This document shows positions 1-64,000 of a stretch of 64,000 nt of DNA, piece after piece. A program made the translations under genes and the position numbers. The DNA is from Pseudomonas sp. Leaf58. Its GTDB lineage: Bacteria; Pseudomonadota; Gammaproteobacteria; Pseudomonadales; Pseudomonadaceae. Under the pieces are notes generated by a model, which was not told the DNA's origin, did no database searches, and saw only the letters and a list, made by a program, of their open reading frames with translations. Location of the stretch: assembly GCF_003627215.1 (NCBI RefSeq), contig NZ_CP032677.1, positions 3,105,501-3,169,500 of the forward strand, read 5' to 3'. Position 1 is the first letter of the stretch, and the number at the start of each line of letters is the position of its first letter.

Positions 1-1
1 C

Positions 2-466
2 TATGCCTACGGCGGCGGCTGTGAACTGGCGATGCTCGCCGACCTGATCGTGGCCGGGCGCGGCGCGCGCTTCTGCCAACCGGAAATCCGCATTGGCATC
101 ATGCCCGGCATCGGTGGCACCCAGCGCCTGCTGAGGGCTGTAGGCAAGGTCAAGGCCATGCGCATGGCCCTGACCGGGCAGCCGATCAGTGCCGAGGAGG
201 CGTGGGTGGCCGGGCTGGTCAGCGACCTGGTCGACGATGACCAGGTGCAGGCCCACGCGCTGGAACTGGCGCGGGTGATTGCAGCGATGCCGGCGCTGGC
301 CGCCGAGCAGATCAAGGAAGTGATTTTGGCGGGGATGGATGCGCCACTGGACGCGGCCTTGGCGCTGGAGCGCAAGGCCAATGCGTTGCTGTTTGCCTCG
401 CGCGACCAGAAGGAAGGGATGCAGGCGTTTATCGAGAAACGGCCGGCGCGGTTTGAGGGGTGCTGA
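2..466 (+). CDS. Enoyl-CoA hydratase, C-terminal part (cut by window edge)
   Basis: The frame is open from the left edge, so only about the last 154 residues are visible. They show the crotonase fold: GGGCELAMLADLIVAG, then QPEIRIG and MPGIGGTQRL. The glutamate of GGGCE and the glutamate of QPE are 20 residues apart, as are the two catalytic glutamates of classical enoyl-CoA hydratase, so this should be a true hydratase adding water to 2-enoyl-CoA. It ends 131 bp before a convergent dehydrogenase gene, with a REP palindrome between. It probably belongs to the catabolic cluster on its right or to a CoA pathway further left; the substrate cannot be read from the sequence. Confidence 0.9.
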   Translation, partial: YAYGGGCELAMLADLIVAGRGARFCQPEIRIGIMPGIGGTQRLLRAVGKVKAMRMALTGQPISAEEAWVAGLVSDLVDDDQVQAHALELARVIAAMPALAAEQIKEVILAGMDAPLDAALALERKANALLFASRDQKEGMQAFIEKRPARFEGC

Positions 467-475
467 ACAGGGGGG

Positions 476-588
476 GCTGCTTTGCAGCCCTTCGCGGGCA
501 CGCCCGCTCCCACAGGGACCGCGCATGCCTCCTGGGCTGCGCCAATCCTGTGGGAGCGGGCGTGCCCGTGAAGGGCCGCAAAGCGGCC
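476..588. repeat. Inverted pair of REP elements between convergent genes
   Basis: Two arms of about 42 bp (476-517 and 547-588) are near-perfect inverted copies built on the P. putida REP core (CGGGCACGCCCGCTCCCACAGG). They lie between convergent stop codons, so the transcript can fold into a long hairpin and may end transcription from both sides. Confidence 0.85.
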
Positions 589-597
589 CCGGTCGCT

Positions 598-1365
598 TCA
601 GATCGACATCACCAACTGCCCGCTGTCGATTCGCAACTCCACCCCATTCACCGCCCGCGCCTCATCACTGGCCAGGTACAGCACACTGGCCGCCACATCC
701 TCGGGCAGGCACATGCGGTTCATCGGGTCGCTGTCGATGGTCAACCGGGCCGGGTCGACACCCTCGGGGAAGCCGCCACGGGTCATGTCGGTCAGCACGC
801 CGTCCGGATGCAGCGAGTTGCAGCGGATGCGATAGCGGCGCCGCCGGCACAACGCCGCTACCGAACGGGTCAACGCCGCCACCGCACCTTTCGAGGCGCT
901 GTAGGCCAAGTAATCGTCACGCCCGGCCAGGGCCGCCACCGACGACAGGTTGATGATCGACCCACCGTGCTGCTTCATCAGTGCGATACCTGCCCGGCAG
1001 CCGAGAAATACACTGGCGGCATTGACCCGCATCAGCCGGTCCCAGTCGCGCAGTTCGGTATCCTCGATGTTGCCGGGCTGCAGCATGCCGGCGTTGTTCA
1101 GCAAAATGTCCAGCCGGCCATGGCGCTCGGCGATCACGTCCATCACCCGCTGCCACTGCGCCTCATCACTGGCATCGTGAACAATGAAGCTGGCCGCCGG
1201 GCCAAGGGCTTCGGCCAAGGCCAGCCCGGCCTGTTCATCGATATCGCTGATCAGCACCTGGGCACCCTGCTCCACCAGCAGCCGTGCACTGGCCGCACCA
1301 ATACCCTTGGCGCCCCCGGTGACCAAGGCCACCTTGCCCTGCACCCGCCCGTTTCGTTCACTCAT
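598..1365 (-). CDS. Short-chain dehydrogenase/reductase (hydroxysteroid dehydrogenase-like)
   Basis: A 255-residue classical SDR. The glycine-rich cofactor motif TGGAKGIG is at about residues 16-23. An aspartate ends the second strand (LISDIDEQAG), which favours NAD over NADP. NNAG follows, then the catalytic serine in INLSSVAALAG and YxxxK in YSASKGA. It is the last gene of a minus-strand run and its ATG overlaps the stop of the upstream flavoprotein by 4 bp, so the two are translationally coupled. Next to two ketosteroid-dehydrogenase-type flavoproteins, a 3-hydroxysteroid or similar alicyclic alcohol dehydrogenase role is likely, but many SDRs look alike. Confidence 0.88.
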   Translation of the reverse strand: MSERNGRVQGKVALVTGGAKGIGAASARLLVEQGAQVLISDIDEQAGLALAEALGPAASFIVHDASDEAQWQRVMDVIAERHGRLDILLNNAGMLQPGNIEDTELRDWDRLMRVNAASVFLGCRAGIALMKQHGGSIINLSSVAALAGRDDYLAYSASKGAVAALTRSVAALCRRRRYRIRCNSLHPDGVLTDMTRGGFPEGVDPARLTIDSDPMNRMCLPEDVAASVLYLASDEARAVNGVELRIDSGQLVMSI

Positions 1366-3038
1366 GACGCCACCTCGCAGTCTGTGTTCAAACGTGCCCC
1401 GGCCACCACGGCTGCGCCGGCGCGACGCCCGGAGAACACGCAGTCGGCCAGTGACAGGCCACTGATATAAAGATGAGAAGGAATACCCAGCGCCGTGCGC
1501 CCGGCTGCAAACAGCCCGGCGATTGCCTGGCCAGCGTCATCCAGCACCGCGCCGCTTTGCTCGTCCACGCGCAGGCCCCCCAGGGTCAGCGCCCCCAGCG
1601 GGAAGATCGGGTTACCCACAGAAATGTCGCAGGCGTAGAACGGTGCCTGCTCCAACACCTGGCGCCCTGCCAATGACTTGCCGAACGGGTCCGCTGCCTG
1701 GCCGCGGGCGGCGGCGTTGTTGGCCAGCAATGCCTGGCGCAGGTGCTCGGCCTGCATGCCGGTGGTTTGCGCCAACTGCTGCACGGATTTGCCCTTGCGC
1801 GCGCCCAATAGCATCAACACCAATGCCGGCAACGCCTGGAACCACCAATAGCCACCGAACAACGCCTCGCGCAGGGCGCGCTTGCGCAGCGGCGCATCGA
1901 GCACCAGCCAGGCCTGCCCGCCCTGCTCTTCCATCAATGGCTGGCCAAGGGTGGCGCCATACACTTCTTCGTTGCAAAAACGCTCGCCGGCACGGTTGAC
2001 CACAATGCCCTTGTGCCAACTGTACGGTGGGTTGATGAAGCGCCAGGCCGATACCCGCTGCAGGCGGTCGCTGGCAGCGCCGACACTGTGGCCCAGGCGC
2101 AGGCCGCTGCCGTCGCAGCCGGTGGTGCCGACCTTGAAGTTGCGCCGAAACGCTGGCGCATGGGCCTTGATCAGTTCACGGTTGAAGATGAAGCCACCGG
2201 TGCTCAGGACCACCCCGTCCAGCGCCCGCACCAAGCAGGGCCTGGCGTGCTTGTGCTCAAGCGCGCTCAGCCGCCGGCGCAAGCGGTCGCAGTAGCCCGG
2301 CACGAAGTTCTGCAGGCGCTCGGCGCGCGCCGCCAAGCGGGCATGCTCGCGTGCCTCCTTGCTGCCCGGCGCCAGGCGCCACAACTCGGCGCCGATCACC
2401 CGCCCGGCAAGGTCGACCACCAGGCGCCTGGCCGCCGATTGCGGCAACGGCCGCACTCCGGCACGCAGGCAGGCCGCCTGCAGGTGGCCATACAGCACCG
2501 CACCGCATTGGCCCTTGCCGACCGTGCGATGACCGCGCGGCGCCGGCGCCTGTGCACCGCCGTAGGCCGGTACCAGTTCGTTGCCCGAGTAGTACAGGAA
2601 GGCCCCGTCGGGGGGGTACGAGGTTTTACCGCCGGGCGGCATCTGGTGCGCGAACGGTGCGCCGTGGCTTTCCAGCCATTGCAGGTTGGCGGCACTTTCG
2701 TCGCAGAAGCGCCGCAGCGTCTGGTCACTGACCACGCCTTGGGTTTCGTGCCGGAGGTAGTCGAACATCGCCTCGGGCGTGTCGGCAAAACCCGCCGCCT
2801 GCTGATGCCGCGTGCCACCACCGGCATACACCACGCCACCACTGCGGGCACTGGCCCCACCGCCATTGAAGCGGTCGGCGACCAGCACATCGGCACCTTG
2901 GGCGCGCGCTTGCAGCGCCGCGCACGCCCCGGCGGCGCCCCAACCGATCACCAGCACATCACACTGTGCCTGCCACTGCAGTGCAGCGGCGTCATTTACC
3001 TGCAGGGGTTCGAGAATCGGCGTGACGGTCGTGTTCAT
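1362..3038 (-). CDS. FAD-dependent 4(5alpha)-ketosteroid dehydrogenase-like flavoprotein
   Basis: A 558-residue protein of the FAD_binding_2 (fumarate reductase/KstD) family. The dinucleotide motif VIGWGAAGACAALQA is near residue 30, followed by GGGASARSGGVVYAGGG. The C-terminus carries LYISGLSLADCVFSGRRAG, a form I associate with 3-keto-5alpha-steroid 4-dehydrogenases and not with the YPGxG ending of Delta1-dehydrogenases. Such enzymes introduce a double bond next to a ring ketone and reduce FAD. It overlaps both neighbours by 4 bp, inside a tightly coupled trio with the SDR and the second flavoprotein. The family is sure; the exact regiospecificity is inferred. Confidence 0.82.
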   Translation of the reverse strand: MNTTVTPILEPLQVNDAAALQWQAQCDVLVIGWGAAGACAALQARAQGADVLVADRFNGGGASARSGGVVYAGGGTRHQQAAGFADTPEAMFDYLRHETQGVVSDQTLRRFCDESAANLQWLESHGAPFAHQMPPGGKTSYPPDGAFLYYSGNELVPAYGGAQAPAPRGHRTVGKGQCGAVLYGHLQAACLRAGVRPLPQSAARRLVVDLAGRVIGAELWRLAPGSKEAREHARLAARAERLQNFVPGYCDRLRRRLSALEHKHARPCLVRALDGVVLSTGGFIFNRELIKAHAPAFRRNFKVGTTGCDGSGLRLGHSVGAASDRLQRVSAWRFINPPYSWHKGIVVNRAGERFCNEEVYGATLGQPLMEEQGGQAWLVLDAPLRKRALREALFGGYWWFQALPALVLMLLGARKGKSVQQLAQTTGMQAEHLRQALLANNAAARGQAADPFGKSLAGRQVLEQAPFYACDISVGNPIFPLGALTLGGLRVDEQSGAVLDDAGQAIAGLFAAGRTALGIPSHLYISGLSLADCVFSGRRAGAAVVAGARLNTDCEVAS

Positions 3039-4756
3039 ACCCGCTCCCGGCGCTGTGCAGCGAGGTGGTTAGCCGCCACATAGGCAAAGGTCATGGCTGG
3101 GCCCAGGGTGCCACCGGCACCGGGGTAGCTGGTGCCCATCACCGAGGCGGAGCAGTTGCCGATGGCATACAGGCCGGCGATTGCCGAGCCATCTTCACGC
3201 ACCACCTGGGCCTGGGCATTGGTCAGCAGGCCGCCCTTGGTGCCGATATCGCCGGCATCCAGGCGCATGGCGTAGTACGGCCCCTTGCGCAGCGGGGCCA
3301 GGCACGGGTTGGGTTTAATGTTGCAGTCGCCATAGTAACGGTCGAACACATTGCCGCCGCGGCCGAAGTCCAGGTCGACCCCGCTGCGCGCATAGTCATT
3401 GACTTTGTCCACCGTACTGGCCAAGCCCTGCGCGTCGATGCCGATCTTGCCGGCCAGCGCCTCCAGGGTGTCGGCTTTCCAGTACAGGGTATCGCGCCAC
3501 TCTTTGCGTAACCGGCTGTCGGGCATGACTTGGGCCGGCATCAGCGGGCCCATGGCGTAGTTGAAGCGGAAGTGCCCGTCGAAAATCACCCAGGCCGGTA
3601 CCGAACGCCCGCCACTGCGCGTGTTATCGCGGTGCATGGCATCGACGAATTCCAGGTACGGCGCGGCCTCGTTGACGAAGCGCTGGCCGTGGCCATTGAC
3701 CACGATGGCGCCGGGGAACGCACGCTCGGCGAAAATGCCGCGCGGTTTGTCTTCACCCGGCACGGCGATGGTCGGCGCCCACCAGGCCCAGTCCATCAGC
3801 GCCGTGGCGGCGCCTTGGGCCAGGCCGGCCTGCAGCGCAGCACCGGTGTTGTTGCCCGGCGGCGTGGCGCTCCAGGCCATGCGCGTTGGCTTGGGCAAGT
3901 ATTGCTCGCGCAAGGCCTGGTTCTGCTCGAAGCCGCCAGAGGCCAGGATCACCCCGTGGCGGGCCTGCAGGTTGATGTCGCGGCCATCGCGGCACACCCG
4001 CACACCGGTGACCCGGCCGTGCTCCATCAGCAGCTCGCGGAAGTCGCTGTTCAACCACAGCGGTATGTTGCGGTCCATCAGCGAGCGGCGCAGCGAGCAC
4101 ACCAGCGAACTGCCCAGCGCAGCGCGGCGGTCGAAGCGGCTTTTGCGTCGCCATTTGAAGTCGAGTTTGTAGCGCAGCATCAACCGCAGGATCAACAGGC
4201 GCCAGCCAAAGCTGCGGGCCATGGCCTTGTGCGCATCGCGCGCGGTCCAGGCAATGCGCCCCATCAGCAGGGTCGACGGCGACGGCTTGCGCAGGTTGTC
4301 CAGTTCGGCGCCGAGCAGGCTGCTGTCGAACAGCTCCGGGTCAAGGGTGCGCCCGCCCGGCAAGGCACCGGGTAAGTGCGGGTAATAATCTGGGTATTTC
4401 GCCGCCACGGCATAGCGCACGCGGCTGCAGCGGGTCAACGCTTCGATCATTTTCGGGGCGTTGTCCAAGTAGGCCTGCAGGCGGGCCGGGTCGACTTGGC
4501 CGCCCGCAGCGGCATCGAGGTAGCGGCGTGCCTGCTCGACGCTGTCGTTGCCGCCCTGGCGCGCAAAGTAGTGGTTGTTGGGGATCCAGATGCCGCCCCC
4601 GGAGATGGCCGAGGTGCCGCCGAACTTGTCGCTCTTTTCCAGGACCAGCACGCTGAAACCCTGGTCGGCAAGAAACACCGCCGAGGTCATCGCACCGGCC
4701 CCCGAGCCGACCACTATCACGTCGTACTGGGTTTGAGACTGATCTTGAGCCGTCAT
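3035..4756 (-). CDS. 3-ketosteroid Delta1-dehydrogenase-like flavoprotein
   Basis: A 573-residue FAD enzyme when started at the ATG at 4756; the frame runs further up, but MTAQDQSQTQYDVIVVGSGA begins the normal FAD motif at once. Family features are VGSGAGAMTSAVFLA, GGTSAISGGGIWIPNN, and the C-terminal block GTKGGLLTN...GLYAIGN...SYPGAGGTLGPAMTFAY. The YPGxG tyrosine and glycine match the KstD active-site residues that stabilise the 3-keto enolate. It probably desaturates C1-C2 of a 3-ketosteroid or a related cyclohexanone. The start lies in a CAACAACAATG leader, a possible Crc/Hfq site, and a cluster-specific motif lies about 100 bp upstream. Confidence 0.85.
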   Translation of the reverse strand: MTAQDQSQTQYDVIVVGSGAGAMTSAVFLADQGFSVLVLEKSDKFGGTSAISGGGIWIPNNHYFARQGGNDSVEQARRYLDAAAGGQVDPARLQAYLDNAPKMIEALTRCSRVRYAVAAKYPDYYPHLPGALPGGRTLDPELFDSSLLGAELDNLRKPSPSTLLMGRIAWTARDAHKAMARSFGWRLLILRLMLRYKLDFKWRRKSRFDRRAALGSSLVCSLRRSLMDRNIPLWLNSDFRELLMEHGRVTGVRVCRDGRDINLQARHGVILASGGFEQNQALREQYLPKPTRMAWSATPPGNNTGAALQAGLAQGAATALMDWAWWAPTIAVPGEDKPRGIFAERAFPGAIVVNGHGQRFVNEAAPYLEFVDAMHRDNTRSGGRSVPAWVIFDGHFRFNYAMGPLMPAQVMPDSRLRKEWRDTLYWKADTLEALAGKIGIDAQGLASTVDKVNDYARSGVDLDFGRGGNVFDRYYGDCNIKPNPCLAPLRKGPYYAMRLDAGDIGTKGGLLTNAQAQVVREDGSAIAGLYAIGNCSASVMGTSYPGAGGTLGPAMTFAYVAANHLAAQRRERV

Positions 4757-4763
4757 TGTTGTT
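4756..4763 (-). promoter_or_regulatory. Possible Crc/Hfq (AAnAAnAA) site at the start codon
   Basis: On the minus strand AACAACAA runs directly into the ATG of the Delta1-dehydrogenase-like gene. This matches the A-rich motif bound by Hfq/Crc in pseudomonads to block translation during growth on preferred carbon sources. Confidence 0.5.
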
Positions 4764-4858
4764 GTGCCATTCGCTAAGGTCAGGGAGATGCCGCCAGCGC
4801 CATCGAGCCTTTGCCGGCGGCGGGCATCCCATGATCGGCGCTGGCCGACGGGCACTCA

Positions 4859-4875
4859 TCGTCAAAGCGGACTAG
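4859..4875 (+). promoter_or_regulatory. Cluster-specific element, copy 1 (TCGTCnAAnCGGACnAG)
   Basis: TCGTCAAAGCGGACTAG lies in the 141-bp gap between the amidase and the Delta1-dehydrogenase-like gene. It agrees at 14 of 17 positions with a copy in the divergent promoter near 8.03 kb. It is probably a regulator site giving the lower genes their own promoter. Confidence 0.5.
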
Positions 4876-4897
4876 GCGCCCGCCTACCCTGCTGGCG

Positions 4898-6478
4898 TTA
4901 CAGCACCGCCCTACGCGCGGCCCACGGGCGGTCCTGCTCCAACTGGCTGGCCAGGCGCAGCAGCACGTCCTCGCCGCCCAGCCGGGCGGTGAACAGCATG
5001 CCCACCGGCAAGCCGTTGTCGCTGTGCCCCAATGGCAGGGAAATCGCCGGCTGGCCACTGACGTTGGCCAGCACGGTGAAGCCGGCGCTGCCCATCGCCC
5101 GCTGGGCGTAGCTGTCCCACGGCTGGTCGAGGCTAAGCTGGCCCAACGCCGGGGTGAGGTTGGCCGTGACCGGCGACAGAATCACATCGAAACGGGCGAA
5201 CGGTTGCTCCATGGCCGCGCCAATGCGCTCGAAACTTTGCCGCGCGCGGTACATCGCCTCGCCATTGGTGGCGCGGGCGCGCTCCAGTACCACCTGGGTG
5301 ATCTGCTCCAGGTCGGCCGGGCCGGCTGCACGCCCCAGCAGCTGCTCGCGCTCGTGAACCAGGCTCGACAGCGCCGTGCCGATCACCGTGCCGTGGGCGC
5401 CGAACAATTCGCGCGGGTCCACCTTCAGTTGCAGCTCTTCAAGTTCATGCCCAAGGCCGAGCAACTGCTTGATCGTTTGTTCGAGGGTGGCAGCCACCGC
5501 CGCATCGAGTGGCGCCCCGGTCAGCGACTGGCGCACCACGGCCACCCGCAGCTTGCCCGGGGCACGCTGCAGTTCGTCTACATAGGGGCGCTCCAGAGGT
5601 GCGCTCCAGTAGGCACTGCCGGCCTCGTGCCCCTGCCCGGCATCGAGGAACAACGCGGTGTCACGCAACGTGCGCGATACCACGTTGCCGACGCTGGCGC
5701 CGAACCAGCCCTCGTAGTGCAGCGGGCCGCTGGGGGTGCGATAGCGGCTGGGCTTGAGCCCGACCAGGCCGCAGTACGACGCCGGGATACGGATTGAGCC
5801 ACCGCCGTCGGTGGCATGCGCCACCGGCACGATCCCGGCCGCCACCGCCGCAGCCGCACCGCCCGATGAACCACCGGCGCTCATGGCCAGGTTCCACGGG
5901 TTGCGGGTTTGCCCCCACAGCAGCGATTCGGTGGTGGTGGTCAGGCCGAACTCCGGGCAGGTGGTCTTGCCGAACGGCACCGCGCCGGCCTGCTCGTAGC
6001 GGGCGATCAGGGTACTGGTGACACTGGCCGGCGGCGCGTCGCGGAACAGCCTGCAACCATTGCTGGTGGGCGTGCCTTGCAGGTAAGTGTTGAGGTCCTT
6101 GAGCAGCAGCGGCACCCCGGCCAGCGCGCCCTTGGCGCTGTCACCGGCACTGCGCCGGCGGGCCAGCAAAGCCCGTGCATAATCCTCGTGCAGCATGTTC
6201 ACCGCCGCCACCCGGGGGTTGACGGCGGCATGCCGGGCCAGCGCCGCAGCCAGCAGCTCCTCGCCACTGAGGCGGCCAGCGCGCACCGCCTCGGCCATGG
6301 CCCAGGCGTCGAGGCTTTGATAGTCGGCTGGCGACAGACCGCTGCCAGCCGCGTCGGCAAAACGCCCTAGCAGGCCAACGCCCACGCCAACTGCGCTGGC
6401 TTTGAGCACGCTGCGCCGGGACCAACTGGCCGTGGTGTCGCTGGGGGTGGTGTGTGGGTCTGGGGTTTGGGTAGTCAT
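4898..6478 (-). CDS. Tat-exported amidase (amidase-signature family)
   Basis: A 526-residue protein started at 6478, which has AGGA seven bases upstream. A twin-arginine signal ([20 protein letters not shown]) predicts folded export to the periplasm. The Ser-cisSer-Lys triad of amidase-signature enzymes is visible: lysine in LLLKDLN, the cis-serine region [14 protein letters not shown], and the nucleophile region [15 protein letters not shown]. It would hydrolyse a C-N amide bond outside the cytoplasm. Its place in the ketosteroid-like cluster suggests that it releases the catabolic substrate from an amide conjugate, which is inference. An AACAATAA leader lies 14-21 bp upstream of the start. 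Confidence 0.9.
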
Positions 6479-6491
6479 GGCGTCCTGTTCT

Positions 6492-6499
6492 TTATTGTT
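6492..6499 (-). promoter_or_regulatory. Possible Crc/Hfq site in the amidase leader
   Basis: AACAATAA on the minus strand, just upstream of the ribosome-binding site of the amidase gene, fits the AAnAAnAA Hfq/Crc motif. Confidence 0.5.
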
Positions 6500-6510
6500 G
6501 TGATTACGCA

Positions 6511-7947
6511 TCAGTCGGCAGTGACCTGGGCCAGCATGGCGGCGAGGTAATGCTCGCCGTAGGGCGGCAGCAGCCCCCATTCACGGCGCGGGTCGTGCCC
6601 TGGCGCCTGGAACACGCTGCGCGGGTGGCTGAATTCCAGGAAACCCTCACGACCGTGATAATGCCCCATGCCCGAGGCGCCCACACCCCCGAACGGTGCG
6701 TCGTGCAGCGCTGCATGCATCATCACGTCGTTAAGCGTGACGCCGCCAGACAGGGTGTGGGCGAGTACCCGCTGTTGCTCGTGCAGGTCGTCGCCAAAGT
6801 AGTACAGCGCCAGCGGCCTGGGCCGGCTGTTGATCTGGGCGATCACCTCGTCCAAGGCGTCATAGGCCAGCACTACCAGTGCCGGGCCAAAAATCTCCTC
6901 GTGCATGATGTGCGCCTGCGCGGGCGGGTTGACCACCACCTGCAACGGCCGGCGGCGCTCACCCGCGGCCCCGGGGGCGACCGCGGGCATCGCTTCGATG
7001 CGCGCGCCGAGTGCCTGCGCGTCCTGCACCAGTGCATCGACCCGCGCCAGGTGCCGGGCATTGACCACCGCGACTACGTCTGGGTTATCGGCAACGGTCG
7101 GGTTGAACGCACAGTAGGCGCTGCGCAACTCGGCGACAAAGCCTTCCAAGGCAGCACGGGGCACATAGACCAGGTCTGGGTTGATGCAGATCTGCCCGGC
7201 GTTGGTGGCCTTGGCCAGCGCAACGCTGAAGGCCGCCTTGGCCAGGTCGGCAGTGGCCGACACGATCACCGGCGACTTGCCACCCAGCTCCAGGGTCACC
7301 GGCACCAGGTTTTTCGAGGCATTGGCCATTACCAGGCGGCCCACCGCGGTGCTGCCGGTGAACACCAGGTGGTCGAACGGCTGAGCGGTGAAGGCTTCGG
7401 CAAGGTCCGGCCCACCGGTCACTACCGCCACCTGCAGCGGGTCGAGGTGCGCAGCGCACAGTTCGGCAACCAACGCAGCGGTGCGCGGCAGCACTTCCGA
7501 AGGCTTGAGGATAGCCCGGTTGCCAGCGGCCAGGGCCGACGCCAACGGGCTGAACAAGGTGTACAGCGGGGCGTTCCAGGTGCCAATGATGCCCACCGAG
7601 CCTTTGGGCTGGTAACGCACCCAGGCCTTGGCACCCAACTGGTCGTAGGGCGCGAACGGTTGCCGTTGGTCATCGGCCATCCACTGCTGCAGATGGTCCC
7701 TGGCGTGCTTGAGGCTGGCCAGGGCGCCGATCACATCGTTCATTAGCGTAAAGCCGGCAGGCCGGCCACCAAAGTCTTCGTCAATGGCCTGGGTCAGGAC
7801 TGCATGGTGGCGCACCAGCAGGTCGATCACCTGCTGCAGGCGCTGGCGACGGCACTCGGCACTGACCGCACCCTCGGCAGCGAAGGCGCTTTTTTGCCGC
7901 GTTAACAGGGCGCAAAGCGCCTCGACCGATGACGGAGCGGGTTGCAT
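6511..7947 (-). CDS. Coniferyl-aldehyde-dehydrogenase-type NAD(P) aldehyde dehydrogenase
   Basis: A 478-residue aldehyde dehydrogenase. The general-base glutamate lies in VTLELGGKSP and the catalytic cysteine in NAGQICINPD. The length and the N-terminal helical segment fit the CalB (coniferyl aldehyde dehydrogenase) subgroup, which oxidises aromatic, terpenoid or long-chain aldehydes to acids. The start has a GGAG site about 8 bp upstream. It is the first gene of the minus-strand run and faces the flavin reductase gene across a 186-bp shared promoter region. The amidase begins 32 bp downstream, so they are probably one transcript. Confidence 0.9.
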   Translation of the reverse strand: MQPAPSSVEALCALLTRQKSAFAAEGAVSAECRRQRLQQVIDLLVRHHAVLTQAIDEDFGGRPAGFTLMNDVIGALASLKHARDHLQQWMADDQRQPFAPYDQLGAKAWVRYQPKGSVGIIGTWNAPLYTLFSPLASALAAGNRAILKPSEVLPRTAALVAELCAAHLDPLQVAVVTGGPDLAEAFTAQPFDHLVFTGSTAVGRLVMANASKNLVPVTLELGGKSPVIVSATADLAKAAFSVALAKATNAGQICINPDLVYVPRAALEGFVAELRSAYCAFNPTVADNPDVVAVVNARHLARVDALVQDAQALGARIEAMPAVAPGAAGERRRPLQVVVNPPAQAHIMHEEIFGPALVVLAYDALDEVIAQINSRPRPLALYYFGDDLHEQQRVLAHTLSGGVTLNDVMMHAALHDAPFGGVGASGMGHYHGREGFLEFSHPRSVFQAPGHDPRREWGLLPPYGEHYLAAMLAQVTAD

Positions 7948-8021
7948 AGGTGTCTCCTCTGGCTATGAGGTGCGCCCGATGCGCACGGCGCCACACTAGC
8001 CATGGCGCCGGGGTTGGCGCC

Positions 8022-8070
8022 TCGTCCAATCGGACCAGAATCGAGCAAAAGCGTTAGTCCGTTGAGACGA
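8022..8070. promoter_or_regulatory. Divergent promoter region with two cluster-specific elements
   Basis: TCGTCCAATCGGACCAG at 8022-8038 contains the palindrome GTCC-AATC-GGAC. A second copy in inverted orientation (TCGTCTCAACGGACTAA on the minus strand) covers 8054-8070. Together with the copy at 4859 they suggest one dedicated regulator for the cluster. The pair sits between the aldehyde dehydrogenase and flavin reductase genes, so it could control both. Confidence 0.55.
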
Positions 8071-8133
8071 TGCCTGGCAAGGCCTGGCGGCCAATACTGA
8101 GGCCACGAAAAAGCCACCCGCAAGAGGCCAGCC

Positions 8134-9117
8134 ATGGCAACCCAACAGATCGGTTTTGACCCTCAGGCCTTCCGGGCCGCACTCGGCACCTTTACCACCG
8201 GCGTCACCATCATCACCTCCCAGGCCGATGACGGCACGCCGGTTGGCATTACCGCCAACAGCTTCAACTCGGTGTCGCTGAACCCGCCGCTGGTGCTGTG
8301 GAGCCTGTCCAAGCAGGCCCGTAGCCTACCGGCGTTCAGCAACGGCAAGCACTGGAACGTGCATGTGCTGTCGATCGAACAGGAAAAACTGTCTGGCCGC
8401 TTCGCCACCCAGGGCGAGGATAAGTTTGCCGAAATCGAACTGGATAACGGCATCAGCGATGCCCCGCTGCTGCAGGACTGCACTGCGCGCTTTCAGTGCC
8501 GCACGGCCTTCCAGTACGAGGGCGGCGACCATGTGATCTTCGTTGGCGAGGTGCTGGCCTTCGACCACAGCGACCGCGCGCCGCTGGCCTTCCAAAGCGG
8601 CCAGTACGCCCTGGCCACGCGCAAACCACGCAGCGAGCTGCGCCTGGCGACCACGCCACCGCCGCCCGAATGCAGCTACACCGAAGACTTGCTGGGTTAC
8701 CTGCTGGGCCGTAGCCATTACCAGGTGCTCAACCAATTGCGCCACCTGCTGAGCAACCGCCAGCTGGATGAACAGGCCTTCTTCGTCCTGGCCGTGTTGT
8801 CGATCCGTGACGACCTGAGCCTCGAAGAACTCAACACCTTCGTCAGCTACACCGGCCACGTGGTCACCCTGGCCGGCATGCGCTTCCTCGAACGCCAGGG
8901 CCTGGTGGCCATTGAAGGCGCTGCCGGGCAGCCGCGCTTCGTGCTCACGGCTGATGGCCGCGAGCTGTCGTTGCAGCAAGTAGCCCTGGCCAAGGTGGTG
9001 GAGGAGGAACTCATCGCCAAACTGGGCGAAGCCGATGCGCACATGCTCAAGGTACTGCTCAAGCGCTTGATCGTGGTCAGTGACCCCGGCTTGCCCGACC
9101 TGTGGGCGCCGCGATGA
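8134..9117 (+). CDS. Flavin reductase fused to a MarR-like C-terminal domain
   Basis: A 327-residue protein in two parts. Residues 1 to about 165 are an HpaC-type flavin reductase (FRALGTFTTGVTIITS, GITANSFNSVSLNPPLVLWSL, HVLSIEQEKLSGRFA), which reduces FMN or FAD with NAD(P)H for a partner monooxygenase. Residues from about 185 to the end resemble a MarR-type winged helix (NQLRHLLSNRQLDEQAFFVLAVL, GMRFLERQGLVAIEG). The reductase C1 of Acinetobacter p-hydroxyphenylacetate hydroxylase has the same layout, where the extra domain gates activity by substrate binding. The matching monooxygenase is not in this window. The MFS gene overlaps its stop by 4 bp. Confidence 0.87.
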   Translation: MATQQIGFDPQAFRAALGTFTTGVTIITSQADDGTPVGITANSFNSVSLNPPLVLWSLSKQARSLPAFSNGKHWNVHVLSIEQEKLSGRFATQGEDKFAEIELDNGISDAPLLQDCTARFQCRTAFQYEGGDHVIFVGEVLAFDHSDRAPLAFQSGQYALATRKPRSELRLATTPPPPECSYTEDLLGYLLGRSHYQVLNQLRHLLSNRQLDEQAFFVLAVLSIRDDLSLEELNTFVSYTGHVVTLAGMRFLERQGLVAIEGAAGQPRFVLTADGRELSLQQVALAKVVEEELIAKLGEADAHMLKVLLKRLIVVSDPGLPDLWAPR

Positions 9118-10448
9118 GCAGCGCCGCGCCGACCCTGCCGGCGACGAGGGTCGGCTGGCGCAGCCATGGCCTGTTGCTGCTGATGGCGGCGGTGTTCGCC
9201 GACAACTTCGTTGGCCGGCAGATCCTGGCGGTGATGTTCGAGCCGATCAAGGCCGAGTTCGGCGTGGGCGATAGCGCGTTAGGGTTGATTTCGGGCCTGG
9301 CGTTCGCCGCCGTCTATGCCCTGCTCGGCCTGCCCGCCGGGCGCCTGGTCGACCGCCTGCCGCGGGTGCGCCTGCTGGCTGTGGCCTGCCTGCTGTGGGC
9401 GCTGGCGACGATGCTGTGCGGGCTGGCGGGCAGCTTTCTGGTGCTGGCCCTGGCGCGCATGCTGGTGGCAGTGAGCGAAGCACCGACCACCTCGGCGTCG
9501 CTGTCGCTGATCGCCGACCTGTACCCGCCGCAACGGCGCTCGTTCGCCATCAGTTGCTTCACCGCTGCGCCGACGTTCTCGTCGATCATCGGCCTGAGCA
9601 TCGGTGCCTGGGTGGTCGAGCAATATGGCTGGCGCACGGCGTTTGTCGCCTTGGGCCTGCCTGCCCTGGTATTTGCCGCCACGCTTGGGCTGCTGGTGCG
9701 TGAACCAGCACGCGGCCGCTGGGACCTGAGCGCCCACCCTGCCCCTGCAGTGCGCCTTGGCCTGCGCGCCGAAGCCTCCGCGCTGTGGGCGTTGGCGCCG
9801 TATCGCTGGCTGATTGTCGCCGGTGGGCTGACCACGCTGGGCTCCTACGCCGTGGCCATGTGGAATACCAGCTTCCTGGTGCGCTCCCATGGCCTGTCGC
9901 TACAGGACGCCGGCATCCTCGCTGGCGTGGTCTGCGGCAGCGCTGCCGGGGTTGGCGGGCTGTTCAGCGGCTGGCTGAGCGACCGCCTGGGCCGCCGCGC
10001 CGCACACTGGCAACTGTCGCTGCCCATGTTCGGCCACCTGGCGGCGCTTTCGGCGTTGATCAGCTACCTGTTGTGGCCCAGCGACCTGCTGCTCACCCTC
10101 GGTGCCCTGCCGGTACCGGCGGCCATGCTCTGGTGTGCGCTGTACAGCTTCTTTGCGGTGTGGTGGGTCGCGCCGTCGTACAACCTGGTGACGCAACTGG
10201 TCCCGCCCCAGCGGCGCGGCACGGCGATGGCCTTGCAGACTATCGTTAGCACCCTGCTGGGCGTAGGTGTCGGCCCCTTGCTGACGGGCCTGCTCAGCGA
10301 CCTGCTGCAACCGCTGTACGGCGTGCAATCGCTGCGTTATGCGTTGCTGCTGGTCAGCCTGCCGGTGCTGGGTGCGGTGCTGCTGTTGCTGCGCACGTCG
10401 CTGCATGTGACGGGGCAAGCCCGGCCAGCGGCCTTGCCCGTGGAGTAA
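9114..10448 (+). CDS. MFS transporter
   Basis: A 444-residue major facilitator protein with about 12 hydrophobic segments. The start at 9114 overlaps the flavin reductase stop (ATGA); an in-frame ATG 12 bp earlier is possible. The loop after helix 2 reads LPAGRLVDRLPRVRLL, a GxxxDRxxRR-like motif, and the second half has FSGWLSDRLGRRAAHW. The family includes aromatic-acid and other organic-acid importers. Its coupling to the flavin reductase suggests it imports the substrate of the cluster, or an intermediate made by the periplasmic amidase. The solute cannot be deduced. Confidence 0.88.
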   Translation: MSSAAPTLPATRVGWRSHGLLLLMAAVFADNFVGRQILAVMFEPIKAEFGVGDSALGLISGLAFAAVYALLGLPAGRLVDRLPRVRLLAVACLLWALATMLCGLAGSFLVLALARMLVAVSEAPTTSASLSLIADLYPPQRRSFAISCFTAAPTFSSIIGLSIGAWVVEQYGWRTAFVALGLPALVFAATLGLLVREPARGRWDLSAHPAPAVRLGLRAEASALWALAPYRWLIVAGGLTTLGSYAVAMWNTSFLVRSHGLSLQDAGILAGVVCGSAAGVGGLFSGWLSDRLGRRAAHWQLSLPMFGHLAALSALISYLLWPSDLLLTLGALPVPAAMLWCALYSFFAVWWVAPSYNLVTQLVPPQRRGTAMALQTIVSTLLGVGVGPLLTGLLSDLLQPLYGVQSLRYALLLVSLPVLGAVLLLLRTSLHVTGQARPAALPVE

Positions 10449-10455
10449 CGGCGCT

Positions 10456-11202
10456 TCAGCGCGGGCGCTGGGCGAAGGCGGCGATGGCGGTTTGCGCCGC
10501 CGGTGCCTGCAACAGCGTGGCAAAGGCTTGTGCCTCGGCGTTGATGCGGGCGCTCACTTCAGCCTGCATGCCCAGCTTGAGCAGGCGCTTGGTCTGAATG
10601 AGGGCGGCGGATGGCTTTTGCGCAAGTTTGTGCGCCTGGGCCAATGCCCAAGCCTGCACTTCAGCCGCAGGCAACAGGCGGTTGACCCACCCTGCCTGTA
10701 GCGCAAAATCGGCATCGAAGGGCTCGCCGGTCATCAGCGCTTCGGCCGCCACCTGGTAGCCCAGCAACCTTGGCAGAAGCAAGGTCGATGCCCCCTCGGG
10801 GCACACCCCAAGGTTGACGAACGGCAAGCTGAAGCGTGCGTCGGTGGCGGCGTAGACCAGGTCGCAGTGCAACAGCAAGGTGCTGCCGATACCCACTGCC
10901 AGCCCACAGACTGCCGCCACCAGCGGTTTGGGGAAGTCATTCAGGGCATGCAGCAACTGCCACACCGGGGCATGCGCCGCCAAGGGCGGAAACTCGATGA
11001 AATCATTGAGGTCGTTGCCTGCCGAAAACACCGAGGCACTGCCCTGCAGCACGACAGCGTGGATGTCGTTGGCATGGGCGGCGCTTTCGAGGATTTGCCT
11101 GAGCGCTTGGTACATCGGGGTAGTGAAGGCGTTCTTGCGGGCTGGGCGGTTGAAGGTGACCACCAGGACGCCTGCGGTTTGCTGGGTAAGGATCTCGTGC
11201 AT
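10456..11202 (-). CDS. Enoyl-CoA isomerase/hydratase-like crotonase
   Basis: A 248-residue crotonase. The oxyanion region SAGNDLNDF and the block VGIGSTLLLHCDLVYAA are present. Both hydratase glutamates are missing: the GGGCE position reads GIGST and the QPE position reads LPFVNLG. A glutamate follows in GVCPEGAST, the arrangement of Delta3,Delta2-enoyl-CoA isomerases. It therefore more likely moves a double bond than adds water. It converges on the MFS gene with only 7 bp between stops. A weak relative of the cluster motif lies upstream (11272-11285), which may make it a member of the same regulon. Confidence 0.85.
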   Translation of the reverse strand: MHEILTQQTAGVLVVTFNRPARKNAFTTPMYQALRQILESAAHANDIHAVVLQGSASVFSAGNDLNDFIEFPPLAAHAPVWQLLHALNDFPKPLVAAVCGLAVGIGSTLLLHCDLVYAATDARFSLPFVNLGVCPEGASTLLLPRLLGYQVAAEALMTGEPFDADFALQAGWVNRLLPAAEVQAWALAQAHKLAQKPSAALIQTKRLLKLGMQAEVSARINAEAQAFATLLQAPAAQTAIAAFAQRPR

Positions 11203-11395
11203 GCTGCTCTCGGATTAGCCGGGGCCAGGATTGGTGGGCTACCTATAGAATGTTGAGGCTTGGCCTGAAACGTCCGAATTGAGTAGGCACCTCGGCAACG
11301 TACCGAGCCAGCAGTGGATGGAGCCATCTATTGAGATGCCCTCTCCCGTCGGGCAAACTCCGGTTGCTTCATTGGCCGATAACAGGAGTTTAGGG

Positions 11396-11617
11396 ATGCC
11401 ATTGCCACTGACGGAACATACTGCCTTGTTGGCCGCAAAGGGTGTAGGCATTGACTCGCTTGCGGTGCTCAGCAAAGCGAATGCTTGTGACATCCTGGCT
11501 CAGGCGTCGGCAGCAGTGGGATCGACTTGCTGGAAGAATAGCCCCCAGGTTCGGGCCGACATTAACGCGGCCATTGAGCGTGCAAAGGACTCTCAGTTGA
11601 GCACCCCTAGTGCGTAA
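11396..11617 (+). CDS. Small protein of unknown function, coupled to the YafY-like regulator
   Basis: A 73-residue frame starting MPLPLTEHTALLAAKG. The evidence is mainly translational: AGGAG lies 7 bp before the ATG, and the stop overlaps the GTG start of the next gene by 8 bp, as in coupled genes. The protein is soluble and alanine-rich, with a predicted helix in QVRADINAAIERAKDSQ. I do not recognise a family. Base composition is lower in GC than the ped and catabolic genes, in line with acquired DNA. It could also be a remnant of a larger gene; the frame remains open about 117 bp further upstream. Confidence 0.45.
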   Translation: MPLPLTEHTALLAAKGVGIDSLAVLSKANACDILAQASAAVGSTCWKNSPQVRADINAAIERAKDSQLSTPSA

Positions 11618-12323
11618 AGCTGATCGCTTATTTCAATTGGTAAATCTAATTCGTGTCCATCAGCCAATCTCTGCTGAACGACTGGCTAGCCGAATTGGCG
11701 TTTCCGTTCGCTCAATCTACCGATACATCGACGACCTTTCCTTCAGCGGAATCCCAATCTATGGTACCGCTGGCGTGGGGTATGCCTTGGATGCCGATTT
11801 TGAGATGCCGCCTTTAACGTTGAACAGGCTCGAACTGGATGCATTGATGCTTGGGATGGAAATGCTTTCAGCTTCCGCCGATAACGACCTAAGTGCTGCT
11901 GCAAGGATGTTGTTGAGCAAAATTTCAGCGTCCATAGTCCATCACAAGTTTGACCCCAGCACGGCAAAAATCAGGGCACTTGGAACCACACCGTCCTCGA
12001 CCCGTGGCCATTTGGCAACCCTTCGAAATGCCATCGAAAACCCTCAGGCGCTGAAAATAACTTATACCAGCCTGGACGGTGTGGTTTCGCAACGCGTCAT
12101 TTTCCCCCTTGGCCTTTTCTACTGGGGAGGAAAGTGGACGGTTGGAAGCTGGTGTAGCGCCCGGGCGGCTTACCGCGATTTTCGGGTCGATCGCATAGCC
12201 TCCATCGCTATTGCCCAACAACCATCACCCGACAATCCTGCCCTTGATCTCCAAGCGTATATGAAGCACCAAGCAAGCCAGTGGAAAGCGATCACCACTA
12301 CTGACACTACGCTGTCAGTATGA
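11610..12323 (+). CDS. YafY-family transcriptional regulator (HTH plus WYL domain)
   Basis: A 237-residue protein with a GTG start. Residues 1-60 form a DeoR/HTH_11 winged helix (RLFQLVNLIRVHQPISAERL, IGVSVRSIYRYIDDL). Residues about 140-215 are a WYL domain (ITYTSLDGVVSQRVIFPLGL, FYWGGKWTVGSWCSARAAYR, FRVDRI), which binds small ligands or nucleic acid ends in other members. YafY-like regulators commonly control an adjacent small enzyme, here probably the ABM-like gene 44 bp downstream. The gene has modest GC and sits in the accessory segment. Confidence 0.88.
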   Translation: MRKADRLFQLVNLIRVHQPISAERLASRIGVSVRSIYRYIDDLSFSGIPIYGTAGVGYALDADFEMPPLTLNRLELDALMLGMEMLSASADNDLSAAARMLLSKISASIVHHKFDPSTAKIRALGTTPSSTRGHLATLRNAIENPQALKITYTSLDGVVSQRVIFPLGLFYWGGKWTVGSWCSARAAYRDFRVDRIASIAIAQQPSPDNPALDLQAYMKHQASQWKAITTTDTTLSV

Positions 12324-12367
12324 GCCACTGATAATGGGGACTCCCTCACCCACAGAAGGTCATCCCT

Positions 12368-12676
12368 ATGCAGCACTCATCTCATGTACTCGAATTAGCC
12401 ATTTTCAAAGTCAAACAGGAATGCGTTGCGCAAGTGCCTGTGCTCCGCGCCGGGCTTCGTGAAACGTTAAAGACTTTTCCTGGTTTGATTGAGTACCGTG
12501 CCTACTGCCCGATGAGCGATGACCGAATCTTCGCGGACTTAGCAATGTGGGACAGTCTTGAGAACGCGCAAAAAGTGGCAAAGGCGTTCAACGATGGCGA
12601 TCCGAGGTTCTCTGAGTATATGTACGCTATTGAAAACCTGACGTTCATGAGTCACCTCGTTCCAGAGATGAGTTGA
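12368..12676 (+). CDS. ABM/dimeric alpha-beta barrel protein
   Basis: A 102-residue protein (HVLELAIFKVKQECVAQVPV, FPGLIEYRAYCPMSDD, FADLAMWDSLENAQKVAKAF). The pattern of a strand, a helix and an ELAMW-type final strand fits the ferredoxin-like ABM fold of small monooxygenases and stress-response barrels. Such proteins often lie beside YafY regulators. No catalytic residue can be assigned. It begins 44 bp after the regulator and is followed by a hairpin, so the regulator and this gene may be one transcript. Confidence 0.7.
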   Translation: MQHSSHVLELAIFKVKQECVAQVPVLRAGLRETLKTFPGLIEYRAYCPMSDDRIFADLAMWDSLENAQKVAKAFNDGDPRFSEYMYAIENLTFMSHLVPEMS

Positions 12677-12704
12677 CCCCGGCGGACGGCCAGAGCAAGC
12701 AAGA

Positions 12705-12738
12705 GACACCGATGCCTTTGCTGTCAGGCATCGGTGTC
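12705..12738. terminator. Perfect 12-bp stem hairpin after the ABM-like gene
   Basis: GACACCGATGCC at 12705-12716 is perfectly repeated in inverse at 12727-12738, with a 10-base loop. There is no clear T-run after it, so it may be a weak terminator or an RNA stability element. Confidence 0.55.
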
Positions 12739-13101
12739 GTCGCTTCCAGTGTAAGTGTTCGCGGGCCATGGCAGACGAGTTAGAACATGCACCAACACTT
12801 TTGTAAGCATCCGGGTAAGTCACCGTAAGCGCCTGACATCATCCGTTTCTAGCGTTCCACAGCAGATCCCTACCGGCCCGGCCGCCCTCTGTCAGGTATG
12901 CTTCCACCATTCCCGTCCGTAATTTTTTATTGACACCCAAAAAGCCTCTGAGTATCGTCCGTCCTCCCTCCTTTCCGGCTACCTCTGCCGTGAACCGCCC
13001 AGGCGTTAACTCGCGAAGCGGTCATACACGTTGCCGACACTTATACGGTCGCTATCTACTGGCGCGCCTCATTTCCGGTATCAAGTGTTAAGGATGATTC
13101 C
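12739..13101. other. Intergenic DNA, no gene seen
   Basis: About 360 bp of moderate-GC sequence between the hairpin and the acetyltransferase. Both strands lack a frame with a credible ribosome-binding site. It should hold the acetyltransferase promoter, but no clear -35/-10 pair was found. Confidence 0.5.
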
Positions 13102-13539
13102 ATGATCATTCGTCAGGCTACTAACGCCGACCATCCGCAACTGCTCAACATTTGGCTGCGCTCCGTTCGCGCCACGCATCACTTCCTACAAGAATCCGAT
13201 ATTGAGGCATTGCTCCCTCAGCTCCGCGATATTTACCTACCCGCTGTTGAATTATGGGTTGCGGTAGATGCCGAGGACTGCCCGCTAGGGTTCATCGGGC
13301 TGAATGAAAACCACGTAGAGATGCTGTTCATCGAACCCGATCTGCGAGGCCAAGGGATTGGCCGCGCGCTGCTGGATCATGCCCGCAGTTCGCGCAGTCA
13401 GATGAGTGTTGATGTGAATGAACAGAACCCCGAAGCGGTAGGGTTCTATTTACATTACGGGTTTGTTCAAACGGGTCGCTCTCCGCTGGATGGCGAGGGC
13501 CGCCCCTTCCCCTTGCTGCACCTGAACCTACCCGGCTAG
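13102..13539 (+). CDS. GNAT N-acetyltransferase, YjaB-like
   Basis: A 145-residue GNAT enzyme. The acetyl-CoA pyrophosphate loop RGQGIGRALLDHA is present, and the tail VDVNEQNPEAVGFYLHYGF...TGRSPLDGEGRPFPLLHL closely resembles E. coli YjaB (VNEQN, FY, GF, TGRS, GRPYPLL). It transfers an acetyl group from acetyl-CoA to an amine; the acceptor is unknown. It is monocistronic in appearance and lies in the accessory segment before the TetR-RND genes. Confidence 0.9.
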   Translation: MIIRQATNADHPQLLNIWLRSVRATHHFLQESDIEALLPQLRDIYLPAVELWVAVDAEDCPLGFIGLNENHVEMLFIEPDLRGQGIGRALLDHARSSRSQMSVDVNEQNPEAVGFYLHYGFVQTGRSPLDGEGRPFPLLHLNLPG

Positions 13540-13842
13540 GGCTGTAATCTCATCGCCTTGACCTGGGACTGCAACTGCAACGCCTGTGCCGCCAAGGCAC
13601 GAATCTGTCGCCCTAAGCGATGGCGTCAGGAAGGCGTGTTTGCAGGGCGCTAACGGCCAACGGCGCCTTCGGCTGTTTATAATCAGGCCCAACCATGCAC
13701 CCCGCAACCAGGCGGGTGCTCAACACGAGCGTTATCGTTCGATAACGATGCAGGGTACGTCTGGTACAGCTATACAATAGTGACTAAGCTACAAATTGGT
13801 CACCGCCTGTCAATCAGCTCTCCCGCAGGGTACGCTTTGAGC
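13540..13842. promoter_or_regulatory. Upstream region of the TetR gene with a palindrome and an operator
   Basis: At 13730-13747 there is a perfect palindrome CGTTATCG-TT-CGATAACG. A possible -10 (TACAAT) is at 13773-13778. At 13780-13803 lies a 24-bp inverted element with arms GTGACTAA and TTGGTCAC, which matches a second copy in front of the efflux genes. The second element would sit over the transcription start of the TetR gene. The first 190 bp show no feature. Confidence 0.6.
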
Positions 13843-14457
13843 ATGACTACACATACTCCCCCCACTCCCAGCCGCGGCCCTGCGGACCATGACGTCCGCG
13901 AGCAAGTGATCCAAGCTGCGATGGCGCATTTCGCCCACTACGGGTATGAAAAAACAACGGTCTCCGATTTGGCCAAGGCGATTGGCTTCTCGAAGGCCTA
14001 CGTCTACAAATTCTTTGACTCCAAACAAGCGATTGGCGAGGTCATTTGCGCTCACCGGCTGTCGTTGATCATGCAAATCGTCAATGAATCGATTGCCTCT
14101 GCGCCGACTGCATCAGAGAAGGTAAGGCGCCTATTTCGCTGCATTGCAGAAGCCGGAAGCGATCTGTTCTTTCATGATCGCAAGCTCTATGACATTGCCG
14201 CAGTGGCCTCGCGTGATCAGTGGCCATCGGTGAAGGCTCACGAGGCGCACCTGCTTCAGGTCATCAACGCGATTTTGCTGGAGGGCCGTGAACGGGGTGA
14301 ATTTGAACGCAAAACCCCACTGGATGAGGCTAGCCAAGCGGTTTACCTGGTGCTAAAGCCATACGTTAATGCAGCCCAGTTGCAGTACAACCTGGACACA
14401 GTCCAGGAAGCGGTCGTGTTGCTACCCGCGTTGATACTGAGGAGCCTAGCGCCTTAG
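13843..14457 (+). CDS. TetR-family repressor of the adjacent efflux pump
   Basis: A 204-residue protein started at the ATG at 13843 (MTTHTPPTPS). The frame extends to a GTG at 13780, but that codon lies inside the operator and near the likely transcription start. The N-terminal helix-turn-helix reads VIQAAMAHFAHYGYEKTTVS, then DLAKAIGFSKAYVYKFF, typical of TetR. The C-terminal ligand domain is not diagnostic. It is followed in the same direction by an RND adaptor and permease, and the same operator-like element precedes both transcripts. It therefore probably represses itself and the pump until an inducer binds. Confidence 0.9.
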   Translation: MTTHTPPTPSRGPADHDVREQVIQAAMAHFAHYGYEKTTVSDLAKAIGFSKAYVYKFFDSKQAIGEVICAHRLSLIMQIVNESIASAPTASEKVRRLFRCIAEAGSDLFFHDRKLYDIAAVASRDQWPSVKAHEAHLLQVINAILLEGRERGEFERKTPLDEASQAVYLVLKPYVNAAQLQYNLDTVQEAVVLLPALILRSLAP

Positions 14458-14466
14458 CGGAGCTTT

Positions 14467-14502
14467 GTGACCATTGACAGATTTGGTCACTAGAATAAGA
14501 AT
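14467..14502 (+). promoter_or_regulatory. Efflux operon promoter with TetR operator
   Basis: A 24-bp element at 14467-14490 has inverted arms GTGACCA and TGGTCAC, like the site before the TetR gene. A perfect -35 hexamer TTGACA (14474-14479) lies inside it, and an AAGAAT -10 candidate follows after 17 bp. A bound repressor would cover the -35 box. Confidence 0.65.
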
Positions 14503-14537
14503 GGGATACCTAGATAGCTCTATGAGTAAGGGATCCC

Positions 14538-15644
14538 ATGCGCCTCCATCTCGCCGCCTTAGCCATTTGCACGCTGCCGCTGATCCTGGCGGCATGCGGC
14601 GATTCGTACGCCCACAAAGACCCTCGTGACACACCACCACTGGTCAAGGTGGCCACGGTAGAGGGTTCTTTCGAAGCTGCTCGCGCCTTCACCGGTGTCG
14701 TTGCTGCCCGTACCCAGAGCGACCTCGGCTTCCGTGTGGAGGGGAAAATACTTGAACGCCTGGTAGATACCGGAGAGACGGTCAAACGCGGCCAGCCCCT
14801 GATGCGCCTGGATCCTGTCGACCTCAAACTGCAAGCTCGAGCACAGTTGGACGCGGTAGCATCGGCTAGAGCGCTCGCTAAACAAACGGCGGATGACGAG
14901 GCGCGATACCGCAAGCTGGTCGCTGAAGGTGCCGTTTCGGCATCGGCCTATGACCGAATAAAAGCAGCTGCAGACACCGCAAAGGCACAGCTGAGCGCCG
15001 CCCAGGCTGAAGCTGATGTGGCAAAAAACGCCACTGGGTATGCCGCTTTGCTGGCGGATGCTGATGGTGTGGTGATGGAAACCTTGGCAGAGCCAGGCCA
15101 AGTGGTCAGTGCCGGCCAACCTGTGGTGCGCTTGGCCCGGGCGGGCCAACGGGAGGTCGTTGTGCACCTCCCGGAAACACTACGCCCCGCTGTCGGTTCA
15201 GTTGCGCAAGCCACGCTATATGGCAACCCTGCGCATGCAGTGCCGGCAACACTGCGTCTGCTCTCCGAGGCAGCAGATGCTACCACCCGCACATTCGAAG
15301 CCAGGTACGTCCTTGCAGGCGCGCTGGCGAACTCGCCGCTTGGTGCCACGATCACGCTGAGAATCGGCCAGCAGCCCCCTGCACCCGAAGCACTCCAGGT
15401 GCCTATTGGGTCACTGTACGACCCCGGCAATGGGCCGGGCGTTTGGATGATAGCCGGCGAGCCCACGAAGGTTTCATGGCGCCCGGTCCAGGTACTGAAT
15501 GTCACTGACAATACCGCACGAGTGGTTGGCGAGCTGGAACCAGGTGAACAGGTGGTTGCACTAGGTGTGCATCTGCTGCGCGATGGGCAACAAGTCCGCA
15601 CTGCGCCAGCCGCACCCGCGGAAATAGCGGGGAGCCAGCCATGA
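14538..15644 (+). CDS. RND efflux periplasmic adaptor lipoprotein
   Basis: A 368-residue membrane-fusion protein. The signal ends in a lipobox (LILAACG), so the mature protein is lipid-anchored in the inner membrane. HlyD-family features are a barrel-sandwich lipoyl half (FRVEGKILERLVDTGETVKRG), a coiled-coil hairpin (about residues 90-160, QLDAVASARALAKQTADDE) and the second lipoyl half (ADGVVMETLAEPGQVVSAGQ). It links the permease to an outer-membrane channel. It overlaps the permease start by 4 bp. No outer-membrane gene follows, as in MexJK-type pumps that borrow one. Confidence 0.92.
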   Translation: MRLHLAALAICTLPLILAACGDSYAHKDPRDTPPLVKVATVEGSFEAARAFTGVVAARTQSDLGFRVEGKILERLVDTGETVKRGQPLMRLDPVDLKLQARAQLDAVASARALAKQTADDEARYRKLVAEGAVSASAYDRIKAAADTAKAQLSAAQAEADVAKNATGYAALLADADGVVMETLAEPGQVVSAGQPVVRLARAGQREVVVHLPETLRPAVGSVAQATLYGNPAHAVPATLRLLSEAADATTRTFEARYVLAGALANSPLGATITLRIGQQPPAPEALQVPIGSLYDPGNGPGVWMIAGEPTKVSWRPVQVLNVTDNTARVVGELEPGEQVVALGVHLLRDGQQVRTAPAAPAEIAGSQP

Positions 15645-18600
15645 GCGACTCGCGCTTCAACCTTTCTGCGCTGGCCGTGCGGGAGCGCTCCACCACCCTC
15701 TTTCTGATCTTACTGATTGCCATCGCCGGGACCTTGGCATTTTTCAAGCTGGGGCGTGCAGAAGACCCGCCGTTTACCGTCAAGCAGATGACCATTGTTG
15801 CCGCCTGGCCTGGCGCCACCGCTCAAGAAATGCAGGACCTGGTTGCCGAGCCGCTTGAAAAGCGCATGCAGGAGCTGCGCTGGTATGACCGCACTGAAAC
15901 CTACACCCGGGCCGGGCTCGCATTCAGCGTGGTATTTCTGCGTGACAGCACACCACCGTCGCAAGTCCCGGAAGCTTTCTACCAGGCGCGCAAAAAGCTC
16001 GGTGATGAAGCCAAGACGCTGCCAGCGGGCGTCATTGGCCCAATGATCAACGACGAGTTCTCGGACGTCACCTTTGCAGTTTATGCCTTGAAGGCTAAAG
16101 GTGAGCCGCAGCGCCAACTGGTACGGGACGCGGAATCGCTGCGTCAGCGTTTGCTGCATGTACCCGGCGTGAAAAAGATCAACATCCTTGGTGAACAGGC
16201 GGAGCGAATCTTCGTGTCGTTTTCCCATGATCGCCTGGCGACGTTGGGCGTTACACCTCAGGATATCTTCGCCGCCCTTAACAACCAGAATGCACTGACA
16301 CCCGCCGGTTCTGTTGAATCCCAGGGGCCACAGGTGGTGATACGGGTGGACGGCGCCTTCGACCAACTGGCGAAAATCCGTGAAACGCCTATCGCCGCGC
16401 AAGGACGGATCCTCAAATTATCCGATGTGGCGCAGGTACAACGCGGTTATGAAGACCCGGCTACCTTCCTTGTACGCAATGGCGGCGAGCCGGCACTGCT
16501 GCTCGGTATAGTGATGCGCGAAGGATGGAACGGCCTGGATCTGGGCAAGGCACTCGATGCCGAGACGACGCAGATCAACGAAAGCATGCCGTTAGGCATG
16601 ACGCTGAGCAAAGTCACCGACCAAGCCGTAAACATCAGCTCGTCGGTTGACGAATTCATGGTCAAGTTCTTTGTCGCATTGCTGGTGGTGATGCTGGTGT
16701 GTTTCATCAGCATGGGCTGGCGCGTTGGGGTCGTGGTAGCGGCTGCCGTGCCGCTGACCTTGGCCATTGTGTTCGTGGTGATGGCTGCAACCGGCAAGAG
16801 CTTCGACCGTATTACCCTAGGTTCACTGATTCTTGCCCTCGGCTTGCTCGTCGATGACGCCATCATCGCCATTGAAATGATGGTGGTGAAAATGGAAGAA
16901 GGCTATGACCGCCTGAGCGCTTCGGCATATGCGTGGAGCCACACTGCCGCCCCCATGCTCGCCGGGACGCTTGTCACTGCCATCGGCTTCATGCCCAACG
17001 GCTTCGCTCAATCTACCGCCGGTGAGTACACCAGCAACATGTTCTGGATCGTCGGCATCGCGCTGGTTGCCTCCTGGCTAGTCGCAGTAGCGTTTACCCC
17101 GTACCTTGGGGTCAAGATGTTGCCGGCTATCAAAACCGTGGAAGGTGGCCACGCAGCGATTTACGATACCCGCCACTACAATCGATTCCGCTCGTTACTG
17201 GCCCGGGTCATCGCCCATAAATGGCTGGTGGCAGGCGCTGTTATCGGCGCATTGGTGGTAGCGGTACTGGGCATGGGCCTGGTCAAAAAGCAGTTCTTCC
17301 CAACCTCCGATCGGCCTGAGGTGCTCGTCGAGTTGCAGATGCCGTATGGCACTTCAATCGAGCAGACCCAGGCCACCGCGATCAAGGTTGAATCGTGGCT
17401 GCGCAAGCAAGAAGAGGCAAAAATCGTGACCGCTTACATCGGTCAAGGCCCCCCTCGTTTCTTCTTGGCGATGGCGCCTGAGCTGCCCGACCCTTCGTTT
17501 GCAAAGATCGTCGTACTCACTGACAGCCAGGAGGCCCGAGAGGCTCTCAAATACCGCCTTCGCGAGGCTGCCTCAGAGGGGCTAGCGCCTGAAGCGCAAG
17601 TGCGGGTGACCCAACTGGTATTCGGCCCGTACTCCCCGTTCCCGGTAGCCTACAGAGTGATGGGGCCCGATAAATCGCAATTGCGCCAGATTACTGCCCG
17701 CGTTCAAGAGGTGCTGCATGCCAGCCCGATGATGAAAACCGTGAACAGCGATTGGGGCGCACTTGTACCCACCCTGCACTTCGCGCTGGAGCAAGATCGC
17801 TTGCAGGCTGTTGGCCTAACCTCGAACGCAGTAGCCCAGCAGTTGCAGTTCCTGCTCTCGGGCGTACCCATCACGACGGTGCGCGAAGATATCCGCTCGG
17901 TGCAGGTAGTAGGCCGAGCGGCGGGAGATATTCGGCTCGATCCCTCCCAAATAGAAGACTTCACCCTTATTGGCGCTGCCGGTCAAAAGATACCGCTGTC
18001 GCAGATTGGCGAAGTGAGCGTGCGCATGGAAGAACCCATTCTACGGCGCCGTGATCGCACACCCACGATCACCGTCCGTGGCGACATTGCCGAGGGGCTA
18101 CAGCCTCCGGACGTTTCCACAGCGATGTGGCACGCGCTGCAGCCGATCATCGCGACGCTACCGGCGGGTTACCGCATCGAGATGGCAGGCTCCATTGAAG
18201 AGTCGGGCAAGGCAAGCCAGGCGATCCTGCCGTTATTGCCCATCATGATCGCGCTCACCTTGCTGATCATCATCCTTCAGGTGCGCTCGATCTCGGCGAT
18301 GGTCATGGTGTTTCTGACCTCACCGTTGGGGCTGATCGGCGTGGTGCCTGTGCTGTTGCTGTTCGGGCAACCCTTCGGGATCAACGCGCTTGTCGGCTTG
18401 ATTGCGCTGTCAGGCATTCTGATGCGCAACACCCTGATCTTGATAGGGCAAATACACCACAACGAACAACAAGGCCTCGACCCGTTCAAGGCCGTGGTAG
18501 AGGCCACGGTGCAGCGTGCAAGGCCCGTGTTGCTGACAGCGCTGGCGGCCATCCTGGCGTTTATCCCACTTACCCATTCGGTGTTCTGGGGCACGTTGGC

Positions 18601-18721
18601 CTACACGCTAATCGGCGGCACGTTGGTCGGCACGGTCATGACCCTGGTGTTCCTCCCCGCAATGTACGCAATCTGGTTCAAGATCCGCCCGGCACCACAG
18701 AGGATGGGTAACACAGCCTAA
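15641..18721 (+). CDS. RND efflux permease
   Basis: A 1026-residue inner-membrane proton antiporter with the RND layout: helix 1 after FNLSALAVRERST, a large porter loop, a helix bundle near residues 340-500, a second loop and a C-terminal bundle. The helix-4 proton-relay aspartates are seen in LGLLVDDAIIAIEMM. Its size and two-gene operon resemble MexK-type pumps. It would expel hydrophobic drugs or biocides with the adaptor upstream. It ends before a strong hairpin. Substrate range cannot be inferred; the TetR gene upstream is its likely regulator. Confidence 0.93.
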   Translation: MSDSRFNLSALAVRERSTTLFLILLIAIAGTLAFFKLGRAEDPPFTVKQMTIVAAWPGATAQEMQDLVAEPLEKRMQELRWYDRTETYTRAGLAFSVVFLRDSTPPSQVPEAFYQARKKLGDEAKTLPAGVIGPMINDEFSDVTFAVYALKAKGEPQRQLVRDAESLRQRLLHVPGVKKINILGEQAERIFVSFSHDRLATLGVTPQDIFAALNNQNALTPAGSVESQGPQVVIRVDGAFDQLAKIRETPIAAQGRILKLSDVAQVQRGYEDPATFLVRNGGEPALLLGIVMREGWNGLDLGKALDAETTQINESMPLGMTLSKVTDQAVNISSSVDEFMVKFFVALLVVMLVCFISMGWRVGVVVAAAVPLTLAIVFVVMAATGKSFDRITLGSLILALGLLVDDAIIAIEMMVVKMEEGYDRLSASAYAWSHTAAPMLAGTLVTAIGFMPNGFAQSTAGEYTSNMFWIVGIALVASWLVAVAFTPYLGVKMLPAIKTVEGGHAAIYDTRHYNRFRSLLARVIAHKWLVAGAVIGALVVAVLGMGLVKKQFFPTSDRPEVLVELQMPYGTSIEQTQATAIKVESWLRKQEEAKIVTAYIGQGPPRFFLAMAPELPDPSFAKIVVLTDSQEAREALKYRLREAASEGLAPEAQVRVTQLVFGPYSPFPVAYRVMGPDKSQLRQITARVQEVLHASPMMKTVNSDWGALVPTLHFALEQDRLQAVGLTSNAVAQQLQFLLSGVPITTVREDIRSVQVVGRAAGDIRLDPSQIEDFTLIGAAGQKIPLSQIGEVSVRMEEPILRRRDRTPTITVRGDIAEGLQPPDVSTAMWHALQPIIATLPAGYRIEMAGSIEESGKASQAILPLLPIMIALTLLIIILQVRSISAMVMVFLTSPLGLIGVVPVLLLFGQPFGINALVGLIALSGILMRNTLILIGQIHHNEQQGLDPFKAVVEATVQRARPVLLTALAAILAFIPLTHSVFWGTLAYTLIGGTLVGTVMTLVFLPAMYAIWFKIRPAPQRMGNTA

Positions 18722-18747
18722 GGCTGGCGAAATGCCGTTGGCAACGC

Positions 18748-18776
18748 CAGCCCCTTCGGCACACGCGAAGGGGCTG
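18748..18776. terminator. Hairpin between convergent efflux and DUF3618 genes
   Basis: An 11-bp stem CAGCCCCTTCG/CGAAGGGGCTG with a 7-base loop sits just after the permease stop and near the end of the convergent DUF3618 gene. There is no T-run. Confidence 0.6.
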
Positions 18777-18796
18777 GTGACTGCCAGGCGCCAGGG

Positions 18797-19603
18797 TCAG
18801 GGAGTGAAGCCCAAACCTGAAGAGAGGTCAGCCCCTTCAGCAGTGCGCCCTGACGAGGTTGGCGGCTTGTCCTTGGTGTGGTCAAGAGACTGCTCGACAG
18901 ACGCCTTCACCTCGCTGCCTTTGGCCTTGAGCGTGTCGGTCACCCGATCACTGGCGGCCCCCATGAGCTGATCTTCCTTTTCGGTACCGGGCAACGCCGC
19001 CCCTAATGCAGCCCCCAAGGCAATACCTAGCGCGGCCAGCACCAGCGGCTGCTCCTGCAGCAGATGGTCGAACTGGCCTTTCAATGCGCTCGCCTGGTCG
19101 CCAACCTTGTGCGCGGAACTGCGCAGGGTATCGGCGGACGCGCCCACAGAATCACGCGCACCGCTGCCCAACTCGCTGGCCCGGTCGCGCATGTCATGCG
19201 CTTTCATGCGCACTTTCTGGCTGGCATCATGCACCGCCTCCCCCGCCGAGGCGAACGCGCCCTTCACGGTATCCACCGCCTCGCCGAGCTTGTCGCCCAG
19301 CCCTGGCCCCGGGTGCACCGGCCCAGGGTTGAACGGGCGGTTCTGGTTTAGCCCCAACCAGGCCAGGCCCAGCACGGTCAGGGTGGCGGGCACGGGGTTA
19401 TTCTTGAGGGTGGTGCCTAGGTTCTGGAAGAATTCGCCGCCATTGCCCTTGGCATAGGCCAGCAGGCGGTCGACCATCTGGCCTGGGCTAAGCCGCTGCT
19501 CCAAGGCATCGACCAGGTCGCTGATATGCTCGCGCTTGGCATTGATTTCCTGCTCGAGCAGGTCCGGGTCTTTGTGCGCCTCATGTTCAAAGGACGTGGT
19601 CAT
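18797..19603 (-). CDS. DUF3618 membrane-associated protein
   Basis: A 268-residue protein. The N-terminal domain (DLLEQEINAKREHISDLVDALEQRLSPGQMVDRLL) matches DUF3618. A hydrophobic segment near residue 75 (VPATLTVLGLAWLGL) and another near 195 (PLVLAALGIALGAALGAAL) flank a long helical region. Such proteins occur with YqjE-like holin-type and YqjD-like proteins in envelope-stress operons. Its start overlaps the upstream gene by 4 bp. The function is not known; a membrane-tethered scaffold or stress protein is the usual guess. Confidence 0.85.
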   Translation of the reverse strand: MTTSFEHEAHKDPDLLEQEINAKREHISDLVDALEQRLSPGQMVDRLLAYAKGNGGEFFQNLGTTLKNNPVPATLTVLGLAWLGLNQNRPFNPGPVHPGPGLGDKLGEAVDTVKGAFASAGEAVHDASQKVRMKAHDMRDRASELGSGARDSVGASADTLRSSAHKVGDQASALKGQFDHLLQEQPLVLAALGIALGAALGAALPGTEKEDQLMGAASDRVTDTLKAKGSEVKASVEQSLDHTKDKPPTSSGRTAEGADLSSGLGFTP

Positions 19604-20031
19604 GGCAGTTTCCTCTTCAGCGTGTCCTTGTCCTGCTGCATGGCATGCAGGGTACGGTCAGGGGCCAGTTGAGTGGGCGCGAACTGCTTTTTGCCCGACT
19701 GCAGCATGACGAAGCCGATCACCACCGTAACCGCCCCGACAATCAAGGCTGCCAGCCATGGCTGGACGACCAGTGCCAAGGCATAGACCGCCGCCAGCAA
19801 CAGGATGACGAAGCCTGCCAGTACCACGATCGCCCCTGCCGCCACGGCCGCGGTGCCGGCCTTCAAGGTGGCCAGGTTGTGCTGCAGCTCGGCCTTGGCC
19901 AATGCCAGTTCCTTGGTGAACAGCTCTGGCACTTCCCGCATCAGCTGACGCAGCAGGCCACCGACGCCGACCGGGTCGTCAGGCGGGGTGTGTAACCCTG
20001 GGGTAGTGTGCAAAGGATCTTTGTTCATCAT
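19600..20031 (-). CDS. Phage-holin-family (YqjE-like) membrane protein
   Basis: A 143-residue protein with an amphipathic N-terminus (LLRQLMREVPELFTKELALAKAELQ) and two hydrophobic helices (GTAAVAAGAIVVLAGFVILL and WLAALIVGAVTVVIGFVML). This is the Phage_holin_3_6/YqjE pattern. Despite the name, chromosomal members are not lysis proteins and are usually part of YqjCDE-like stress operons. It is coupled by 4-bp overlaps to the genes on both sides, so the three proteins are made together. Confidence 0.85.
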   Translation of the reverse strand: MMNKDPLHTTPGLHTPPDDPVGVGGLLRQLMREVPELFTKELALAKAELQHNLATLKAGTAAVAAGAIVVLAGFVILLLAAVYALALVVQPWLAALIVGAVTVVIGFVMLQSGKKQFAPTQLAPDRTLHAMQQDKDTLKRKLP

Positions 20032-20630
20032 TCGCCTCCTTTCAGCGGGTCGCGCTCGAACGGGCTGCCACTGACTGGCGTGCCGGCACCAGGCCCGATG
20101 GGATCGACGGGGGTAAAAGGTTCGCGGGTGGATACGTCACTGCCGCGGTCGGGCGTTACCGGTTGCGTATGCCGGGGCTCGGCCAAGCCAGCCGCGGCAG
20201 GCTCGGGCGGGCTTGGCGCATGGGTGGCGCTGGCGCGCATGAAACGCGAAATGGCAAAGCCGACTGCCACGCTGCCGGCCAGGAACAGGGCCGGGTTGCT
20301 CCGCGCCAACTGCGCCCCGCGCTGCAACAAGCTTTCGGCGCTTTCGTGGCGCACCTGTTCGGCAAACTCGCCTACGCACTCCGCCGCCTGCGTGAGGTAC
20401 TGCGAAAGCCCAAGGCTGTCGTTGCCTTGCAGCGCTGTTGCCGCCGAGCGGGCGCCTTCCTCGAGCGATTCGAGCTGATCGGCCGCCGTGTCGCGATAGT
20501 GCTCGAATTGCTCGCCGCCCTTTTGCCTGGCCTCACCCAGCAGTGCCCCGGCTTCTTCCCCGATGGCGTGCATGTGGTCTTGGCCGCGGTCGGGTGGAGA
20601 GGTCGAACTTTGATCGGTCGTTTCCATCAT
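20028..20630 (-). CDS. YqjD-like protein with C-terminal membrane anchor
   Basis: A 200-residue protein, first gene of a three-gene minus-strand operon. Most of it is a charged, alanine-rich helical region (EEAGALLGEARQKGGEQFEH, ESLLQRGAQLARSNPALF) followed by one membrane helix (LFLAGSVAVGFAISRFM) and a proline-rich tail. The helix-plus-anchor layout resembles YqjD/ElaB ribosome-associated membrane proteins, but similarity is structural only. The double Met start (MMETTDQ) leaves a 3-bp uncertainty. Confidence 0.75.
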   Translation of the reverse strand: MMETTDQSSTSPPDRGQDHMHAIGEEAGALLGEARQKGGEQFEHYRDTAADQLESLEEGARSAATALQGNDSLGLSQYLTQAAECVGEFAEQVRHESAESLLQRGAQLARSNPALFLAGSVAVGFAISRFMRASATHAPSPPEPAAAGLAEPRHTQPVTPDRGSDVSTREPFTPVDPIGPGAGTPVSGSPFERDPLKGGE

Positions 20631-20969
20631 GACGCCCTCGAAGATGATTGTTGGACAAATGCCGAATTTAGCCGGGCATTCATTCGAAGGACGTAGCGAA
20701 GCTGCGCTGAGTTCACTTGCGATGATCTGTGACAGTTGCCCAGCGGCCTAATGGCCGGCGCCCCGGTAACCTCGGGGCGATGCATTGGTGCATGGCCCCA
20801 ACTACCGCCTGACCGTGGCGGCTGACCCCGCATTCAACCAGACCCAGCCGTGAGCGATCTGGCAGCCAGCATTGAACCCGGTGCGTTGATCAGCCGATTT
20901 GAACCTTGCCGCTTACGCCTCACTCCACCGGAGGCAATCGTGATTTTTCCGAACCTGACGAGGTGTTTC
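20631..20969. other. Divergent intergenic region, no gene seen
   Basis: This 339-bp gap separates the stress operon from the hemerythrin gene. It contains ATGCA-TTGG-TGCAT near 20781 and a GC hairpin CGCCCCG/CGGGGCG just before it. A frame upstream of the hemerythrin start is open but lacks a ribosome-binding site. Confidence 0.5.
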
Positions 20970-21434
20970 ATGAACGCTATCGAACTGCTGATCCAAGATC
21001 ATGTACTGGTGAAGAAACTGCTGGAAGAACTGGCCTCCACCACCGAACGCGCCGTGAAAAAACGCGCCGAGTTGCTCGAACGGATCAAACAAGAAGTGTC
21101 CATCCATACCGCCCTGGAAGAAGAACTGCTGTACCCGGCCATCAAGCAGGCCGGCGGCAAGGAAGAAGCCAAGATGTATTACGAAGCCAAGGAAGAGCAC
21201 CGCACTGTCGATTCGCTGGTACTGCCGGACTTGCTGCAAACCGAAACCGGCACCGTCGAGTTCGCCGGGCGGGTGAAAGTGCTGAAGGAGCTGCTGGAGC
21301 ACCATATCGAAGAAGAAGAAAGCGAGCTGTTCCCAACGGCCCGCAAGCTGCTGGGCAAGCAGCAACTGGACGAGCTGGGCCAGGCCATGGAAGCGCAGAA
21401 GAAACTGCTTAAAGGCGAACAACGTGCCGCCTGA
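20970..21434 (+). CDS. Hemerythrin-domain protein
   Basis: A 154-residue protein started at the ATG at 20970 (MNAIELLIQDHVLVKKLLEE). It shows the hemerythrin HHE pattern: histidine in QDHVLV, HTALEEELLYPAI, EEHRTVDSLVL and HHIEEEESELFPTA, which together bind a di-iron centre. Such small cytoplasmic proteins bind oxygen or NO or buffer iron and are often stress-induced. It neighbours envelope and osmotic stress genes. A frame 120 bp longer exists but has no family-like sequence. Confidence 0.9.
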   Translation: MNAIELLIQDHVLVKKLLEELASTTERAVKKRAELLERIKQEVSIHTALEEELLYPAIKQAGGKEEAKMYYEAKEEHRTVDSLVLPDLLQTETGTVEFAGRVKVLKELLEHHIEEEESELFPTARKLLGKQQLDELGQAMEAQKKLLKGEQRAA

Positions 21435-21458
21435 TACTCACCTGCGAGGAGCTACGCC

Positions 21459-21602
21459 ATGATCGACCCCAACCACCCCGACCCGTACGTCGATGAAGTG
21501 CCACACAACCCCGGCGAGCCGGTCCCCACGCCTGAACCGGAACAGCAGGCACCCGACTGGCCGGAAGGCCAGGTGCCGCCGGAGGAGCAGTCCGACGGCT
21601 GA
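21459..21602 (+). CDS. Short proline- and glutamate-rich protein (47 residues)
   Basis: ATG at 21459 has GAGGA eight bases upstream, and the frame encodes MIDPNHPDPYVDEVPHNPG and so on to EEQSDG. Proline and acidic residues dominate; it should be disordered. It lies 24 bp after the hemerythrin gene on the same strand, so the two are probably co-transcribed. No family or function is recognised. The strong ribosome-binding site and protein-like composition support it as a real gene that length cut-offs would miss. Confidence 0.6.
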   Translation: MIDPNHPDPYVDEVPHNPGEPVPTPEPEQQAPDWPEGQVPPEEQSDG

Positions 21603-21772
21603 AGCTCATGCCCCGCGGGCTCGGCAGTGATGGTGGGTTTGTAGCGATCCGATCGAACTGCGCCGGCCCCCTCTCCCCCTAATGACTGTAGGCGCGCTTG
21701 CAACTGCGCTGCGTGTGCCGGCAAGCCCGCCCTACCGTCACCCAATCCTCGCGCAAGGAGGCAAGCCCCGTC

Positions 21773-22882
21773 ATGAGTGATCGCATCATCGCACTGTTCG
21801 CTGACACCACCCTGTTCGGCATTTCCATTGTCAACCTGTTGCTCGCCTTGGGCGTCGCCCTGGTGACCTTTCTGGTCGCCCGGGCAGCCATCGGTTTTTT
21901 GCTACGGCGGGTCAGGCGCTGGTCAGAACACGACGGGGCACTGAGCCAAGTGCTGGCCAAGGTGCTCGCCGGCACCAGCAACTTCCTGCTGCTGCTCGCT
22001 TCGCTGCTGGTCGGCCTGAGCATGCTCGACCTGCCCGAGCGCTGGCTGACCCGAGTGGGTAGCCTGTGGTTCGTGGTGGCGGCGTTGCAGATCGGCTTGT
22101 GGGCCAACCGCGCCATCGGCCTGGGCCTGAGCCGCTACTTCGCCCGGCACCGCGCCGATGGGTTGAACCAGGGCAGCGCGCTGGCCACGCTGTCGGCATG
22201 GGGTGCGCGGGTGCTGCTGTGGTCAGTGGTGCTGCTGGCGATGCTCTCCAATCTGGGGGTTAACATCACCGCTTTCGTCGCCAGCCTGGGGGTAGGCGGT
22301 ATTGCGGTTGCGCTGGCCGTGCAGAACATTCTTGGCGACCTGTTCGCCTCGCTGTCGATTGCCGTGGACAAGCCGTTCGAGGTGGGCGACTTCATTGTCA
22401 TCGGCCCGCTGGCCGGCACCGTGGAGCACGTGGGGTTGAAGACCACGCGCATCCGCAGCTTGGGCGGTGAGCAGATTGTCATGGCCAACGCCAGCATGAT
22501 CAGCAGCACCATCCAGAACTACAAGCGCCTGCAGGAGCGACGGATCGTGTTCGAGTTCGGCCTGTCCTACGACACGCCAACCGACGCGGTAAAAAAAGCA
22601 CCCAGCCTCGTCGAGGAAGCGATCAAGGCGCAGGAACACGTGCGCTTCGACCGTGCTCACCTGCGCGGCTTCGGCAAAGAAGCGCTGGAGTTCGAGTGCG
22701 TGTATATCGTCAAGGACCCCGGCTACAACTTGTACATGGACATTCAGCAAGCGATCAATTTCCGTCTGCTCGAACGCTTCGCGAAAATCGGCGCCAAATT
22801 CGCCGTACCGGTACGTGCGATCAAGGTCACAGCCTTGCCTGAAGACTCACGCCGTGGGCCTCAGAACATGCAGGTGGGATAA
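21773..22882 (+). CDS. Small-conductance mechanosensitive channel (MscS family)
   Basis: A 369-residue protein started at 21773, with AAGGAGG about 11 bp upstream. Four hydrophobic segments lead to the glycine-alanine pore helix and MscS signature (VASLGVGGIAVALAVQNILG, then DLFASLSIAVDKPFEVGDFI), followed by the beta domain (GTVEHVGLKTTRIRSLGGEQ) and a cytoplasmic cage. It opens under membrane tension to release solutes on osmotic downshock. Its neighbours are stress and envelope genes. Confidence 0.93.
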   Translation: MSDRIIALFADTTLFGISIVNLLLALGVALVTFLVARAAIGFLLRRVRRWSEHDGALSQVLAKVLAGTSNFLLLLASLLVGLSMLDLPERWLTRVGSLWFVVAALQIGLWANRAIGLGLSRYFARHRADGLNQGSALATLSAWGARVLLWSVVLLAMLSNLGVNITAFVASLGVGGIAVALAVQNILGDLFASLSIAVDKPFEVGDFIVIGPLAGTVEHVGLKTTRIRSLGGEQIVMANASMISSTIQNYKRLQERRIVFEFGLSYDTPTDAVKKAPSLVEEAIKAQEHVRFDRAHLRGFGKEALEFECVYIVKDPGYNLYMDIQQAINFRLLERFAKIGAKFAVPVRAIKVTALPEDSRRGPQNMQVG

Positions 22883-23006
22883 CCACGCCGGTGTCTATCA
22901 GCACCCTGGCATCCGGTGTGCCTGCCACCCACCATCCGTCAGTCGCACTGCACTGTTGCTGGCGATACCGGCCGAACACAGGGTAACCACTCGTAAAGGA
23001 GTTCCC

Positions 23007-23363
23007 ATGAAAAACCTCAAGCCTCATGCGTTACTGCTGGCGCTGTGCTTGGCGGCCAGCGCCGCCTTCGCGCAGGCCGCCACCGACATGAACGATCAGC
23101 GGGGCCCTGGCACGCAACCGCAAGGCAGCGGGCAGATGGGCGACCAAGGCGCAGCCTCCGGCGCCGGCACGCCTGCGGATGGCCTGGGTACCGGGTCTGG
23201 CGGAACCGATGACAATGGCACTGACAACACCGGTGGCGATGGCACCACTGACGGCTCAAGTAGCGGCCGCGACGGATCGCCAAGCGCTAGCCCCGGCAGC
23301 GCGACGGATAGCGGGCACGGCGGTGCCACTGGCTCGGGCTCCAGCAGCGGTTCCGGCAGTTGA
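23007..23363 (+). CDS. Secreted Gly/Ser/Thr/Asp-rich low-complexity protein
   Basis: A 118-residue protein with a clear signal peptide (LLLALCLAASAAFAQA). The mature part is almost wholly glycine, serine, threonine and aspartate in loose GTG/GTDD/GSG repeats, without cysteines. AAAGGAG lies 5 bp before the ATG. It should be an unstructured periplasmic or outer-surface protein. No family is recognised. Length variation between strains would be expected in the repeat-like tail. Confidence 0.75.
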   Translation: MKNLKPHALLLALCLAASAAFAQAATDMNDQRGPGTQPQGSGQMGDQGAASGAGTPADGLGTGSGGTDDNGTDNTGGDGTTDGSSSGRDGSPSASPGSATDSGHGGATGSGSSSGSGS

Positions 23364-23409
23364 AGGCTGTCGTTAAGCCGCGTTCGAGGATACGTGTTGC
23401 TCGAACAGC

Positions 23410-24207
23410 CTATGGCCGCCGGCGACGTGTACCCAGTTCGATCCACACGGGCGCATGGTCGCTGGCCTTGGCTTGATTACGCACCCAGGCATCGACGCCC
23501 GCCGCCTTCAAGTAAGGCGCAAGGTCGGGGTTGAGCAGCAAATGGTCGATGCGCAACCCGGCGTTACGCGCCCAGTGGTTGCGAAAGTAATCCCAGAAAG
23601 TGTAAATGCGCTGCTCGGGATAGCACTGGCGAATGGCATCGACCCAGCCCTGCTGCAGCAGTTGCTGGTAGCACGCTCGCGACTCGGGCTGCAGCAGCGC
23701 GTCCTTCAACCACGACTGCGGGTTATAGATGTCCATGTCGGTAGGTACCACGTTGAAATCGCCCGCCAGCACCGTGGGATGGCCGTTGGCACACAACCCT
23801 TTCGCATGCGTATTCAGGCACTCGAACCAGCGCAGCTTGTAATCGAACTTCGGCCCGGGTTGCGGGTTGCCGTTGGGCAGGTACAGGCAGGCCACCAGCA
23901 CGCCGTGAGCTGCAGCTTCGAGGTAGCGGCTCTGGCTGTCGTCCTCCATGCCTGGCAGGCCGCGGCGTACTTCCAGCGGTTCGCTGCCTCGGGCCAAAAT
24001 GGCCACGCCGTTCCACGCAGGCTGCCCGTGATAGAGGCAGCCATAACCAGCTGCTTCCAGCGCCTGGCGCGGGAACTGCTGATCGGCAGCTTTCAGCTCC
24101 TGCAGGCAGGCGATGTCGGGCTGTTCCCGTTGCAGCCAGGCCAACAGTGCCGGCAGGCGGCTGCGGATGCCGTTGATATTGAACGTGGCAATTTTCAGCG
24201 CTTTCAT
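23410..24207 (-). CDS. xth: Exodeoxyribonuclease III (AP endonuclease family)
   Basis: A 265-residue member of the EEP nuclease superfamily. Metal and catalytic residues are visible: asparagine in FNINGIRSRL, glutamate in CLQELKA, GDFNVVPTDMDIYNP, and the final KASDHAPVW. It cuts DNA 5' to abasic sites and digests 3' ends during base excision repair. Its start overlaps a small upstream gene by 4 bp. Pseudomonads carry more than one paralogue, so this may not be the main XthA. Confidence 0.92.
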   Translation of the reverse strand: MKALKIATFNINGIRSRLPALLAWLQREQPDIACLQELKAADQQFPRQALEAAGYGCLYHGQPAWNGVAILARGSEPLEVRRGLPGMEDDSQSRYLEAAAHGVLVACLYLPNGNPQPGPKFDYKLRWFECLNTHAKGLCANGHPTVLAGDFNVVPTDMDIYNPQSWLKDALLQPESRACYQQLLQQGWVDAIRQCYPEQRIYTFWDYFRNHWARNAGLRIDHLLLNPDLAPYLKAAGVDAWVRNQAKASDHAPVWIELGTRRRRP

Positions 24208-24446
24208 GCGTCGGGGTCGTTCACATGGGCCTGCACGGCATCCTGCAGGGCGTGCACATGGGCGTCATCGGCCAAAGCCTTGAGTGCCAGCCAATCGTCC
24301 CAATCGATGGCGCCATCGTCACGCAAGGCCTCGGCGGTGCGCAGCAGTTCATGGTGGTAGGCATCCGGCGACTCACGCCGGTAACTGATGTCGTCGTACT
24401 GCGCATACCAGGCCTCAAGTTCGGGGATGCTGCGTTCAATGCTCAT
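24204..24446 (-). CDS. Conserved small protein of unknown function upstream of exonuclease III
   Basis: An 80-residue acidic protein (MSIERSIPELEAWYAQYDDI, DAYHHELLRTAEALRDDGAI, DWDDWLALKALADDA). It is predicted soluble and helical. A 4-bp overlap with the exonuclease gene implies coupled translation, so a role with DNA repair is possible but not shown. No domain is recognised. Confidence 0.75.
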   Translation of the reverse strand: MSIERSIPELEAWYAQYDDISYRRESPDAYHHELLRTAEALRDDGAIDWDDWLALKALADDAHVHALQDAVQAHVNDPDA

Positions 24447-24584
24447 TAGCGGGCCCTCGCTGTACCCTTTGCATTAAGAGCGCGGCCATGGCGCGACGTT
24501 CAACTGCGATGCTTCTGCGAGGCTGCGGTTGCGTTTGGGATACGGCCCACTTGGCAAGGCCCTTTGGCCGAAACGAGCTCGCCA

Positions 24585-24605
24585 CGAACCGGGAGTCCCG
24601 GTTCG
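24585..24605. terminator. Perfect hairpin downstream of the membrane-protein gene
   Basis: Ten bases CGAACCGGGA are perfectly mirrored by TCCCGGTTCG with a one-base centre. It lies about 30 bp beyond the stop of the minus-strand membrane protein and upstream of the exonuclease operon; only short T-runs are nearby. Confidence 0.5.
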
Positions 24606-24635
24606 CGGCGTAATTAAAAAGCGTTGCTCAGGTAA

Positions 24636-25295
24636 TCAGGTAGGAATGCCCGCCAAGTGCCAAACCGGTGCTTGAACCGCTTCGCCCTGGCTGCGTTTAC
24701 GCGCCCACTGGGTCAGGGCCGCCATCAAGGCAAAGCCCAACAAGATCATCACCGGGTAGGCCAGCAGCAACTCGGTCAATGAGTATTTCCAGGCCAGTGG
24801 CCGGCCAACGCCCAGCATCGCCGCATACAGCCAGGACACACCGGACAACGCGCCGGAAAACAATGCGAACATCCGCACGCCAATATTCAGCTTAAGCAAC
24901 GAACCTGCCTTGAGCAGGGCAGGCAATACATAACGGTGCAACAACATGCCGTTGAAGGTCAGCAACAGCACTATAATGATCTTTGCCTGAAGTTTTGGAT
25001 TGGCAAAGTAATTCATGCCTTTTTCAAGGTAGTCGATACCAATGACCGCGGCGCCGGTCAGCCACAAGAAGATCAGGGCATTGGCCACGGACTTCTGCAA
25101 ACTGGCCATATGCTCAGCGTCATGCCCAGCTTTGCTATGACCTTTCAACAAGTTCTTGACCATCTCGGCGTCACTGGCGAATACCAGGCCGATCGCCACG
25201 CAACAGGCCAATAAATGAATATAAATGACTGACAGCCGTACCAGCTCCATGGATTCTTTTTGCCCGAACAGGCTAATAATTGTATTAATCTCCAC
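24636..25295 (-). CDS. Membrane protein of unknown function with about six helices
   Basis: A 219-residue protein if started at the GTG at 25295, which has GGAG eight bases upstream; an internal ATG at 25250 (MELVRLSVIYIHLLAC) is the alternative. Hydrophobic segments are VIYIHLLACCVAIGLVF, VANALIFLWLTGAAVIG, IIIVLLLTFNGMLLHRYV, MFALFSGALSGVSWLYAA, and a C-terminal LLAYPVMILLGFALMAAL. Histidines lie at membrane edges (YIHLL, LLHRYV), which would suit a haem or metal site, but this is speculative. No family is recognised. Confidence 0.75.
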   Translation of the reverse strand: MEINTIISLFGQKESMELVRLSVIYIHLLACCVAIGLVFASDAEMVKNLLKGHSKAGHDAEHMASLQKSVANALIFLWLTGAAVIGIDYLEKGMNYFANPKLQAKIIIVLLLTFNGMLLHRYVLPALLKAGSLLKLNIGVRMFALFSGALSGVSWLYAAMLGVGRPLAWKYSLTELLLAYPVMILLGFALMAALTQWARKRSQGEAVQAPVWHLAGIPT

Positions 25296-26189
25296 GACGT
25301 TTTCTCCACGTAATACGTTAGCGCTAGATGACCTTGCAATAGGCACGCGAACGCTTAAATCGCACGCACAAGGCCAAATTTATATCGTTAAGTAAAACAG
25401 CAGTTCGTTATTTTATACACACAATGGCTCACCCAAAGAGCCTCGGTTGGCCATGGCTTTACTCCACGCTTCAAAAGAAAAGCCCCACGGCATCCCTTCG
25501 ATGCCGATGAGGTTGAACGTCCATAAGTTCTGGGGAAAGACGCGAGGTGAACTTCCACCCGGAAAGCACCTGCTGGCAAATAGGAGTCAGCGCGGGCCAA
25601 ATCGTTCATTTTTCGAGCAAAACGACCGACAAGCGGTACAACTTGGCAAGTTAGTTAGTTTGCTAAGTTAATGCAACTTGACCAAATGGAAAGTTTTTAA
25701 AAACAACTGGATCCAAACTTCTCAGCCGACTTTGAAGTGCTCTATTGCGCTGTAAGGCGGCGCTTCCAAGCAACCGCGCCGGCCTGGCAACGGGTTGCAA
25801 GCGCCGAGCGATATCGGTGGCTGTGGGTGCGCCGGCCTCGGGCTGCGGCAAGGCAACGCGGGTTCGCCCCAACTCGGGTCAAAACCGAAAACCCGATGCA
25901 AAACGCCCCATTTTGAAGCACCCCGGCTGATCGGCCACGCGCAACCCACGCGCGGCCATGGCTACCACTGCCCGGTAAATTCGCCGGTTCGCCAGCCATT
26001 GCCTGCAACTCCGGTACAGCACAGGGTTTTCGGCACTTTCATTGCAATGGTTGCTGTGCATGACACACAGGCACTCATTACAACCGAGGCTCAGGCCAGA
26101 CATAGCACCCACTTACCCAGCAAGGCCGCACCCAGAAAGACGCAGATGAACCGCAATGAAGCTGCCGGCAACGGCGGCAAGGAGTGGGT
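25296..26189. other. Long intergenic region with a base-composition change, no gene supported
   Basis: Nearly 900 bp. The part up to about 25.7 kb is AT-richer and should hold the promoter of the membrane-protein gene. The rest is GC-rich and leads to the ATP-grasp gene. Several frames of 60-90 codons exist on both strands, but none has a credible ribosome-binding site or recognisable protein. Confidence 0.5.
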
Positions 26190-27599
26190 ATGTCCCGGGT
26201 TTTTTTCAATGAAATGTACGAAACCAACGGCAACTGCCGTGCGCATTACCAGGAGTTTGCCCGCTGGCTGGCCAACACCCCGCTGGAGCTGCTGGAGCAG
26301 CGCCGACGCGAGGCCGACCTGCTGTTTCACCGCGCCGGTATCACCTTTACCTTATATGGCGACAAACAGGACACCGAGCGCCTGATCCCCTTCGATATCA
26401 TCCCGCGCAGCATCCGCGCCAGCGAGTGGCGCACGGTCGAGCGCGGCTGTATCCAGCGGGTGCAGGCCCTGAACCTGTTCCTGCAGGACATCTACCACGA
26501 CCAGCGCATCCTCAAGGCCGGGATCATCCCGCCAGAGCAGGTGCTGGCCAACGAGGGCTACCAAATCGCCATGCAGGGCCTGGACCTGCACCGCGGGCTG
26601 TACGCGCATATCGCCGGTGTCGACCTGGTGCGTGACGGTGACGGCAGTTACTTCGTGCTGGAAGACAACCTGCGCACCCCCAGCGGCGTCAGCTACATGC
26701 TCGAAGACCGCAAGATGATGATGCGCCTGTTCCCCGAACTGTTCGCCGCCCAGCGCATCGCGCCCATCGACCATTACCCCAACCTGCTGCTCGACACGCT
26801 GAAGAGCGCCAGCCCGCTGGACAACCCCACTGCCGTGCTGCTCACCCCTGGCCGCTTCAACAGTGCCTATTTCGAGCATGCCTTCCTGGCCAGGGAAATG
26901 GGTATCGAGCTGGTCGAAGGCGCCGACCTGTTCGTACGCGACGAGCATGTGTACATGCGCACCACCGCCGGCCCCCAGCAGGTGGACGTGATTTACCGCA
27001 GGCTGGACGACAACTACCTTGATCCGCTGTCGTTCAACCCTGACTCGATGCTGGGTGTGCCCGGGTTGATCTCGGTGTACCGCGCCGGCAATGTGGTGCT
27101 GGCCAACGCGGTCGGCACCGGCGTGGCCGACGACAAGTCGATCTACCCCTATGTCGCCGACATGATCCGCTTTTACCTGGGCGAAGAGCCGATCCTCAAC
27201 AACGTGCCAACCTGGCAGTGCCGCAAGCCTGCCGACTTGTCCCACGTACTGGCCCACCTGCCCGAACTGGTGGTCAAGGAAACCCAGGGCTCCGGCGGCT
27301 ATGGCATGTTGGTCGGGCCGGCCTCGACTGCCGCGCAGATCGAAGACTTCCGTGCCCGCATCAAAGCCCGCCCGCACGCCTACATCGCGCAACCGACCCT
27401 GTGCCTGTCAACCTGCCCCACCTTCGTCGACAGCGGCATCGCGCCACGCCATATCGACCTGCGCCCGTTCGTGCTGTCGGGCAGCGAAACCCGCTTGGTA
27501 CCCGGCGGCCTGACCCGGGTGGCGCTGAAGGAAGGTTCGCTGGTGGTCAACTCGTCGCAAGGCGGCGGTACCAAGGACACCTGGGTGGTAGAGGACTGA
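26190..27599 (+). CDS. Circularly permuted ATP-grasp type 2 protein
   Basis: A 469-residue protein; AAGGAG six bases before the ATG at 26190 sets the start. Family blocks include RRREADLLFHRAGITFTLYG, YFVLEDNLRTPSGVSYMLED, VDVIYRRLDDNYLDPLSF and VVKETQGSGGYGMLVGP, which match CP_ATPgrasp_2 (DUF404/407). Such enzymes should join a carboxylate and an amine with ATP, probably forming a peptide-like product. It is the first gene of a four-gene set with alpha-E, transglutaminase-like and Anbu genes. The substrate is not known. Confidence 0.92.
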   Translation: MSRVFFNEMYETNGNCRAHYQEFARWLANTPLELLEQRRREADLLFHRAGITFTLYGDKQDTERLIPFDIIPRSIRASEWRTVERGCIQRVQALNLFLQDIYHDQRILKAGIIPPEQVLANEGYQIAMQGLDLHRGLYAHIAGVDLVRDGDGSYFVLEDNLRTPSGVSYMLEDRKMMMRLFPELFAAQRIAPIDHYPNLLLDTLKSASPLDNPTAVLLTPGRFNSAYFEHAFLAREMGIELVEGADLFVRDEHVYMRTTAGPQQVDVIYRRLDDNYLDPLSFNPDSMLGVPGLISVYRAGNVVLANAVGTGVADDKSIYPYVADMIRFYLGEEPILNNVPTWQCRKPADLSHVLAHLPELVVKETQGSGGYGMLVGPASTAAQIEDFRARIKARPHAYIAQPTLCLSTCPTFVDSGIAPRHIDLRPFVLSGSETRLVPGGLTRVALKEGSLVVNSSQGGGTKDTWVVED

Positions 27600-27602
27600 A
27601 CC

Positions 27603-28553
27603 ATGCTTTCGCGAACTGCTTCCGACCTGTACTGGATGTCCCGTTACCTGGAGCGTGCGGAAAACCTCGCACGCATGCTCGAAGTCAGCTACTCGCTGTC
27701 GTTGATGCCGCAGGCCGGGCGCAGCGACGGCCATGCCGAACTGGCGATGTCGTTGTTGGCCTCCGGCATGCTGGACGAATATATCCGCCGCCACAGCGAG
27801 CTCGACACCGAGCGCATGCTGCACTTCTTCGCCCTCGACGCGACCAACCCCAGCAGCATCTACTGCTGCCTGCAGGCGGCCAGGACCAACGCCCATGCGG
27901 TGCGCGGGCGAATCACCGCCGACATGTGGGAAAACATCAACGCCACCTGGATCGAGATGCGCAACATCGCCAGCAATGGCCTCGGCCGTTATGGCATCAG
28001 CCAGTTCTGCGACTGGGTCAAGGAGCGCTCGCACCTGTTCCGTGGCGCCACCTCTGGCACCATCATGCGCAATGACGCCTACAGCTTCATTCGCCTGGGC
28101 ACCTTCCTGGAGCGGGCCGACAACACCCTGCGCCTGCTCGATGCGCGCTACGAGATGTTCGGCGAGGCCTCCGACGAGGTCAGCGACGACTCCGCCCGCG
28201 GCTTTTACCAGTGGAGTGCCCTGCTGCGCGCGCTGACGTCCTACGAGGCCTTTAACGAACTCTATCGCGCAGCGCCCAGTGCCCGGCCAGTGTCCGAGCT
28301 GTTGCTACTGCGGGTGGACGTGCCACGTTCGTTACATGCCTGTATCGAAGAGCTGGACCTGATCCTCGCCGGCCTGCCAGGCAGCACCGGGCGCGCCGCC
28401 CAGCGCATGGCCGCCGAACTCAACGCGCGCCTGCGCTACACCGCCATCGATGAAATCCTCGACGGCGGGTTGCACCCGTGGCTGAGCGACTTCATCGGCC
28501 GCATCAACCAATTGGGCCAGGCGGTCCATCACTCCTATTTGGAGGTCGTATGA
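27603..28553 (+). CDS. Alpha-E domain protein
   Basis: A 316-residue all-helical protein of the alpha-E (DUF403) family: MLSRTASDLYWMSRYLERAE, NLARMLEVSYSL, FIRLGTFLERADNTLRLLDA and SYEAFNELYRAAPSARPVSE. It starts 3 bp after the ATP-grasp stop and overlaps the transglutaminase start by 4 bp. The family almost always accompanies the ATP-grasp partner and may bind its product or act as its acceptor. No catalytic residues are evident. Confidence 0.92.
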   Translation: MLSRTASDLYWMSRYLERAENLARMLEVSYSLSLMPQAGRSDGHAELAMSLLASGMLDEYIRRHSELDTERMLHFFALDATNPSSIYCCLQAARTNAHAVRGRITADMWENINATWIEMRNIASNGLGRYGISQFCDWVKERSHLFRGATSGTIMRNDAYSFIRLGTFLERADNTLRLLDARYEMFGEASDEVSDDSARGFYQWSALLRALTSYEAFNELYRAAPSARPVSELLLLRVDVPRSLHACIEELDLILAGLPGSTGRAAQRMAAELNARLRYTAIDEILDGGLHPWLSDFIGRINQLGQAVHHSYLEVV

Positions 28554-29329
28554 AACTGTCCATTCGCCACGACACCACCTACAGCTACGCCAGCGATGTG
28601 TGCAACAGCATCCAGTTCCTGCGCCTGACGCCCCGTAGCAGCCAACGCCAGCGCATCGTCGAATGGCACCTGGAGCTACCCTGCAAGGTCAAGGGCCAGA
28701 TCGACCCCTATGGCAACATCCTGCATGTGCTGACCCTGGACAAACCCCACGGCCACCTGGCGCTTACCGCCAGCGGCCAGGTCGAAATCGACCCGGATTG
28801 CGAACAGGAGGCGGCGGACCAATCACCGCTGCCGTTCCTGCGCGACAGCCACCTGACCCTGGCCGATGAGGCGCTAGTTGCCTTCGCCGCCCGGCAATGC
28901 GGTACACACCGCGACCGGGCAGCGCTGATCGGGCTGATGCAAGGCCTGGCCGAGCACATGCCCTACAGCCCCGGGGCCACCTCGGTGGGCACCACGGCCA
29001 GCGAAGCATTCAGCGCAGGCGCAGGCGTATGCCAGGACCACACCCACGCGTTCCTGGCCTGCGCACGCAGCCTGGGGGTGCCGGCCCGCTATGTTTCCGG
29101 CTACCTGTGCACCGAGGACGAGCAGCACCTGGCCAGCCACGCCTGGGCGGAAGCCTGGGTAGACGAGGCCTGGTACAGCTTCGACATCACCAACCGCCTG
29201 ACCCGGCCCGAGCGTCACCTGAAGCTGGCAATAGGCCTGGACTACCTCGATGCCTGCCCGGTCAGGGGCGTGCGCCGTGGCGGCGGCGCGGAGTCGATGC
29301 AGGCCAGCGTTCACGTGCATCGCCAGTGA
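28550..29329 (+). CDS. Transglutaminase-like cysteine protease family protein
   Basis: A 259-residue protein. An N-terminal beta domain (MKLSIRHDTTYSYASDVCNS) precedes a transglutaminase-like core with the Cys-His-Asp triad: GAGVCQDHTHAFLACARSLG, SHAWAEAWV and WYSFDITN. No signal peptide is seen, so it is probably cytoplasmic. Bacterial members more often cleave or exchange peptide bonds than cross-link proteins. It is translationally coupled to the alpha-E gene and lies 73 bp before the Anbu gene. Confidence 0.92.
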   Translation: MKLSIRHDTTYSYASDVCNSIQFLRLTPRSSQRQRIVEWHLELPCKVKGQIDPYGNILHVLTLDKPHGHLALTASGQVEIDPDCEQEAADQSPLPFLRDSHLTLADEALVAFAARQCGTHRDRAALIGLMQGLAEHMPYSPGATSVGTTASEAFSAGAGVCQDHTHAFLACARSLGVPARYVSGYLCTEDEQHLASHAWAEAWVDEAWYSFDITNRLTRPERHLKLAIGLDYLDACPVRGVRRGGGAESMQASVHVHRQ

Positions 29330-29402
29330 CCAATGTGCTTCAAGCCGGTCTTGCCGTGCGGGTGCGGCAAGGCCATTTCATACGTAACAGAAGGGAAACA
29401 GC

Positions 29403-30125
29403 ATGACTTACTGTGTCGCTATGCACCTGGAAGACGGGCTGGTCTTCATCAGCGACTCACGCACCAATGCCGGCATCGACCAGATCTCCACCTTTGCCAA
29501 GCTATTTGTGTTCAGTGTGCCTGGGGAACGCCTGATCGTGCTACAGACTGCCGGCAACCTGGCAACCTCGCAGTCGGTGGTGAACCTGTTGAAGCAGCGC
29601 ACCCAGGGCAACGAGCCGCACCTGTTGAATGTTGCCACCCTCTACGATGCGACGGTGCTGGTCGCCGACACCCTGCGCGAAGTGGTCAGCCGCGACCGCA
29701 GCAAGCTTGCCGCCGGCATCGACCTGAGCAGTTCGTTTATCGTTGGCGGCCAGATTACCGGCGGGCCGATGGCCATCTACAACGTCTACGCCCAGGGCAA
29801 TTTCTTCCAGGCCACGCAGGACACCCCGTTTCTGCAACTGGGTGAAAGCAAATACGGTCGGCCGATACTCGACCGAAACCTGCACTACCATACGCCGCTG
29901 GATGAAGCGTTGCGCTGTGGCCTGATCTCGTTCGATTCCACCATCCGCAGCAACCTGTCGGTAGGCATGCCGCTGGACTTGCTGGTGTACCGCAACAACG
30001 CCCTGGAAGCCTCGACGCCCAAGCGCATCGCCAGCGACGATGCCTATTACCAGCAAATTCGCCGGCAGTGGAGCGACGGCCTGAAGACGCTGCTGGCCGA
30101 GCTGCCAGCGCCGCCTTATGGCTGA
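29403..30125 (+). CDS. Anbu-type proteasome-like hydrolase
   Basis: A 240-residue protein of the Ntn-hydrolase fold. After removal of the first Met, Thr2 (MTYCVAMHLEDGLVFISDSR) becomes the nucleophile, as in proteasome beta subunits; the lysine in TFAKLFVF fits the active-site lysine. Size and context match Anbu, the ancestral beta-subunit family that forms open helical assemblies and accompanies the ATP-grasp, alpha-E and transglutaminase genes. The natural substrate is not established. A GGG-rich ribosome-binding site precedes the ATG. Confidence 0.88.
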   Translation: MTYCVAMHLEDGLVFISDSRTNAGIDQISTFAKLFVFSVPGERLIVLQTAGNLATSQSVVNLLKQRTQGNEPHLLNVATLYDATVLVADTLREVVSRDRSKLAAGIDLSSSFIVGGQITGGPMAIYNVYAQGNFFQATQDTPFLQLGESKYGRPILDRNLHYHTPLDEALRCGLISFDSTIRSNLSVGMPLDLLVYRNNALEASTPKRIASDDAYYQQIRRQWSDGLKTLLAELPAPPYG

Positions 30126-30149
30126 ACGGGCAACCGCCCTGACGTCTCT

Positions 30150-30245
30150 GTTGCCTGTACCGGCCTCTTCGCGGGTAAACCCGCTCCTACAATATGGGTT
30201 CCGTGTAGGAGCGGGTTCACCCGCGAAGAGGCCGGCACAGGCAAC
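30150..30245. repeat. REP inverted pair after the Anbu gene
   Basis: Two 41-bp arms (30150-30190 and 30205-30245) are almost exact inverse copies containing the P. putida REP core (CTCTTCGCGGGTAAACCCGC). It follows the last gene of the operon and can act as a terminator-like hairpin. Confidence 0.88.
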
Positions 30246-30411
30246 CCATGCCGGGGCGGCAGTGGCAATCGCGGCGGCAGCCTTGAACTGAGTGAGCTTG
30301 AGCGCCGGCGCCATGCATGACAGGGCCTCGCCTGTGAAGTGAGCAGTGAACGTTTGAGTCACACAGGGCAATGAGCTCTAATTGTGCAAAGACTGCGCTA
30401 CAGGTGACCGC

Positions 30412-31773
30412 ATGATTCACGGAAAAACCCTCCAAGCCTGGCAACAAAGCCATCCGCTCATCGCCGACCTGGTCGCCCTGAAGGAAACCAGCTGGTTCAA
30501 CCCTGGCATTGCCAAGGCTACAGAAGCGTTGGCCGACGTCGGCTTGACCGCTGAAGATGTGCAAGCCACCCGCCAGCGGCTGCAGAGGTTCGCGCCCTAC
30601 CTCGCTACCGTGTTCCCTGAAACGGCAGCTACCGGTGGCGTGATCGAGTCGCATATCGCGCCACTGCCACAGCTTCGCCAGCAGCTTATCGAGGAAGGAT
30701 CACTGCAGAACGTGGGCAGCCTGTGGCTGAAGGCGGACAGTGACTTGCCCATCTCCGGTTCCATCAAGGCCCGCGGCGGTATTCATGAGGTACTCAAGCA
30801 TGCCGAGGAGCTGGCCTTGGCGGCCGGCCTAATCACGCTCTGCGCTGATTACGCCGTACTGGCGAGCGACCAGGCTCGCGCGTTCTTCAGCCAGTATAAG
30901 ATCGCCGTGGGTTCGACCGGTAACCTGGGCTTGTCGATTGGCATCATGAGCGCGAAGCTGGGCTTCCAGGTGAGCGTGCACATGTCGTCGGATGCCAGGC
31001 AGTGGAAGAAGGACAAGCTGCGCGCCAACGGCGTAAAGGTCGTTGAACACGCGTCAGACTACAGTGTTGCCGTCGAGCAAGGCCGCAAGCAGGCGGCATC
31101 CGACCCCAGCTGCTACTTCGTTGACGACGAAAATTCACCACAACTGTTTCTGGGCTATGCCGTAGCCGCTGAGCGCCTGGCTCGACAATTCGACCAGGCC
31201 GGCATCCAGGTGGACGCAGACCATCCACTGTTTGCCTACCTGCCCTGCGGTGTCGGCGGCGGCCCTGGAGGCGTCGCGTTCGGTTTGAAGCTGGTGTTCG
31301 GTGACGCCGTACATTGCATCTTTGCCGAGCCCACCCACTCCCCCTGCATGCTGCTGGGCGTGTACACCGGCCTGCACGATGAAACCAGCGTGCAAGACTT
31401 CGGCATCGACAACATCACCGCCGCCGACGGCCTGGCAGTCGGGCGCCCGTCCGGCTTTGTCGGCAAAGCCATGCAGCGGCTGATCGATGGCTACTACACC
31501 GTGACCGACGAAGAACTGTACCGCCTGCTGGTAATTGCCTTCGAGCAGGACAAGGTCAAGCTCGAACCTTCGGCGCTGGCGGGCGTACCCGGCATGGTGC
31601 GTGTATTACAATCCGGCGAGTATCTGGCGCGCCTGGGCTACACCCCTACTCAGCTGCAAAATGCCACTCATCTTGTATGGGGAACGGGCGGAAGCATGGT
31701 TCCAGCAACCGAGTTTGACACTTACCTGGCGAAAGGCCGTGGCCTGCAGGCGCACGCTAACAGCGGCCGTTGA
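30412..31773 (+). CDS. dsdA: D-serine ammonia-lyase
   Basis: A 453-residue PLP enzyme converting D-serine to pyruvate and ammonia. The Schiff-base lysine lies in [11 protein letters not shown] at about residue 120, followed by the phosphate-binding [12 protein letters not shown] and the glycine-rich [10 protein letters not shown]. The length fits DsdA (about 440-450). The start at 30412 has AGGTG upstream; an earlier ATG at 30382 lacks family sequence. It stands alone between a REP element and the convergent hipA gene, with no dsdC or dsdX nearby. Confidence 0.95.
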
Positions 31774-31883
31774 ACGGTGCGCAAGGATTGCTGAATGAAC
31801 AAGCAGCGCACAATGCGGCTACTATAGGCAACACACCTATTACGAGAGTCATCCGCTGTCGATCCAGCGGCTGCTGCGGGCAG

Positions 31884-33146
31884 TCACTGGCGCATCAAGG
31901 CAACGTTCTGATCAATCCGCCCTTGAACTGAACGCAGCGTATCCCGGGTGATAGCGCCCGGGCAAAGTTGCTCGGCAATGCCGGCAAACTGACTGGCCAC
32001 ATCGCAGATACGGTCAATCATTTTGCAGGCAGCACCCAACGGCACCTCGGCCTCTTCAGCAAGCCTTAGCACTTGCGCGCGGGAAATTGCCAATGCCTCG
32101 CCCATCACATCCATCTGGTGGTATCCACCTGGGCCCTCGCAGAAGGTCACGTCGTAGGCTGGAGCTAATCGCCAATGACCCTCTTGCGACATCAGGTAGG
32201 CAAAGTTCTTGGGGTGATCATCCCTGTTGTTAAATGCAATATTGAAGACTGCTCGCTCGAAGGCCAGCGCCATCTCACGCACGTCGTTGGTACACATCTG
32301 CGTTGCGCGCACGAAGTTGACGTAGTCCAGCACACCCGGGGACTGGAAATCAGCCCCCGTAAAAGCCGCAAGGCTCTGCATGGGTACACGCATGCCCTGC
32401 TGCCGGTCGAAGCGTTTGCTGACAAACGCCGCCATCCCATTGGGCAGGTTGAAGTACTGCGCTTCAGGTGTCTCGATGGTGCAATGACGCAGGCACTCGG
32501 CGTAGACCCTTTCGATGGCGCACACTTCGGGGTGCTCGCCTTTGGCGGGGAACTTGACCAACCAGGCTTCCAGGCCAGCGGTGGCTGCGGTGGTAAATTC
32601 GCCAGTTTCAGGATTGCGGTAAACCAGCGCCTTGGGCCTGGCACCTTGGGGCGAGCCGCCCACCAGCAGCAATGTCTGCAAGAACTCGCCACCTTCACCG
32701 TGGAGCACCTCGGTGACCTCGGCGGCGAGCTTCTCCAGTGGTATGTGAACTTCTGGCTGCTGCCCTTCCGGCATGACAGGTTCAAATGTCATGGCCCCCA
32801 TGGCGTTGCCACCAATGAAAGCCAGTCGCTCAAGGGCTCCAATGCGCGCCGTGGTGAGGCCCCGACGCCTGAACAAGCGGTCCATCAGCAACATCCCCCA
32901 CCCGTCCGGTAACGCATCGTAGACAGGCCCAGGCAAATGAAGCTGGTGACGAGGGAACTCCCGGCGTAATGGCGGGCCTTGTAGCGGTAATGTGTAAGAA
33001 CAGAGTTCCAGCCCTCTTCGCCTTGCTTCGACGCTGTACTCGAACACGATAAGCGGGCGACCGGTCAGAGCGGTTGTAGATACCAATGAACCCCACTGCC
33101 AGCGCTCGCCCCAGCCCTCGTAGAAGACATTCACCTGCTCAAGCAT
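31884..33146 (-). CDS. hipA: HipA-type serine/threonine kinase toxin
   Basis: A 420-residue protein started at 33146 (MLEQVNVFYEGWGERWQWGS). HipA features are the N-terminal couple domain, the loop LVGGSPQGARPKALV in the ATP-binding region, the catalytic NNRDDHPKNFAYL and the metal-binding APAYDVTFCEGP. HipA phosphorylates glutamyl-tRNA synthetase in E. coli and causes growth arrest; related HipT toxins have other synthetase targets. It overlaps the upstream antitoxin gene by 8 bp. Motifs are complete, so it should be active. Confidence 0.9.
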   Translation of the reverse strand: MLEQVNVFYEGWGERWQWGSLVSTTALTGRPLIVFEYSVEARRRGLELCSYTLPLQGPPLRREFPRHQLHLPGPVYDALPDGWGMLLMDRLFRRRGLTTARIGALERLAFIGGNAMGAMTFEPVMPEGQQPEVHIPLEKLAAEVTEVLHGEGGEFLQTLLLVGGSPQGARPKALVYRNPETGEFTTAATAGLEAWLVKFPAKGEHPEVCAIERVYAECLRHCTIETPEAQYFNLPNGMAAFVSKRFDRQQGMRVPMQSLAAFTGADFQSPGVLDYVNFVRATQMCTNDVREMALAFERAVFNIAFNNRDDHPKNFAYLMSQEGHWRLAPAYDVTFCEGPGGYHQMDVMGEALAISRAQVLRLAEEAEVPLGAACKMIDRICDVASQFAGIAEQLCPGAITRDTLRSVQGRIDQNVALMRQ

Positions 33147-33456
33147 TGCCCGCTTTCCTCTTTGACCGAAGACGGCTGGCGCTGCTCTCGTAGCGCCGTA
33201 TGTCCTCAATGCTATCGAGCTTGGGCAAGAACAGGCCCTCGAGTTCCTGGGTTCGGCCAAGCGCCATTGCCACCCGCACAACATTCTCGAAGCCAACGTT
33301 ACGCCCGGCTTCGAGGTTGGATACGGTGTTGGCGTTAATACCAGCACGCCCGGCCAATTCGGCCTGGGTCATTTCCAACGCCAGGCGTTCAGTGCGCAGC
33401 CGATCGCAAAGGCGCTTGACGACCTCGCTCGGCTTGCTGAAGCTCAAATCCAGCAT
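33139..33456 (-). CDS. hipB: HipB-type antitoxin with Cro/C1 helix-turn-helix
   Basis: A 105-residue protein started at the ATG at 33456; longer frames exist (GTG at 33468, ATG at 33540) but add no family sequence. The helix-turn-helix reads MTQAELAGRAGINANTVSNL followed by EAGRNVGFENVVRVAMAL. A basic C-terminal tail follows (SRLRSKRKAGNA). It would bind operator DNA and inhibit HipA. The AT-rich upstream region with a perfect CAATATATTG at 33538-33547 probably contains its operator. Confidence 0.88.
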   Translation of the reverse strand: MLDLSFSKPSEVVKRLCDRLRTERLALEMTQAELAGRAGINANTVSNLEAGRNVGFENVVRVAMALGRTQELEGLFLPKLDSIEDIRRYESSASRLRSKRKAGNA

Positions 33457-33537
33457 AGTGGTTACCAAGCTCGCTTCATGGTTGTCAGTACCCAGAATTA
33501 TAAAACTGAACGCCCAAGCCATCAATCTTAATAAATC

Positions 33538-33547
33538 CAATATATTG
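33538..33547. promoter_or_regulatory. AT-rich palindrome upstream of hipBA
   Basis: CAATATATTG is a perfect 10-bp palindrome in the AT-rich leader before the antitoxin gene. It is a candidate HipB operator, though it differs from the E. coli TATCC-N8-GGATA site. Confidence 0.3.
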
Positions 33548-33703
33548 TTGCTTAAATCAGCATTTCGCAGCTAAGCCACAATATTTGATATTTATGTTTG
33601 CGTGCTTGCAATGCTGATCTCGTCGCTCAGCGACCCGCGCAGCGTGATCTCGCGGGCAATCTGGATCTTCGGCCCCTGGTAGGAGCGGCCTGCAATTTCG
33701 CGA

Positions 33704-35368
33704 CTAGCCCAGCAACTGGCTCAACACTGCGCGCAGTTTCCCGGGCTTGACGGGTTTGTTCAGCAACGGCGCCCCGAGCTTGTGCAACGCGCGCCGACAC
33801 TGGTCACTGCGGTCGGCGGTGATGATTACCGCCGGTATCGGCGTGGCAAAGTGCTCACGCAAATGGCGCACCACCTCACAGCCCACTACACCATGGTCGA
33901 GGTGAAAATCCGCCAGGATCAGCTCCGGCGCCCGGCCACGCAAGGCCATCAAGGCGCCCTCCTGGTCGGTCGCCGTCACCACCTCGCAGCCCCACTGCCC
34001 CAGTAGCGCGCCCATGCTTTCGAGGATGCTCACTTCGTTGTCCAGCACCAGCAGGCGACGGCCCGGTAGCGGGTTGCCGGCACTGGGCTGCGGCAAGGTT
34101 TGCTGAATGGGCTGCGGCACCTCTTTGCCAATCGGTACTTCGATGCTGAACATCGAGCCGCGCCCTGGCCACGAGCGAACTTCGATGCGGTAACCGAGAA
34201 TATTGGCGATACGCTCGACGATGGCCAAGCCCAGGCCCACGCCCTTGCGGTCCGCCGCGCGGCCAACGTCCAGCTGGTTGAACTCAAGGAAGATGGCCTG
34301 CAAGCGATCCTGCGCAATGCCCCGCCCGGTATCCCAAACCTCCAGGCGCAGGTGTTCGCCGCGACGGCGCGCGCCCAGCAGGATACGGCCCGCGTCGGTG
34401 TAGCGGCAGGCATTGCTGAGGAAATTGCGCAGGATCCGCGTGAGCAGCCGCAGGTCAGTGCTGATGGCGTAGTCGGCTATGCGGGCATGCAACCTCAGCC
34501 CAGCGGCATCCGCCACCGAACCAAATTCCGAGACCAGCGGCGCGAACAGTTCGTCGAGGCGGTACACCGCCACATCCGGCTTGACCGCTGCCTGGTCCAG
34601 CCGGGAAATGTCCAGCAGGTCGGTCAGCAGGTCCTCTGCCCCCTCCAGGGCCTGGTGGGTACGCTCCACCAGCACATGTTCGGCGGCTGGCAATGGCCGT
34701 TCGCGCAAGGTCGAAATCAGCAGGCGGGCGGCGTTCAATGGTTGCAGCAGATCGTGGCTGGCAGCGGCGAGGTATTTGTCCTTGCTGCGGTTGGCGGCTT
34801 CGGCGGCATCGCGGGCCTCCAACAATTCATCGGTACGCGCAGCGACCCGTTGCTCCAGTTCGTCATTGAGTTGCTGCAGGCGCTGCTGGGCCTGCTTGCG
34901 CTCGGTGATGTCGGCGACAAAGCCTTCCACCAGCCCTTCGTGGCCAGGCTTGAGCAGCAAGTTCATCAGCACATCGAGGTGGCTACCGTCCTTGCGGCGC
35001 AAGCGGGTTTCATAACCGTGCAGGCTGTGTTCACGGGCGAGGATCGCAGTAATCGCCTGCAATTCATCGGCACCGCCATCAAACAGGTGGGTGGCCAGAT
35101 CAGTCAGGGAAAACAGCACCTCTTGCGGGTCGTCGTAGCCCAACATGCGCGCCAACGCCGGGTTGGCGGCGCGCATGCCGTCCTGCAGGCTGGCCTGGAA
35201 AATCCCATGTACGGCATTCTCGAACAGCCATTTGTAGCGGTTGCGTTCAGCCTCCAGTTCATCTAAGCGGGCGGACAGTTCCGGGTAATGGCTTTTGCGC
35301 GCCGAGTGGTCGCCCAGCCCCAGCAGCCCGGCCAGTGCCCGCTGCTGCTCGTCAGAGGGCCTCGCCAT
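33704..35368 (-). CDS. PAS-domain hybrid sensor kinase (NahK/ErcS'-like)
   Basis: A 554-residue cytoplasmic protein started at 35368. A PAS domain (about residues 40-160, WLFENAVHGIFQASLQDGMR, TRLRRKDGSHLDVL) leads to a coiled coil, a HisKA box (AAASHDLLQPLNAARLL), a HATPase domain (NFLSNACRYT, DTGRGI, KGVGLGLAIVERIA) and a receiver domain (LVLDNEVSILESM, LILADFHLDH). The SHDLLQPLNAAR H-box is shared with the second hybrid kinase at 54.7-56.7 kb. It overlaps the alcohol dehydrogenase stop by 17 bp. It likely senses a metabolic signal for the ped region and may pass phosphate to a separate phosphotransfer protein. Confidence 0.9.
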   Translation of the reverse strand: MARPSDEQQRALAGLLGLGDHSARKSHYPELSARLDELEAERNRYKWLFENAVHGIFQASLQDGMRAANPALARMLGYDDPQEVLFSLTDLATHLFDGGADELQAITAILAREHSLHGYETRLRRKDGSHLDVLMNLLLKPGHEGLVEGFVADITERKQAQQRLQQLNDELEQRVAARTDELLEARDAAEAANRSKDKYLAAASHDLLQPLNAARLLISTLRERPLPAAEHVLVERTHQALEGAEDLLTDLLDISRLDQAAVKPDVAVYRLDELFAPLVSEFGSVADAAGLRLHARIADYAISTDLRLLTRILRNFLSNACRYTDAGRILLGARRRGEHLRLEVWDTGRGIAQDRLQAIFLEFNQLDVGRAADRKGVGLGLAIVERIANILGYRIEVRSWPGRGSMFSIEVPIGKEVPQPIQQTLPQPSAGNPLPGRRLLVLDNEVSILESMGALLGQWGCEVVTATDQEGALMALRGRAPELILADFHLDHGVVGCEVVRHLREHFATPIPAVIITADRSDQCRRALHKLGAPLLNKPVKPGKLRAVLSQLLG

Positions 35369-36515
35369 AAACGACCTCGACATCACGCTGGCTCGACGCA
35401 CGGGGGTTGGTAAGGATGCACGGGTCATCCATCGCATGTTGCGACAGGAACGGGATGTCGGACGTGCGTACCCCGTGCAGGCCCAGGGTTTCCTGGAAGC
35501 CAATGGCATGTTTCAACGCGATCAGGTGCTCTACCAGGCGCGCGCAGATCTGCCGGTGGTTGAGGCCACGGCAGTCGATGCCAAAGACCTCGGCAATAAC
35601 CTTGAAACGCTCCGGCGCCGAGCTGTAGTTGAACGCCACCACATGCTCCACCAGCACCGCGTTGCACAGGCCATGGGGTAAGTCGAGGAACCCGCCCAGG
35701 CTGTGCGACATGGCGTGAACTGCCCCCAGAATGGCGTTGGAAAACGCCAACCCAGCCTGCATGCTGCCGAGCATGATCTTTTCGCGCAGGGCGATATCGG
35801 TGGGGTTGGCGATCATCTCCACCAGGTTGCCGTTGATCAGGCGCATGGCCTCCAGCGCATGCGGGTCGGTCAGCGGGCCGTGGCCGGTGGAAACGAACGC
35901 TTCGATGGCATGCACCAGCGCATCGATGCCGGTGCAGGCCGACAGGAACGGGTCCATGCTCAGGGTGGTTTGCGGGTCGATCAGCGACACGTCCGGCACC
36001 ACCGCCTTGCTGACGATGGAGAACTTCATGCGCTCCTGCTGGTTGGAAATGATCACGAACTGCGACACGTCGGCCGAGGTGCCGGCGGTGGTCGGGATCA
36101 GGATCAGCGGCGGGCTGGGCACGCGGATCATGTCCACGCCTTCGAATTCGAGGATGCTGCGCCCGTGCGCGACCACGATGCCGATGGCCTTGCCGCAATC
36201 CATCGGGCTGCCGCCGCCGACCGCGACAATCACGTCACAGTGGTTTTGCCGGTAGATCTCGGCGCCGAGCATCACCTCTTCGACCCGTGGGTTGGGCGAC
36301 ACGGCGCTGTACAGGCAGTAATCGATGCCCTGGGCCTGCAGGCTGGCCTCTACATCCGCCACCCACCCGGCGGCAATCACGCCGGGGTCGCTGACCACCA
36401 GCACCTTGCGCGCGCCGAAGGTTTTGGCGTAATTGGCGACGTTATGCCGACAGCCGGCACCGAAGATGATTTCAGGCGATACGAACTTGCGAAGTGGGCT
36501 GAAACTCTGGCTCAT
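35352..36515 (-). CDS. ercA: Iron-containing alcohol dehydrogenase, ErcA-like
   Basis: A 387-residue group III alcohol dehydrogenase started at 36515. NAD-binding GGGSPMDCGKAIG and metal-site residues (AMSHSLGGFLDLPHGLCNAV) are in place. ErcA of P. aeruginosa lies in the ethanol-oxidation gene region and has a regulatory rather than a purely catabolic role. Here it is between pqqD and a hybrid kinase, the same arrangement. An AACAATAA element stands 15-22 bp before the start. Confidence 0.88.
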   Translation of the reverse strand: MSQSFSPLRKFVSPEIIFGAGCRHNVANYAKTFGARKVLVVSDPGVIAAGWVADVEASLQAQGIDYCLYSAVSPNPRVEEVMLGAEIYRQNHCDVIVAVGGGSPMDCGKAIGIVVAHGRSILEFEGVDMIRVPSPPLILIPTTAGTSADVSQFVIISNQQERMKFSIVSKAVVPDVSLIDPQTTLSMDPFLSACTGIDALVHAIEAFVSTGHGPLTDPHALEAMRLINGNLVEMIANPTDIALREKIMLGSMQAGLAFSNAILGAVHAMSHSLGGFLDLPHGLCNAVLVEHVVAFNYSSAPERFKVIAEVFGIDCRGLNHRQICARLVEHLIALKHAIGFQETLGLHGVRTSDIPFLSQHAMDDPCILTNPRASSQRDVEVVYGEAL

Positions 36516-36529
36516 TGGAAAGCCTGTTC

Positions 36530-36537
36530 TTATTGTT
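36530..36537 (-). promoter_or_regulatory. Possible Crc/Hfq site upstream of ercA
   Basis: AACAATAA on the minus strand lies just before the ribosome-binding region (AGGC) of the iron alcohol dehydrogenase gene and fits AAnAAnAA. Confidence 0.5.
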
Positions 36538-36604
36538 CTGGAAGGTAACCGCCAGCGTAAAGCATCCCGTGGCGAAAGCAACCAGACCAAAGCGTGGTCA
36601 CGGG

Positions 36605-36877
36605 TTATTCGACCCAGTACTTGGCGCGGGCCACCTCAAGAAACGCCAGTACGTCCTCGTCAAGCCCCGGCACACCGGGGAACCGCTGTGCCAGGCGCTC
36701 AATCACCGCCGCCACGCTGCGCTGGCCGTCCAGTAACTCGAGTACCCAGCCGGCACTGGCGTTGAGTTCGATGATGCCTTCGGGGTAATGCAGCACATGG
36801 CGCGCCTGGCACGGCTCCCAGCGCAAGCGGAAGCCGCGGGCCAATGCCAAGGCCTGCTCGGGTTCGATCAGCTTCAC
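36605..36877 (-). CDS. pqqD: PqqD peptide chaperone
   Basis: A 90-residue protein if started at the GTG at 36877 ([20 protein letters not shown]); a GTG at 36919 would add 14 unconserved residues. PqqD features are the strand-rich [40 protein letters not shown], and a helical C-terminus [12 protein letters not shown]. PqqD binds the PqqA peptide and presents it to the radical-SAM enzyme PqqE. No pqqB, C or E is nearby, so this is a second copy apart from the main pqq operon. A pqqA gene lies 64 bp upstream. Confidence 0.88.
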
Positions 36878-36941
36878 AGGGAACGTCCAGATGCCAGCTA
36901 CACAGGAGGAACCGGCCACCGCAACGATGGCCGGAACACCA

Positions 36942-37013
36942 TCAACGATTGGCGAAGTACATTGTCACTTCGAAGCCAATGCGCAGGTCGGTAAAGGCGG
37001 GTTTAGTCCACAT
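36942..37013 (-). CDS. pqqA: PqqA precursor peptide (23 residues)
   Basis: Reading the minus strand from 37013 gives [15 protein letters not shown], then VTMYFANR and a stop. This is the PqqA family sequence, with the Glu15 and Tyr19 (ExxxY) that PqqE and later enzymes join to make pyrroloquinoline quinone. GAGGA is seven bases before the ATG. At 23 residues it is below usual gene-calling limits. It forms a minimal pqqA-pqqD pair next to the two PQQ-dependent alcohol dehydrogenases, which need the cofactor. A copy of the ped-region motif lies about 75-110 bp upstream. Confidence 0.93.
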
Positions 37014-37084
37014 GGGGCAATCCTCTTGTTGTGCCGGGCGATTCCGGTAGAGGCATTAATGCACGGGGGGCGGCGCGGCCGAAT

Positions 37085-37123
37085 GCTACTTTGGAACGAG
37101 CTTGCGGGGTGCCTTGGTAGCGG
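37085..37123. promoter_or_regulatory. Ped-region motif pair upstream of pqqA
   Basis: GCTACTTTGGAACG (37085-37098, inside GAATGCTACTTTGG) and GCCTTGGTAGCGG (37111-37123) resemble, with nearly the same spacing, the pair in the pedF-pedE divergent promoter. Confidence 0.55.
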
Positions 37124-37156
37124 ATTCGGCGAACCGCTGAAGCTTCGTATCTGTCA

Positions 37157-37193
37157 GTACCGGCCTCTTCGCGAGCACGCCCGCGCCCACAGG
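37157..37193. repeat. Single REP element
   Basis: A REP-type sequence (CGGCCTCTTCGCGAGCACGC, then CCGCGCCCACAGG) lies between the aldehyde dehydrogenase stop and pqqA, followed by a second repeat type (GATGGGCTGCCCAGCAGCCCC-like) near 37245. Confidence 0.7.
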
Positions 37194-37285
37194 GATGGCA
37201 CAAGGCTCAAGGCCCATGCCGTACCTGTAGGCGCTGGCTTACCTGCGATGGGCTGCCCAGCAGCCCCCCGAGGCCATGGCAGGTT

Positions 37286-38806
37286 CTAGAAGAAGCCCAG
37301 CGGGTTGATGTCGTAGCTCACCAACAGGTTCTTGGTTTGTTGGTAGTGGTCGAGCATCATCTTGTGCGTCTCACGGCCGACGCCAGACTTCTTGTAGCCA
37401 CCGAACGCCGCATGCGCCGGGTACAGGTGATAACAGTTGGTCCATACACGCCCGGCCTTGATCCCGCGGCCCATGCGGTAGGCGCGGTTGATGTCGCGGG
37501 TCCACAGGCCAGCGCCAAGGCCGAATTCGGTATCGTTGGCAATGGCCAGGGCTTCGGCTTCGTCCTTGAAGGTGGTCACCCCCACCACTGGGCCGAAGAT
37601 TTCTTCCTGGAATACGCGCATCTGGTTGTTGCCCTTGAGCAGGGTCGGCTGGATGTAATAACCGCTGGCCAAGTCCCCCTGCAGCCGCTCGGCGCCGCCA
37701 CCGGCGAGCAGTTGCGCGCCCTCCTCCTGGGCAATCTGCAGGTACGAAAGAATCTTGTCGTATTGCTGCTCGGATGCCTGGGCGCCGACCATGGTCTCGG
37801 TGTCCAGCGGGTTGCCACGGCTGATCTTGGCGATTTTCTTCATCACCTCGGCCATGAACGGCTCGTAGATCGACTCCTGGATCAGCGCCCGCGATGGGCA
37901 GGTGCAGACTTCACCCTGGTTGAAAAACGCCAGCACCAGGCCTTCGGCGGCCTTTTCGATGAACGCAGGCTCGGCTTGCATGATGTCTTCGAAGAAGATG
38001 TTCGGCGACTTGCCGCCCAGCTCCACGGTGGACGGGATGATGTTCTCAGCCGCACATTTCATGATGTGCGAGCCCACCGGGGTGGAGCCGGTGAAGGCGA
38101 TCTTGGCGATGCGCTTGCTGGTGGCCAGGGCCTCGCCGGCTTCACGGCCAAAGCCCTGGACAATGTTCAGTACACCGGCAGGCAACAGGTCGGCGACCAA
38201 CTCGGCAAAAATGGTGATCGACAACGGCGTCTGCTCCGCCGGCTTGAGCACCACACAGTTGCCGGCAGCCAGGGCCGGGGCAAGCTTCCAGGCAGCCATC
38301 AGCAGCGGGAAGTTCCACGGGATGATTTGCCCAACCACGCCCAACGGCTCGTGGAAGTGGTAGGCCACGGTGCCTTCGTTGATCTCTGCGGCACCGCCTT
38401 CCTGGGCACGGATGCAACCGGCGAAGTAGCGGAAGTGATCCGCCGCCAGCGGCACGTCGGCATTAAGGGTTTCGCGCACGGCCTTGCCGTTGTCCCAGCT
38501 TTCGGTAACGGCCAGCACTTCCAGGTGCTGCTCGATGCGGTCGGCGATTTTCAGCAGCACCCGCGCGCGGTCCTGCACCGAGGTCTTGCCCCAGGCCTCG
38601 GCGGCGGCGTGCGCGGCATCCAGGGCCTGTTCGATGTCCTGGGCCGTGGAGCGTGGGAATTCGGCAATCGGCTGGCCGTTGACCGGCGAGCTGTTGGTGA
38701 AGTACTGGCCCGCCAGCGGCGGCACGAATTCACCGTTGATGAAATTGCCGTAGCGTGGCTTGAAGGACACGATGGCGCCTGGGGTTCCGGGTTGTGCGTA
38801 GATCAT
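37286..38806 (-). CDS. pedI: NAD-dependent aldehyde dehydrogenase PedI
   Basis: A 506-residue AldB/ExaC-type dehydrogenase oxidising acetaldehyde, phenylacetaldehyde and similar aldehydes made by the periplasmic alcohol dehydrogenases. Catalytic glutamate lies in [11 protein letters not shown] and the nucleophilic cysteine in [10 protein letters not shown]; the double cysteine is usual for this subgroup. [20 protein letters not shown] and [11 protein letters not shown] bind NAD. It starts 135 bp after pedH, beyond a terminator and a ped-type motif, so it should have its own promoter. Confidence 0.94.
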
Positions 38807-38863
38807 GCTGAGCCTCTGTGGGTCGATGCCTGCTCAACGACAGGCGATGGACCGATGGTAAAA

Positions 38864-38904
38864 AGCCCCGCGTGCCAGGCGAATGCATCGTTGGCAGCGG
38901 GGCT
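38864..38904 (-). terminator. Rho-independent terminator of pedH
   Basis: AGCCCCGC (38864-38871) and GCGGGGCT (38897-38904) form an 8-bp stem. On the minus strand it ends in GGGGCTTTTT, a proper T-run, just after the pedH stop. Confidence 0.75.
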
Positions 38905-38910
38905 CTCGTC

Positions 38911-38924
38911 ATTTGGTAGTAGGG
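38911..38924. promoter_or_regulatory. Ped-region motif between pedH and pedI
   Basis: ATTTGGTAGTAGGG shares TTGGTAGTAGGG with the site before pedE. It is about 105 bp upstream of the pedI start. Confidence 0.5.
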
Positions 38925-38941
38925 TCACTCACGGCAGTGCA

Positions 38942-40756
38942 TCAGCTTTGCGGCTTGGCGCTCGCCGTTTGCGCCTTGGCATCGGCGGCCTGCTGCAATT
39001 GCTTGGGCAGTTTGAAGGTCCAGAGCATGCCGCCCTGGTTGAAGTCCTTGACCCGCTTGGCCACTTCGCCGCCCCACAGCGGCACCGCGCCGCCCCAGCC
39101 GGAGACCACCGAAACGTATTGCTCGCCATCCATTTCCCAGGTCACTGGCGAACCGAGCACACCGGAACCGGTCTGGAATTCCCAGACCTTGTCGCCAGTC
39201 TTGGCGTTGAACGCCTGCAGGAAACCTTCTGGCGTGCCGGTGAACACCAGGTTGCCCTTGGTGGTCAGCACCCCGCCCCACAGCGGCGCGTAGTTCTTGT
39301 GGCGCCACACTTCCTTGCCACTGACCGGGTCGATGGCGCGCAGCACGCCGATGTAGTCTTCGTTGAGCGGCTTGATGGTGAAGCCGGCACCGAGGAACGC
39401 CGCGCCCTTCTTGTAGGCGATGCCTTCGTTCCAGATGTCCATGCCCCACTCGTTGGACGGCACGTAGAACAGCCCGGTGTCCTTGTTGTAGGCCATGGGC
39501 ATCCAGTTTTTGGCGCCGAGGAAGGCTGGGGCGACGAACACCGAACTGCCCTTGGCCTCGCTACCCGGCGCCCCCGGCCGGCTGGCCTCGTTGTAGATCG
39601 GCCGGCCGTCCTTGTCCAGGCCGGTGGCCCAGGTGATCTTGTCGACGAACGGGAAGCCACGGATGAACTTGCCGTTGGTGCGGTCCAGCACGTAGAAGAA
39701 GCCATTGCGGTCGGCGGTGGCCGCAGCCTTGACCTCTTTGCCGCCGTCCTTGTAGTTGAACGAGATCAGCTCGTTGACGCCGTCGAAGTCCCAGCCGTCA
39801 TGGGGTGTGCTCTGGAAGTGCCATTTGATGGTGCCATCGTCCGGGTTAAGGGCCAGGCGGGACGAGGAATACAGGTTGTCACCGGGGCGCAGGTGCGAGT
39901 TCCACGGTGCCGGGTTGCCGGTGCCAAACAGGATCAGGTTGGTTTCCGGGTCGTAGTAGCCACCCAGCCAAGGTGCGGCGCCGCCGGTCTTCCACAGGTC
40001 GCCGGGCCAGGTTTTGCCCGCTTCGCCGCCCGAAATACCGTTTTCGATCGCCTTACCGTCCTTGTACACGTAGCCCATGTGCCCTTCCACAGTGGGGCGC
40101 ATCCACAGCAGCTCGCCGTTTTCCGGGTTGTAGGCCTGGATCTTGCCCACCACGCCAAACTCGCCGCCCGCCACGCCGGTGATCAGCTTGCCGTTGACGA
40201 TCATTGGCGCGGCGCTGATGGAATAGCCTTCCTTGTGGTCGGCCACCTTCTTGCTCCAGACCACCTTACCGGTGTCCTTGTTCAGCGCCACCAGCTTGGC
40301 GTCCAGGGTGCCGAAGAACACCAGGTTGCCGTACAGCGCCACGCCGCGGTTGATCACGTCGCAGCACGGGCGGATGTCATCGGGCAGGCGGGCATCGTAT
40401 TGCCACAGTTTTTTGCCGGTGCGGGCATCCACGGCGAACACCCGCGAGTAGGAGCCGGTCAGGTACATCACCCCGTCCTTGATCAGCGGCTGGGCCTGCT
40501 GGCCGCGCTGCTTCTCACCGCCGAAGGAAAACGCCCACACCGGCCGCAGGTCCTTGACGTTGTCGGTATTGAGCATATTCAGCGGGCTGTAGCGCTGGCC
40601 CTGTACGCCCAGGCCGTTGGTCACGATCTGCTGCGGGTTTTTCGGGTCCTGGAGGATTTCTTCATTGCTGACAGCGGCGTGGGCCGCGCCGGCAAGCAGC
40701 ATGGCGCTGAGCACCAGGCTCACGGCGAACACGGGACGGCGTGGGGATCGGGTCAT
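38942..40756 (-). CDS. pedH: Lanthanide-type PQQ alcohol dehydrogenase PedH
   Basis: A 604-residue periplasmic quinoprotein with a signal peptide ([19 protein letters not shown]). The eight-bladed propeller carries the vicinal disulfide [11 protein letters not shown] and the metal site [11 protein letters not shown]. The second aspartate, two residues after the catalytic one, is the extra ligand of lanthanide-dependent enzymes; the paralogue PedE has serine there. It oxidises alcohols and aldehydes and passes electrons to a cytochrome c. Start at 40756 follows a CAACAAAAAACC leader, a possible Crc/Hfq site. Confidence 0.95.
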
Positions 40757-40772
40757 GACGGCTACCTTTGGT

Positions 40773-40780
40773 TTTTTGTT
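40773..40780 (-). promoter_or_regulatory. Possible Crc/Hfq site in the pedH leader
   Basis: AACAAAAA on the minus strand, 17-24 bp before the pedH ATG, fits AAnAAnAA. Confidence 0.45.
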
Positions 40781-40864
40781 GTATCCGGGAAAATTTCCCG
40801 GTGTGCCGAGAATTCTTGGTCGCGACCTGCTTGCCAACAATTGCCCGCAGTGCGGAGTTTTCTA

Positions 40865-40879
40865 GTTCCTTGGTATCAG
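40865..40879. promoter_or_regulatory. Ped-region motif upstream of pedH
   Basis: GTTCCTTGGTATCAG contains the CCTTGGTA core of the recurring element, about 110 bp before the pedH start and touching the stop of the upstream hydrolase gene. Confidence 0.45.
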
Positions 40880-41835
40880 TGAACTTGCTCGACCCCTGTG
40901 GGCGCTGGCTTGGCGTCGACGCGCCGCAGCTGTTGGCGCTCGTAGCGCGGATACAAGTGGCTGACACTGCGAATCAACTCATAACGGGTCAGGCTGATAC
41001 CGGCAAAGCGCTCCGGGATCGGGCTGCGAATCATCTCGGCCATGTCGTCGCCCCGCGCCGCCCCATCGCGCATCAGGCCGTCCAGCCAGCCCAGGTAATC
41101 ACGCATCTGCGCGAACGGCCGGGTATCGCTGGCCACCGGCCCATGCCCTGGCACAAGCTGCTTCCAGGGCAACGCTTGGAGGGTGTCCAGGTCTTTCAGC
41201 CAAACCTCCAGCCCCGGGCTGTTGGGCGTGGTCAGCGCCCGCTCGTAGAACACCAGGTCGCCGGCGAATAGCACGCCGGTACGTTCATCCAGAATCGCCA
41301 GGTCGGCACCGGTATGCCCACCCAGCGCCAGCAGCCGCAGCCGATGCCCGCCAACCTCATGGACGCCCGGGTCCAGCACCCGGGTCGGCAGCACCACCTC
41401 GGTACCGCGCATCCAGTCGCCCACCAGGCGGTACATGTTCTCGGCCATGGCCTCGCCCTGCTGGCGCAACAGTTCGCCGCTGCCCGCCAGGGCGCCGATA
41501 GGCACATCGGCAAAGGCCTGATTGCCCAGCACATGGTCGGGGTGGTGATGGGTCAGCAGCACCTCCAGCACCGGCTTGTCGGTGGTGGCGGCAATGGCCT
41601 GGCGCAAGGCTTCGCCGTAGCGTTTGGAAGGCCCGCTGTCGATCACCACCACGCCGCTGTCAGTGACGATGAACGCGGTATTGACGATGTTGCCCCCGTT
41701 GGCCTTGGCGAAATTGTCAGTGCTGCCCTCGAGCAGCCAGGTGCCCTCGGCGATTTGCCGGGGCTTGAGCCGATAGTCCAGGTCTGCCTGTGCCGACAGG
41801 CCCAGGCACAGCAGCAACAGCAAGGTCCAACGCAT
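40876..41835 (-). CDS. Quinoprotein-associated metallo-beta-lactamase-fold hydrolase
   Basis: A 319-residue exported protein (signal WTLLLLLCLGLSAQA). The zinc motif THHHPDHVLGNQAF and later GGHTGADLA and PGHGPVASD are those of the MBL fold. The family is found with PQQ dehydrogenases and SoxYZ-like carriers (quinoprotein relay hydrolases, related to SoxH). The reaction is not established; it may act on a product or adduct carried by the adjacent SoxYZ-like protein. It ends 119 bp upstream of pedH. Confidence 0.9.
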   Translation of the reverse strand: MRWTLLLLLCLGLSAQADLDYRLKPRQIAEGTWLLEGSTDNFAKANGGNIVNTAFIVTDSGVVVIDSGPSKRYGEALRQAIAATTDKPVLEVLLTHHHPDHVLGNQAFADVPIGALAGSGELLRQQGEAMAENMYRLVGDWMRGTEVVLPTRVLDPGVHEVGGHRLRLLALGGHTGADLAILDERTGVLFAGDLVFYERALTTPNSPGLEVWLKDLDTLQALPWKQLVPGHGPVASDTRPFAQMRDYLGWLDGLMRDGAARGDDMAEMIRSPIPERFAGISLTRYELIRSVSHLYPRYERQQLRRVDAKPAPTGVEQVH

Positions 41836-41876
41836 GACGGGCGCCTCGGGTCAGGAAGTGATAGGGGACAAGGTGC

Positions 41877-42638
41877 TCAAGGCACCGCCGCCTCGAACTG
41901 GTTGCCGCTGTTGTCCTGCAACACCAAACGGGTCGGCCCGGGGCCCTGGATGTCGAAGCCCAGGTTGGGGTTTTCGCTGACTGCCGGATACAGCTCAAGG
42001 CTGGCCAGGCGCTGGCCGTTGGCGCCTTGCAACTCGGCATGGTTGAGGAAAAATTCGGGAATGCCGCTGACCAGGCCGTTGTCCATCGGGTGCGCCACCT
42101 GCAAGCGCAAACGGCTGCTGTCGCCGCGTGGGTAGCGCCCGCCCAGCACTTCGCCGAGGTGTTCCTCCCAGCCGGGTTGGCTGCGTACCACACTGGGTGC
42201 GGTGCAACCGCCGCCGGCGGCATCGATCAGGGTTGAGCCGACATGCCACAGGCCGTCGCGTGTCAGCACCGCGGCGCGCAGCGGCGTGGCCTGTTCGATG
42301 CGGATGCGGATCGACAACCAGGGCAGCACCCGCTCGCCGGGCGCGAAGTCGACAATGCGCGGCAGCGGGTTAAGCTCGGCCCAGGCCACAATCCGCACCA
42401 CTTCGCCAGTGAACGCCCGGGCGTCGATTTCCAATGGCATTTGGCGGGCGTCCTCGGCAAACGGGGGTGCCAGCAGCTTGACCCGGTCATCGAAGACGAA
42501 AGCCGCCTGGCCCAGCAGCTGCTTGTGATAGAAGTCCCACATCACCGACGGCACCGGGTCTGGCTTGGCACTGGGTTCGCTGGCCTGGGCTGCCCACGGC
42601 AGCCAGCAGGCCAGCAGGAAACTTGCTCGCCAGTTCAT
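41877..42638 (-). CDS. Quinoprotein-associated SoxYZ-like carrier
   Basis: A 253-residue periplasmic protein with signal FLLACWLPWAAQA. It resembles a SoxY domain fused to a SoxZ domain: the carrier cysteine lies in AAGGGCTAPSVV, and the C-terminal half (LRLQVAHPMDNGLVSGIPEF) is SoxZ-like. In sulfur oxidation SoxYZ holds intermediates on a cysteine; here, beside PQQ dehydrogenases, the cargo is unknown. It is followed 41 bp later by the MBL hydrolase, its usual partner. Confidence 0.88.
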   Translation of the reverse strand: MNWRASFLLACWLPWAAQASEPSAKPDPVPSVMWDFYHKQLLGQAAFVFDDRVKLLAPPFAEDARQMPLEIDARAFTGEVVRIVAWAELNPLPRIVDFAPGERVLPWLSIRIRIEQATPLRAAVLTRDGLWHVGSTLIDAAGGGCTAPSVVRSQPGWEEHLGEVLGGRYPRGDSSRLRLQVAHPMDNGLVSGIPEFFLNHAELQGANGQRLASLELYPAVSENPNLGFDIQGPGPTRLVLQDNSGNQFEAAVP

Positions 42639-42683
42639 AACCCACTCCTGTTGTTCAACACAGCACTAACGGACTGCGCAGGG

Positions 42684-42776
42684 CCCCTGTAGGAGCGGGT
42701 TTACCCGCGAAGAATGCAACGCGGGGCATGGCACCGGCTTCGCCGGTGTTCGCGGGTGAACCCGCTCCCACAGAGG
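42684..42776. repeat. REP inverted pair
   Basis: CCCTGTAGGAGCGGGTTTAC at its left and the inverse GTGAACCCGCTCCCACAG at its right frame a short GC-rich spacer with a further hairpin (CACCGGCTTCGCCGGTG). It separates the substrate-binding protein gene from the SoxYZ-like gene. Confidence 0.85.
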
Positions 42777-42816
42777 GTTGTGTTGCCCTTACGACCCCAC
42801 AGGCCTGGGCAATTTG

Positions 42817-43692
42817 TTATTGGTACATCTCCGGCACCTCGTAACGCAGGCCGTAATGGGCATACATAGCCTTCAGCCGGCCATCGCGAATCATCGCCTC
42901 GAGGGCTTCCTCCACCGCATAGGCCAACTGCCGGTTGCTCTCGTGCACCGCCATGCCGATCTCCCAGGCCTGCTTGCCAAGGTTCGGGTAGGCGTTTTCC
43001 GCCAGTGCCAGTTGCGGGTCGGCGGCTTGGTGCAACTGCCAGTCCACCTCACCGCGCATCGCCATCACCGCGTCCACTTGCCCAGCCTGCATGGCGCCGA
43101 ATGCCTGCTGCACATTGGGGTAATGATGGGTTTTGGCGCTGAGCATGCCGTTGAACACCGAGGTCAGGTAGAACGACGGCACGCTGTCCACCTCGACACC
43201 GATGGGGTGCTGCTGGAACACCGCGACACTGGCCACAGATTCCATGCGCCGGCGGTCATAGGCGACCTGCCAGCGCTCCTCCTGGTAGGGGCCGAACATC
43301 ACCACCTGGGCGTTTTCCAGCTCACCCAGCTCGTTACGCCGCTGCGCGTAGGCGTGGTCGTACGGCACGCGCATCATCAGGTCGGCCAGCTGCTGGTGGC
43401 GCAGCGGGCTGCCGCGCCAAATGTAGTCACGCAAGTCGTCGTCGAGCTTTTCCCCAGGCGGCGCCCAGATCAGCTGCAAGCGCACCCCCAAGGCCGTGGC
43501 CAGGGCTTGCGCCAGCTCGACATCGACACCGCGCGGCTGGCCATGGTCCTCGAAGCTGTAGGGTGCGAAATCCTTGTACACCGCCACTTTCAGCTCGCCG
43601 GCAGCGATGATCGCATCGTAGTTGCGCACCTGCGCCTGGGCCGCCGCGCAACACAGCAGCAGGCCACTCAACAGCACCGCCAACAGGCGCAT
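42817..43692 (-). CDS. Periplasmic substrate-binding-like protein of the ped cluster
   Basis: A 291-residue protein started at 43692 with signal LLAVLLSGLLLCCAAAQAQ. It is an SBP_bac_3-type fold: AAGELKVAVYKDFAPYSFED, GVDVELAQALATALGVRLQL and AMQAGQVDAVMAMRGEVDW. In methylotrophs a like protein (MoxJ/XoxJ) beside the dehydrogenase assists its activation; here it follows pedF by 5 bp and is probably such a helper. It is likely the gene called pedG in some descriptions. Confidence 0.88.
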   Translation of the reverse strand: MRLLAVLLSGLLLCCAAAQAQVRNYDAIIAAGELKVAVYKDFAPYSFEDHGQPRGVDVELAQALATALGVRLQLIWAPPGEKLDDDLRDYIWRGSPLRHQQLADLMMRVPYDHAYAQRRNELGELENAQVVMFGPYQEERWQVAYDRRRMESVASVAVFQQHPIGVEVDSVPSFYLTSVFNGMLSAKTHHYPNVQQAFGAMQAGQVDAVMAMRGEVDWQLHQAADPQLALAENAYPNLGKQAWEIGMAVHESNRQLAYAVEEALEAMIRDGRLKAMYAHYGLRYEVPEMYQ

Positions 43693-43697
43693 GGCCG

Positions 43698-44171
43698 TCA
43701 CTCCTCGACGTGCACGCTGTCCAGGTAGGTGCGCACCGCCCACAAGGCTTCTTGGCTCAGGTAGTCAGCCATCTTCGGCATGTACACCCGGCCGTCGCGC
43801 ACCGCACCGTGGCGTACCCGCTCGACGAACCATTCATCCCCGGCCTCGCCGACATCGAGCATGCGCAGGTCGGGGGCAATGCCGCCGGACTTGGCTTCCA
43901 GGCCATGGCAGGCCGCGCAGTTCTGGTTGTAGGCCGAGGCGCCGATTTCTACTGCCTTGTCATGCTCGGGCGAGGTGCGATAGGGGTTGACCGCCGCCCA
44001 GCCGTCGCCGTCCAGGGTCACGCCAGCGTCCTTGATCGGGGTCAGGCCCTGGGTTTCCACTGCCTGGGGCACCACATTGCCGTGCGCCCAGGCCGCGCTG
44101 CTCAGCACAGCACTCATCAGCCCAGAAGCCAGCAGCCCGGTAACCAGCAAGACGTTGCGTTTTGTTGTCAT
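43698..44171 (-). CDS. pedF: Cytochrome c PedF
   Basis: A 157-residue periplasmic cytochrome with signal [20 protein letters not shown]. One haem site ([11 protein letters not shown], Cys85, Cys88, His89) and an axial methionine in [11 protein letters not shown]. It takes electrons from the PQQ dehydrogenases PedE and PedH and hands them to the respiratory chain, like cytochrome c550 (ExaB). It is transcribed divergently from pedE across a 254-bp shared promoter region. Confidence 0.94.
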
Positions 44172-44254
44172 TGTTATGCCCTCACGATTGCACGCAAGGC
44201 CTCAACCACAGAGGCCGTGCAGCCATCTTAGAAACAGCCTGCGCATGGCCGAAT

Positions 44255-44291
44255 GCTGCTTTGGTGGCCGGGCCTTACTCCCTTGGTAGTA
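44255..44291. promoter_or_regulatory. Ped-region motif pair in the pedF-pedE divergent promoter
   Basis: TACTCCCTTGGTAGTA at 44276-44291 matches its own reverse complement at 12 of 16 positions. A related element GCTGCTTTGGTGGC at 44255-44268 precedes it. The size and symmetry fit a NarL/LuxR-type response-regulator site, which could drive both pedF and pedE. Confidence 0.65.
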
Positions 44292-44425
44292 GGGCTTGTG
44301 GCGAAGGGCCAATTGAGGTGCCGTTCGGGAACTCTTCCCGGCACGGGCGGGACTTTTTCCGTATCGCGCAACCGCCGCTGCGCCCCACCCTGTGCAGGCC
44401 AAAACCTCCACTGGGAACTGCAACC

Positions 44426-46321
44426 ATGACAATAAGATCGCTACCCGCCCTTTCCCCCCTGGCCCTGAGCGTACGCGTGCTGCTGCTGGCCGGTGGCCTG
44501 GCCCTGGGCAACGTGGCAACAGCGGCCACCACCCCTGCGGCAGCTGCCAGCAAGAACGTCACATGGGAAGACATCGCCAACGACCACCTCACCCCCCAGG
44601 ACGTGCTGCAGTACGGCATGGGCACCAACGCCCAGCGCTGGAGCCCGCTGGCCCAGGTCAATGACCAGAACGTGTTCAAGCTGACCCCGGCCTGGTCGTA
44701 CTCCTTCGGCGACGAGAAGCAGCGCGGCCAGGAATCGCAGGCCATCGTCAGCGACGGCGTGGTCTACGTCACCGGCTCGTACTCGCGGGTCTTCGCCCTC
44801 GACGCCAAGACCGGCAAGCGCCTGTGGACCTACAACCACCGCCTGCCCGACAACATTCGCCCGTGCTGCGACGTGGTCAACCGTGGCGCGGCGATCTACG
44901 GCGACAAGATCTACTTCGGCACCCTTGATGCGCGGGTCATCGCCCTGGACAAGCGCACCGGCAAAGTGGTGTGGAACAAGAAGTTCGGCGACCACAGCGC
45001 CGGCTACACCATGACCGGCGCCCCGGTGCTGATCAAGGACAAGACCAGCGGCAAGGTGCTGCTGATCCACGGCAGCTCCGGCGATGAATTCGGCGTGGTC
45101 GGCCAACTGTTCGCGCGCGACCCAGACACTGGCGAAGAGGTGTGGATGCGGCCCTTCGTCGAGGGCCACATGGGCCGCCTGAACGGCAAGGACAGCACCC
45201 CCACCGGCGACGTCAAGGCGCCGTCCTGGCCCGACGACCCGAGCACCGCAACCGGCAAGGTCGAAGCCTGGAGCCATGGCGGCGGCGCCCCTTGGCAAAG
45301 CGCCAGCTTCGACCCCGAAAGCAATACCATCATCGTCGGTGCCGGCAACCCGGGCCCTTGGAACACCTGGGCCCGCACATCGAAGGACGGCAACCCGCAT
45401 GACTACGACAGCCTGTATACCTCGGGCCAGGTCGGCGTCGACCCGAGCACCGGCGAGGTGAAATGGTTCTACCAGCACACGCCTAACGATGCCTGGGACT
45501 TCTCCGGCAACAACGAGCTGGTGCTGTTCGATTACAAAGACAAGGACGGCAAACTGGTCAAGGCCACCGGCCACGCCGACCGCAACGGTTTCTTCTACGT
45601 GGTCGACCGCAATAACGGCAAGCTGCAGAACGCCTTCCCCTTCGTCGACAACATTACCTGGGCCAGCCATATCGACCTGAAGACCGGGCGCCCAGTGGAG
45701 AACCCAGGCCAGCGCCCGGCCAAACCGCTGCCCGGTGAAACCAAGGGCAAACCGGTGGAGGTCTCGCCACCGTTCCTCGGTGGCAAGAACTGGAACCCCA
45801 TGGCCTACAGCCAGGACACCGGGCTGTTCTACATCCCCGGCAACCAGTGGAAAGAGGAGTACTGGACCGAGGAAGTGAACTACAAGAAGGGGTCGGCGTA
45901 TTTGGGCATGGGCTTCCGTATCAAGCGCATGTATGACGACCATGTCGGCACCTTGCGTGCCATGGACCCGAGCACCGGCAAACTGGTGTGGGAGCACAAG
46001 GAGCCCCTGCCGCTGTGGGCCGGCGTGCTGGCGACCAAGGGCAACTTGGTGTTCACCGGCACTGGCGATGGCTTTTTCAAGGCATTTGACGCGAAAACGG
46101 GCAAGGAGTTGTGGAAGTTCCAGACCGGCAGCGGCATCGTCTCGCCGCCGATCACCTGGGAACAGGACGGCGAGCAGTACATTGGCGTCACCGTGGGTTA
46201 CGGCGGCGCGGTGCCGCTGTGGGGTGGTGATATGGCCGAGCTGACCAAGCCGGTGGCCCAGGGCGGCTCGTTCTGGGTGTTCAAGATCCCGAGTTGGGAC
46301 AAGCACACCGCGCAACGTTGA
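44426..46321 (+). CDS. pedE: Calcium-type PQQ alcohol dehydrogenase PedE
   Basis: A 631-residue periplasmic quinoprotein (ExaA/QedH family) with signal [19 protein letters not shown]. The vicinal disulfide [11 protein letters not shown] and propeller repeats are present. The metal site reads [11 protein letters not shown], with serine where PedH has the extra aspartate, so calcium is the expected metal. It oxidises ethanol, 2-phenylethanol and other alcohols to aldehydes. A long frame upstream exists, but [11 protein letters not shown] begins the signal peptide and is the right start. Confidence 0.95.
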
Positions 46322-46384
46322 TCGCCACCGGGGGGGGCTGCGCCCCTCCCGCACTAGCCCTTGTCCTGCCGAGAGCCTTTCGCC

Positions 46385-47044
46385 ATGAACTACCTGCCAT
46401 TTGCCTTGCTGCTGGTGCTTTCCCCGGCCATGGCTGTGAATGCCGACGACACTGGCAACGATGCCCCGTTGACCATCAACCGCTGCCTGATCGCCGAAGC
46501 CAGCCAGTGCCCGGGGGCGAATTTGCGTGGCGCCAACCTGGCCAACCAGGACCTGCGCAAGATGAACCTGGCTGGCGCCGACTTGCGCGATGCCGACCTG
46601 CGCCATGCCCGGCTGGACCTGGCCAACCTTGAGAAGGCCCGCCTGCAGGGCGCCAACTTGACCCGTGCCAGCTTGCAACAGAGCAACCTGCGCCTGGCCG
46701 ACCTGAGTAACAGCAAACTCGTGGCGATTCAGGGCTGGGGGCTGTTTGCCCAAGGGGCGCAATTTGCAAAGGCCGACCTCAGCGCGGCCTACCTGCAGTT
46801 CGCCAGGTTGTCGGGGGCGAAGCTGCAGCAGGCCAACCTGCAAGCGGCGGACCTGGAAATGGCTTGGCTGAGCAAGGCTGATCTGCAAGGGGCTAATCTT
46901 GCGGATGCCAACCTGCAGGAAGCCAAGTTTGGCCAGAGCAACCTGGCGCGCGCCGATTTGCGCGGGGCGCGCCAGCATTATGGGAATTTTCAGGATGCCA
47001 ATATGGAGGGGTGTAGCGGGTGCCCTGCGAGTTGGGGGGATTGA
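46385..47044 (+). CDS. Exported pentapeptide-repeat protein
   Basis: A 219-residue protein with signal YLPFALLLVLSPAMAVNA. From about residue 45 it is made of A(D/N)Lxx repeats (GANLRGANLANQDLRKMNLA, GADLRDADLRHARLDLANLE) that fold as a right-handed square helix, broken near residue 115. Two C-terminal cysteines (GCSGCPASWG) may form a disulfide. It lies 63 bp after pedE and is probably co-transcribed. Its role in alcohol oxidation is unknown. Confidence 0.88.
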   Translation: MNYLPFALLLVLSPAMAVNADDTGNDAPLTINRCLIAEASQCPGANLRGANLANQDLRKMNLAGADLRDADLRHARLDLANLEKARLQGANLTRASLQQSNLRLADLSNSKLVAIQGWGLFAQGAQFAKADLSAAYLQFARLSGAKLQQANLQAADLEMAWLSKADLQGANLADANLQEAKFGQSNLARADLRGARQHYGNFQDANMEGCSGCPASWGD

Positions 47045-47076
47045 GTGGGTGTTCGCCTTGGCATTATCTGCGCCTG

Positions 47077-47331
47077 TGAGATTGAGCGCCGCCCGCGCGG
47101 CGCTTCGCGGGGCAAGCCCGCTCCCACATTTTCGGGCCAATTATTCCTGTGAGAGTGGCGCGCGACGGCCTTGTTTGTTCCATTGAATATCGAAGGTTAA
47201 GCATCTGCTGTTAATCCATCTCCAGCCATACGCCAAGGGTGCGCGCGCCTCTGGTGCAGGAATAATTGGCCCGAAAAAAATGTGGGAGCGGGCTTGCCCC
47301 GCGAAGCGCCGCGCGGGCGGCGCTCGATCTC
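47077..47331. repeat. REP-core-REP element, inverted relative of the 58-kb array unit
   Basis: Arms of about 74 bp (47077-47149 and 47257-47331) are inverse copies of a REP with CGCCGCCCGCGCGGCGCTTC and an AATTATTCCTG end. The spacer (TTGTTTGTTCCATTGAATAT, then CGAAGGTTAAGC) is the diverged reverse complement of the core found in the tandem array at 57.9-59.2 kb. Confidence 0.75.
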
Positions 47332-47380
47332 CCAGGCACCAAAAATGCCATGCCAGGCACCTGTCAGCCCCAACCCAATC

Positions 47381-47408
47381 CCCTCACCCTCACCCTCACC
47401 CTCACCCC
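47381..47408. repeat. Hexanucleotide repeat across the pedR2 stop codon
   Basis: About four and a half copies of CCCTCA run from the intergenic gap into the last codon area of the response-regulator gene. Loss or gain of a unit keeps the reading frame. Confidence 0.7.
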
Positions 47409-48040
47409 GCCACCCGCACCACCCCCAAATCAATCCCCAAGTGCACCAGCTCAGCATGCGAGCTAACCCCCAACTTGCTCTTGAGCAAAGTCAGGTGGTT
47501 AGACACGGTCTTGGCGCTGATGCACAACTGCTCGGCAATCACCCGCACCGGTGTGCCCTTGGCCAGCATCACGAAAATCTCCAGCTCGCGCTGGGTCATG
47601 CGCTGCAGGCGCGGGTCGCTGTCATGCCGCGGTGCGGTGCAGGCCAGCTGGGTCGCCAAAGGCTGTTCAATATAGGCATGCCCGGCCAACACCCGCTGCA
47701 CCGCCTCGATCAACACTTCAGGCGCCGAGTTCTTGGTCAGGTAACCCAAGGCCCCCGCGTCCAGCGCCTGGCGCACCAGCGGCAGCTCGTCGTGCATGCT
47801 AAAAAACAGCACCCGCAGCTGCGGCAGGCGCTGGCGCAGGCGGCGGGTGGTTTCCAGGCCGCTGATGCCGGGCAGGCCGAAGTCCATGATCACCAGGTTG
47901 GGCACCTGCTCCTGCACCCGAGCCAGCGCCTCTTCACCACTGGTGGCCTCGCGCACCTGTACGGTCGGCAGTACCGTCCGCAGCAGGCTGGCATAGCCCT
48001 GGCGGACCACGGCATGGTCATCGACCAACACGATATTCAT
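47402..48040 (-). CDS. pedR2: LuxR/NarL-type response regulator PedR2
   Basis: A 212-residue regulator. The receiver domain has acidic DDHAVVRQG, the phospho-acceptor aspartate in NLVIMDFGLPGISG and lysine in YLTKNSAPEV. The C-terminal LuxR helix-turn-helix is LTQRELEIFVMLAKGTPVRV-like (MTQRELEIFV...ISAKTVSNHLTLLKSKL). It is the partner of the adjacent kinase, whose gene overlaps it by 4 bp. In P. putida PedS2/PedR2 controls the switch between PedE and PedH in response to lanthanides. It is one of two candidates to bind the recurring ped motif. Confidence 0.9.
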   Translation of the reverse strand: MNIVLVDDHAVVRQGYASLLRTVLPTVQVREATSGEEALARVQEQVPNLVIMDFGLPGISGLETTRRLRQRLPQLRVLFFSMHDELPLVRQALDAGALGYLTKNSAPEVLIEAVQRVLAGHAYIEQPLATQLACTAPRHDSDPRLQRMTQRELEIFVMLAKGTPVRVIAEQLCISAKTVSNHLTLLKSKLGVSSHAELVHLGIDLGVVRVAG

Positions 48041-49314
48041 CTCACCTCCATGGGAATATTCAGGGCCAGCGCCCAGCCGGCACCCGGGCGGCTGAGGATG
48101 CGCAGTTCACCGCCCAGGCTGCGCGCGCGCTCGGCCATCGAGTGCAGGCCTACCCCAGGGCGCTGGGGCTGTTGCGCGCCGCAACCGTTGTCACGCACCA
48201 ACAGGCGCAACCCCTTGGCGCTGCGTTGCAGGCGCACCCGCACCTGGCTGGCACCGGCGTGCCGGGCGACGTTGGTCAACGCCTCCTGCAACAAGCGATA
48301 CAAATGCGTGCGGCTTGCCCCAGGCAACGCCGGCAGGTGCTCGCCGACCCGCAGGCGGCAATCGATGCCCTGGCTGGCCTGCCACTGGCTTACCAGCAAG
48401 CTGAAGGCTTCGGCCAGCGGCATGTGCTGCAAAGCCAGCGGATACAGGTCGTGCACCAGGGCACGAAACCCCTGCTGCAGGCGTTCGCAATCGAGTTCCA
48501 GGGCGCGTGTCGTCTGCACCACCACGCTGGGCTGGTCGGCCACCATGCGCAGCAGGCACAACTGGGCACGAATACCCGCCAGGTACTGCCCAAGGTCGTC
48601 GTGCAGGGCCTGCGCCAGCTGGGTACGCTCCCGCTCCTGTACAGCCAGCAGCGCCTGGGTCAGCTGGGCATTGTCGGCCCGGGCCTGCTCCAGTGAGCCG
48701 GTCATGCGGTTGAAGTGCTCCGCCAACTGCCGCGCCTCAGGCAGGCCGGCCTCGCGCAGGCGCGCGGTCAGTTGCCCACCCGAGACCTGGCGCAAGGCCT
48801 GCAACAGCTCGTCCAGCAGGCCCATGCCCCGGCGTACTGCCCAGCGGATGGTCAACAGGCTCAGCAACAAAGCCAGGCCGCACAGGACGAACAGTTGCTG
48901 CAGGGAATCGCGAACCTCGTCGATTTCATCCCGTGCATCCACCGCAATCAATACCCGGCGACCGTCACCCATTTCCAGCAGCCGGGGGCTGTCGTGGCGC
49001 TCGCCGAGCAGGTGGCGGCCCAGCCAGGCATCCAGGCCGGCCTGCTGCTGCATCTGCACGGCCTCACCCGCCGCCAGCCAATGTACCCGTACATGGCGCA
49101 GGCTTTGGGTCAGCCGTGGTTGCAGGCTTGCCGGGTCGCGCTCGGCAGTGTCGCCAAGGTACGCGACGACCGCTTCGGCGGACTGCATTTCACGCTCCAC
49201 ATCGACGACCGCCTGGTGCAAGAACACCCCGGCACAGGCCAGCGTCACCATCGCGAAAAAAAACGTGACGCAAAGGTTGATCCGCCACAGGGCCGACAGA
49301 TTGATGAGGCGCAT
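48037..49314 (-). CDS. pedS2: Membrane sensor kinase PedS2
   Basis: A 425-residue kinase of the NarX/HisKA_3 type started at 49314. Helix 1 (VTFFFAMVTLACAGVFLHQA) and helix 2 (LFVLCGLALLLSLLTI) flank a periplasmic sensor of about 110 residues. HAMP-like linker, the H-box ERTQLAQALHDDLGQYLAG, and an ATPase domain (LLQEALTNVARHAGA, DNGCGA, GVGLHSMAERA) follow. In P. putida this kinase responds to lanthanides and sets PedE versus PedH expression. It is divergent from the ABC-associated operon. Confidence 0.9.
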   Translation of the reverse strand: MRLINLSALWRINLCVTFFFAMVTLACAGVFLHQAVVDVEREMQSAEAVVAYLGDTAERDPASLQPRLTQSLRHVRVHWLAAGEAVQMQQQAGLDAWLGRHLLGERHDSPRLLEMGDGRRVLIAVDARDEIDEVRDSLQQLFVLCGLALLLSLLTIRWAVRRGMGLLDELLQALRQVSGGQLTARLREAGLPEARQLAEHFNRMTGSLEQARADNAQLTQALLAVQERERTQLAQALHDDLGQYLAGIRAQLCLLRMVADQPSVVVQTTRALELDCERLQQGFRALVHDLYPLALQHMPLAEAFSLLVSQWQASQGIDCRLRVGEHLPALPGASRTHLYRLLQEALTNVARHAGASQVRVRLQRSAKGLRLLVRDNGCGAQQPQRPGVGLHSMAERARSLGGELRILSRPGAGWALALNIPMEVR

Positions 49315-49376
49315 GGGCACTCTTCCCATGTTGGAACGTTACGGCCCATCGTAAGACCGAGGCCGGCGGGGCGAAT

Positions 49377-49392
49377 TACTACCTTGGTACCG
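49377..49392. promoter_or_regulatory. Ped-region motif in the pedS2-ABC divergent promoter
   Basis: TACTACCTTGGTACCG, preceded by GAAT, lies between the start of pedS2 (minus) and the periplasmic protein gene (plus), and closely matches the pedE site. Confidence 0.6.
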
Positions 49393-49469
49393 GCTGAGCG
49401 CTACTTTCTGCATATTTCCCGCGCCCGGCGGGCTTCCTATGCTGGCGCCACCTGCCGTGGAGTTGCTTT

Positions 49470-50663
49470 ATGCGCCAGCCTGCCCACCTTGCCCTGACTT
49501 GCCTGCTGGCCTTGGCCGCGACGCTGGCTGCGCCCCTGGCGCCCGCCGCCCAGGGCCAGGCCGCGCAACCCTTGCAAGTGCGCATCGGCTACCTGGGCTA
49601 TCGCCCCGACCCCGGCCCGCTCTTGTCCAACATCATCCCCGAGCCCACCGATGCCGGGCTGCAGGGCGCCGCGCTGGCCATTGTCGACAGCAACAGCAGC
49701 GGGCGCTTCCTGAAGCAGGAGTTCCACCTGGCCGACGCCAGCGTCGACAGCCCCGAAGCCCTGCTGCAAGCGGCCAAGGCCCAGCATGCCCAAGGCCTGC
49801 GGCTGTTCGTGGTGAATGCCCCCGCAGCCAGCTTGCGCGCGCTGTCTGCCGCCCTGCCCGACAGCCTGCTGTTCAACGCTGGCAGCCCGGACGACAGCCT
49901 GCGCAGCAGCCAGTGCCTAGGCAACGTGCTGCATAGCCTGCCCAGCCGCGCCATGCTGGCCGATGCCCTGGTGCAGTTCATGGTGCTGCGCAAATGGCAA
50001 CGGGCCCTGCTGATCGTTGGCCAGACCGAGGACGACCGGGCCTACGCGGCAGCCCTGCGCCGTGCGGCGAAGCGCTTTGGCCTGCAACTGGTGGCGGAAA
50101 AAACCTGGACATTCGACAACGACCAGCGCCGCAGCGCCCAGGCTGACATGCCGCTGTTCACGCAAACCGCCGAGTACGACGTGGTGCTGGTAGCCGACGA
50201 ACGCGGCGACTTCGGCGAGTACCTGCCCTACCAAACCTGGTACCCACGCCCGGTGGCCGGCACCCAGGGCCTAACGCCTACCGGCTGGCACAAGAGCGTG
50301 GAAACCTTCGGCGCAGCACAGTTGCAAAAGCGCTTCGAGGCCCAGGCCGGGCGCTGGATGAACGACCGCGACTTCGCCGCCTGGATGGCCGTGCGCAGCG
50401 TCGCCAGCGCGGTGAGCAAACTGCGCCAGGCCGAGCCCCACGCCCTGCAGCAGCTGCTGCTCAGCGAGCAATTGCCGCTGGACGGTTTCAAAGGCCGCAA
50501 GCTCAGCTACCGCCCATGGAACGGCGAACTGCGCCAACCGATCCCGCTGGTGCAGCCACGGGCCCTGGTCAGCACCTCGCCGCAGGAAGGTTTCCTGCAC
50601 CCGTTCAACGAAATGGACAGCCTGGGCTACGACAAGCCCGAAGTGACCTGCAGCTACCCCTGA
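49470..50663 (+). CDS. PQQ-associated ABC transporter substrate-binding protein
   Basis: A 397-residue periplasmic protein (signal LTCLLALAATLAAPLAPAA) of the branched-chain-type binding fold: GYLGYRPDPGPLLSNIIPEP, FLKQEFHLADASVDSPEALL, RALLIVGQTEDDRAYAAALR and AWMAVRSVASAVSKLRQ. It belongs to the set named for PQQ-dependent catabolism, found with a beta-propeller protein, an ATPase and a permease (PedA1A2BC in P. putida). The system has been linked to efflux, so this protein may sense or deliver a toxic alcohol or aldehyde. Confidence 0.88.
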   Translation: MRQPAHLALTCLLALAATLAAPLAPAAQGQAAQPLQVRIGYLGYRPDPGPLLSNIIPEPTDAGLQGAALAIVDSNSSGRFLKQEFHLADASVDSPEALLQAAKAQHAQGLRLFVVNAPAASLRALSAALPDSLLFNAGSPDDSLRSSQCLGNVLHSLPSRAMLADALVQFMVLRKWQRALLIVGQTEDDRAYAAALRRAAKRFGLQLVAEKTWTFDNDQRRSAQADMPLFTQTAEYDVVLVADERGDFGEYLPYQTWYPRPVAGTQGLTPTGWHKSVETFGAAQLQKRFEAQAGRWMNDRDFAAWMAVRSVASAVSKLRQAEPHALQQLLLSEQLPLDGFKGRKLSYRPWNGELRQPIPLVQPRALVSTSPQEGFLHPFNEMDSLGYDKPEVTCSYP

Positions 50664-50675
50664 CCCGATAACCAC

Positions 50676-50683
50676 AACAAAAA
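50676..50683 (+). promoter_or_regulatory. Possible Crc/Hfq site before the beta-propeller gene
   Basis: AACAAAAA, followed by AAGGA and the ATG at 50696, fits AAnAAnAA and overlaps the ribosome-binding region. Confidence 0.45.
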
Positions 50684-50695
50684 AAGGATTTCGCC

Positions 50696-51685
50696 ATGCG
50701 CCGCCCCCCATTCCACCGGGCCCTGTTTTACCCCAGCCTGCTGTCGGGTGCCCTGGCGCTTGCCAGCAGCCACGCCCTGGCGGCCACCGCCTGGGTCTCC
50801 AACGAGAAGGACAACAGCCTCAGCCTGATCGACCTGCAAACCCTGGAAGTCACCGAGACCCTGCCGGTAGGCCAGCGCCCGCGTGGCCTGCTGCTGTCCC
50901 ACGACAACAAGCTGCTGTACATCTGCGCCAGCGATTCGGACCGGGTCCAGGTAATGGACGTGGCCACCCGCAAGATCATCAAGGAGCTGCCTTCCGGCAA
51001 GGACCCCGAGCAGTTCGCCTTGCACCCCAATGACCGCTGGCTGTACGTGTCCAACGAGGACGACGCGCTGGTGACGGTGATCGACACCCAGACCGACCAG
51101 GTGCTGGGGCAGATAGACGTGGGCATCGAGCCCGAAGGCATGGCGGTAAGCCCGGATGGCAAATGGGCGGTCAACACCAGCGAAACCACCAACATGCTGC
51201 ACTGGATCGACACCAGCAGCCAAACCCTGGCAGACAGCACCCCAGTGGACCAGCGCCCGCGCTTCGTCGAGTTCAGCCAGGACGGCACGCGGCTGTGGGC
51301 CTCGGCAGAAATCGGCGGCACGGTGACCATCCTCGATGTGGCCAGCCGCCAGGTGTTGAAAACCCTGAACTTCCAGATCAAGGGCGTGCACCCGGATAAA
51401 GTCCAGCCGGTGGGCATCAAGCTCAGTGCCGATGGCAAATATGCCTTCGTCGCCCTGGGCCCGGCCAACCATGTGGCGGTAGTCGATGCCAAGACCTATG
51501 AGGTGCTCGACTACCTGCTGGTGGGGCGACGGGTGTGGCAGCTGGCGTTCACCCCCGACCAAAGCCAGTTGCTGGCCACCAACGGGGTCAGCGGCGACGT
51601 TTCGGTGATCGATGTGAACAACCGCAAAGTGCTCAAGTCGGTGAAAGTGGGCCGTTACCCCTGGGGCGTGGTGGTGACGCCATGA
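50696..51685 (+). CDS. PQQ-associated YVTN beta-propeller protein
   Basis: A 329-residue exported protein (signal LLSGALALASSHALAAT). It is made of repeated blades of the YncE/YVTN type (VSNEKDNSLSLIDLQTLEV, ICASDSDRVQVMDVATRKII, VSNEDDALVTVIDTQTDQVL, and VAVVDAKTYEVLDYL). It probably forms a seven-bladed propeller in the periplasm and accompanies the ABC set; no cofactor site is seen. Its stop overlaps the ATPase start by 4 bp. Confidence 0.9.
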   Translation: MRRPPFHRALFYPSLLSGALALASSHALAATAWVSNEKDNSLSLIDLQTLEVTETLPVGQRPRGLLLSHDNKLLYICASDSDRVQVMDVATRKIIKELPSGKDPEQFALHPNDRWLYVSNEDDALVTVIDTQTDQVLGQIDVGIEPEGMAVSPDGKWAVNTSETTNMLHWIDTSSQTLADSTPVDQRPRFVEFSQDGTRLWASAEIGGTVTILDVASRQVLKTLNFQIKGVHPDKVQPVGIKLSADGKYAFVALGPANHVAVVDAKTYEVLDYLLVGRRVWQLAFTPDQSQLLATNGVSGDVSVIDVNNRKVLKSVKVGRYPWGVVVTP

Positions 51686-52419
51686 ACGCCCTCGAAGTCA
51701 GTGACGTGAGCTTTGCCTACGGCCAGCGTGAGGCGCTCAAACAGGTAAGTTTCAGCCTGGCGCCCGGGCGCTTCGCCGCCTTGCTGGGGCCCAACGGCGC
51801 TGGCAAGTCGACCTTGATCGCCCTGCTCACGCGGCTTTATGACTTGCAACAGGGCGACATCCGCGTGTGCGGCTACTCCCTGCGCAATGCCCCACGCCCG
51901 GCCTTGCGCCAGCTGGGCGTGGTGTTTCAGCAAAGCACCCTGGACCTGGACCTGAGCGTTGAGCAGAACCTGCGCTACCACGCCTCGCTGCATGGCCTGT
52001 CACGGCGCCAGGGCAATGCCCGGGTCGATGCCGAACTGGCCCGTCAGGGCCTCGATGAACGGCGACGCGAGCCGGTGCGGGCATTGAACATCGGCCATCG
52101 GCGCCGTGTGGAAATTGCCCGCGCACTGCTGCATGAACCGCGCGTGCTGTTGCTTGACGAAGCCAGCGTCGGCCTCGACCCGGCCAGCCGCCTGGCGCTT
52201 AACCAGCACCTGCGGCTGCTGTGCCGCGAGCAGCGCCTGAGCGTGTTGTGGACCACCCACCTGCTGGACGAAGTGCAGCCCAGCGATGACCTGCTGATCC
52301 TGCACCAAGGCCGCCTGGTGGCCAGCGGCACAGCCGATGCCCTGAGCCTGCAGCACGGCGGCGACCTCGACCATGCCTTTACCCGCCTGACCAGCGTGCC
52401 CTCAGGAGCCAACGCCTAA
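51682..52419 (+). CDS. pedB: ABC transporter ATP-binding protein of the ped efflux system
   Basis: A 245-residue ATPase. Walker A is LLGPNGAGKSTLIALL, the Q-loop is GVVFQQSTL, and Walker B with the D-loop is RVLLLDEASVGLDPAS; the switch histidine lies in LWTTHLLDEV. The usual LSGGQ signature reads LNIGHRRRVEIARAL, so its serine and first glycine are replaced. It pairs with the permease whose start overlaps its stop. An exporter role follows from the ABC-2 type permease. The symbol is tentative. Confidence 0.9.
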   Translation: MNALEVSDVSFAYGQREALKQVSFSLAPGRFAALLGPNGAGKSTLIALLTRLYDLQQGDIRVCGYSLRNAPRPALRQLGVVFQQSTLDLDLSVEQNLRYHASLHGLSRRQGNARVDAELARQGLDERRREPVRALNIGHRRRVEIARALLHEPRVLLLDEASVGLDPASRLALNQHLRLLCREQRLSVLWTTHLLDEVQPSDDLLILHQGRLVASGTADALSLQHGGDLDHAFTRLTSVPSGANA

Positions 52420-53210
52420 TGAACGCTTACTGGCAATGCTTCAACGGTATTTTGCTGCGCGAGTGCCTGCGGTTCGTGTTGCAGCGCACGCGCTTTCTCA
52501 GCGCCCTGGTACGCCCGCTGTTGTGGCTGCTGGTGTTCGCCGCCGGCTTTCGCGCGGCGCTGGGCATTGCGATCATCGCGCCCTACGACACCTACATCCC
52601 GTATGAGGTGTACATCATCCCCGGCCTGGCCTGCATGATCCTGCTGTTCAACGGCATGCAGGGCTCGCTGTCGATGGTCTACGACCGCGAAATGGGCAGC
52701 ATGCGCGTGCTGCTGACCAGCCCATTGCCGCGGCCGTTCCTGCTGGGCAGCAAGCTGCTGGCAACCTCGTTGATTTCCCTGCTGCAGGTGTACGCGTTTC
52801 TCGCCATTGCCTGGTTGTACGGCGTGCAACCACCGGCCGCGGGCTTGTTGCTGGCGCTGCCGGCATTGTTGCTGGTGGCGCTGATGCTCAGCGCCCTGGG
52901 GTTGTTGTTGTCGAACGCGATCCGCCAGCTGGAGAACTTTGCCGGGGTGATGAATTTCGTGATTTTCCCGCTGTTCTTCCTGTCTTCGGCGCTGTACCCG
53001 CTGTGGAAGATGCGCGAGGCCAGCCAGTGGCTGTATTGGTTGTGTGCCGTGAACCCGTTCACCCACGCGGTGGAACTGGTGCGCTTTGCTTTGTACGAAC
53101 GGCTGAACCTGCTGGCGCTGGCGGTGTGCCTGGGCCTGACTGGGCTGTTCACGCTGCTCGCGATCGTTACCTTCAACCCGCAGCACGCAGCGCTGCGCAA
53201 GCCACGCTGA
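52419..53210 (+). CDS. pedC: ABC-2 type permease of the ped efflux system
   Basis: A 263-residue membrane protein with six hydrophobic segments (LLWLLVFAAGFRAALGIAII, VYIIPGLACMILLFNGMQGS, SLISLLQVYAFLAIAWLYG, LLALPALLLVALMLSALGLL, MNFVIFPLFFLSSALYPLW, and a C-terminal one). The VYDREMGSMRVLLTSPLPR loop is the coupling region of ABC-2 exporters. The subgroup is named PedC for its place in phenylethanol degradation. It shares one base with the ATPase stop. Confidence 0.9.
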   Translation: MNAYWQCFNGILLRECLRFVLQRTRFLSALVRPLLWLLVFAAGFRAALGIAIIAPYDTYIPYEVYIIPGLACMILLFNGMQGSLSMVYDREMGSMRVLLTSPLPRPFLLGSKLLATSLISLLQVYAFLAIAWLYGVQPPAAGLLLALPALLLVALMLSALGLLLSNAIRQLENFAGVMNFVIFPLFFLSSALYPLWKMREASQWLYWLCAVNPFTHAVELVRFALYERLNLLALAVCLGLTGLFTLLAIVTFNPQHAALRKPR

Positions 53211-53259
53211 TTGGCCTCTTCAAGTGTTGCGCGCGCATCGCCCTATGCGCCTGGCGACC

Positions 53260-53275
53260 TACTACTTTAGTACTG
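53260..53275. promoter_or_regulatory. Ped-region motif before the CXXCW gene
   Basis: TACTACTTTAGTACTG lies 78-93 bp before the start of the CXXCW protein gene and matches the TACTACCTTGGTAC site at 49.38 kb at 12 of 14 core positions. Confidence 0.5.
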
Positions 53276-53333
53276 CATTTACTGTCTATCGTCGCATTCA
53301 CAAAGCACCGGCACTGGCATGTAATGGGCCTAT

Positions 53334-53341
53334 AACAACAA
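53334..53341 (+). promoter_or_regulatory. Possible Crc/Hfq site before the CXXCW gene
   Basis: AACAACAA, followed directly by GGAACAACCCC and the ATG, fits AAnAAnAA. Confidence 0.45.
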
Positions 53342-53352
53342 GGAACAACCCC

Positions 53353-53913
53353 ATGCCACGTGCCCTGCCCCGGCTGCCACGCCCTTTGCTGGCGGCGCTT
53401 TCGCTGAGTCTGTCGCTGGGCATCGCCCAGGCCGACACCGCGCCGTTGTTTTCCGCCGCAGGCTATCGCACCAGCCTCTATCGCAGCCCAACGCCGCAGC
53501 AGGTCGAGGGCGGCCAGGTCATCGACACCGCCACCCTGCAAACGCTGCTCACCCAGCAACCCCGGCCAGTGCTGATCGATGTCTATCGCCGCCAATGGCT
53601 GCAAGGCCGTTTCATCGAAGATGAACCCCACAGCAACATCCCCGGCAGCCGCTGGCTGGCCAATACCGGCGACGGCGAACTGGCCCCAGCCTGGCAGGGC
53701 TATTTCGCCCGCAACCTGCAACAAGCCACCGCCGGGCGCACCGAGCAACCGCTGGTGTTTTACTGCCGCTCGGATTGCTGGTTAAGCTGGAACGCGGTAA
53801 AACGCGCGACAGCCCTGGGCTATAAGAACCTGTATTGGTACCGCGACGGCCTGGACGCCTGGCAACAAGCCAAGCTGCCGCTGCAACCGGCGCAACCGGA
53901 GCCCTTCCCCTGA
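53353..53913 (+). CDS. PQQ-associated CXXCW rhodanese-like protein
   Basis: A 186-residue exported protein (signal LLAALSLSLSLGIAQA). It has a rhodanese-like fold (VLIDVYRRQW, NIPGSRWLANTGDGEL) in which the active-site loop reads FYCRSDCWLSWNAVKRA, the CxxCW motif that names the family. It may form a disulfide or handle a sulfur species in the periplasm. It lies between the ABC permease and the AgmR-type regulator and has its own ped-type motif and CA-rich leader. Confidence 0.9.
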   Translation: MPRALPRLPRPLLAALSLSLSLGIAQADTAPLFSAAGYRTSLYRSPTPQQVEGGQVIDTATLQTLLTQQPRPVLIDVYRRQWLQGRFIEDEPHSNIPGSRWLANTGDGELAPAWQGYFARNLQQATAGRTEQPLVFYCRSDCWLSWNAVKRATALGYKNLYWYRDGLDAWQQAKLPLQPAQPEPFP

Positions 53914-53946
53914 TGACTGCCTGCGCATGCGTGCCCCGCTCCATCC

Positions 53947-53954
53947 AATAAAAA
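53947..53954 (+). promoter_or_regulatory. Possible Crc/Hfq site before agmR
   Basis: AATAAAAA stands 16-23 bp before the regulator's ATG, before its GAGGTG ribosome-binding region, and fits AAnAAnAA. Confidence 0.4.
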
Positions 53955-53969
53955 CGAGGTGAAAAGGCC

Positions 53970-54635
53970 ATGTACAAAATTTTGATTGCCGACGATCACC
54001 CCCTGTTTCGCGAAGCCATCCACAATGTCATCAGCGATGGTTTCCAGGGCAGCGAAGTCATGGAAACTGCCGACCTGGACAGTGCCCTGGCGCTGACCCA
54101 AGTGCACGATGACCTCGACCTGATCCTGCTCGACCTGAACATGCCCGGCATGCATGGCCTCAATGGCCTGATCACCCTGCGCAACGAGGCGCCGACCACG
54201 CCAGTGGTGATTGTCTCGGCCGAGCAGGAAAAGCAGATCGTGCTGCAGGCCATCACCTACGGTGCGGTGGGGTTCATCACCAAGTCTTCGCCGCGCTCAC
54301 AGATGATCGAAGCCATCGAGCAGATCCTCAACGGTAATGTCTACCTGCCGCCCGACATCATCCGCGCCCAGAAAAGCAGCACCAGCCGGCGCCACAACGA
54401 TGCCCCGAGTTTCCCGCCCGAAATGCTCCAAGCCCTGACCCGCAAACAGTTGCTGGTGCTCGAGCGCATGACCAAGGGGGAGTCGAACAAGCAGATCGCC
54501 TACACCCTGGATATCGCTGAGACCACGGTCAAGGCCCACGTTTCGGCGATCCTGCGCAAACTCAACGTACACAACCGGGTGCAGGCGATCCTCAGTGCTG
54601 GCGATATCGATTTTACTGATTACCTGCGCCGCTGA
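53970..54635 (+). CDS. agmR: LuxR-type response regulator AgmR/PedR1
   Basis: A 221-residue regulator (also called PedR1 or ErbR). Receiver residues are [12 protein letters not shown], aspartate in [13 protein letters not shown], and lysine in [12 protein letters not shown]. The LuxR/NarL DNA-binding domain has [20 protein letters not shown] and [20 protein letters not shown]. It activates alcohol-oxidation genes in P. putida. The convergent gene is a NahK-like hybrid kinase, its likely phosphodonor pathway. It is the other candidate for binding the repeated ped motif. Confidence 0.92.
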
Positions 54636-54670
54636 ACTCGCTAGCTGCAATACCTGACAGTTAGCGGTAA

Positions 54671-54691
54671 TGGGGCTGCCGTGCAGCCCCA
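54671..54691. terminator. Hairpin between convergent agmR and hybrid kinase genes
   Basis: TGGGGCTGC and GCAGCCCCA form a 9-bp stem with a 3-base loop, followed by AAAAAG on the plus strand. It lies between two convergent stop codons. Confidence 0.65.
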
Positions 54692-54717
54692 AAAAGTTTG
54701 ACTCACCTGCATCAAGG

Positions 54718-56655
54718 CTAACCCTGGCTGCTGGCTAGCAAATGGCTCATCGCCGTCTTCAGCTTCATCGGCCGCACCGGCTTGTGCATCAGGGTGTGGC
54801 CCAGCTCGCGGATTTGTTGCTTCAGCTCATTGCTGTAGTTGGCGGTGATCATCAGCGCCGGTAACGGCTGGGCGCGACGGGCGTTGATCCGCGCCACCGC
54901 ATCAACGCCATTGCAGTCGTTGTCCAGGTGGTAGTCGGCGATCAGCAGGTCGGCTTCGGCGTGGTAGTTGTCCACCTGGCGGGCCAGGTCCTCTTCCGAC
55001 AATGCGGTGACCACCCGGCAGCCCCACCCCTCCAGCAAGGTGCGCATGCCGGCGCAAATCGCCGCATCGTTATCCAGCACCCACACCCGCGCCCCGCGCA
55101 GGCGTTCGAGCATCAGCGGGCTGATGCCCTGGCTTGGCTGGGCCTTGGGCGCGGTGGCGCTCAGCGGCACTTCGACGGCGAACATGGAGCCTTTACCAAG
55201 CCAGGAGCGCACCCGAATCCGGTGGCCGAGGATACCCGCGATCTTTTCCACGATCGCCAGGCCCAAGCCCAAGCCACGGTCCTGATCCGGGCGTTGCACG
55301 TCGCCGCGCTTGAACTCCTGGAACATTTCTTCCAGGTGCTCTTCGGCAATGCCGATACCGCTGTCCCACACTTCGATGCGCACGCCGCCACGCTGGCGCC
55401 GACACCCCAGGACCACGCGCCCGCTGCGGGTGTAGCGGATGGCATTGCTGAGCAGGTTGCGCAGAATCCGCGCCAGCAACTGGATGTCACTGCGCACCAC
55501 CGCAGAACAGCCGACGAAGTGCAGCTCAAGCCCCTCGCTGCGCGCCACCTGGGCGTATTCGGCAGCCAGGTTGTCCATCAGCTCGCTGAGGGCGAACGGG
55601 GCGACATCGGCTTTGATCACCCCGGCATCGAGCTTGGAAATATCCACCAGGGTGCCAAGCAGGTTTTCCACGTCTTCCAGCGAGTTGCTGACATTGCGCA
55701 CCAAGTGCGCACTGTTTTGCGGCTCGCGGCGCTCGAGCAAGGCACTGGTGAACAACCGCGCCGCGTTCAGCGGTTGCAGCAGGTCATGGCTGACCGCCGC
55801 GAGGAACTTGGTTTTCGACAGGTTGGCCTGCTCGGCCTCGCGCTTGGCTTCGCGCAGGCGCGATTCGGCGCGGCTACGCTCGTCGATTTCGCGCAGCAGT
55901 TGGTGGTTGAGGCTGGTCAGCTCGGCGGTGCGCTCGCGTACCCGTTGTTCGAGGTGCTGGTAGGCCTGGTGCAGCGCCTGCGCAGTGTTGCGCCGCTCAG
56001 TGATGTCGCGGATCAACACGAAAATGCCCACCACATCGCCGTTGGCCAGGCGGTTGGGGACGTAGGAGCGCAGCATGTAGCGCTCCTGGCCGTTGATGTT
56101 GGTTTCAGCAAACTCGAAGGTAACGCTCTCGCCCGCCAGCGCCCGCGCCACGTAGGCTTCTAGGCGTTGGTAGTGTTGCTCGCTGTGGGCCTCGCGCAGG
56201 CTCTGGCCCAGCATCACGCCGTGCGGCCAGCAGTACCACTGTTCATAGACCTTGTTGGTAAATTCGTAGACCAGGTCGGCATTCAGGTAGGCGATCAGCG
56301 CCGGGACGTTGTCGGTGATCAGGCGGATCTGGTGCTGGTGGGCCGTCTCTGCCCGCTGCCGGGCTTCGCTGAGCAGGTAGTTGACGGCCTTGAGCTCAGC
56401 CATGGCCTGGTTCAGCGCATCGGTGCGCTCACGCACTTGCTCGGCGAGCACCACCGAGTGCTGAAACGCCGCATAGGGGTCGTTGCCCCGCGTTACCCCC
56501 GACTCGATGCGCTCGATCAATGCGCCGTTGATCCGCTGCAACTTGTGGTTTTCGTGCTGCAGCCGGCTTACCTCGGCCTGCAATTCAGCGGCCGACAGGC
56601 GGCCGGTTGCGGGCAATGGCGACCCCGGTGAAGGTTTGGTTGATATGCATGCCAT
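54718..56655 (-). CDS. pedS1: NahK/ErcS'-like PAS hybrid sensor kinase (PedS1)
   Basis: A 645-residue cytoplasmic kinase. An N-terminal coiled coil (LQAEVSRLQHENHKLQRING) precedes a PAS domain (ITDNVPALIAYLNADLVYEF, DVVGIFVLIRDITERR), a second coiled coil, the H-box AVSHDLLQPLNAARLF, the ATPase (NLLSNAIRYT, DSGIGI, RGLGLGLAIVEKIA) and a receiver (VLDNDAAICAGM, LLIADYHLDN). NahK-type kinases signal through HptB or to AgmR. Its first 71 bases overlap the end of the FIST gene, so the start could be internal. Confidence 0.9.
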   Translation of the reverse strand: MACISTKPSPGSPLPATGRLSAAELQAEVSRLQHENHKLQRINGALIERIESGVTRGNDPYAAFQHSVVLAEQVRERTDALNQAMAELKAVNYLLSEARQRAETAHQHQIRLITDNVPALIAYLNADLVYEFTNKVYEQWYCWPHGVMLGQSLREAHSEQHYQRLEAYVARALAGESVTFEFAETNINGQERYMLRSYVPNRLANGDVVGIFVLIRDITERRNTAQALHQAYQHLEQRVRERTAELTSLNHQLLREIDERSRAESRLREAKREAEQANLSKTKFLAAVSHDLLQPLNAARLFTSALLERREPQNSAHLVRNVSNSLEDVENLLGTLVDISKLDAGVIKADVAPFALSELMDNLAAEYAQVARSEGLELHFVGCSAVVRSDIQLLARILRNLLSNAIRYTRSGRVVLGCRRQRGGVRIEVWDSGIGIAEEHLEEMFQEFKRGDVQRPDQDRGLGLGLAIVEKIAGILGHRIRVRSWLGKGSMFAVEVPLSATAPKAQPSQGISPLMLERLRGARVWVLDNDAAICAGMRTLLEGWGCRVVTALSEEDLARQVDNYHAEADLLIADYHLDNDCNGVDAVARINARRAQPLPALMITANYSNELKQQIRELGHTLMHKPVRPMKLKTAMSHLLASSQG

Positions 56656-57748
56656 TGAACTGTTCTCCGTAGGTGTTGAAGCCGATCACCCGCTGCTCGC
56701 GCAGAAACGCGCCGACTGGCTCCAGGCCACCTTGGGCCTCCAGCTCCAGCCGCCGCAGGAAGCAATCGCAGCCGATGCTCAGCAGCAACGGGCCGAGGCG
56801 CTGGTGCAAGCCGTCAAACAGTTGGTGCAGGTTGGGCAGCAGCGGCCCCGGGTTCATGGCCGTAAGCACGATGCCGTTTTCCACCGCGCAGTAAAAACTC
56901 AGGCTGAGGTCCGGGTGCACCTGCTGGATTGCCCGCACGTAATACTGGTCATGAATGCGCACGGCCAGCGGATGAGCGGCGAATACCCGATAGTCCAGTT
57001 CGGCCACCGGCACGCCGATGTGGCGGGCGTACTCCTCGGCTGCAGGCTCGGCATTCAATTCGAAGACCCGGCGCTGGGCACTGTCGGCACCGGTGACCAC
57101 CAGTTTTTCCTGGCGGGGCTGGATGTGGTGGGTGGTAAACACTTCGAAGTCGAGCCACGTGTTGACCAGCACCACCACCGCTGCGCCGTTGTGGAACGCA
57201 CCGCCGAAATACACATGGGTGCGCGTGAGGTAGTTGTCGTCGCCGGCCGAACCGCCAAAGTGCGGAATCTCGCCCAAGGCTGCGCTGAGGGCGGCGAGCA
57301 CCATCTCCTCGCGGCTGGACAGGCCGTCGAGCAGGGTCAGGGCAAAGCTGTGGCCCTTGATTGGGGCCAGGGTATTGCTGCGGCAGGTCCCGACTAGGCG
57401 CTCGACCATCTGCTGCGCGTCGATCAGGCTGAAGCGTTCCATTTCATCGATCAGCTCGGTGGCGATGGAAAAGTGCCGATGATCGAACCCCACCGCCGTT
57501 ATGCAGTTGCGGCCGTAGCCCAGCGGGGTGATTTCGCCGGCGCTGGTGCAGCCGACCAGGCGGATGCCGCCAAAACCCTGCTCCAGGGCCTCGCCCAGTG
57601 CCTGCAGGTCGTATTCGGCGGAGCAGAAAAACAGCACGAAGCCCAGGTGCGGGTGCAGCAACTGGCCCGCCAGTTCCTGGGCGGCTAGCCGGGCGTCGGT
57701 GGCCTGGGACATGGCACTGACCACCCCGTCGTTGTGAGCCTGCTGCAT
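56585..57748 (-). CDS. FIST-domain sensor protein
   Basis: A 387-residue protein started at 57748, which has GGAG six bases before it; an ATG at 57778 is also in frame. FIST_N (LLHPHLGFVLFFCSAEYDLQ, VGCTSAGEITPLGYGRNCIT) and FIST_C (FELNAEPAAEEYARHIGVPV, GCDCFLRRLELEA) domains bind small ligands, perhaps amino acids. It is encoded just before, and overlaps, the hybrid kinase, so it probably supplies it with a signal. A ped-type palindrome lies upstream. Confidence 0.9.
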   Translation of the reverse strand: MQQAHNDGVVSAMSQATDARLAAQELAGQLLHPHLGFVLFFCSAEYDLQALGEALEQGFGGIRLVGCTSAGEITPLGYGRNCITAVGFDHRHFSIATELIDEMERFSLIDAQQMVERLVGTCRSNTLAPIKGHSFALTLLDGLSSREEMVLAALSAALGEIPHFGGSAGDDNYLTRTHVYFGGAFHNGAAVVVLVNTWLDFEVFTTHHIQPRQEKLVVTGADSAQRRVFELNAEPAAEEYARHIGVPVAELDYRVFAAHPLAVRIHDQYYVRAIQQVHPDLSLSFYCAVENGIVLTAMNPGPLLPNLHQLFDGLHQRLGPLLLSIGCDCFLRRLELEAQGGLEPVGAFLREQRVIGFNTYGEQFNGMHINQTFTGVAIARNRPPVGR

Positions 57749-57810
57749 GGTGGTCTCCGGCGCGAGGTGGCTGAGCAAAGAGTGTACGAAGGCCGACTTG
57801 GACGGCGAAT

Positions 57811-57824
57811 GCTACTTGGGTAGC
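57811..57824. promoter_or_regulatory. Ped-region motif upstream of the FIST gene
   Basis: GCTAC-TTGG-GTAGC is a palindrome with perfect 5-bp arms, preceded by CGAAT as at the pqqA and pedE sites. It lies about 63 bp before the FIST start. Confidence 0.55.
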
Positions 57825-57944
57825 GGGTGGACGGTTCCATGGGCGTAAAAGGCCCCCGCCAATTGGGGCCGCGCAAAGCGTGAGAGCTGCGCTGTCGCGC
57901 AGAGAACTGGGTTCGCAGGCAGGTGCATGCCTTGGGATTTGAGG

Positions 57945-59228
57945 TGGTGCACAGATCGAGCGCCGCCCGCGCGGCGCTTCGCGGCACAAGGCCGCTCCCA
58001 CATCTGTTTCGGGCCAATTATTCCTGTGCCAGGTGGGTTGCAGCCTTGGCGCATGGCTTGAGATGGATGAAAAGCAGCAGCGCAACCTTCGCTATCGAAT
58101 GGAACAAACAAGGCGCCCAGAGGTGACCACACAGGCGTGACTGGCCCGAAACAGATGTGGGAGCGGCCTTGGGATTTGCAGGGGGGCACACATCGAGCGC
58201 CGCCCGCGCGGCGCTTCGCGGCACAAGGCCGCTCCCACATCTGTTTCGGGCCAATTATTCCTGTGCCAGGTGGGTTGCAGCCTTGGCGCATGGCTTGAGA
58301 TGGATGAAAAGCAGCAGCGCAACCTTCGATATCGAATGGAACAAACAAGGCGCCCAGAGGTGACCACACAGGAGTGACTGGCCCGAAACTGATGTGGGAG
58401 CGGCCTTGGGATTTGCAGGGGGGCACACATCGAGCGCCGCCCGCGCGGCGCTTCGCGGCACAAGGCCGCTCCCACATCTGTTTCGGGCCAATTATTCCTG
58501 TGCCAGGTGGGTTGCAGCCTTGGCGCATGGCTTGAGATGGATGAAAAGCAGCAGCGCAACCTTCGATATCGAATGGAACAAACAAGGCGCCCAGAGGTGA
58601 CCACACAGGAGTGACTGGCCCGAAACTGATGTGGGAGCGGCCTTGGGATTTGCAGGGGGGCACACATCGAGCGCCGCCCGCGCGGCGCTTCGCGGCACAA
58701 GGCCGCTCCCACATCTGTTTCGGGCCAATTATTCCTGTGCCAGGTGGGTTGCAGCCTTGGCGCATGGCTTGAGATGGATGAAAAGCAGCAGCGCAACCTT
58801 CGCTATCGAGTGGAGCAAACAAGGCGCCCAGAGGTGACCCCACAGGAGTGACTGGCCCGAAACAGATGTGGGAGCGGCCTTGTGCCGCGAAGCGCCGCGC
58901 GGGCGGCGCTGGATCTCACAGGCGCCAACTATCTCAAGACATGCGCCTATCAGCCCAACCCCAATCTGTTTCGGGCCAATTATTCCTGTGCCAGGTGGGT
59001 TGCAGCCTTGGCGCATGGCTTGAGATGGATGAAAAGCAGCAGCGCAACCTTCGCTATCGAGTGGAGCAAACAAGGCGCCCAGAGGTGACCCCACAGGAGT
59101 GACTGGCCCGAAACAGATGTGGGAGCGGCCTTGTGCCGCGAAGCGCCGCGCGGGCGGCGCTCGATCTCACAGGCGCCAACTATCTCAAGACATGCGCCTA
59201 TCAGCCCAACCCCAAATTGTTTAACTGA
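57945..59228. repeat. REP-bounded tandem array (237-bp period)
   Basis: The anchor GATGTGGGAGCGGCCTTG recurs at 58154, 58391, 58628, 58865 and 59116, giving three periods of exactly 237 bp and one of 251 bp. Each unit has a REP palindrome (GCGCCGCCCGCGCGGCGCTT, with GGCCGCTCCCACATC) and a core with CAGGTGGGTTGCAGCC and AATGGAACAAACAAGGCGCC. In the last two units the REP is inverted. Because 237 is 79 codons, long false frames run through it. No gene is supported here. Confidence 0.92.
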
Positions 59229-59338
59229 CTGGCATTAGGGTAAACCCACTCCCACATGGCCCTGCTAAATCAATGAGTTATGTGCAGTTCTATGAGAGCT
59301 GGCTTGCCGGCGATGGGCTGCACAGCAGCCCCGGTGGT

Positions 59339-60523
59339 TTACCAGGTCAACACCGCGCCCACCGCAAAGGTATCGGTGTCTTCGTTCTGGGCCGTGGTTT
59401 CATGCCCATCGATGGAAAACTGGTTGTACTCGGCAACCAGTTTGAGGTTGTCGTTCACGTCGTGGAACAGCGCCACGCCACGGGTCTCATAATCCGCCCC
59501 GCTGCCCACTGCACCGTTGCCATCGTCCTTGGTCTTGCCGTAGGACAGCGCCACGCGGTTCTTGCCGAACTTGTACGAGCCCTGCAACAGGTAGCCGTCA
59601 CTGTCGACATCACGCAGCACCGGTTCACCGGCGTTGTTGGTGAAGAACGGGTTGATGCCCTTGGCCTGGAACCCCGAGCCGGTCAGCGACAGCCCACCCA
59701 TCTTCGCCTGCACACCGTAGCCGACACCTTTCGAGGTGACCGACTCCACGGTCGAGTCGGTATTGTCAGAGGTTTGGTAACTACCGTTGACCCAGCTGTA
59801 GATCTGCGCCCCGCCCAGGTCGAACTGGTAGGTGATCTCGCTTTCGGTGCGCGGGTTTTCCTGGTAGGCCTTGCCGGTCGGGCTGCTGTCGTTGGTGTCC
59901 ACCGGGTCCATGATGCCCACCGCCACCCGCAGGCCGTCCATTACCGGGGTGCGGTAGGTGATCTGCGAGGTGGGGAACGGGTATGGGTAGCCGCTGCCGA
60001 TGTTGCCGAACGACACCCCGCCGCCGTCCACCAGGCCCAAGGTGTCGCTGACTTGGCCATAACCGGCCAGCAACTCGTCGAGCAAGATGTTGGAGCGGGC
60101 GAACAGCCCGAAGTCCTTGCCGATCAGCACCTCACCCCACTCGGGGTTAGCCACGGTGCCGTAGAACTGGCGCACGTCGATGGCGGTGTCGGTACCGTTG
60201 GTTTCGCTGTCGTTGATGGTCACCCAGAACGAGGCGCGCGCCCCCAGTTTCAGGTCATCCACCTGCTTGCCCATGTTGAAGCCCAGGTAGTTGGGCAAGA
60301 AGCCCATTTTCACCCGTGACTGGCGGCGGTCGAACTGCTCACCCTCGCGATCGACATCGCTGTTGACGTAAAAGGCGTTGATGTAGCCGTCGGTGGAAAA
60401 CGTCGTTTGGTCCTTGTCGTACAGCATGATCTCGGCGTTGGCGACGCCGCTCAGGCAAAGCGTCGACAGGCTGACGGTGACAGCTGCCAGCAAACGGGAG
60501 GATAGATTCTTATTGTTGTACAT
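59339..60523 (-). CDS. Outer-membrane general porin
   Basis: A 394-residue protein started at 60523 with signal LLAAVTVSLSTLCLSGVANA. The mature protein begins EIMLYDKDQTTFSTDGYINA, is rich in alternating beta strands, and ends in FAVGAVLTW with a terminal aromatic residue, as needed for outer-membrane insertion. It belongs to the Gram-negative porin family. It lies between the ped cluster end and the pst operon; a solute linked to alcohol use is possible but unproven. An AACAATAA motif overlaps codons 3-5. Confidence 0.9.
   Translation of the reverse strand: MYNNKNLSSRLLAAVTVSLSTLCLSGVANAEIMLYDKDQTTFSTDGYINAFYVNSDVDREGEQFDRRQSRVKMGFLPNYLGFNMGKQVDDLKLGARASFWVTINDSETNGTDTAIDVRQFYGTVANPEWGEVLIGKDFGLFARSNILLDELLAGYGQVSDTLGLVDGGGVSFGNIGSGYPYPFPTSQITYRTPVMDGLRVAVGIMDPVDTNDSSPTGKAYQENPRTESEITYQFDLGGAQIYSWVNGSYQTSDNTDSTVESVTSKGVGYGVQAKMGGLSLTGSGFQAKGINPFFTNNAGEPVLRDVDSDGYLLQGSYKFGKNRVALSYGKTKDDGNGAVGSGADYETRGVALFHDVNDNLKLVAEYNQFSIDGHETTAQNEDTDTFAVGAVLTW
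60510..60517 (-). promoter_or_regulatory. Possible Crc/Hfq site inside the porin start region
   Basis: AACAATAA on the minus strand begins four bases after the ATG (codons Asn-Asn-Lys) and fits the AAnAAnAA motif. Confidence 0.5.
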
Positions 60524-60730
60524 GGCGCGCTCCGAAACGGGGACGGGATGTCGGAGGCGATTATCAGAAGCTGGCAAACAGCCAGAAACGCTGCCTTGGA
60601 GGGGGCTGGCAGGTGCTTTGGGCCGGCGCACGCGGCGTGATGATTTGGGCCCAGTACGGGTTGGGCCAGGTGGCAGGACTTAGGGTGTACGCGTGAATAG
60701 CCGGCAGGTATCAATACGGCTGAACGAACG

Positions 60731-60749
60731 GGGGCCGCCTTGCGGCCCC
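60731..60749. terminator. Hairpin after the HAD gene
   Basis: GGGGCCGC and GCGGCCCC form an 8-bp stem with a CTT loop, about 30 bp beyond the HAD stop. It is the likely end of the pst-Fic-HAD transcript; there is no T-run. Confidence 0.6.
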
Positions 60750-60780
60750 ATTTACACGCGCTGGGCGTAGCTGCTGCGCT

Positions 60781-61380
60781 TCAGGAAGCAAGCACTTGCG
60801 ACCGCTGCCGCACTGGCATTTCATAGCGGTGCGGTTGCTGCCAGGCCAGCCGGGCCTGCACATCGACCGCCGCGTCTTTCACTTTCTGCGCCCAGTTCCT
60901 ATCCTTCGGGCACACCACCACCACGCGGAAGCCGTGGTCGACGCCTTCCAGCCGCACGCCCTCGGAATCATCCACATGCAAATCGATATCGAAGGCCGAC
61001 GGCAGCTTGGATGGCGAGTGCTCCAACCCGTTCTGGGCCAGGATATGCTGGTGCCGGTCACTGTTGACCACACCGTCGACACGAATGCCGTACAGCATCA
61101 GCCAGCGGCGGATGTAGGCCGGGGTGCGCCCCGACGAGGTGTAGATCCAGATGCTGCAACCTTGGCGGCGCAAGTCGCGGATCAGCTCGCGCGTACCACT
61201 GCGCAGGGGTTCACCCAACCAGCGATGGACGAATGTCGGCAACCTGCTGTCTTCGGCCGCGGCGTGCTCAGGCTGACAGGCAAGGGTGTCGTCGATATCG
61301 AACGAAATGCGTACCTGGCCGCGTTTGAACTTGCGCTCGATAGCTTGCCGCCCGCGTTCCAACAATGAACACCGTTCCAT
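60781..61380 (-). CDS. HAD-superfamily phosphatase
   Basis: A 199-residue protein. The catalytic DxD lies in ISFDIDDTLACQ (Asp28 and Asp30); motif II fits IWIYTSSGRT and motif III the acidic pair in DLHVDDSEGV. It should dephosphorylate a small metabolite, nucleotide or protein. Its ATG overlaps the stop of the Fic-like gene, so the two proteins are made together. The pairing with a Fic-like gene suggests they act on the same target, which is inference. Confidence 0.82.
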   Translation of the reverse strand: MERCSLLERGRQAIERKFKRGQVRISFDIDDTLACQPEHAAAEDSRLPTFVHRWLGEPLRSGTRELIRDLRRQGCSIWIYTSSGRTPAYIRRWLMLYGIRVDGVVNSDRHQHILAQNGLEHSPSKLPSAFDIDLHVDDSEGVRLEGVDHGFRVVVVCPKDRNWAQKVKDAAVDVQARLAWQQPHRYEMPVRQRSQVLAS

Positions 61381-62078
61381 CAGCGGCGCCTCTCACAAAC
61401 AGGCACCACTGTGCTGCTGAGGAAGAACTGGCCGGGCGCAGGCGCCTTCGCTTCGAGGAACGCGGCGTACTTTTTCTTGATCTTGGGTAATTCGTACAAT
61501 GCCTTGACACCGTGTTTAGCGGAGTTGCGAATGACCGAGGACGGGTTGAAGTAACCCTCGGCGTTGTCCAGTGACAACACGAATGGCGGTAGCCCCGCAC
61601 GCATCAGCAAGTAGCTGACAATGAGCGACCCGGTGCGGTTGTTGCCTTCGATGAACAGCTGCGGCTTGCTGAGGATGCGTACGTAAACACCGGCTGCGCG
61701 CTTCCAGATCGAATCACTGCGGTAAGCGCAGTACCAGTTGTACAAATCCTTGATGCCACCTTCGACGTTGTTGAAAAAGTGCGCTTCGGTGGCAGCAAGG
61801 TGCGGGGCGAACTCCAGGCGGCGGGCCGGGTCGCTGCCGCACAGCACGGTGGCATTGATTTCCAGCATCAGGTTCAGCTGTTGCAGGTCGAACAGGTCGA
61901 TACCGCGTGCGACATAGTCGTCAATCAAGGCATAGCCTTCAACCACGTTGAGCAGCACCTCGTCGGTGAACGGATCCCGCGGCTCGGTGAAATGCTGGCT
62001 GAGTTCGGCAAAACGGCCCTGCACCTCGCGCAGGGCGCGCTCTACTGCTGACAAATCAAGACGACACATCGCTCGCAT
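61380..62078 (-). CDS. Fic-like protein lacking the motif histidine
   Basis: A 232-residue protein with a Fic/Doc fold core. The Fic motif, normally HPFxDGNGRxxR, reads QLFIEGNNRTGS, so glutamine replaces the catalytic histidine and serine the last arginine, while the GN-R anion hole is kept. The flanking sequence (SLIVSYLLMRAGLPPFVLSL, DNAEGYFNPSSV) is protein-like and intact, so it is not a decayed gene. It starts 19 bp after pstB with AGGA six bases before the ATG. It may bind nucleotides or transfer another group. Confidence 0.78.
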   Translation of the reverse strand: MRAMCRLDLSAVERALREVQGRFAELSQHFTEPRDPFTDEVLLNVVEGYALIDDYVARGIDLFDLQQLNLMLEINATVLCGSDPARRLEFAPHLAATEAHFFNNVEGGIKDLYNWYCAYRSDSIWKRAAGVYVRILSKPQLFIEGNNRTGSLIVSYLLMRAGLPPFVLSLDNAEGYFNPSSVIRNSAKHGVKALYELPKIKKKYAAFLEAKAPAPGQFFLSSTVVPVCERRR

Positions 62079-62097
62079 GGGAAATCCTGATGGCGAA

Positions 62098-62916
62098 TCA
62101 GCTGAACTTGCCGCTGATGTAGTCAGCTGTCAGTTGCTCACGCGGGTCCTGGAAAATCTGCGTGGTCGGGCCCATTTCCACCAGGTAGCCGGTGCGGGAG
62201 CCCTGGGTGATGTCGACCGAGAAGAACGCCGTGGTGTCCGCCACCCGAATCGCCTGCTGCATGTTGTGGGTGACCAGCGCGATGGTGTAGTCCTTTTTCA
62301 GCTCGACCATCAGTTCTTCCACCCGGCGGGTGGCGATAGGGTCGAGTGCCGAGCAAGGCTCGTCCAGCAACAGCACTTCCGGCTCGGTGGCGATGGCGCG
62401 GGCAATGCACAGACGCTGCTGCTGGCCGCCGGACAGCGACAGGCCGCTGACCTTGAGCTTGTCCTTGACTTCGTCCCACAGCGCCGCGCCCTGCAGCGCG
62501 TGCTTGACGCGGTCGCCAATGTCGCCCTTGTAGCGATTCAGGCGCAGGCCGAAGGCGACATTGTCGAAGATGCTCATCGAAAACGGGTTCGGCTGCTGGA
62601 ACACCATGCCGATGTAGCGGCGCACGACCACAGGGTCGACGCCCTTGCCATACACATCTTGCCCAAGAAAGTGCACGTGGCCTTCAAAGCGGAAGCCCTT
62701 CACCAGGTCGTTCATGCGGTTGAGGCTACGCAGCACGGTACTCTTGCCGCAGCCAGACGGCCCGATGAAGCCGGTGATCTCGTTTTTCCTGATCGGCACA
62801 TGGCTGTCGCGCACGGCCATGAAATTGCCGTAGAAGATCTTGTCCAGCTTGCAGTCCATGACGATGGGGGCTTCGCTGAGCACGGGAGCGGCTTTTGGCG
62901 CAGTGGAAACGTTCAA
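62098..62916 (-). CDS. pstB: Phosphate ABC transporter ATP-binding protein PstB
   Basis: A 272-residue ATPase. Walker A is [20 protein letters not shown], the signature [18 protein letters not shown], and Walker [17 protein letters not shown], all as in PstB. It powers high-affinity phosphate import with PstA and PstC. The frame opens with a TTG at 62916, nine bases after GGGAG; an ATG at 62859 is a shorter choice. It lies 18 bp after pstA. No phoU follows; instead Fic-like and HAD genes do. Confidence 0.95.
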
Positions 62917-62934
62917 GTTCGGATGCTCCCTTTC

Positions 62935-63828
62935 TCAATACTTGGGCTTGCCGAATACTCGGCTCAAAATGTTGATTACCAGCACAATCATTACCAGTAC
63001 CAGCGAGGCCGCCCAGGCGAGCTCGAGCTGGTTGTCGAATGGCATGCCGGAGAAGTTGTAAATCAGTACGGCAAGCGATGCCGTCGGGTTCATGACCGCC
63101 AGGTCGCCGTCATGCAGGATCCAGTAGTTGCTGAACAGCGCAGTGAACAGCAGCGGCGCGGTCTCGCCAGCGGCCCGTGCCACGGCCAGCATGACGCCGG
63201 TCAGAATGGCCGGCATACCGGTGGGCAGGACGATTTTGCAGATCACCTGCGCACGGGTGCAGCCCATGCCGTAGGCGGCATCTTTCATGATTTTGGGCAC
63301 CATCTTCATCGACTCTTCTGCCGTCAGCACGACGATGGGCAGCATCAGTACCGCCAAGGCCACGCCGCCTGCCGGCGCGGAGTAGGTACCGGTGGTCATC
63401 ACCACCAGGGCGTAGGCGAATACCCCGGCCAGGATCGACGGCAAGCCGGTGAGCATCTTGGCGGCGAAGCGCGCGGCGTTGGCCAGCTTGCTGTCCGGGC
63501 CGAGTTCGGCGAGGAACACCGCTGCCAGGATACCGACCGGCACGGCAATGGCCGCGGCAATACCGACCATGACGAAGGTACCGGCCATGGCGTTGCCAAA
63601 GCCCCCGCCCATCTCGAAGCCGGTAGGTGGCAGCTCGGTGAACACCTCAAGGTTAAGGCGTGCGCCGCCGCGGGTGATCAGCATGTACAACACGGAAATC
63701 AGCGGCACACTGGCCACCACTGCCGCACACCATGCCAGCGTGGTCAACACCAGGCTGCGCAGGGCACGGCCTTCCAGCTTGCGCTGCAGGCTGGGCAACG
63801 CGTTAACAGGGGTAGAGAGGTCTGTCAT
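62935..63828 (-). CDS. pstA: Phosphate ABC transporter permease PstA
   Basis: A 297-residue inner-membrane protein with about six helices. The coupling motif of binding-protein-dependent permeases is seen in AAYGMGCTRAQVICKIVLPT, followed by GMPAILTGVMLAVARAAGET. It forms the channel with PstC. Its ATG overlaps the pstC stop (TAATG). Confidence 0.95.
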   Translation of the reverse strand: MTDLSTPVNALPSLQRKLEGRALRSLVLTTLAWCAAVVASVPLISVLYMLITRGGARLNLEVFTELPPTGFEMGGGFGNAMAGTFVMVGIAAAIAVPVGILAAVFLAELGPDSKLANAARFAAKMLTGLPSILAGVFAYALVVMTTGTYSAPAGGVALAVLMLPIVVLTAEESMKMVPKIMKDAAYGMGCTRAQVICKIVLPTGMPAILTGVMLAVARAAGETAPLLFTALFSNYWILHDGDLAVMNPTASLAVLIYNFSGMPFDNQLELAWAASLVLVMIVLVINILSRVFGKPKY

Positions 63829-64000
63829 TATTTGTTACCCCGCTGGGCGTAGAGCATGATCATCGAGCCGAGCACGTTCACCAGCAGGGTGATGAACATC
63901 AGTACCAGTGCGGCGTACATCAACACCTCGACCTCGTTCGGGCCGGCCTCCGGGAAGTTCAGGGCCAGCAAGGCCGCCAGCGTGTTGGCCGGGGCGAACA
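63828..64000 (-). CDS. pstC: Phosphate ABC transporter permease PstC, C-terminal end (cut by window edge)
   Basis: The minus strand is open from the right edge and ends in a TAA sharing its last base with the pstA start. The visible tail reads LNFPEAGPNEVEVLMYAALV, a final membrane helix (LMFITLLVNVLGSMIMLY) and AQRGNK. Position and sequence fit PstC, the partner permease. The upstream part and any pstS gene lie outside the window. Confidence 0.9.
   Translation of the reverse strand, partial: FAPANTLAALLALNFPEAGPNEVEVLMYAALVLMFITLLVNVLGSMIMLYAQRGNK

Follow-up and report, generated by a model that had tools for sequence, protein, structure and literature searches.

A Pseudomonas steroid A-ring gene cluster that very probably forms the right-hand end of a 9,10-seco catabolic island

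Introduction

What is the substrate of the gene cluster at positions 598-9117 of a 64,000-nucleotide stretch of Pseudomonas sp. Leaf58 DNA (the window)? The first-pass annotation read it as a possible A-ring oxidation cluster for a steroid or an alicyclic ketone. We conclude with considerable confidence, from sequence comparison, that the cluster is the right-hand end of a Pseudomonas 9,10-seco steroid catabolic island equipped for bile acids. This type of cluster has been described before; it enables some Pseudomonas to grow on steroids and, most probably, on bile acids. Its enzymes would oxidise the first steroid ring, and probably also help in releasing conjugates and trimming the side chain. 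Another Pseudomonas is thereby added to those with a recognised steroid and bile-acid catabolic island, and the gene order makes a Tat-type candidate bile-acid amidase and the enzyme that forms the 5beta Delta4 bond easy to study. How excreted bile acids and hormones are broken down in the environment is a matter of practical concern.

Results and Discussion

Gene content and recurrence

The SDR, TesI-like and KstD genes are joined by 4-bp overlaps (Table 1), as described in the first-pass annotation, and are presumably co-transcribed. The amidase with a Tat-type leader, the aldehyde dehydrogenase, the divergent flavin reductase and the MFS gene that it named are all present, with families assigned by HMM. 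The sequence comparisons support the steroid A-ring reading in the main, but the cluster is only one end of an island of about 77 kb.

Table 1. Cluster genes and their neighbours in the window.
Feature	Position	Strand	Evidence and assignment
ECH1, enoyl-CoA hydratase, 3' part	2..466	+	PF00378 144 bits; next gene of island
SDR, hydroxysteroid-dehydrogenase-like	598..1365	-	PF13561 194 bits
TesI-like FAD flavoprotein	1362..3038	-	FAD_binding_2 129 bits; probable 3-ketosteroid Delta4(5alpha)-dehydrogenase
KstD, 3-ketosteroid Delta1-dehydrogenase	3035..4855	-	FAD_binding_2 281.5 bits; 7p18 719 bits
Amidase-signature hydrolase, Tat-type leader	4898..6580	-	PF01425 (Amidase) 300 bits
Aldehyde dehydrogenase	6511..7947	-	PF00171 (Aldedh) 276 bits; probable Sad
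HsaB/TesA1-type flavin reductase, C-terminal extension	8134..9117	+	PF01613 (Flavin_Reduct) 129 bits
MFS transporter	9102..10448	+	PF07690 (MFS_1) 157 bits
ECH2, second enoyl-CoA hydratase	10456..11202	-	PF00378 162 bits; right edge

Recurrence was assessed over 80 named KstD loci, with per-gene counts drawn from a tblastn table. The SDR is found in 67 of these loci, the aldehyde dehydrogenase in 60, the TesI-like gene in 57, ECH1 (complete gene L031:19164-19967) in 49, the amidase in 42 and the MFS gene in 40. KstD, TesI and SDR are contiguous in all 47 loci that have the three genes, and HsaB, aldehyde dehydrogenase, amidase and KstD keep the order and strands of the window in 40 of the 40 loci that have all four. 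Given this conservation, the arrangement exceeds chance. The aldehyde dehydrogenase accompanies the amidase in 41 of 42 loci; the sole exception, L079, lies on a contig that starts about 3.5 kb before KstD. The gene order of the window recurs in named Pseudomonas, and two P. fragi loci (L091, L093) have the order HsaB-ALDH-amidase-HsaA-KstD-(TesI-SDR)-KshB-FadD3. In four named Pseudomonas loci (L058, L059, L067, L073) the MFS gene has a relative of ECH2 (60-70%) as its neighbour, and we are unsure whether ECH2 is an island member.

The A-ring enzymes

KstD matches the 3-oxosteroid 1-dehydrogenase of PDB 7p18, which we take to be AcmB of Sterolibacterium, over residues 42-601 with 719 bits. The listed reading frame opens with GTG at 4855, but no ATG occurs before codon 34 and the similarity sets in only at residue 42, so the ATG at 4756 is the probable start. 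In the tree KstD forms a clade with 7p18, from a different organism, and 4c3x (support 96/93), and four KstD-like paralogues of the same genome fall outside; the 4c3x row, which joins two local matches, sits on a long branch, and these paralogues were the only non-steroid enzymes included. Residues Y157, Y400, Y577 and G581 match Tyr119, Tyr318, Tyr487 and Gly491 of the KstD1 active site in the alignment. All four paralogues keep the last three of these residues and one of them also has the first, and the active-site residues are therefore too weak to serve as proof of KstD function. The KstD-like genes at 2.14-2.25 Mb, a region annotated in part, have shikimate-dehydrogenase-like and other genes around them by eye; they were rejected as the main steroid cluster because no steroid set turned up in the neighbouring stretches that were read.

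KstD scores 582 bits with the NCBIfam 3-oxosteroid 1-dehydrogenase model (cut-off 788) and 569 with a second steroid model (cut-off 789). The solved KstD 7p18 also falls below these cut-offs, at 543/788 and 567/789, so membership is not excluded by the scores, and the cut-offs, which serve for naming and do not describe the activity itself, were dropped as a membership test.

For the TesI-like protein the only solved chain below 1e-40 is the 4(5alpha)-KSTD 4at0, with 185 bits over two stretches, and the two proteins group together in the tree. Residues Y360, Y524 and S526 align with the Tyr/Tyr/Ser active site of 4at0 (Tyr319, Tyr466 and Ser468). The protein is probably a 3-ketosteroid Delta4(5alpha)-dehydrogenase with a predicted 5alpha preference. 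A plasmid search with this protein returned 19 records, all below 60% identity. Both flavoproteins thus group with characterised steroid dehydrogenases, the check that the first-pass annotation had proposed. The nearest solved chain to the SDR is the 3beta/17beta-HSD 1hxh (240 bits; the next chain scores 180). The proposal that the three genes supply all the activities needed to make a 1,4-dien-3-one from a saturated 3-hydroxy ring agrees with the grouping of KstD and the TesI-like protein. It is qualified by the nearest relative of the SDR, and a 5alpha-type Delta4 enzyme leaves 5beta bile acids unexplained.

Ring-cleavage and side-chain genes of the left flank

Ring-cleavage genes, which the first-pass annotation had suggested seeking to the left of the window, are present there. 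The C-terminal domain of KshA is recognised with 219.5 bits (cut-off 23.3). HsaA is the best model for another gene (368 bits), although this is below the cut-off of 450 and was counted against our reading. The same applies to an HsaC-like gene with 276 bits (cut-off 450), a near-tie with biphenyl-diol dioxygenase at 273. A PaaE-like reductase adjoining HsaA is a candidate KshB (244, cut-off 421), and the HsaD candidate is recognised as an alpha/beta hydrolase. KshA and HsaA carry the assignment of a 9,10-seco set to the island, and KshB, HsaC and HsaD rest on context. The left flank also includes a FadD3-family gene (687, cut-off 657) and a 4-hydroxy-2-oxovalerate aldolase (552, cut-off 229).

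Side-chain genes are found in the same flank. The best model for L031:9181-10995 is steroid-24-oyl-CoA synthetase (365 bits), which is below the cut-off of 750 and was likewise counted against. A C5-type aldolase has 632 bits to the bile-acid aldolase Sal of the CtShy-CtSal complex (PDB 9MYR), and a C3-type aldolase has 545 bits to Ltp2 (6ok1). DUF35 proteins with a hydratase-type domain lie near both aldolases, and ChsH2-type zinc-ribbon and OB domains occur in L038:16502-17446 and L031:17245-18228. These matches point to the presence of a bile-acid side-chain aldolase set, Sal (C5) and Ltp2/Sal2 (C3), with DUF35 partners.

The flavin reductase, aldehyde dehydrogenase and amidase

The best NCBIfam model for the flavin reductase is the p-hydroxyphenylacetate hydroxylase reductase (219, cut-off 340). 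It scores 133 bits with the HsaB model (cut-off 230), a miss that we counted against our explanation, and its place matches that of HsaB in the published locus tags of P. stutzeri Chol1. The monooxygenase that the first-pass annotation called unseen can now be placed: it is HsaA, some 37 kb away from KstD.

The aldehyde dehydrogenase is probably the steroid aldehyde dehydrogenase Sad, by analogy with the Chol1 tags, where Sad has the same place between HsaB and the amidase. Its best NCBIfam model is the benzaldehyde dehydrogenase MdlD (282, cut-off 550), which was counted against this.

As listed, the amidase reading frame runs 70 bp into the aldehyde dehydrogenase. A start at the ATG of codon 24 (6511), which leaves an overlap of 1 bp, or of codon 35 (6478) would avoid this and retain the twin-arginine leader, and the true start is probably one of these two. 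The nearest solved relative is 3a2p, a 6-aminohexanoate cyclic dimer (nylon-oligomer) hydrolase, with 285 bits; K161, S238 and S262 align with its Lys-Ser-Ser triad, and P0031 and P0100 carry nylon-oligomer hydrolase names among the amidase matches listed. The amidase may thus be a hydrolase of amides or oligomers in general that only happens to lie in the operon, an idea that is compatible with our reading of the island. The examined stretches of 38 of the 80 named loci also lack the gene, and 19 of these 38 do have the aldehyde dehydrogenase. However, in 40 of 40 loci it stands between the aldehyde dehydrogenase and KstD, and Table 1 of PMC8399759, which includes characterised and predicted genes, lists the Chol1 gene in the matching place (C211_RS11020) as a bile salt amidase. 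We therefore regard a general hydrolase as possible but doubtful, and the protein as a candidate bile-salt amidase by its family, place and Tat-type leader. The bile-acid conjugate proposed as its substrate in the first-pass annotation fits the Chol1 listing and is, like export of the enzyme, a prediction. Neither PMC8399759 nor PMC12882949, in the parts available, describes an assay of the Pseudomonas enzyme.

Bile acids or other steroids

On a narrower reading, the cluster degrades only androgen-like or other steroids that lack the side chain of bile acids, and its amidase and aldehyde dehydrogenase have some other task. This would suit the nearest relative of the SDR, the description of TesI as a 5alpha-Delta4 enzyme in the available part of PMC8399759, and the examined stretches of Marinobacterium L114, L118 and L119, which have KstD-TesI-SDR-FadD3 with neither amidase nor aldehyde dehydrogenase. 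The relatives of C5 and C3 aldolases in the island, the DUF35 proteins near both and the best model of its CoA ligase argue against it, and PMC4810484, as far as its text was available, ties sad, sal and shy homologues to predicted cholate and testosterone degraders. We consider a restriction to such steroids improbable. Action of the flavoproteins on a cyclic ketone other than a steroid, for instance 4-oxocyclohexanecarboxylate, was the other half of the first-pass proposal and is extremely unlikely: the 4-oxocyclohexanecarboxylate and 4-oxocyclohexene-carboxylate dehydrogenase models (ChcC1 and ChcC2) give 373 and 352 bits on KstD and the paralogues keep three of four active-site residues, some near shikimate-dehydrogenase-like genes, but these models discriminate poorly, scoring 350 and 350 on 7p18, the steroid models score higher on both proteins, KstD groups with 7p18 and 4c3x, and KshA, HsaA and Sal homologues lie in the same island.

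A bile-acid role raises the question of the 5beta Delta4 bond. Mammalian bile acids are 5beta (PMC8399759, in the part available) and TesI is described as being of the 5alpha type, so the initial steps of bile-acid breakdown are not explained by the SDR, TesI-like protein and KstD by themselves. In the available text of PMC8044976 the sole 5beta-Delta4-KSTD1 homologue of Chol1 is inactive and dispensable, and other 5beta-Delta4 enzymes, probably of another protein family, must exist in that strain. The TesI-like flavoprotein, the only FAD_binding_2 gene of the island besides KstD, could supply this missing Pseudomonas activity, which we judge to be a slim prospect. Co-occurrence was examined in 80 genomes, namely 77 KstD-positive genomes of a 390-genome draw (Leaf58 included) and three added by hand. 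A TesI relative is missing from 3 of the 8 genomes that have a close Sal relative, and a close Sal relative from 31 of the 36 that have a TesI relative; this mismatch counts against the TesI-like protein as the 5beta-Delta4 enzyme, and a coupling of its gene to bile-acid use is unsupported. The genome has nine places with OYE-family matches, two of them inside the island, where the open frames span 399 and 471 aa; no large OYE gene of the 5beta-Delta4-KSTD type was found inside the island, and four large frames (667-705 aa) lie outside it. Neither a 5beta-Delta4 enzyme nor a 3alpha-HSD was identified, which we counted against our explanation.

A proposed pathway

In the pathway that we propose, the amidase would be exported by the Tat route and, once outside the cytoplasm, cleave conjugates with glycine or taurine. 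The 3-ketone would be formed by a hydroxysteroid dehydrogenase, which for bile acids would have to be a 3alpha-HSD; the SDR of the window may serve 3beta- or 17beta-hydroxyls. The stereochemistry at C3 and C5 is predicted, as are all substrates. The TesI-like enzyme and KstD would insert the Delta4 and Delta1 double bonds. Sal/Shy would cleave the C5 side chain, leaving an aldehyde for the aldehyde dehydrogenase (Sad) to oxidise. KshAB would open ring B, and the aromatised ring A would be hydroxylated by HsaA with the flavin reductase HsaB and opened by the extradiol dioxygenase and hydrolase.

Comparison with known systems

One of the closest known systems is that of the cholate degrader P. 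stutzeri Chol1, compared here by the locus tags of PMC8399759 Table 1: RS11005 (HsaB), RS11010 (Sad), RS11020 (amidase), RS11025 (HsaA), RS11030 (KstD), RS11040 (KshB) and RS11045 (StdA3). HsaB, the candidate Sad, the amidase and KstD have the same order in the window, and the whole tag order matches that of the two P. fragi loci. As in Chol1, the island has homologues of Sal, Shy, KshA, HsaA and CoA ligases. The KstD tag of Chol1 is near those of HsaA, KshB and StdA3, whereas the HsaA, KshB and FadD3 genes of the island are about 37 kb from KstD. The Delta4-5alpha gene of Chol1 (RS11110) sits between the ACAD genes RS11105 and RS11115, and the TesI-like gene of the window adjoins KstD. In the tes cluster of Comamonas testosteroni, as described in the available part of PMC8399759, TesH and TesI are directly adjacent, like KstD and the TesI-like gene here. 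Unlike that cluster, the window has the SDR following this pair and the amidase and aldehyde dehydrogenase preceding it.

Genes of the cluster and the adjoining island

The window covers positions 3105501-3169500 of contig C1 in a 6.34-Mb genome of two contigs. It contains all seven genes of the cluster as the first-pass annotation had them, from the SDR to the MFS gene (see table), and the two 4-bp overlaps (SDR/TesI-like and TesI-like/KstD) are real by their coordinates. TesI-like denotes a probable 3-ketosteroid Delta4(5alpha)-dehydrogenase, and KstD a 3-ketosteroid Delta1-dehydrogenase. The solved relative nearest to the SDR is 1hxh, a 3beta/17beta-HSD (240 bits), so the SDR is not evidently the 3alpha-HSD required for bile acids.

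We examined 100 kb of the leftward flank (stretches L041, L040, L039, L038 and L031). The cluster is one end of an island of about 77 kb, with a KshA gene at its left end and the window's MFS gene at its right end. Ring-cleavage genes, which the first-pass annotation had suggested seeking here, are present as a KshA-domain oxygenase and an HsaA-type oxygenase. The flavin reductase was correctly recognised, and its partner monooxygenase, which had been called unseen, is most likely the HsaA homologue of the island; this gene stands some 37 kb away from KstD and 42 kb away from the reductase. The island also includes two thiolase-fold aldolases, and close to each is a DUF35 protein that carries a hydratase-type domain. 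Their closest structures are described in PMC12329534, where 9MYR is deposited as the complex CtShyDUF35-CtSal, an aldolase for the C5 side chain of bile acids, and 6ok1 is named TcChsH2DUF35-TcLtp2.

Features of the cluster and of the island to its left
Feature	Position	Strand	Remarks
SDR	598-1365	minus	
TesI-like flavoprotein	1362-3038	minus	
KstD	3035-4855	minus	true start probably 4756
Amidase	4898-6580	minus	true start probably 6478 or 6511
Aldehyde dehydrogenase	6511-7947	minus	probable Sad
Flavin reductase	8134-9117	plus	
MFS	9102-10448	plus	
KshA gene, left end of island	L040:13020-14060 (~3.039 Mb)		Rieske oxygenase with KshA C-terminal domain, 219.5 bits
HsaA-type oxygenase	L038:4650-5867		368 bits, cut-off 450
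Reductase beside HsaA-type oxygenase	island		best model PaaE-like, 244 bits, cut-off 421
FadD3-family ligase, near these two	island		687 bits, cut-off 657
Extradiol dioxygenase	island		near-equal: HsaC model 276 bits, biphenyl-diol model 273 bits
4-Hydroxy-2-oxovalerate aldolase	island		552 bits, cut-off 229
Alpha/beta hydrolase, DUF1302, DUF1329, MMPL proteins	island		
Thiolases	island		
Several acyl-CoA-dehydrogenase-like genes	island		recognised by reading alone
Aldolase 1	L038:17452-18663		632 bits to 9MYR
Aldolase 2	L031:14515-15711		545 bits to 6ok1

A short frame (VRSPLGALF or VGSPLGALF ... PSQAMRQGCNPPGTG ...) occurs several times at L031:6113-7641 and at window 58092-59094, which suggests a dispersed repeat. 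By eye, window 38942-53913 resembles an alcohol-dehydrogenase type cluster, with a large periplasmic dehydrogenase, cytochrome-like and ABC genes.

Identity of the two flavoproteins

The top solved match of KstD is 7p18 (719 bits), that of the TesI-like protein is 4at0 (185 bits, no other chain below 1e-40), a 3-ketosteroid Delta4-5alpha-dehydrogenase. In a midpoint-rooted tree of 30 rows, the phylogeny that had been proposed as a check, KstD shares a clade (support 96/93) with the solved chains 7p18 and 4c3x as well as 11 KstDs from named loci, leaving four same-genome KstD-like paralogues outside, and the TesI-like rows fall with 4at0 across the root. The tree sets KstD apart from the paralogues and does not prove its substrate, because the 4c3x and 4at0 rows, assembled from local alignments, sit on long branches and these paralogues are the only non-steroid enzymes included. 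The active-site residues are retained in both proteins; the paralogues retain three of the four KstD ones. NCBIfam steroid models are the top models for KstD, at 582 and 569 bits under cut-offs of 788 and 789, and the solved KstD 7p18 also falls under these (543 and 567 bits).

The four paralogues (34-37% identity to the window KstD) lie at L032:14251-17754, L034:12468-14180 and L035:12999-14672, some near genes that look shikimate-dehydrogenase-like by eye.

Gene order in other genomes

Searching KstD against genome contigs gave 102 confirmed stretches, the best 80 of which were all examined. These loci are the most KstD-like and largely Pseudomonas, and the nearest, at 94-95% identity, are titled as Pseudomonas; contig ends cut some stretches, so the gene counts are lower bounds within this sample. 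The SDR is present in at least 67 of the 80, the flavin reductase in at least 63, the aldehyde dehydrogenase in at least 60, the TesI-like gene in at least 57, the amidase in at least 42 and the MFS gene in at least 40. Among these best 80 of 102, KstD, TesI and SDR are contiguous wherever all three occur (47/47), and the order and strands of HsaB, aldehyde dehydrogenase, amidase and KstD are kept in all 40 loci with all four. In at least 24 of the 80, the stretch that surrounds KstD also contains HsaA, whereas in the window's island the HsaA-KshB-FadD3 block stands apart from KstD. All 42 amidase loci in the best 80 are titled as Pseudomonas; relatives at 57-66% are also listed from Massilia, Collimonas and Pandoraea.

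In five Pseudomonas loci (L065, L067, L070, L074, L075) the operon has one more gene on the same strand, about 550-590 aa long, between those for the aldehyde dehydrogenase and the amidase. Its start resembles, by eye, a methyl-accepting chemotaxis protein, and it may encode a chemoreceptor linked with the use of steroids.

The 5beta-Delta4 step

PMC8044976 reports that the cholate degrader P. stutzeri Chol1 has a single 5beta-Delta4-KSTD1 homologue, which is inactive and not required, and that there must be enzymes as yet unknown. No large Old Yellow Enzyme gene was found within the island. The TesI-like gene was considered as the missing enzyme, using relatives of TesI and of the side-chain aldolase Sal at E up to 1e-60 in 80 genomes. 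Of these, 77 are the KstD-positive ones among 390 drawn from the order, one of them the window's own, and three (G002, G015 and G021) were chosen by hand. TesI relatives occur in 36 and Sal relatives in 12, eight of them close (57% identity or more) and four near 40%. A TesI relative is missing in three of the eight genomes with a close Sal relative, and a close Sal relative in 31 of the 36 with a TesI relative; this co-occurrence gives the proposal no support.

Two genomes of the same genus, G002 and G021 (stretches L051 and L050), have a 52% TesI relative close to a KshB-like gene, and in L051 also to an SDR and part of an HsaA-like gene; this arrangement is unlike the window's. At an E value of up to 1e-60, no Sal relative was found in either genome.

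Comparison with known systems

The genes of P. fragi (L091, L093) run HsaB, aldehyde dehydrogenase, amidase, HsaA, KstD, TesI, SDR, KshB, FadD3. This order is matched by that of the Chol1 tags in Table 1 of PMC8399759: RS11005 HsaB, RS11010 Sad (steroid aldehyde dehydrogenase), RS11020 bile salt amidase, RS11025 HsaA, RS11030 KstD, RS11040 KshB and RS11045 StdA3. Because of this agreement the window's aldehyde dehydrogenase is probably Sad and its amidase a candidate bile-salt amidase, both by gene place rather than by sequence match to Chol1.

According to PMC4810484, such pathways are present in some P. putida strains and not in others, and the gene sets divide into cholate-plus-testosterone and testosterone-only. 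The first-pass observation is sound and well read, and the cluster belongs to an already known kind of system.
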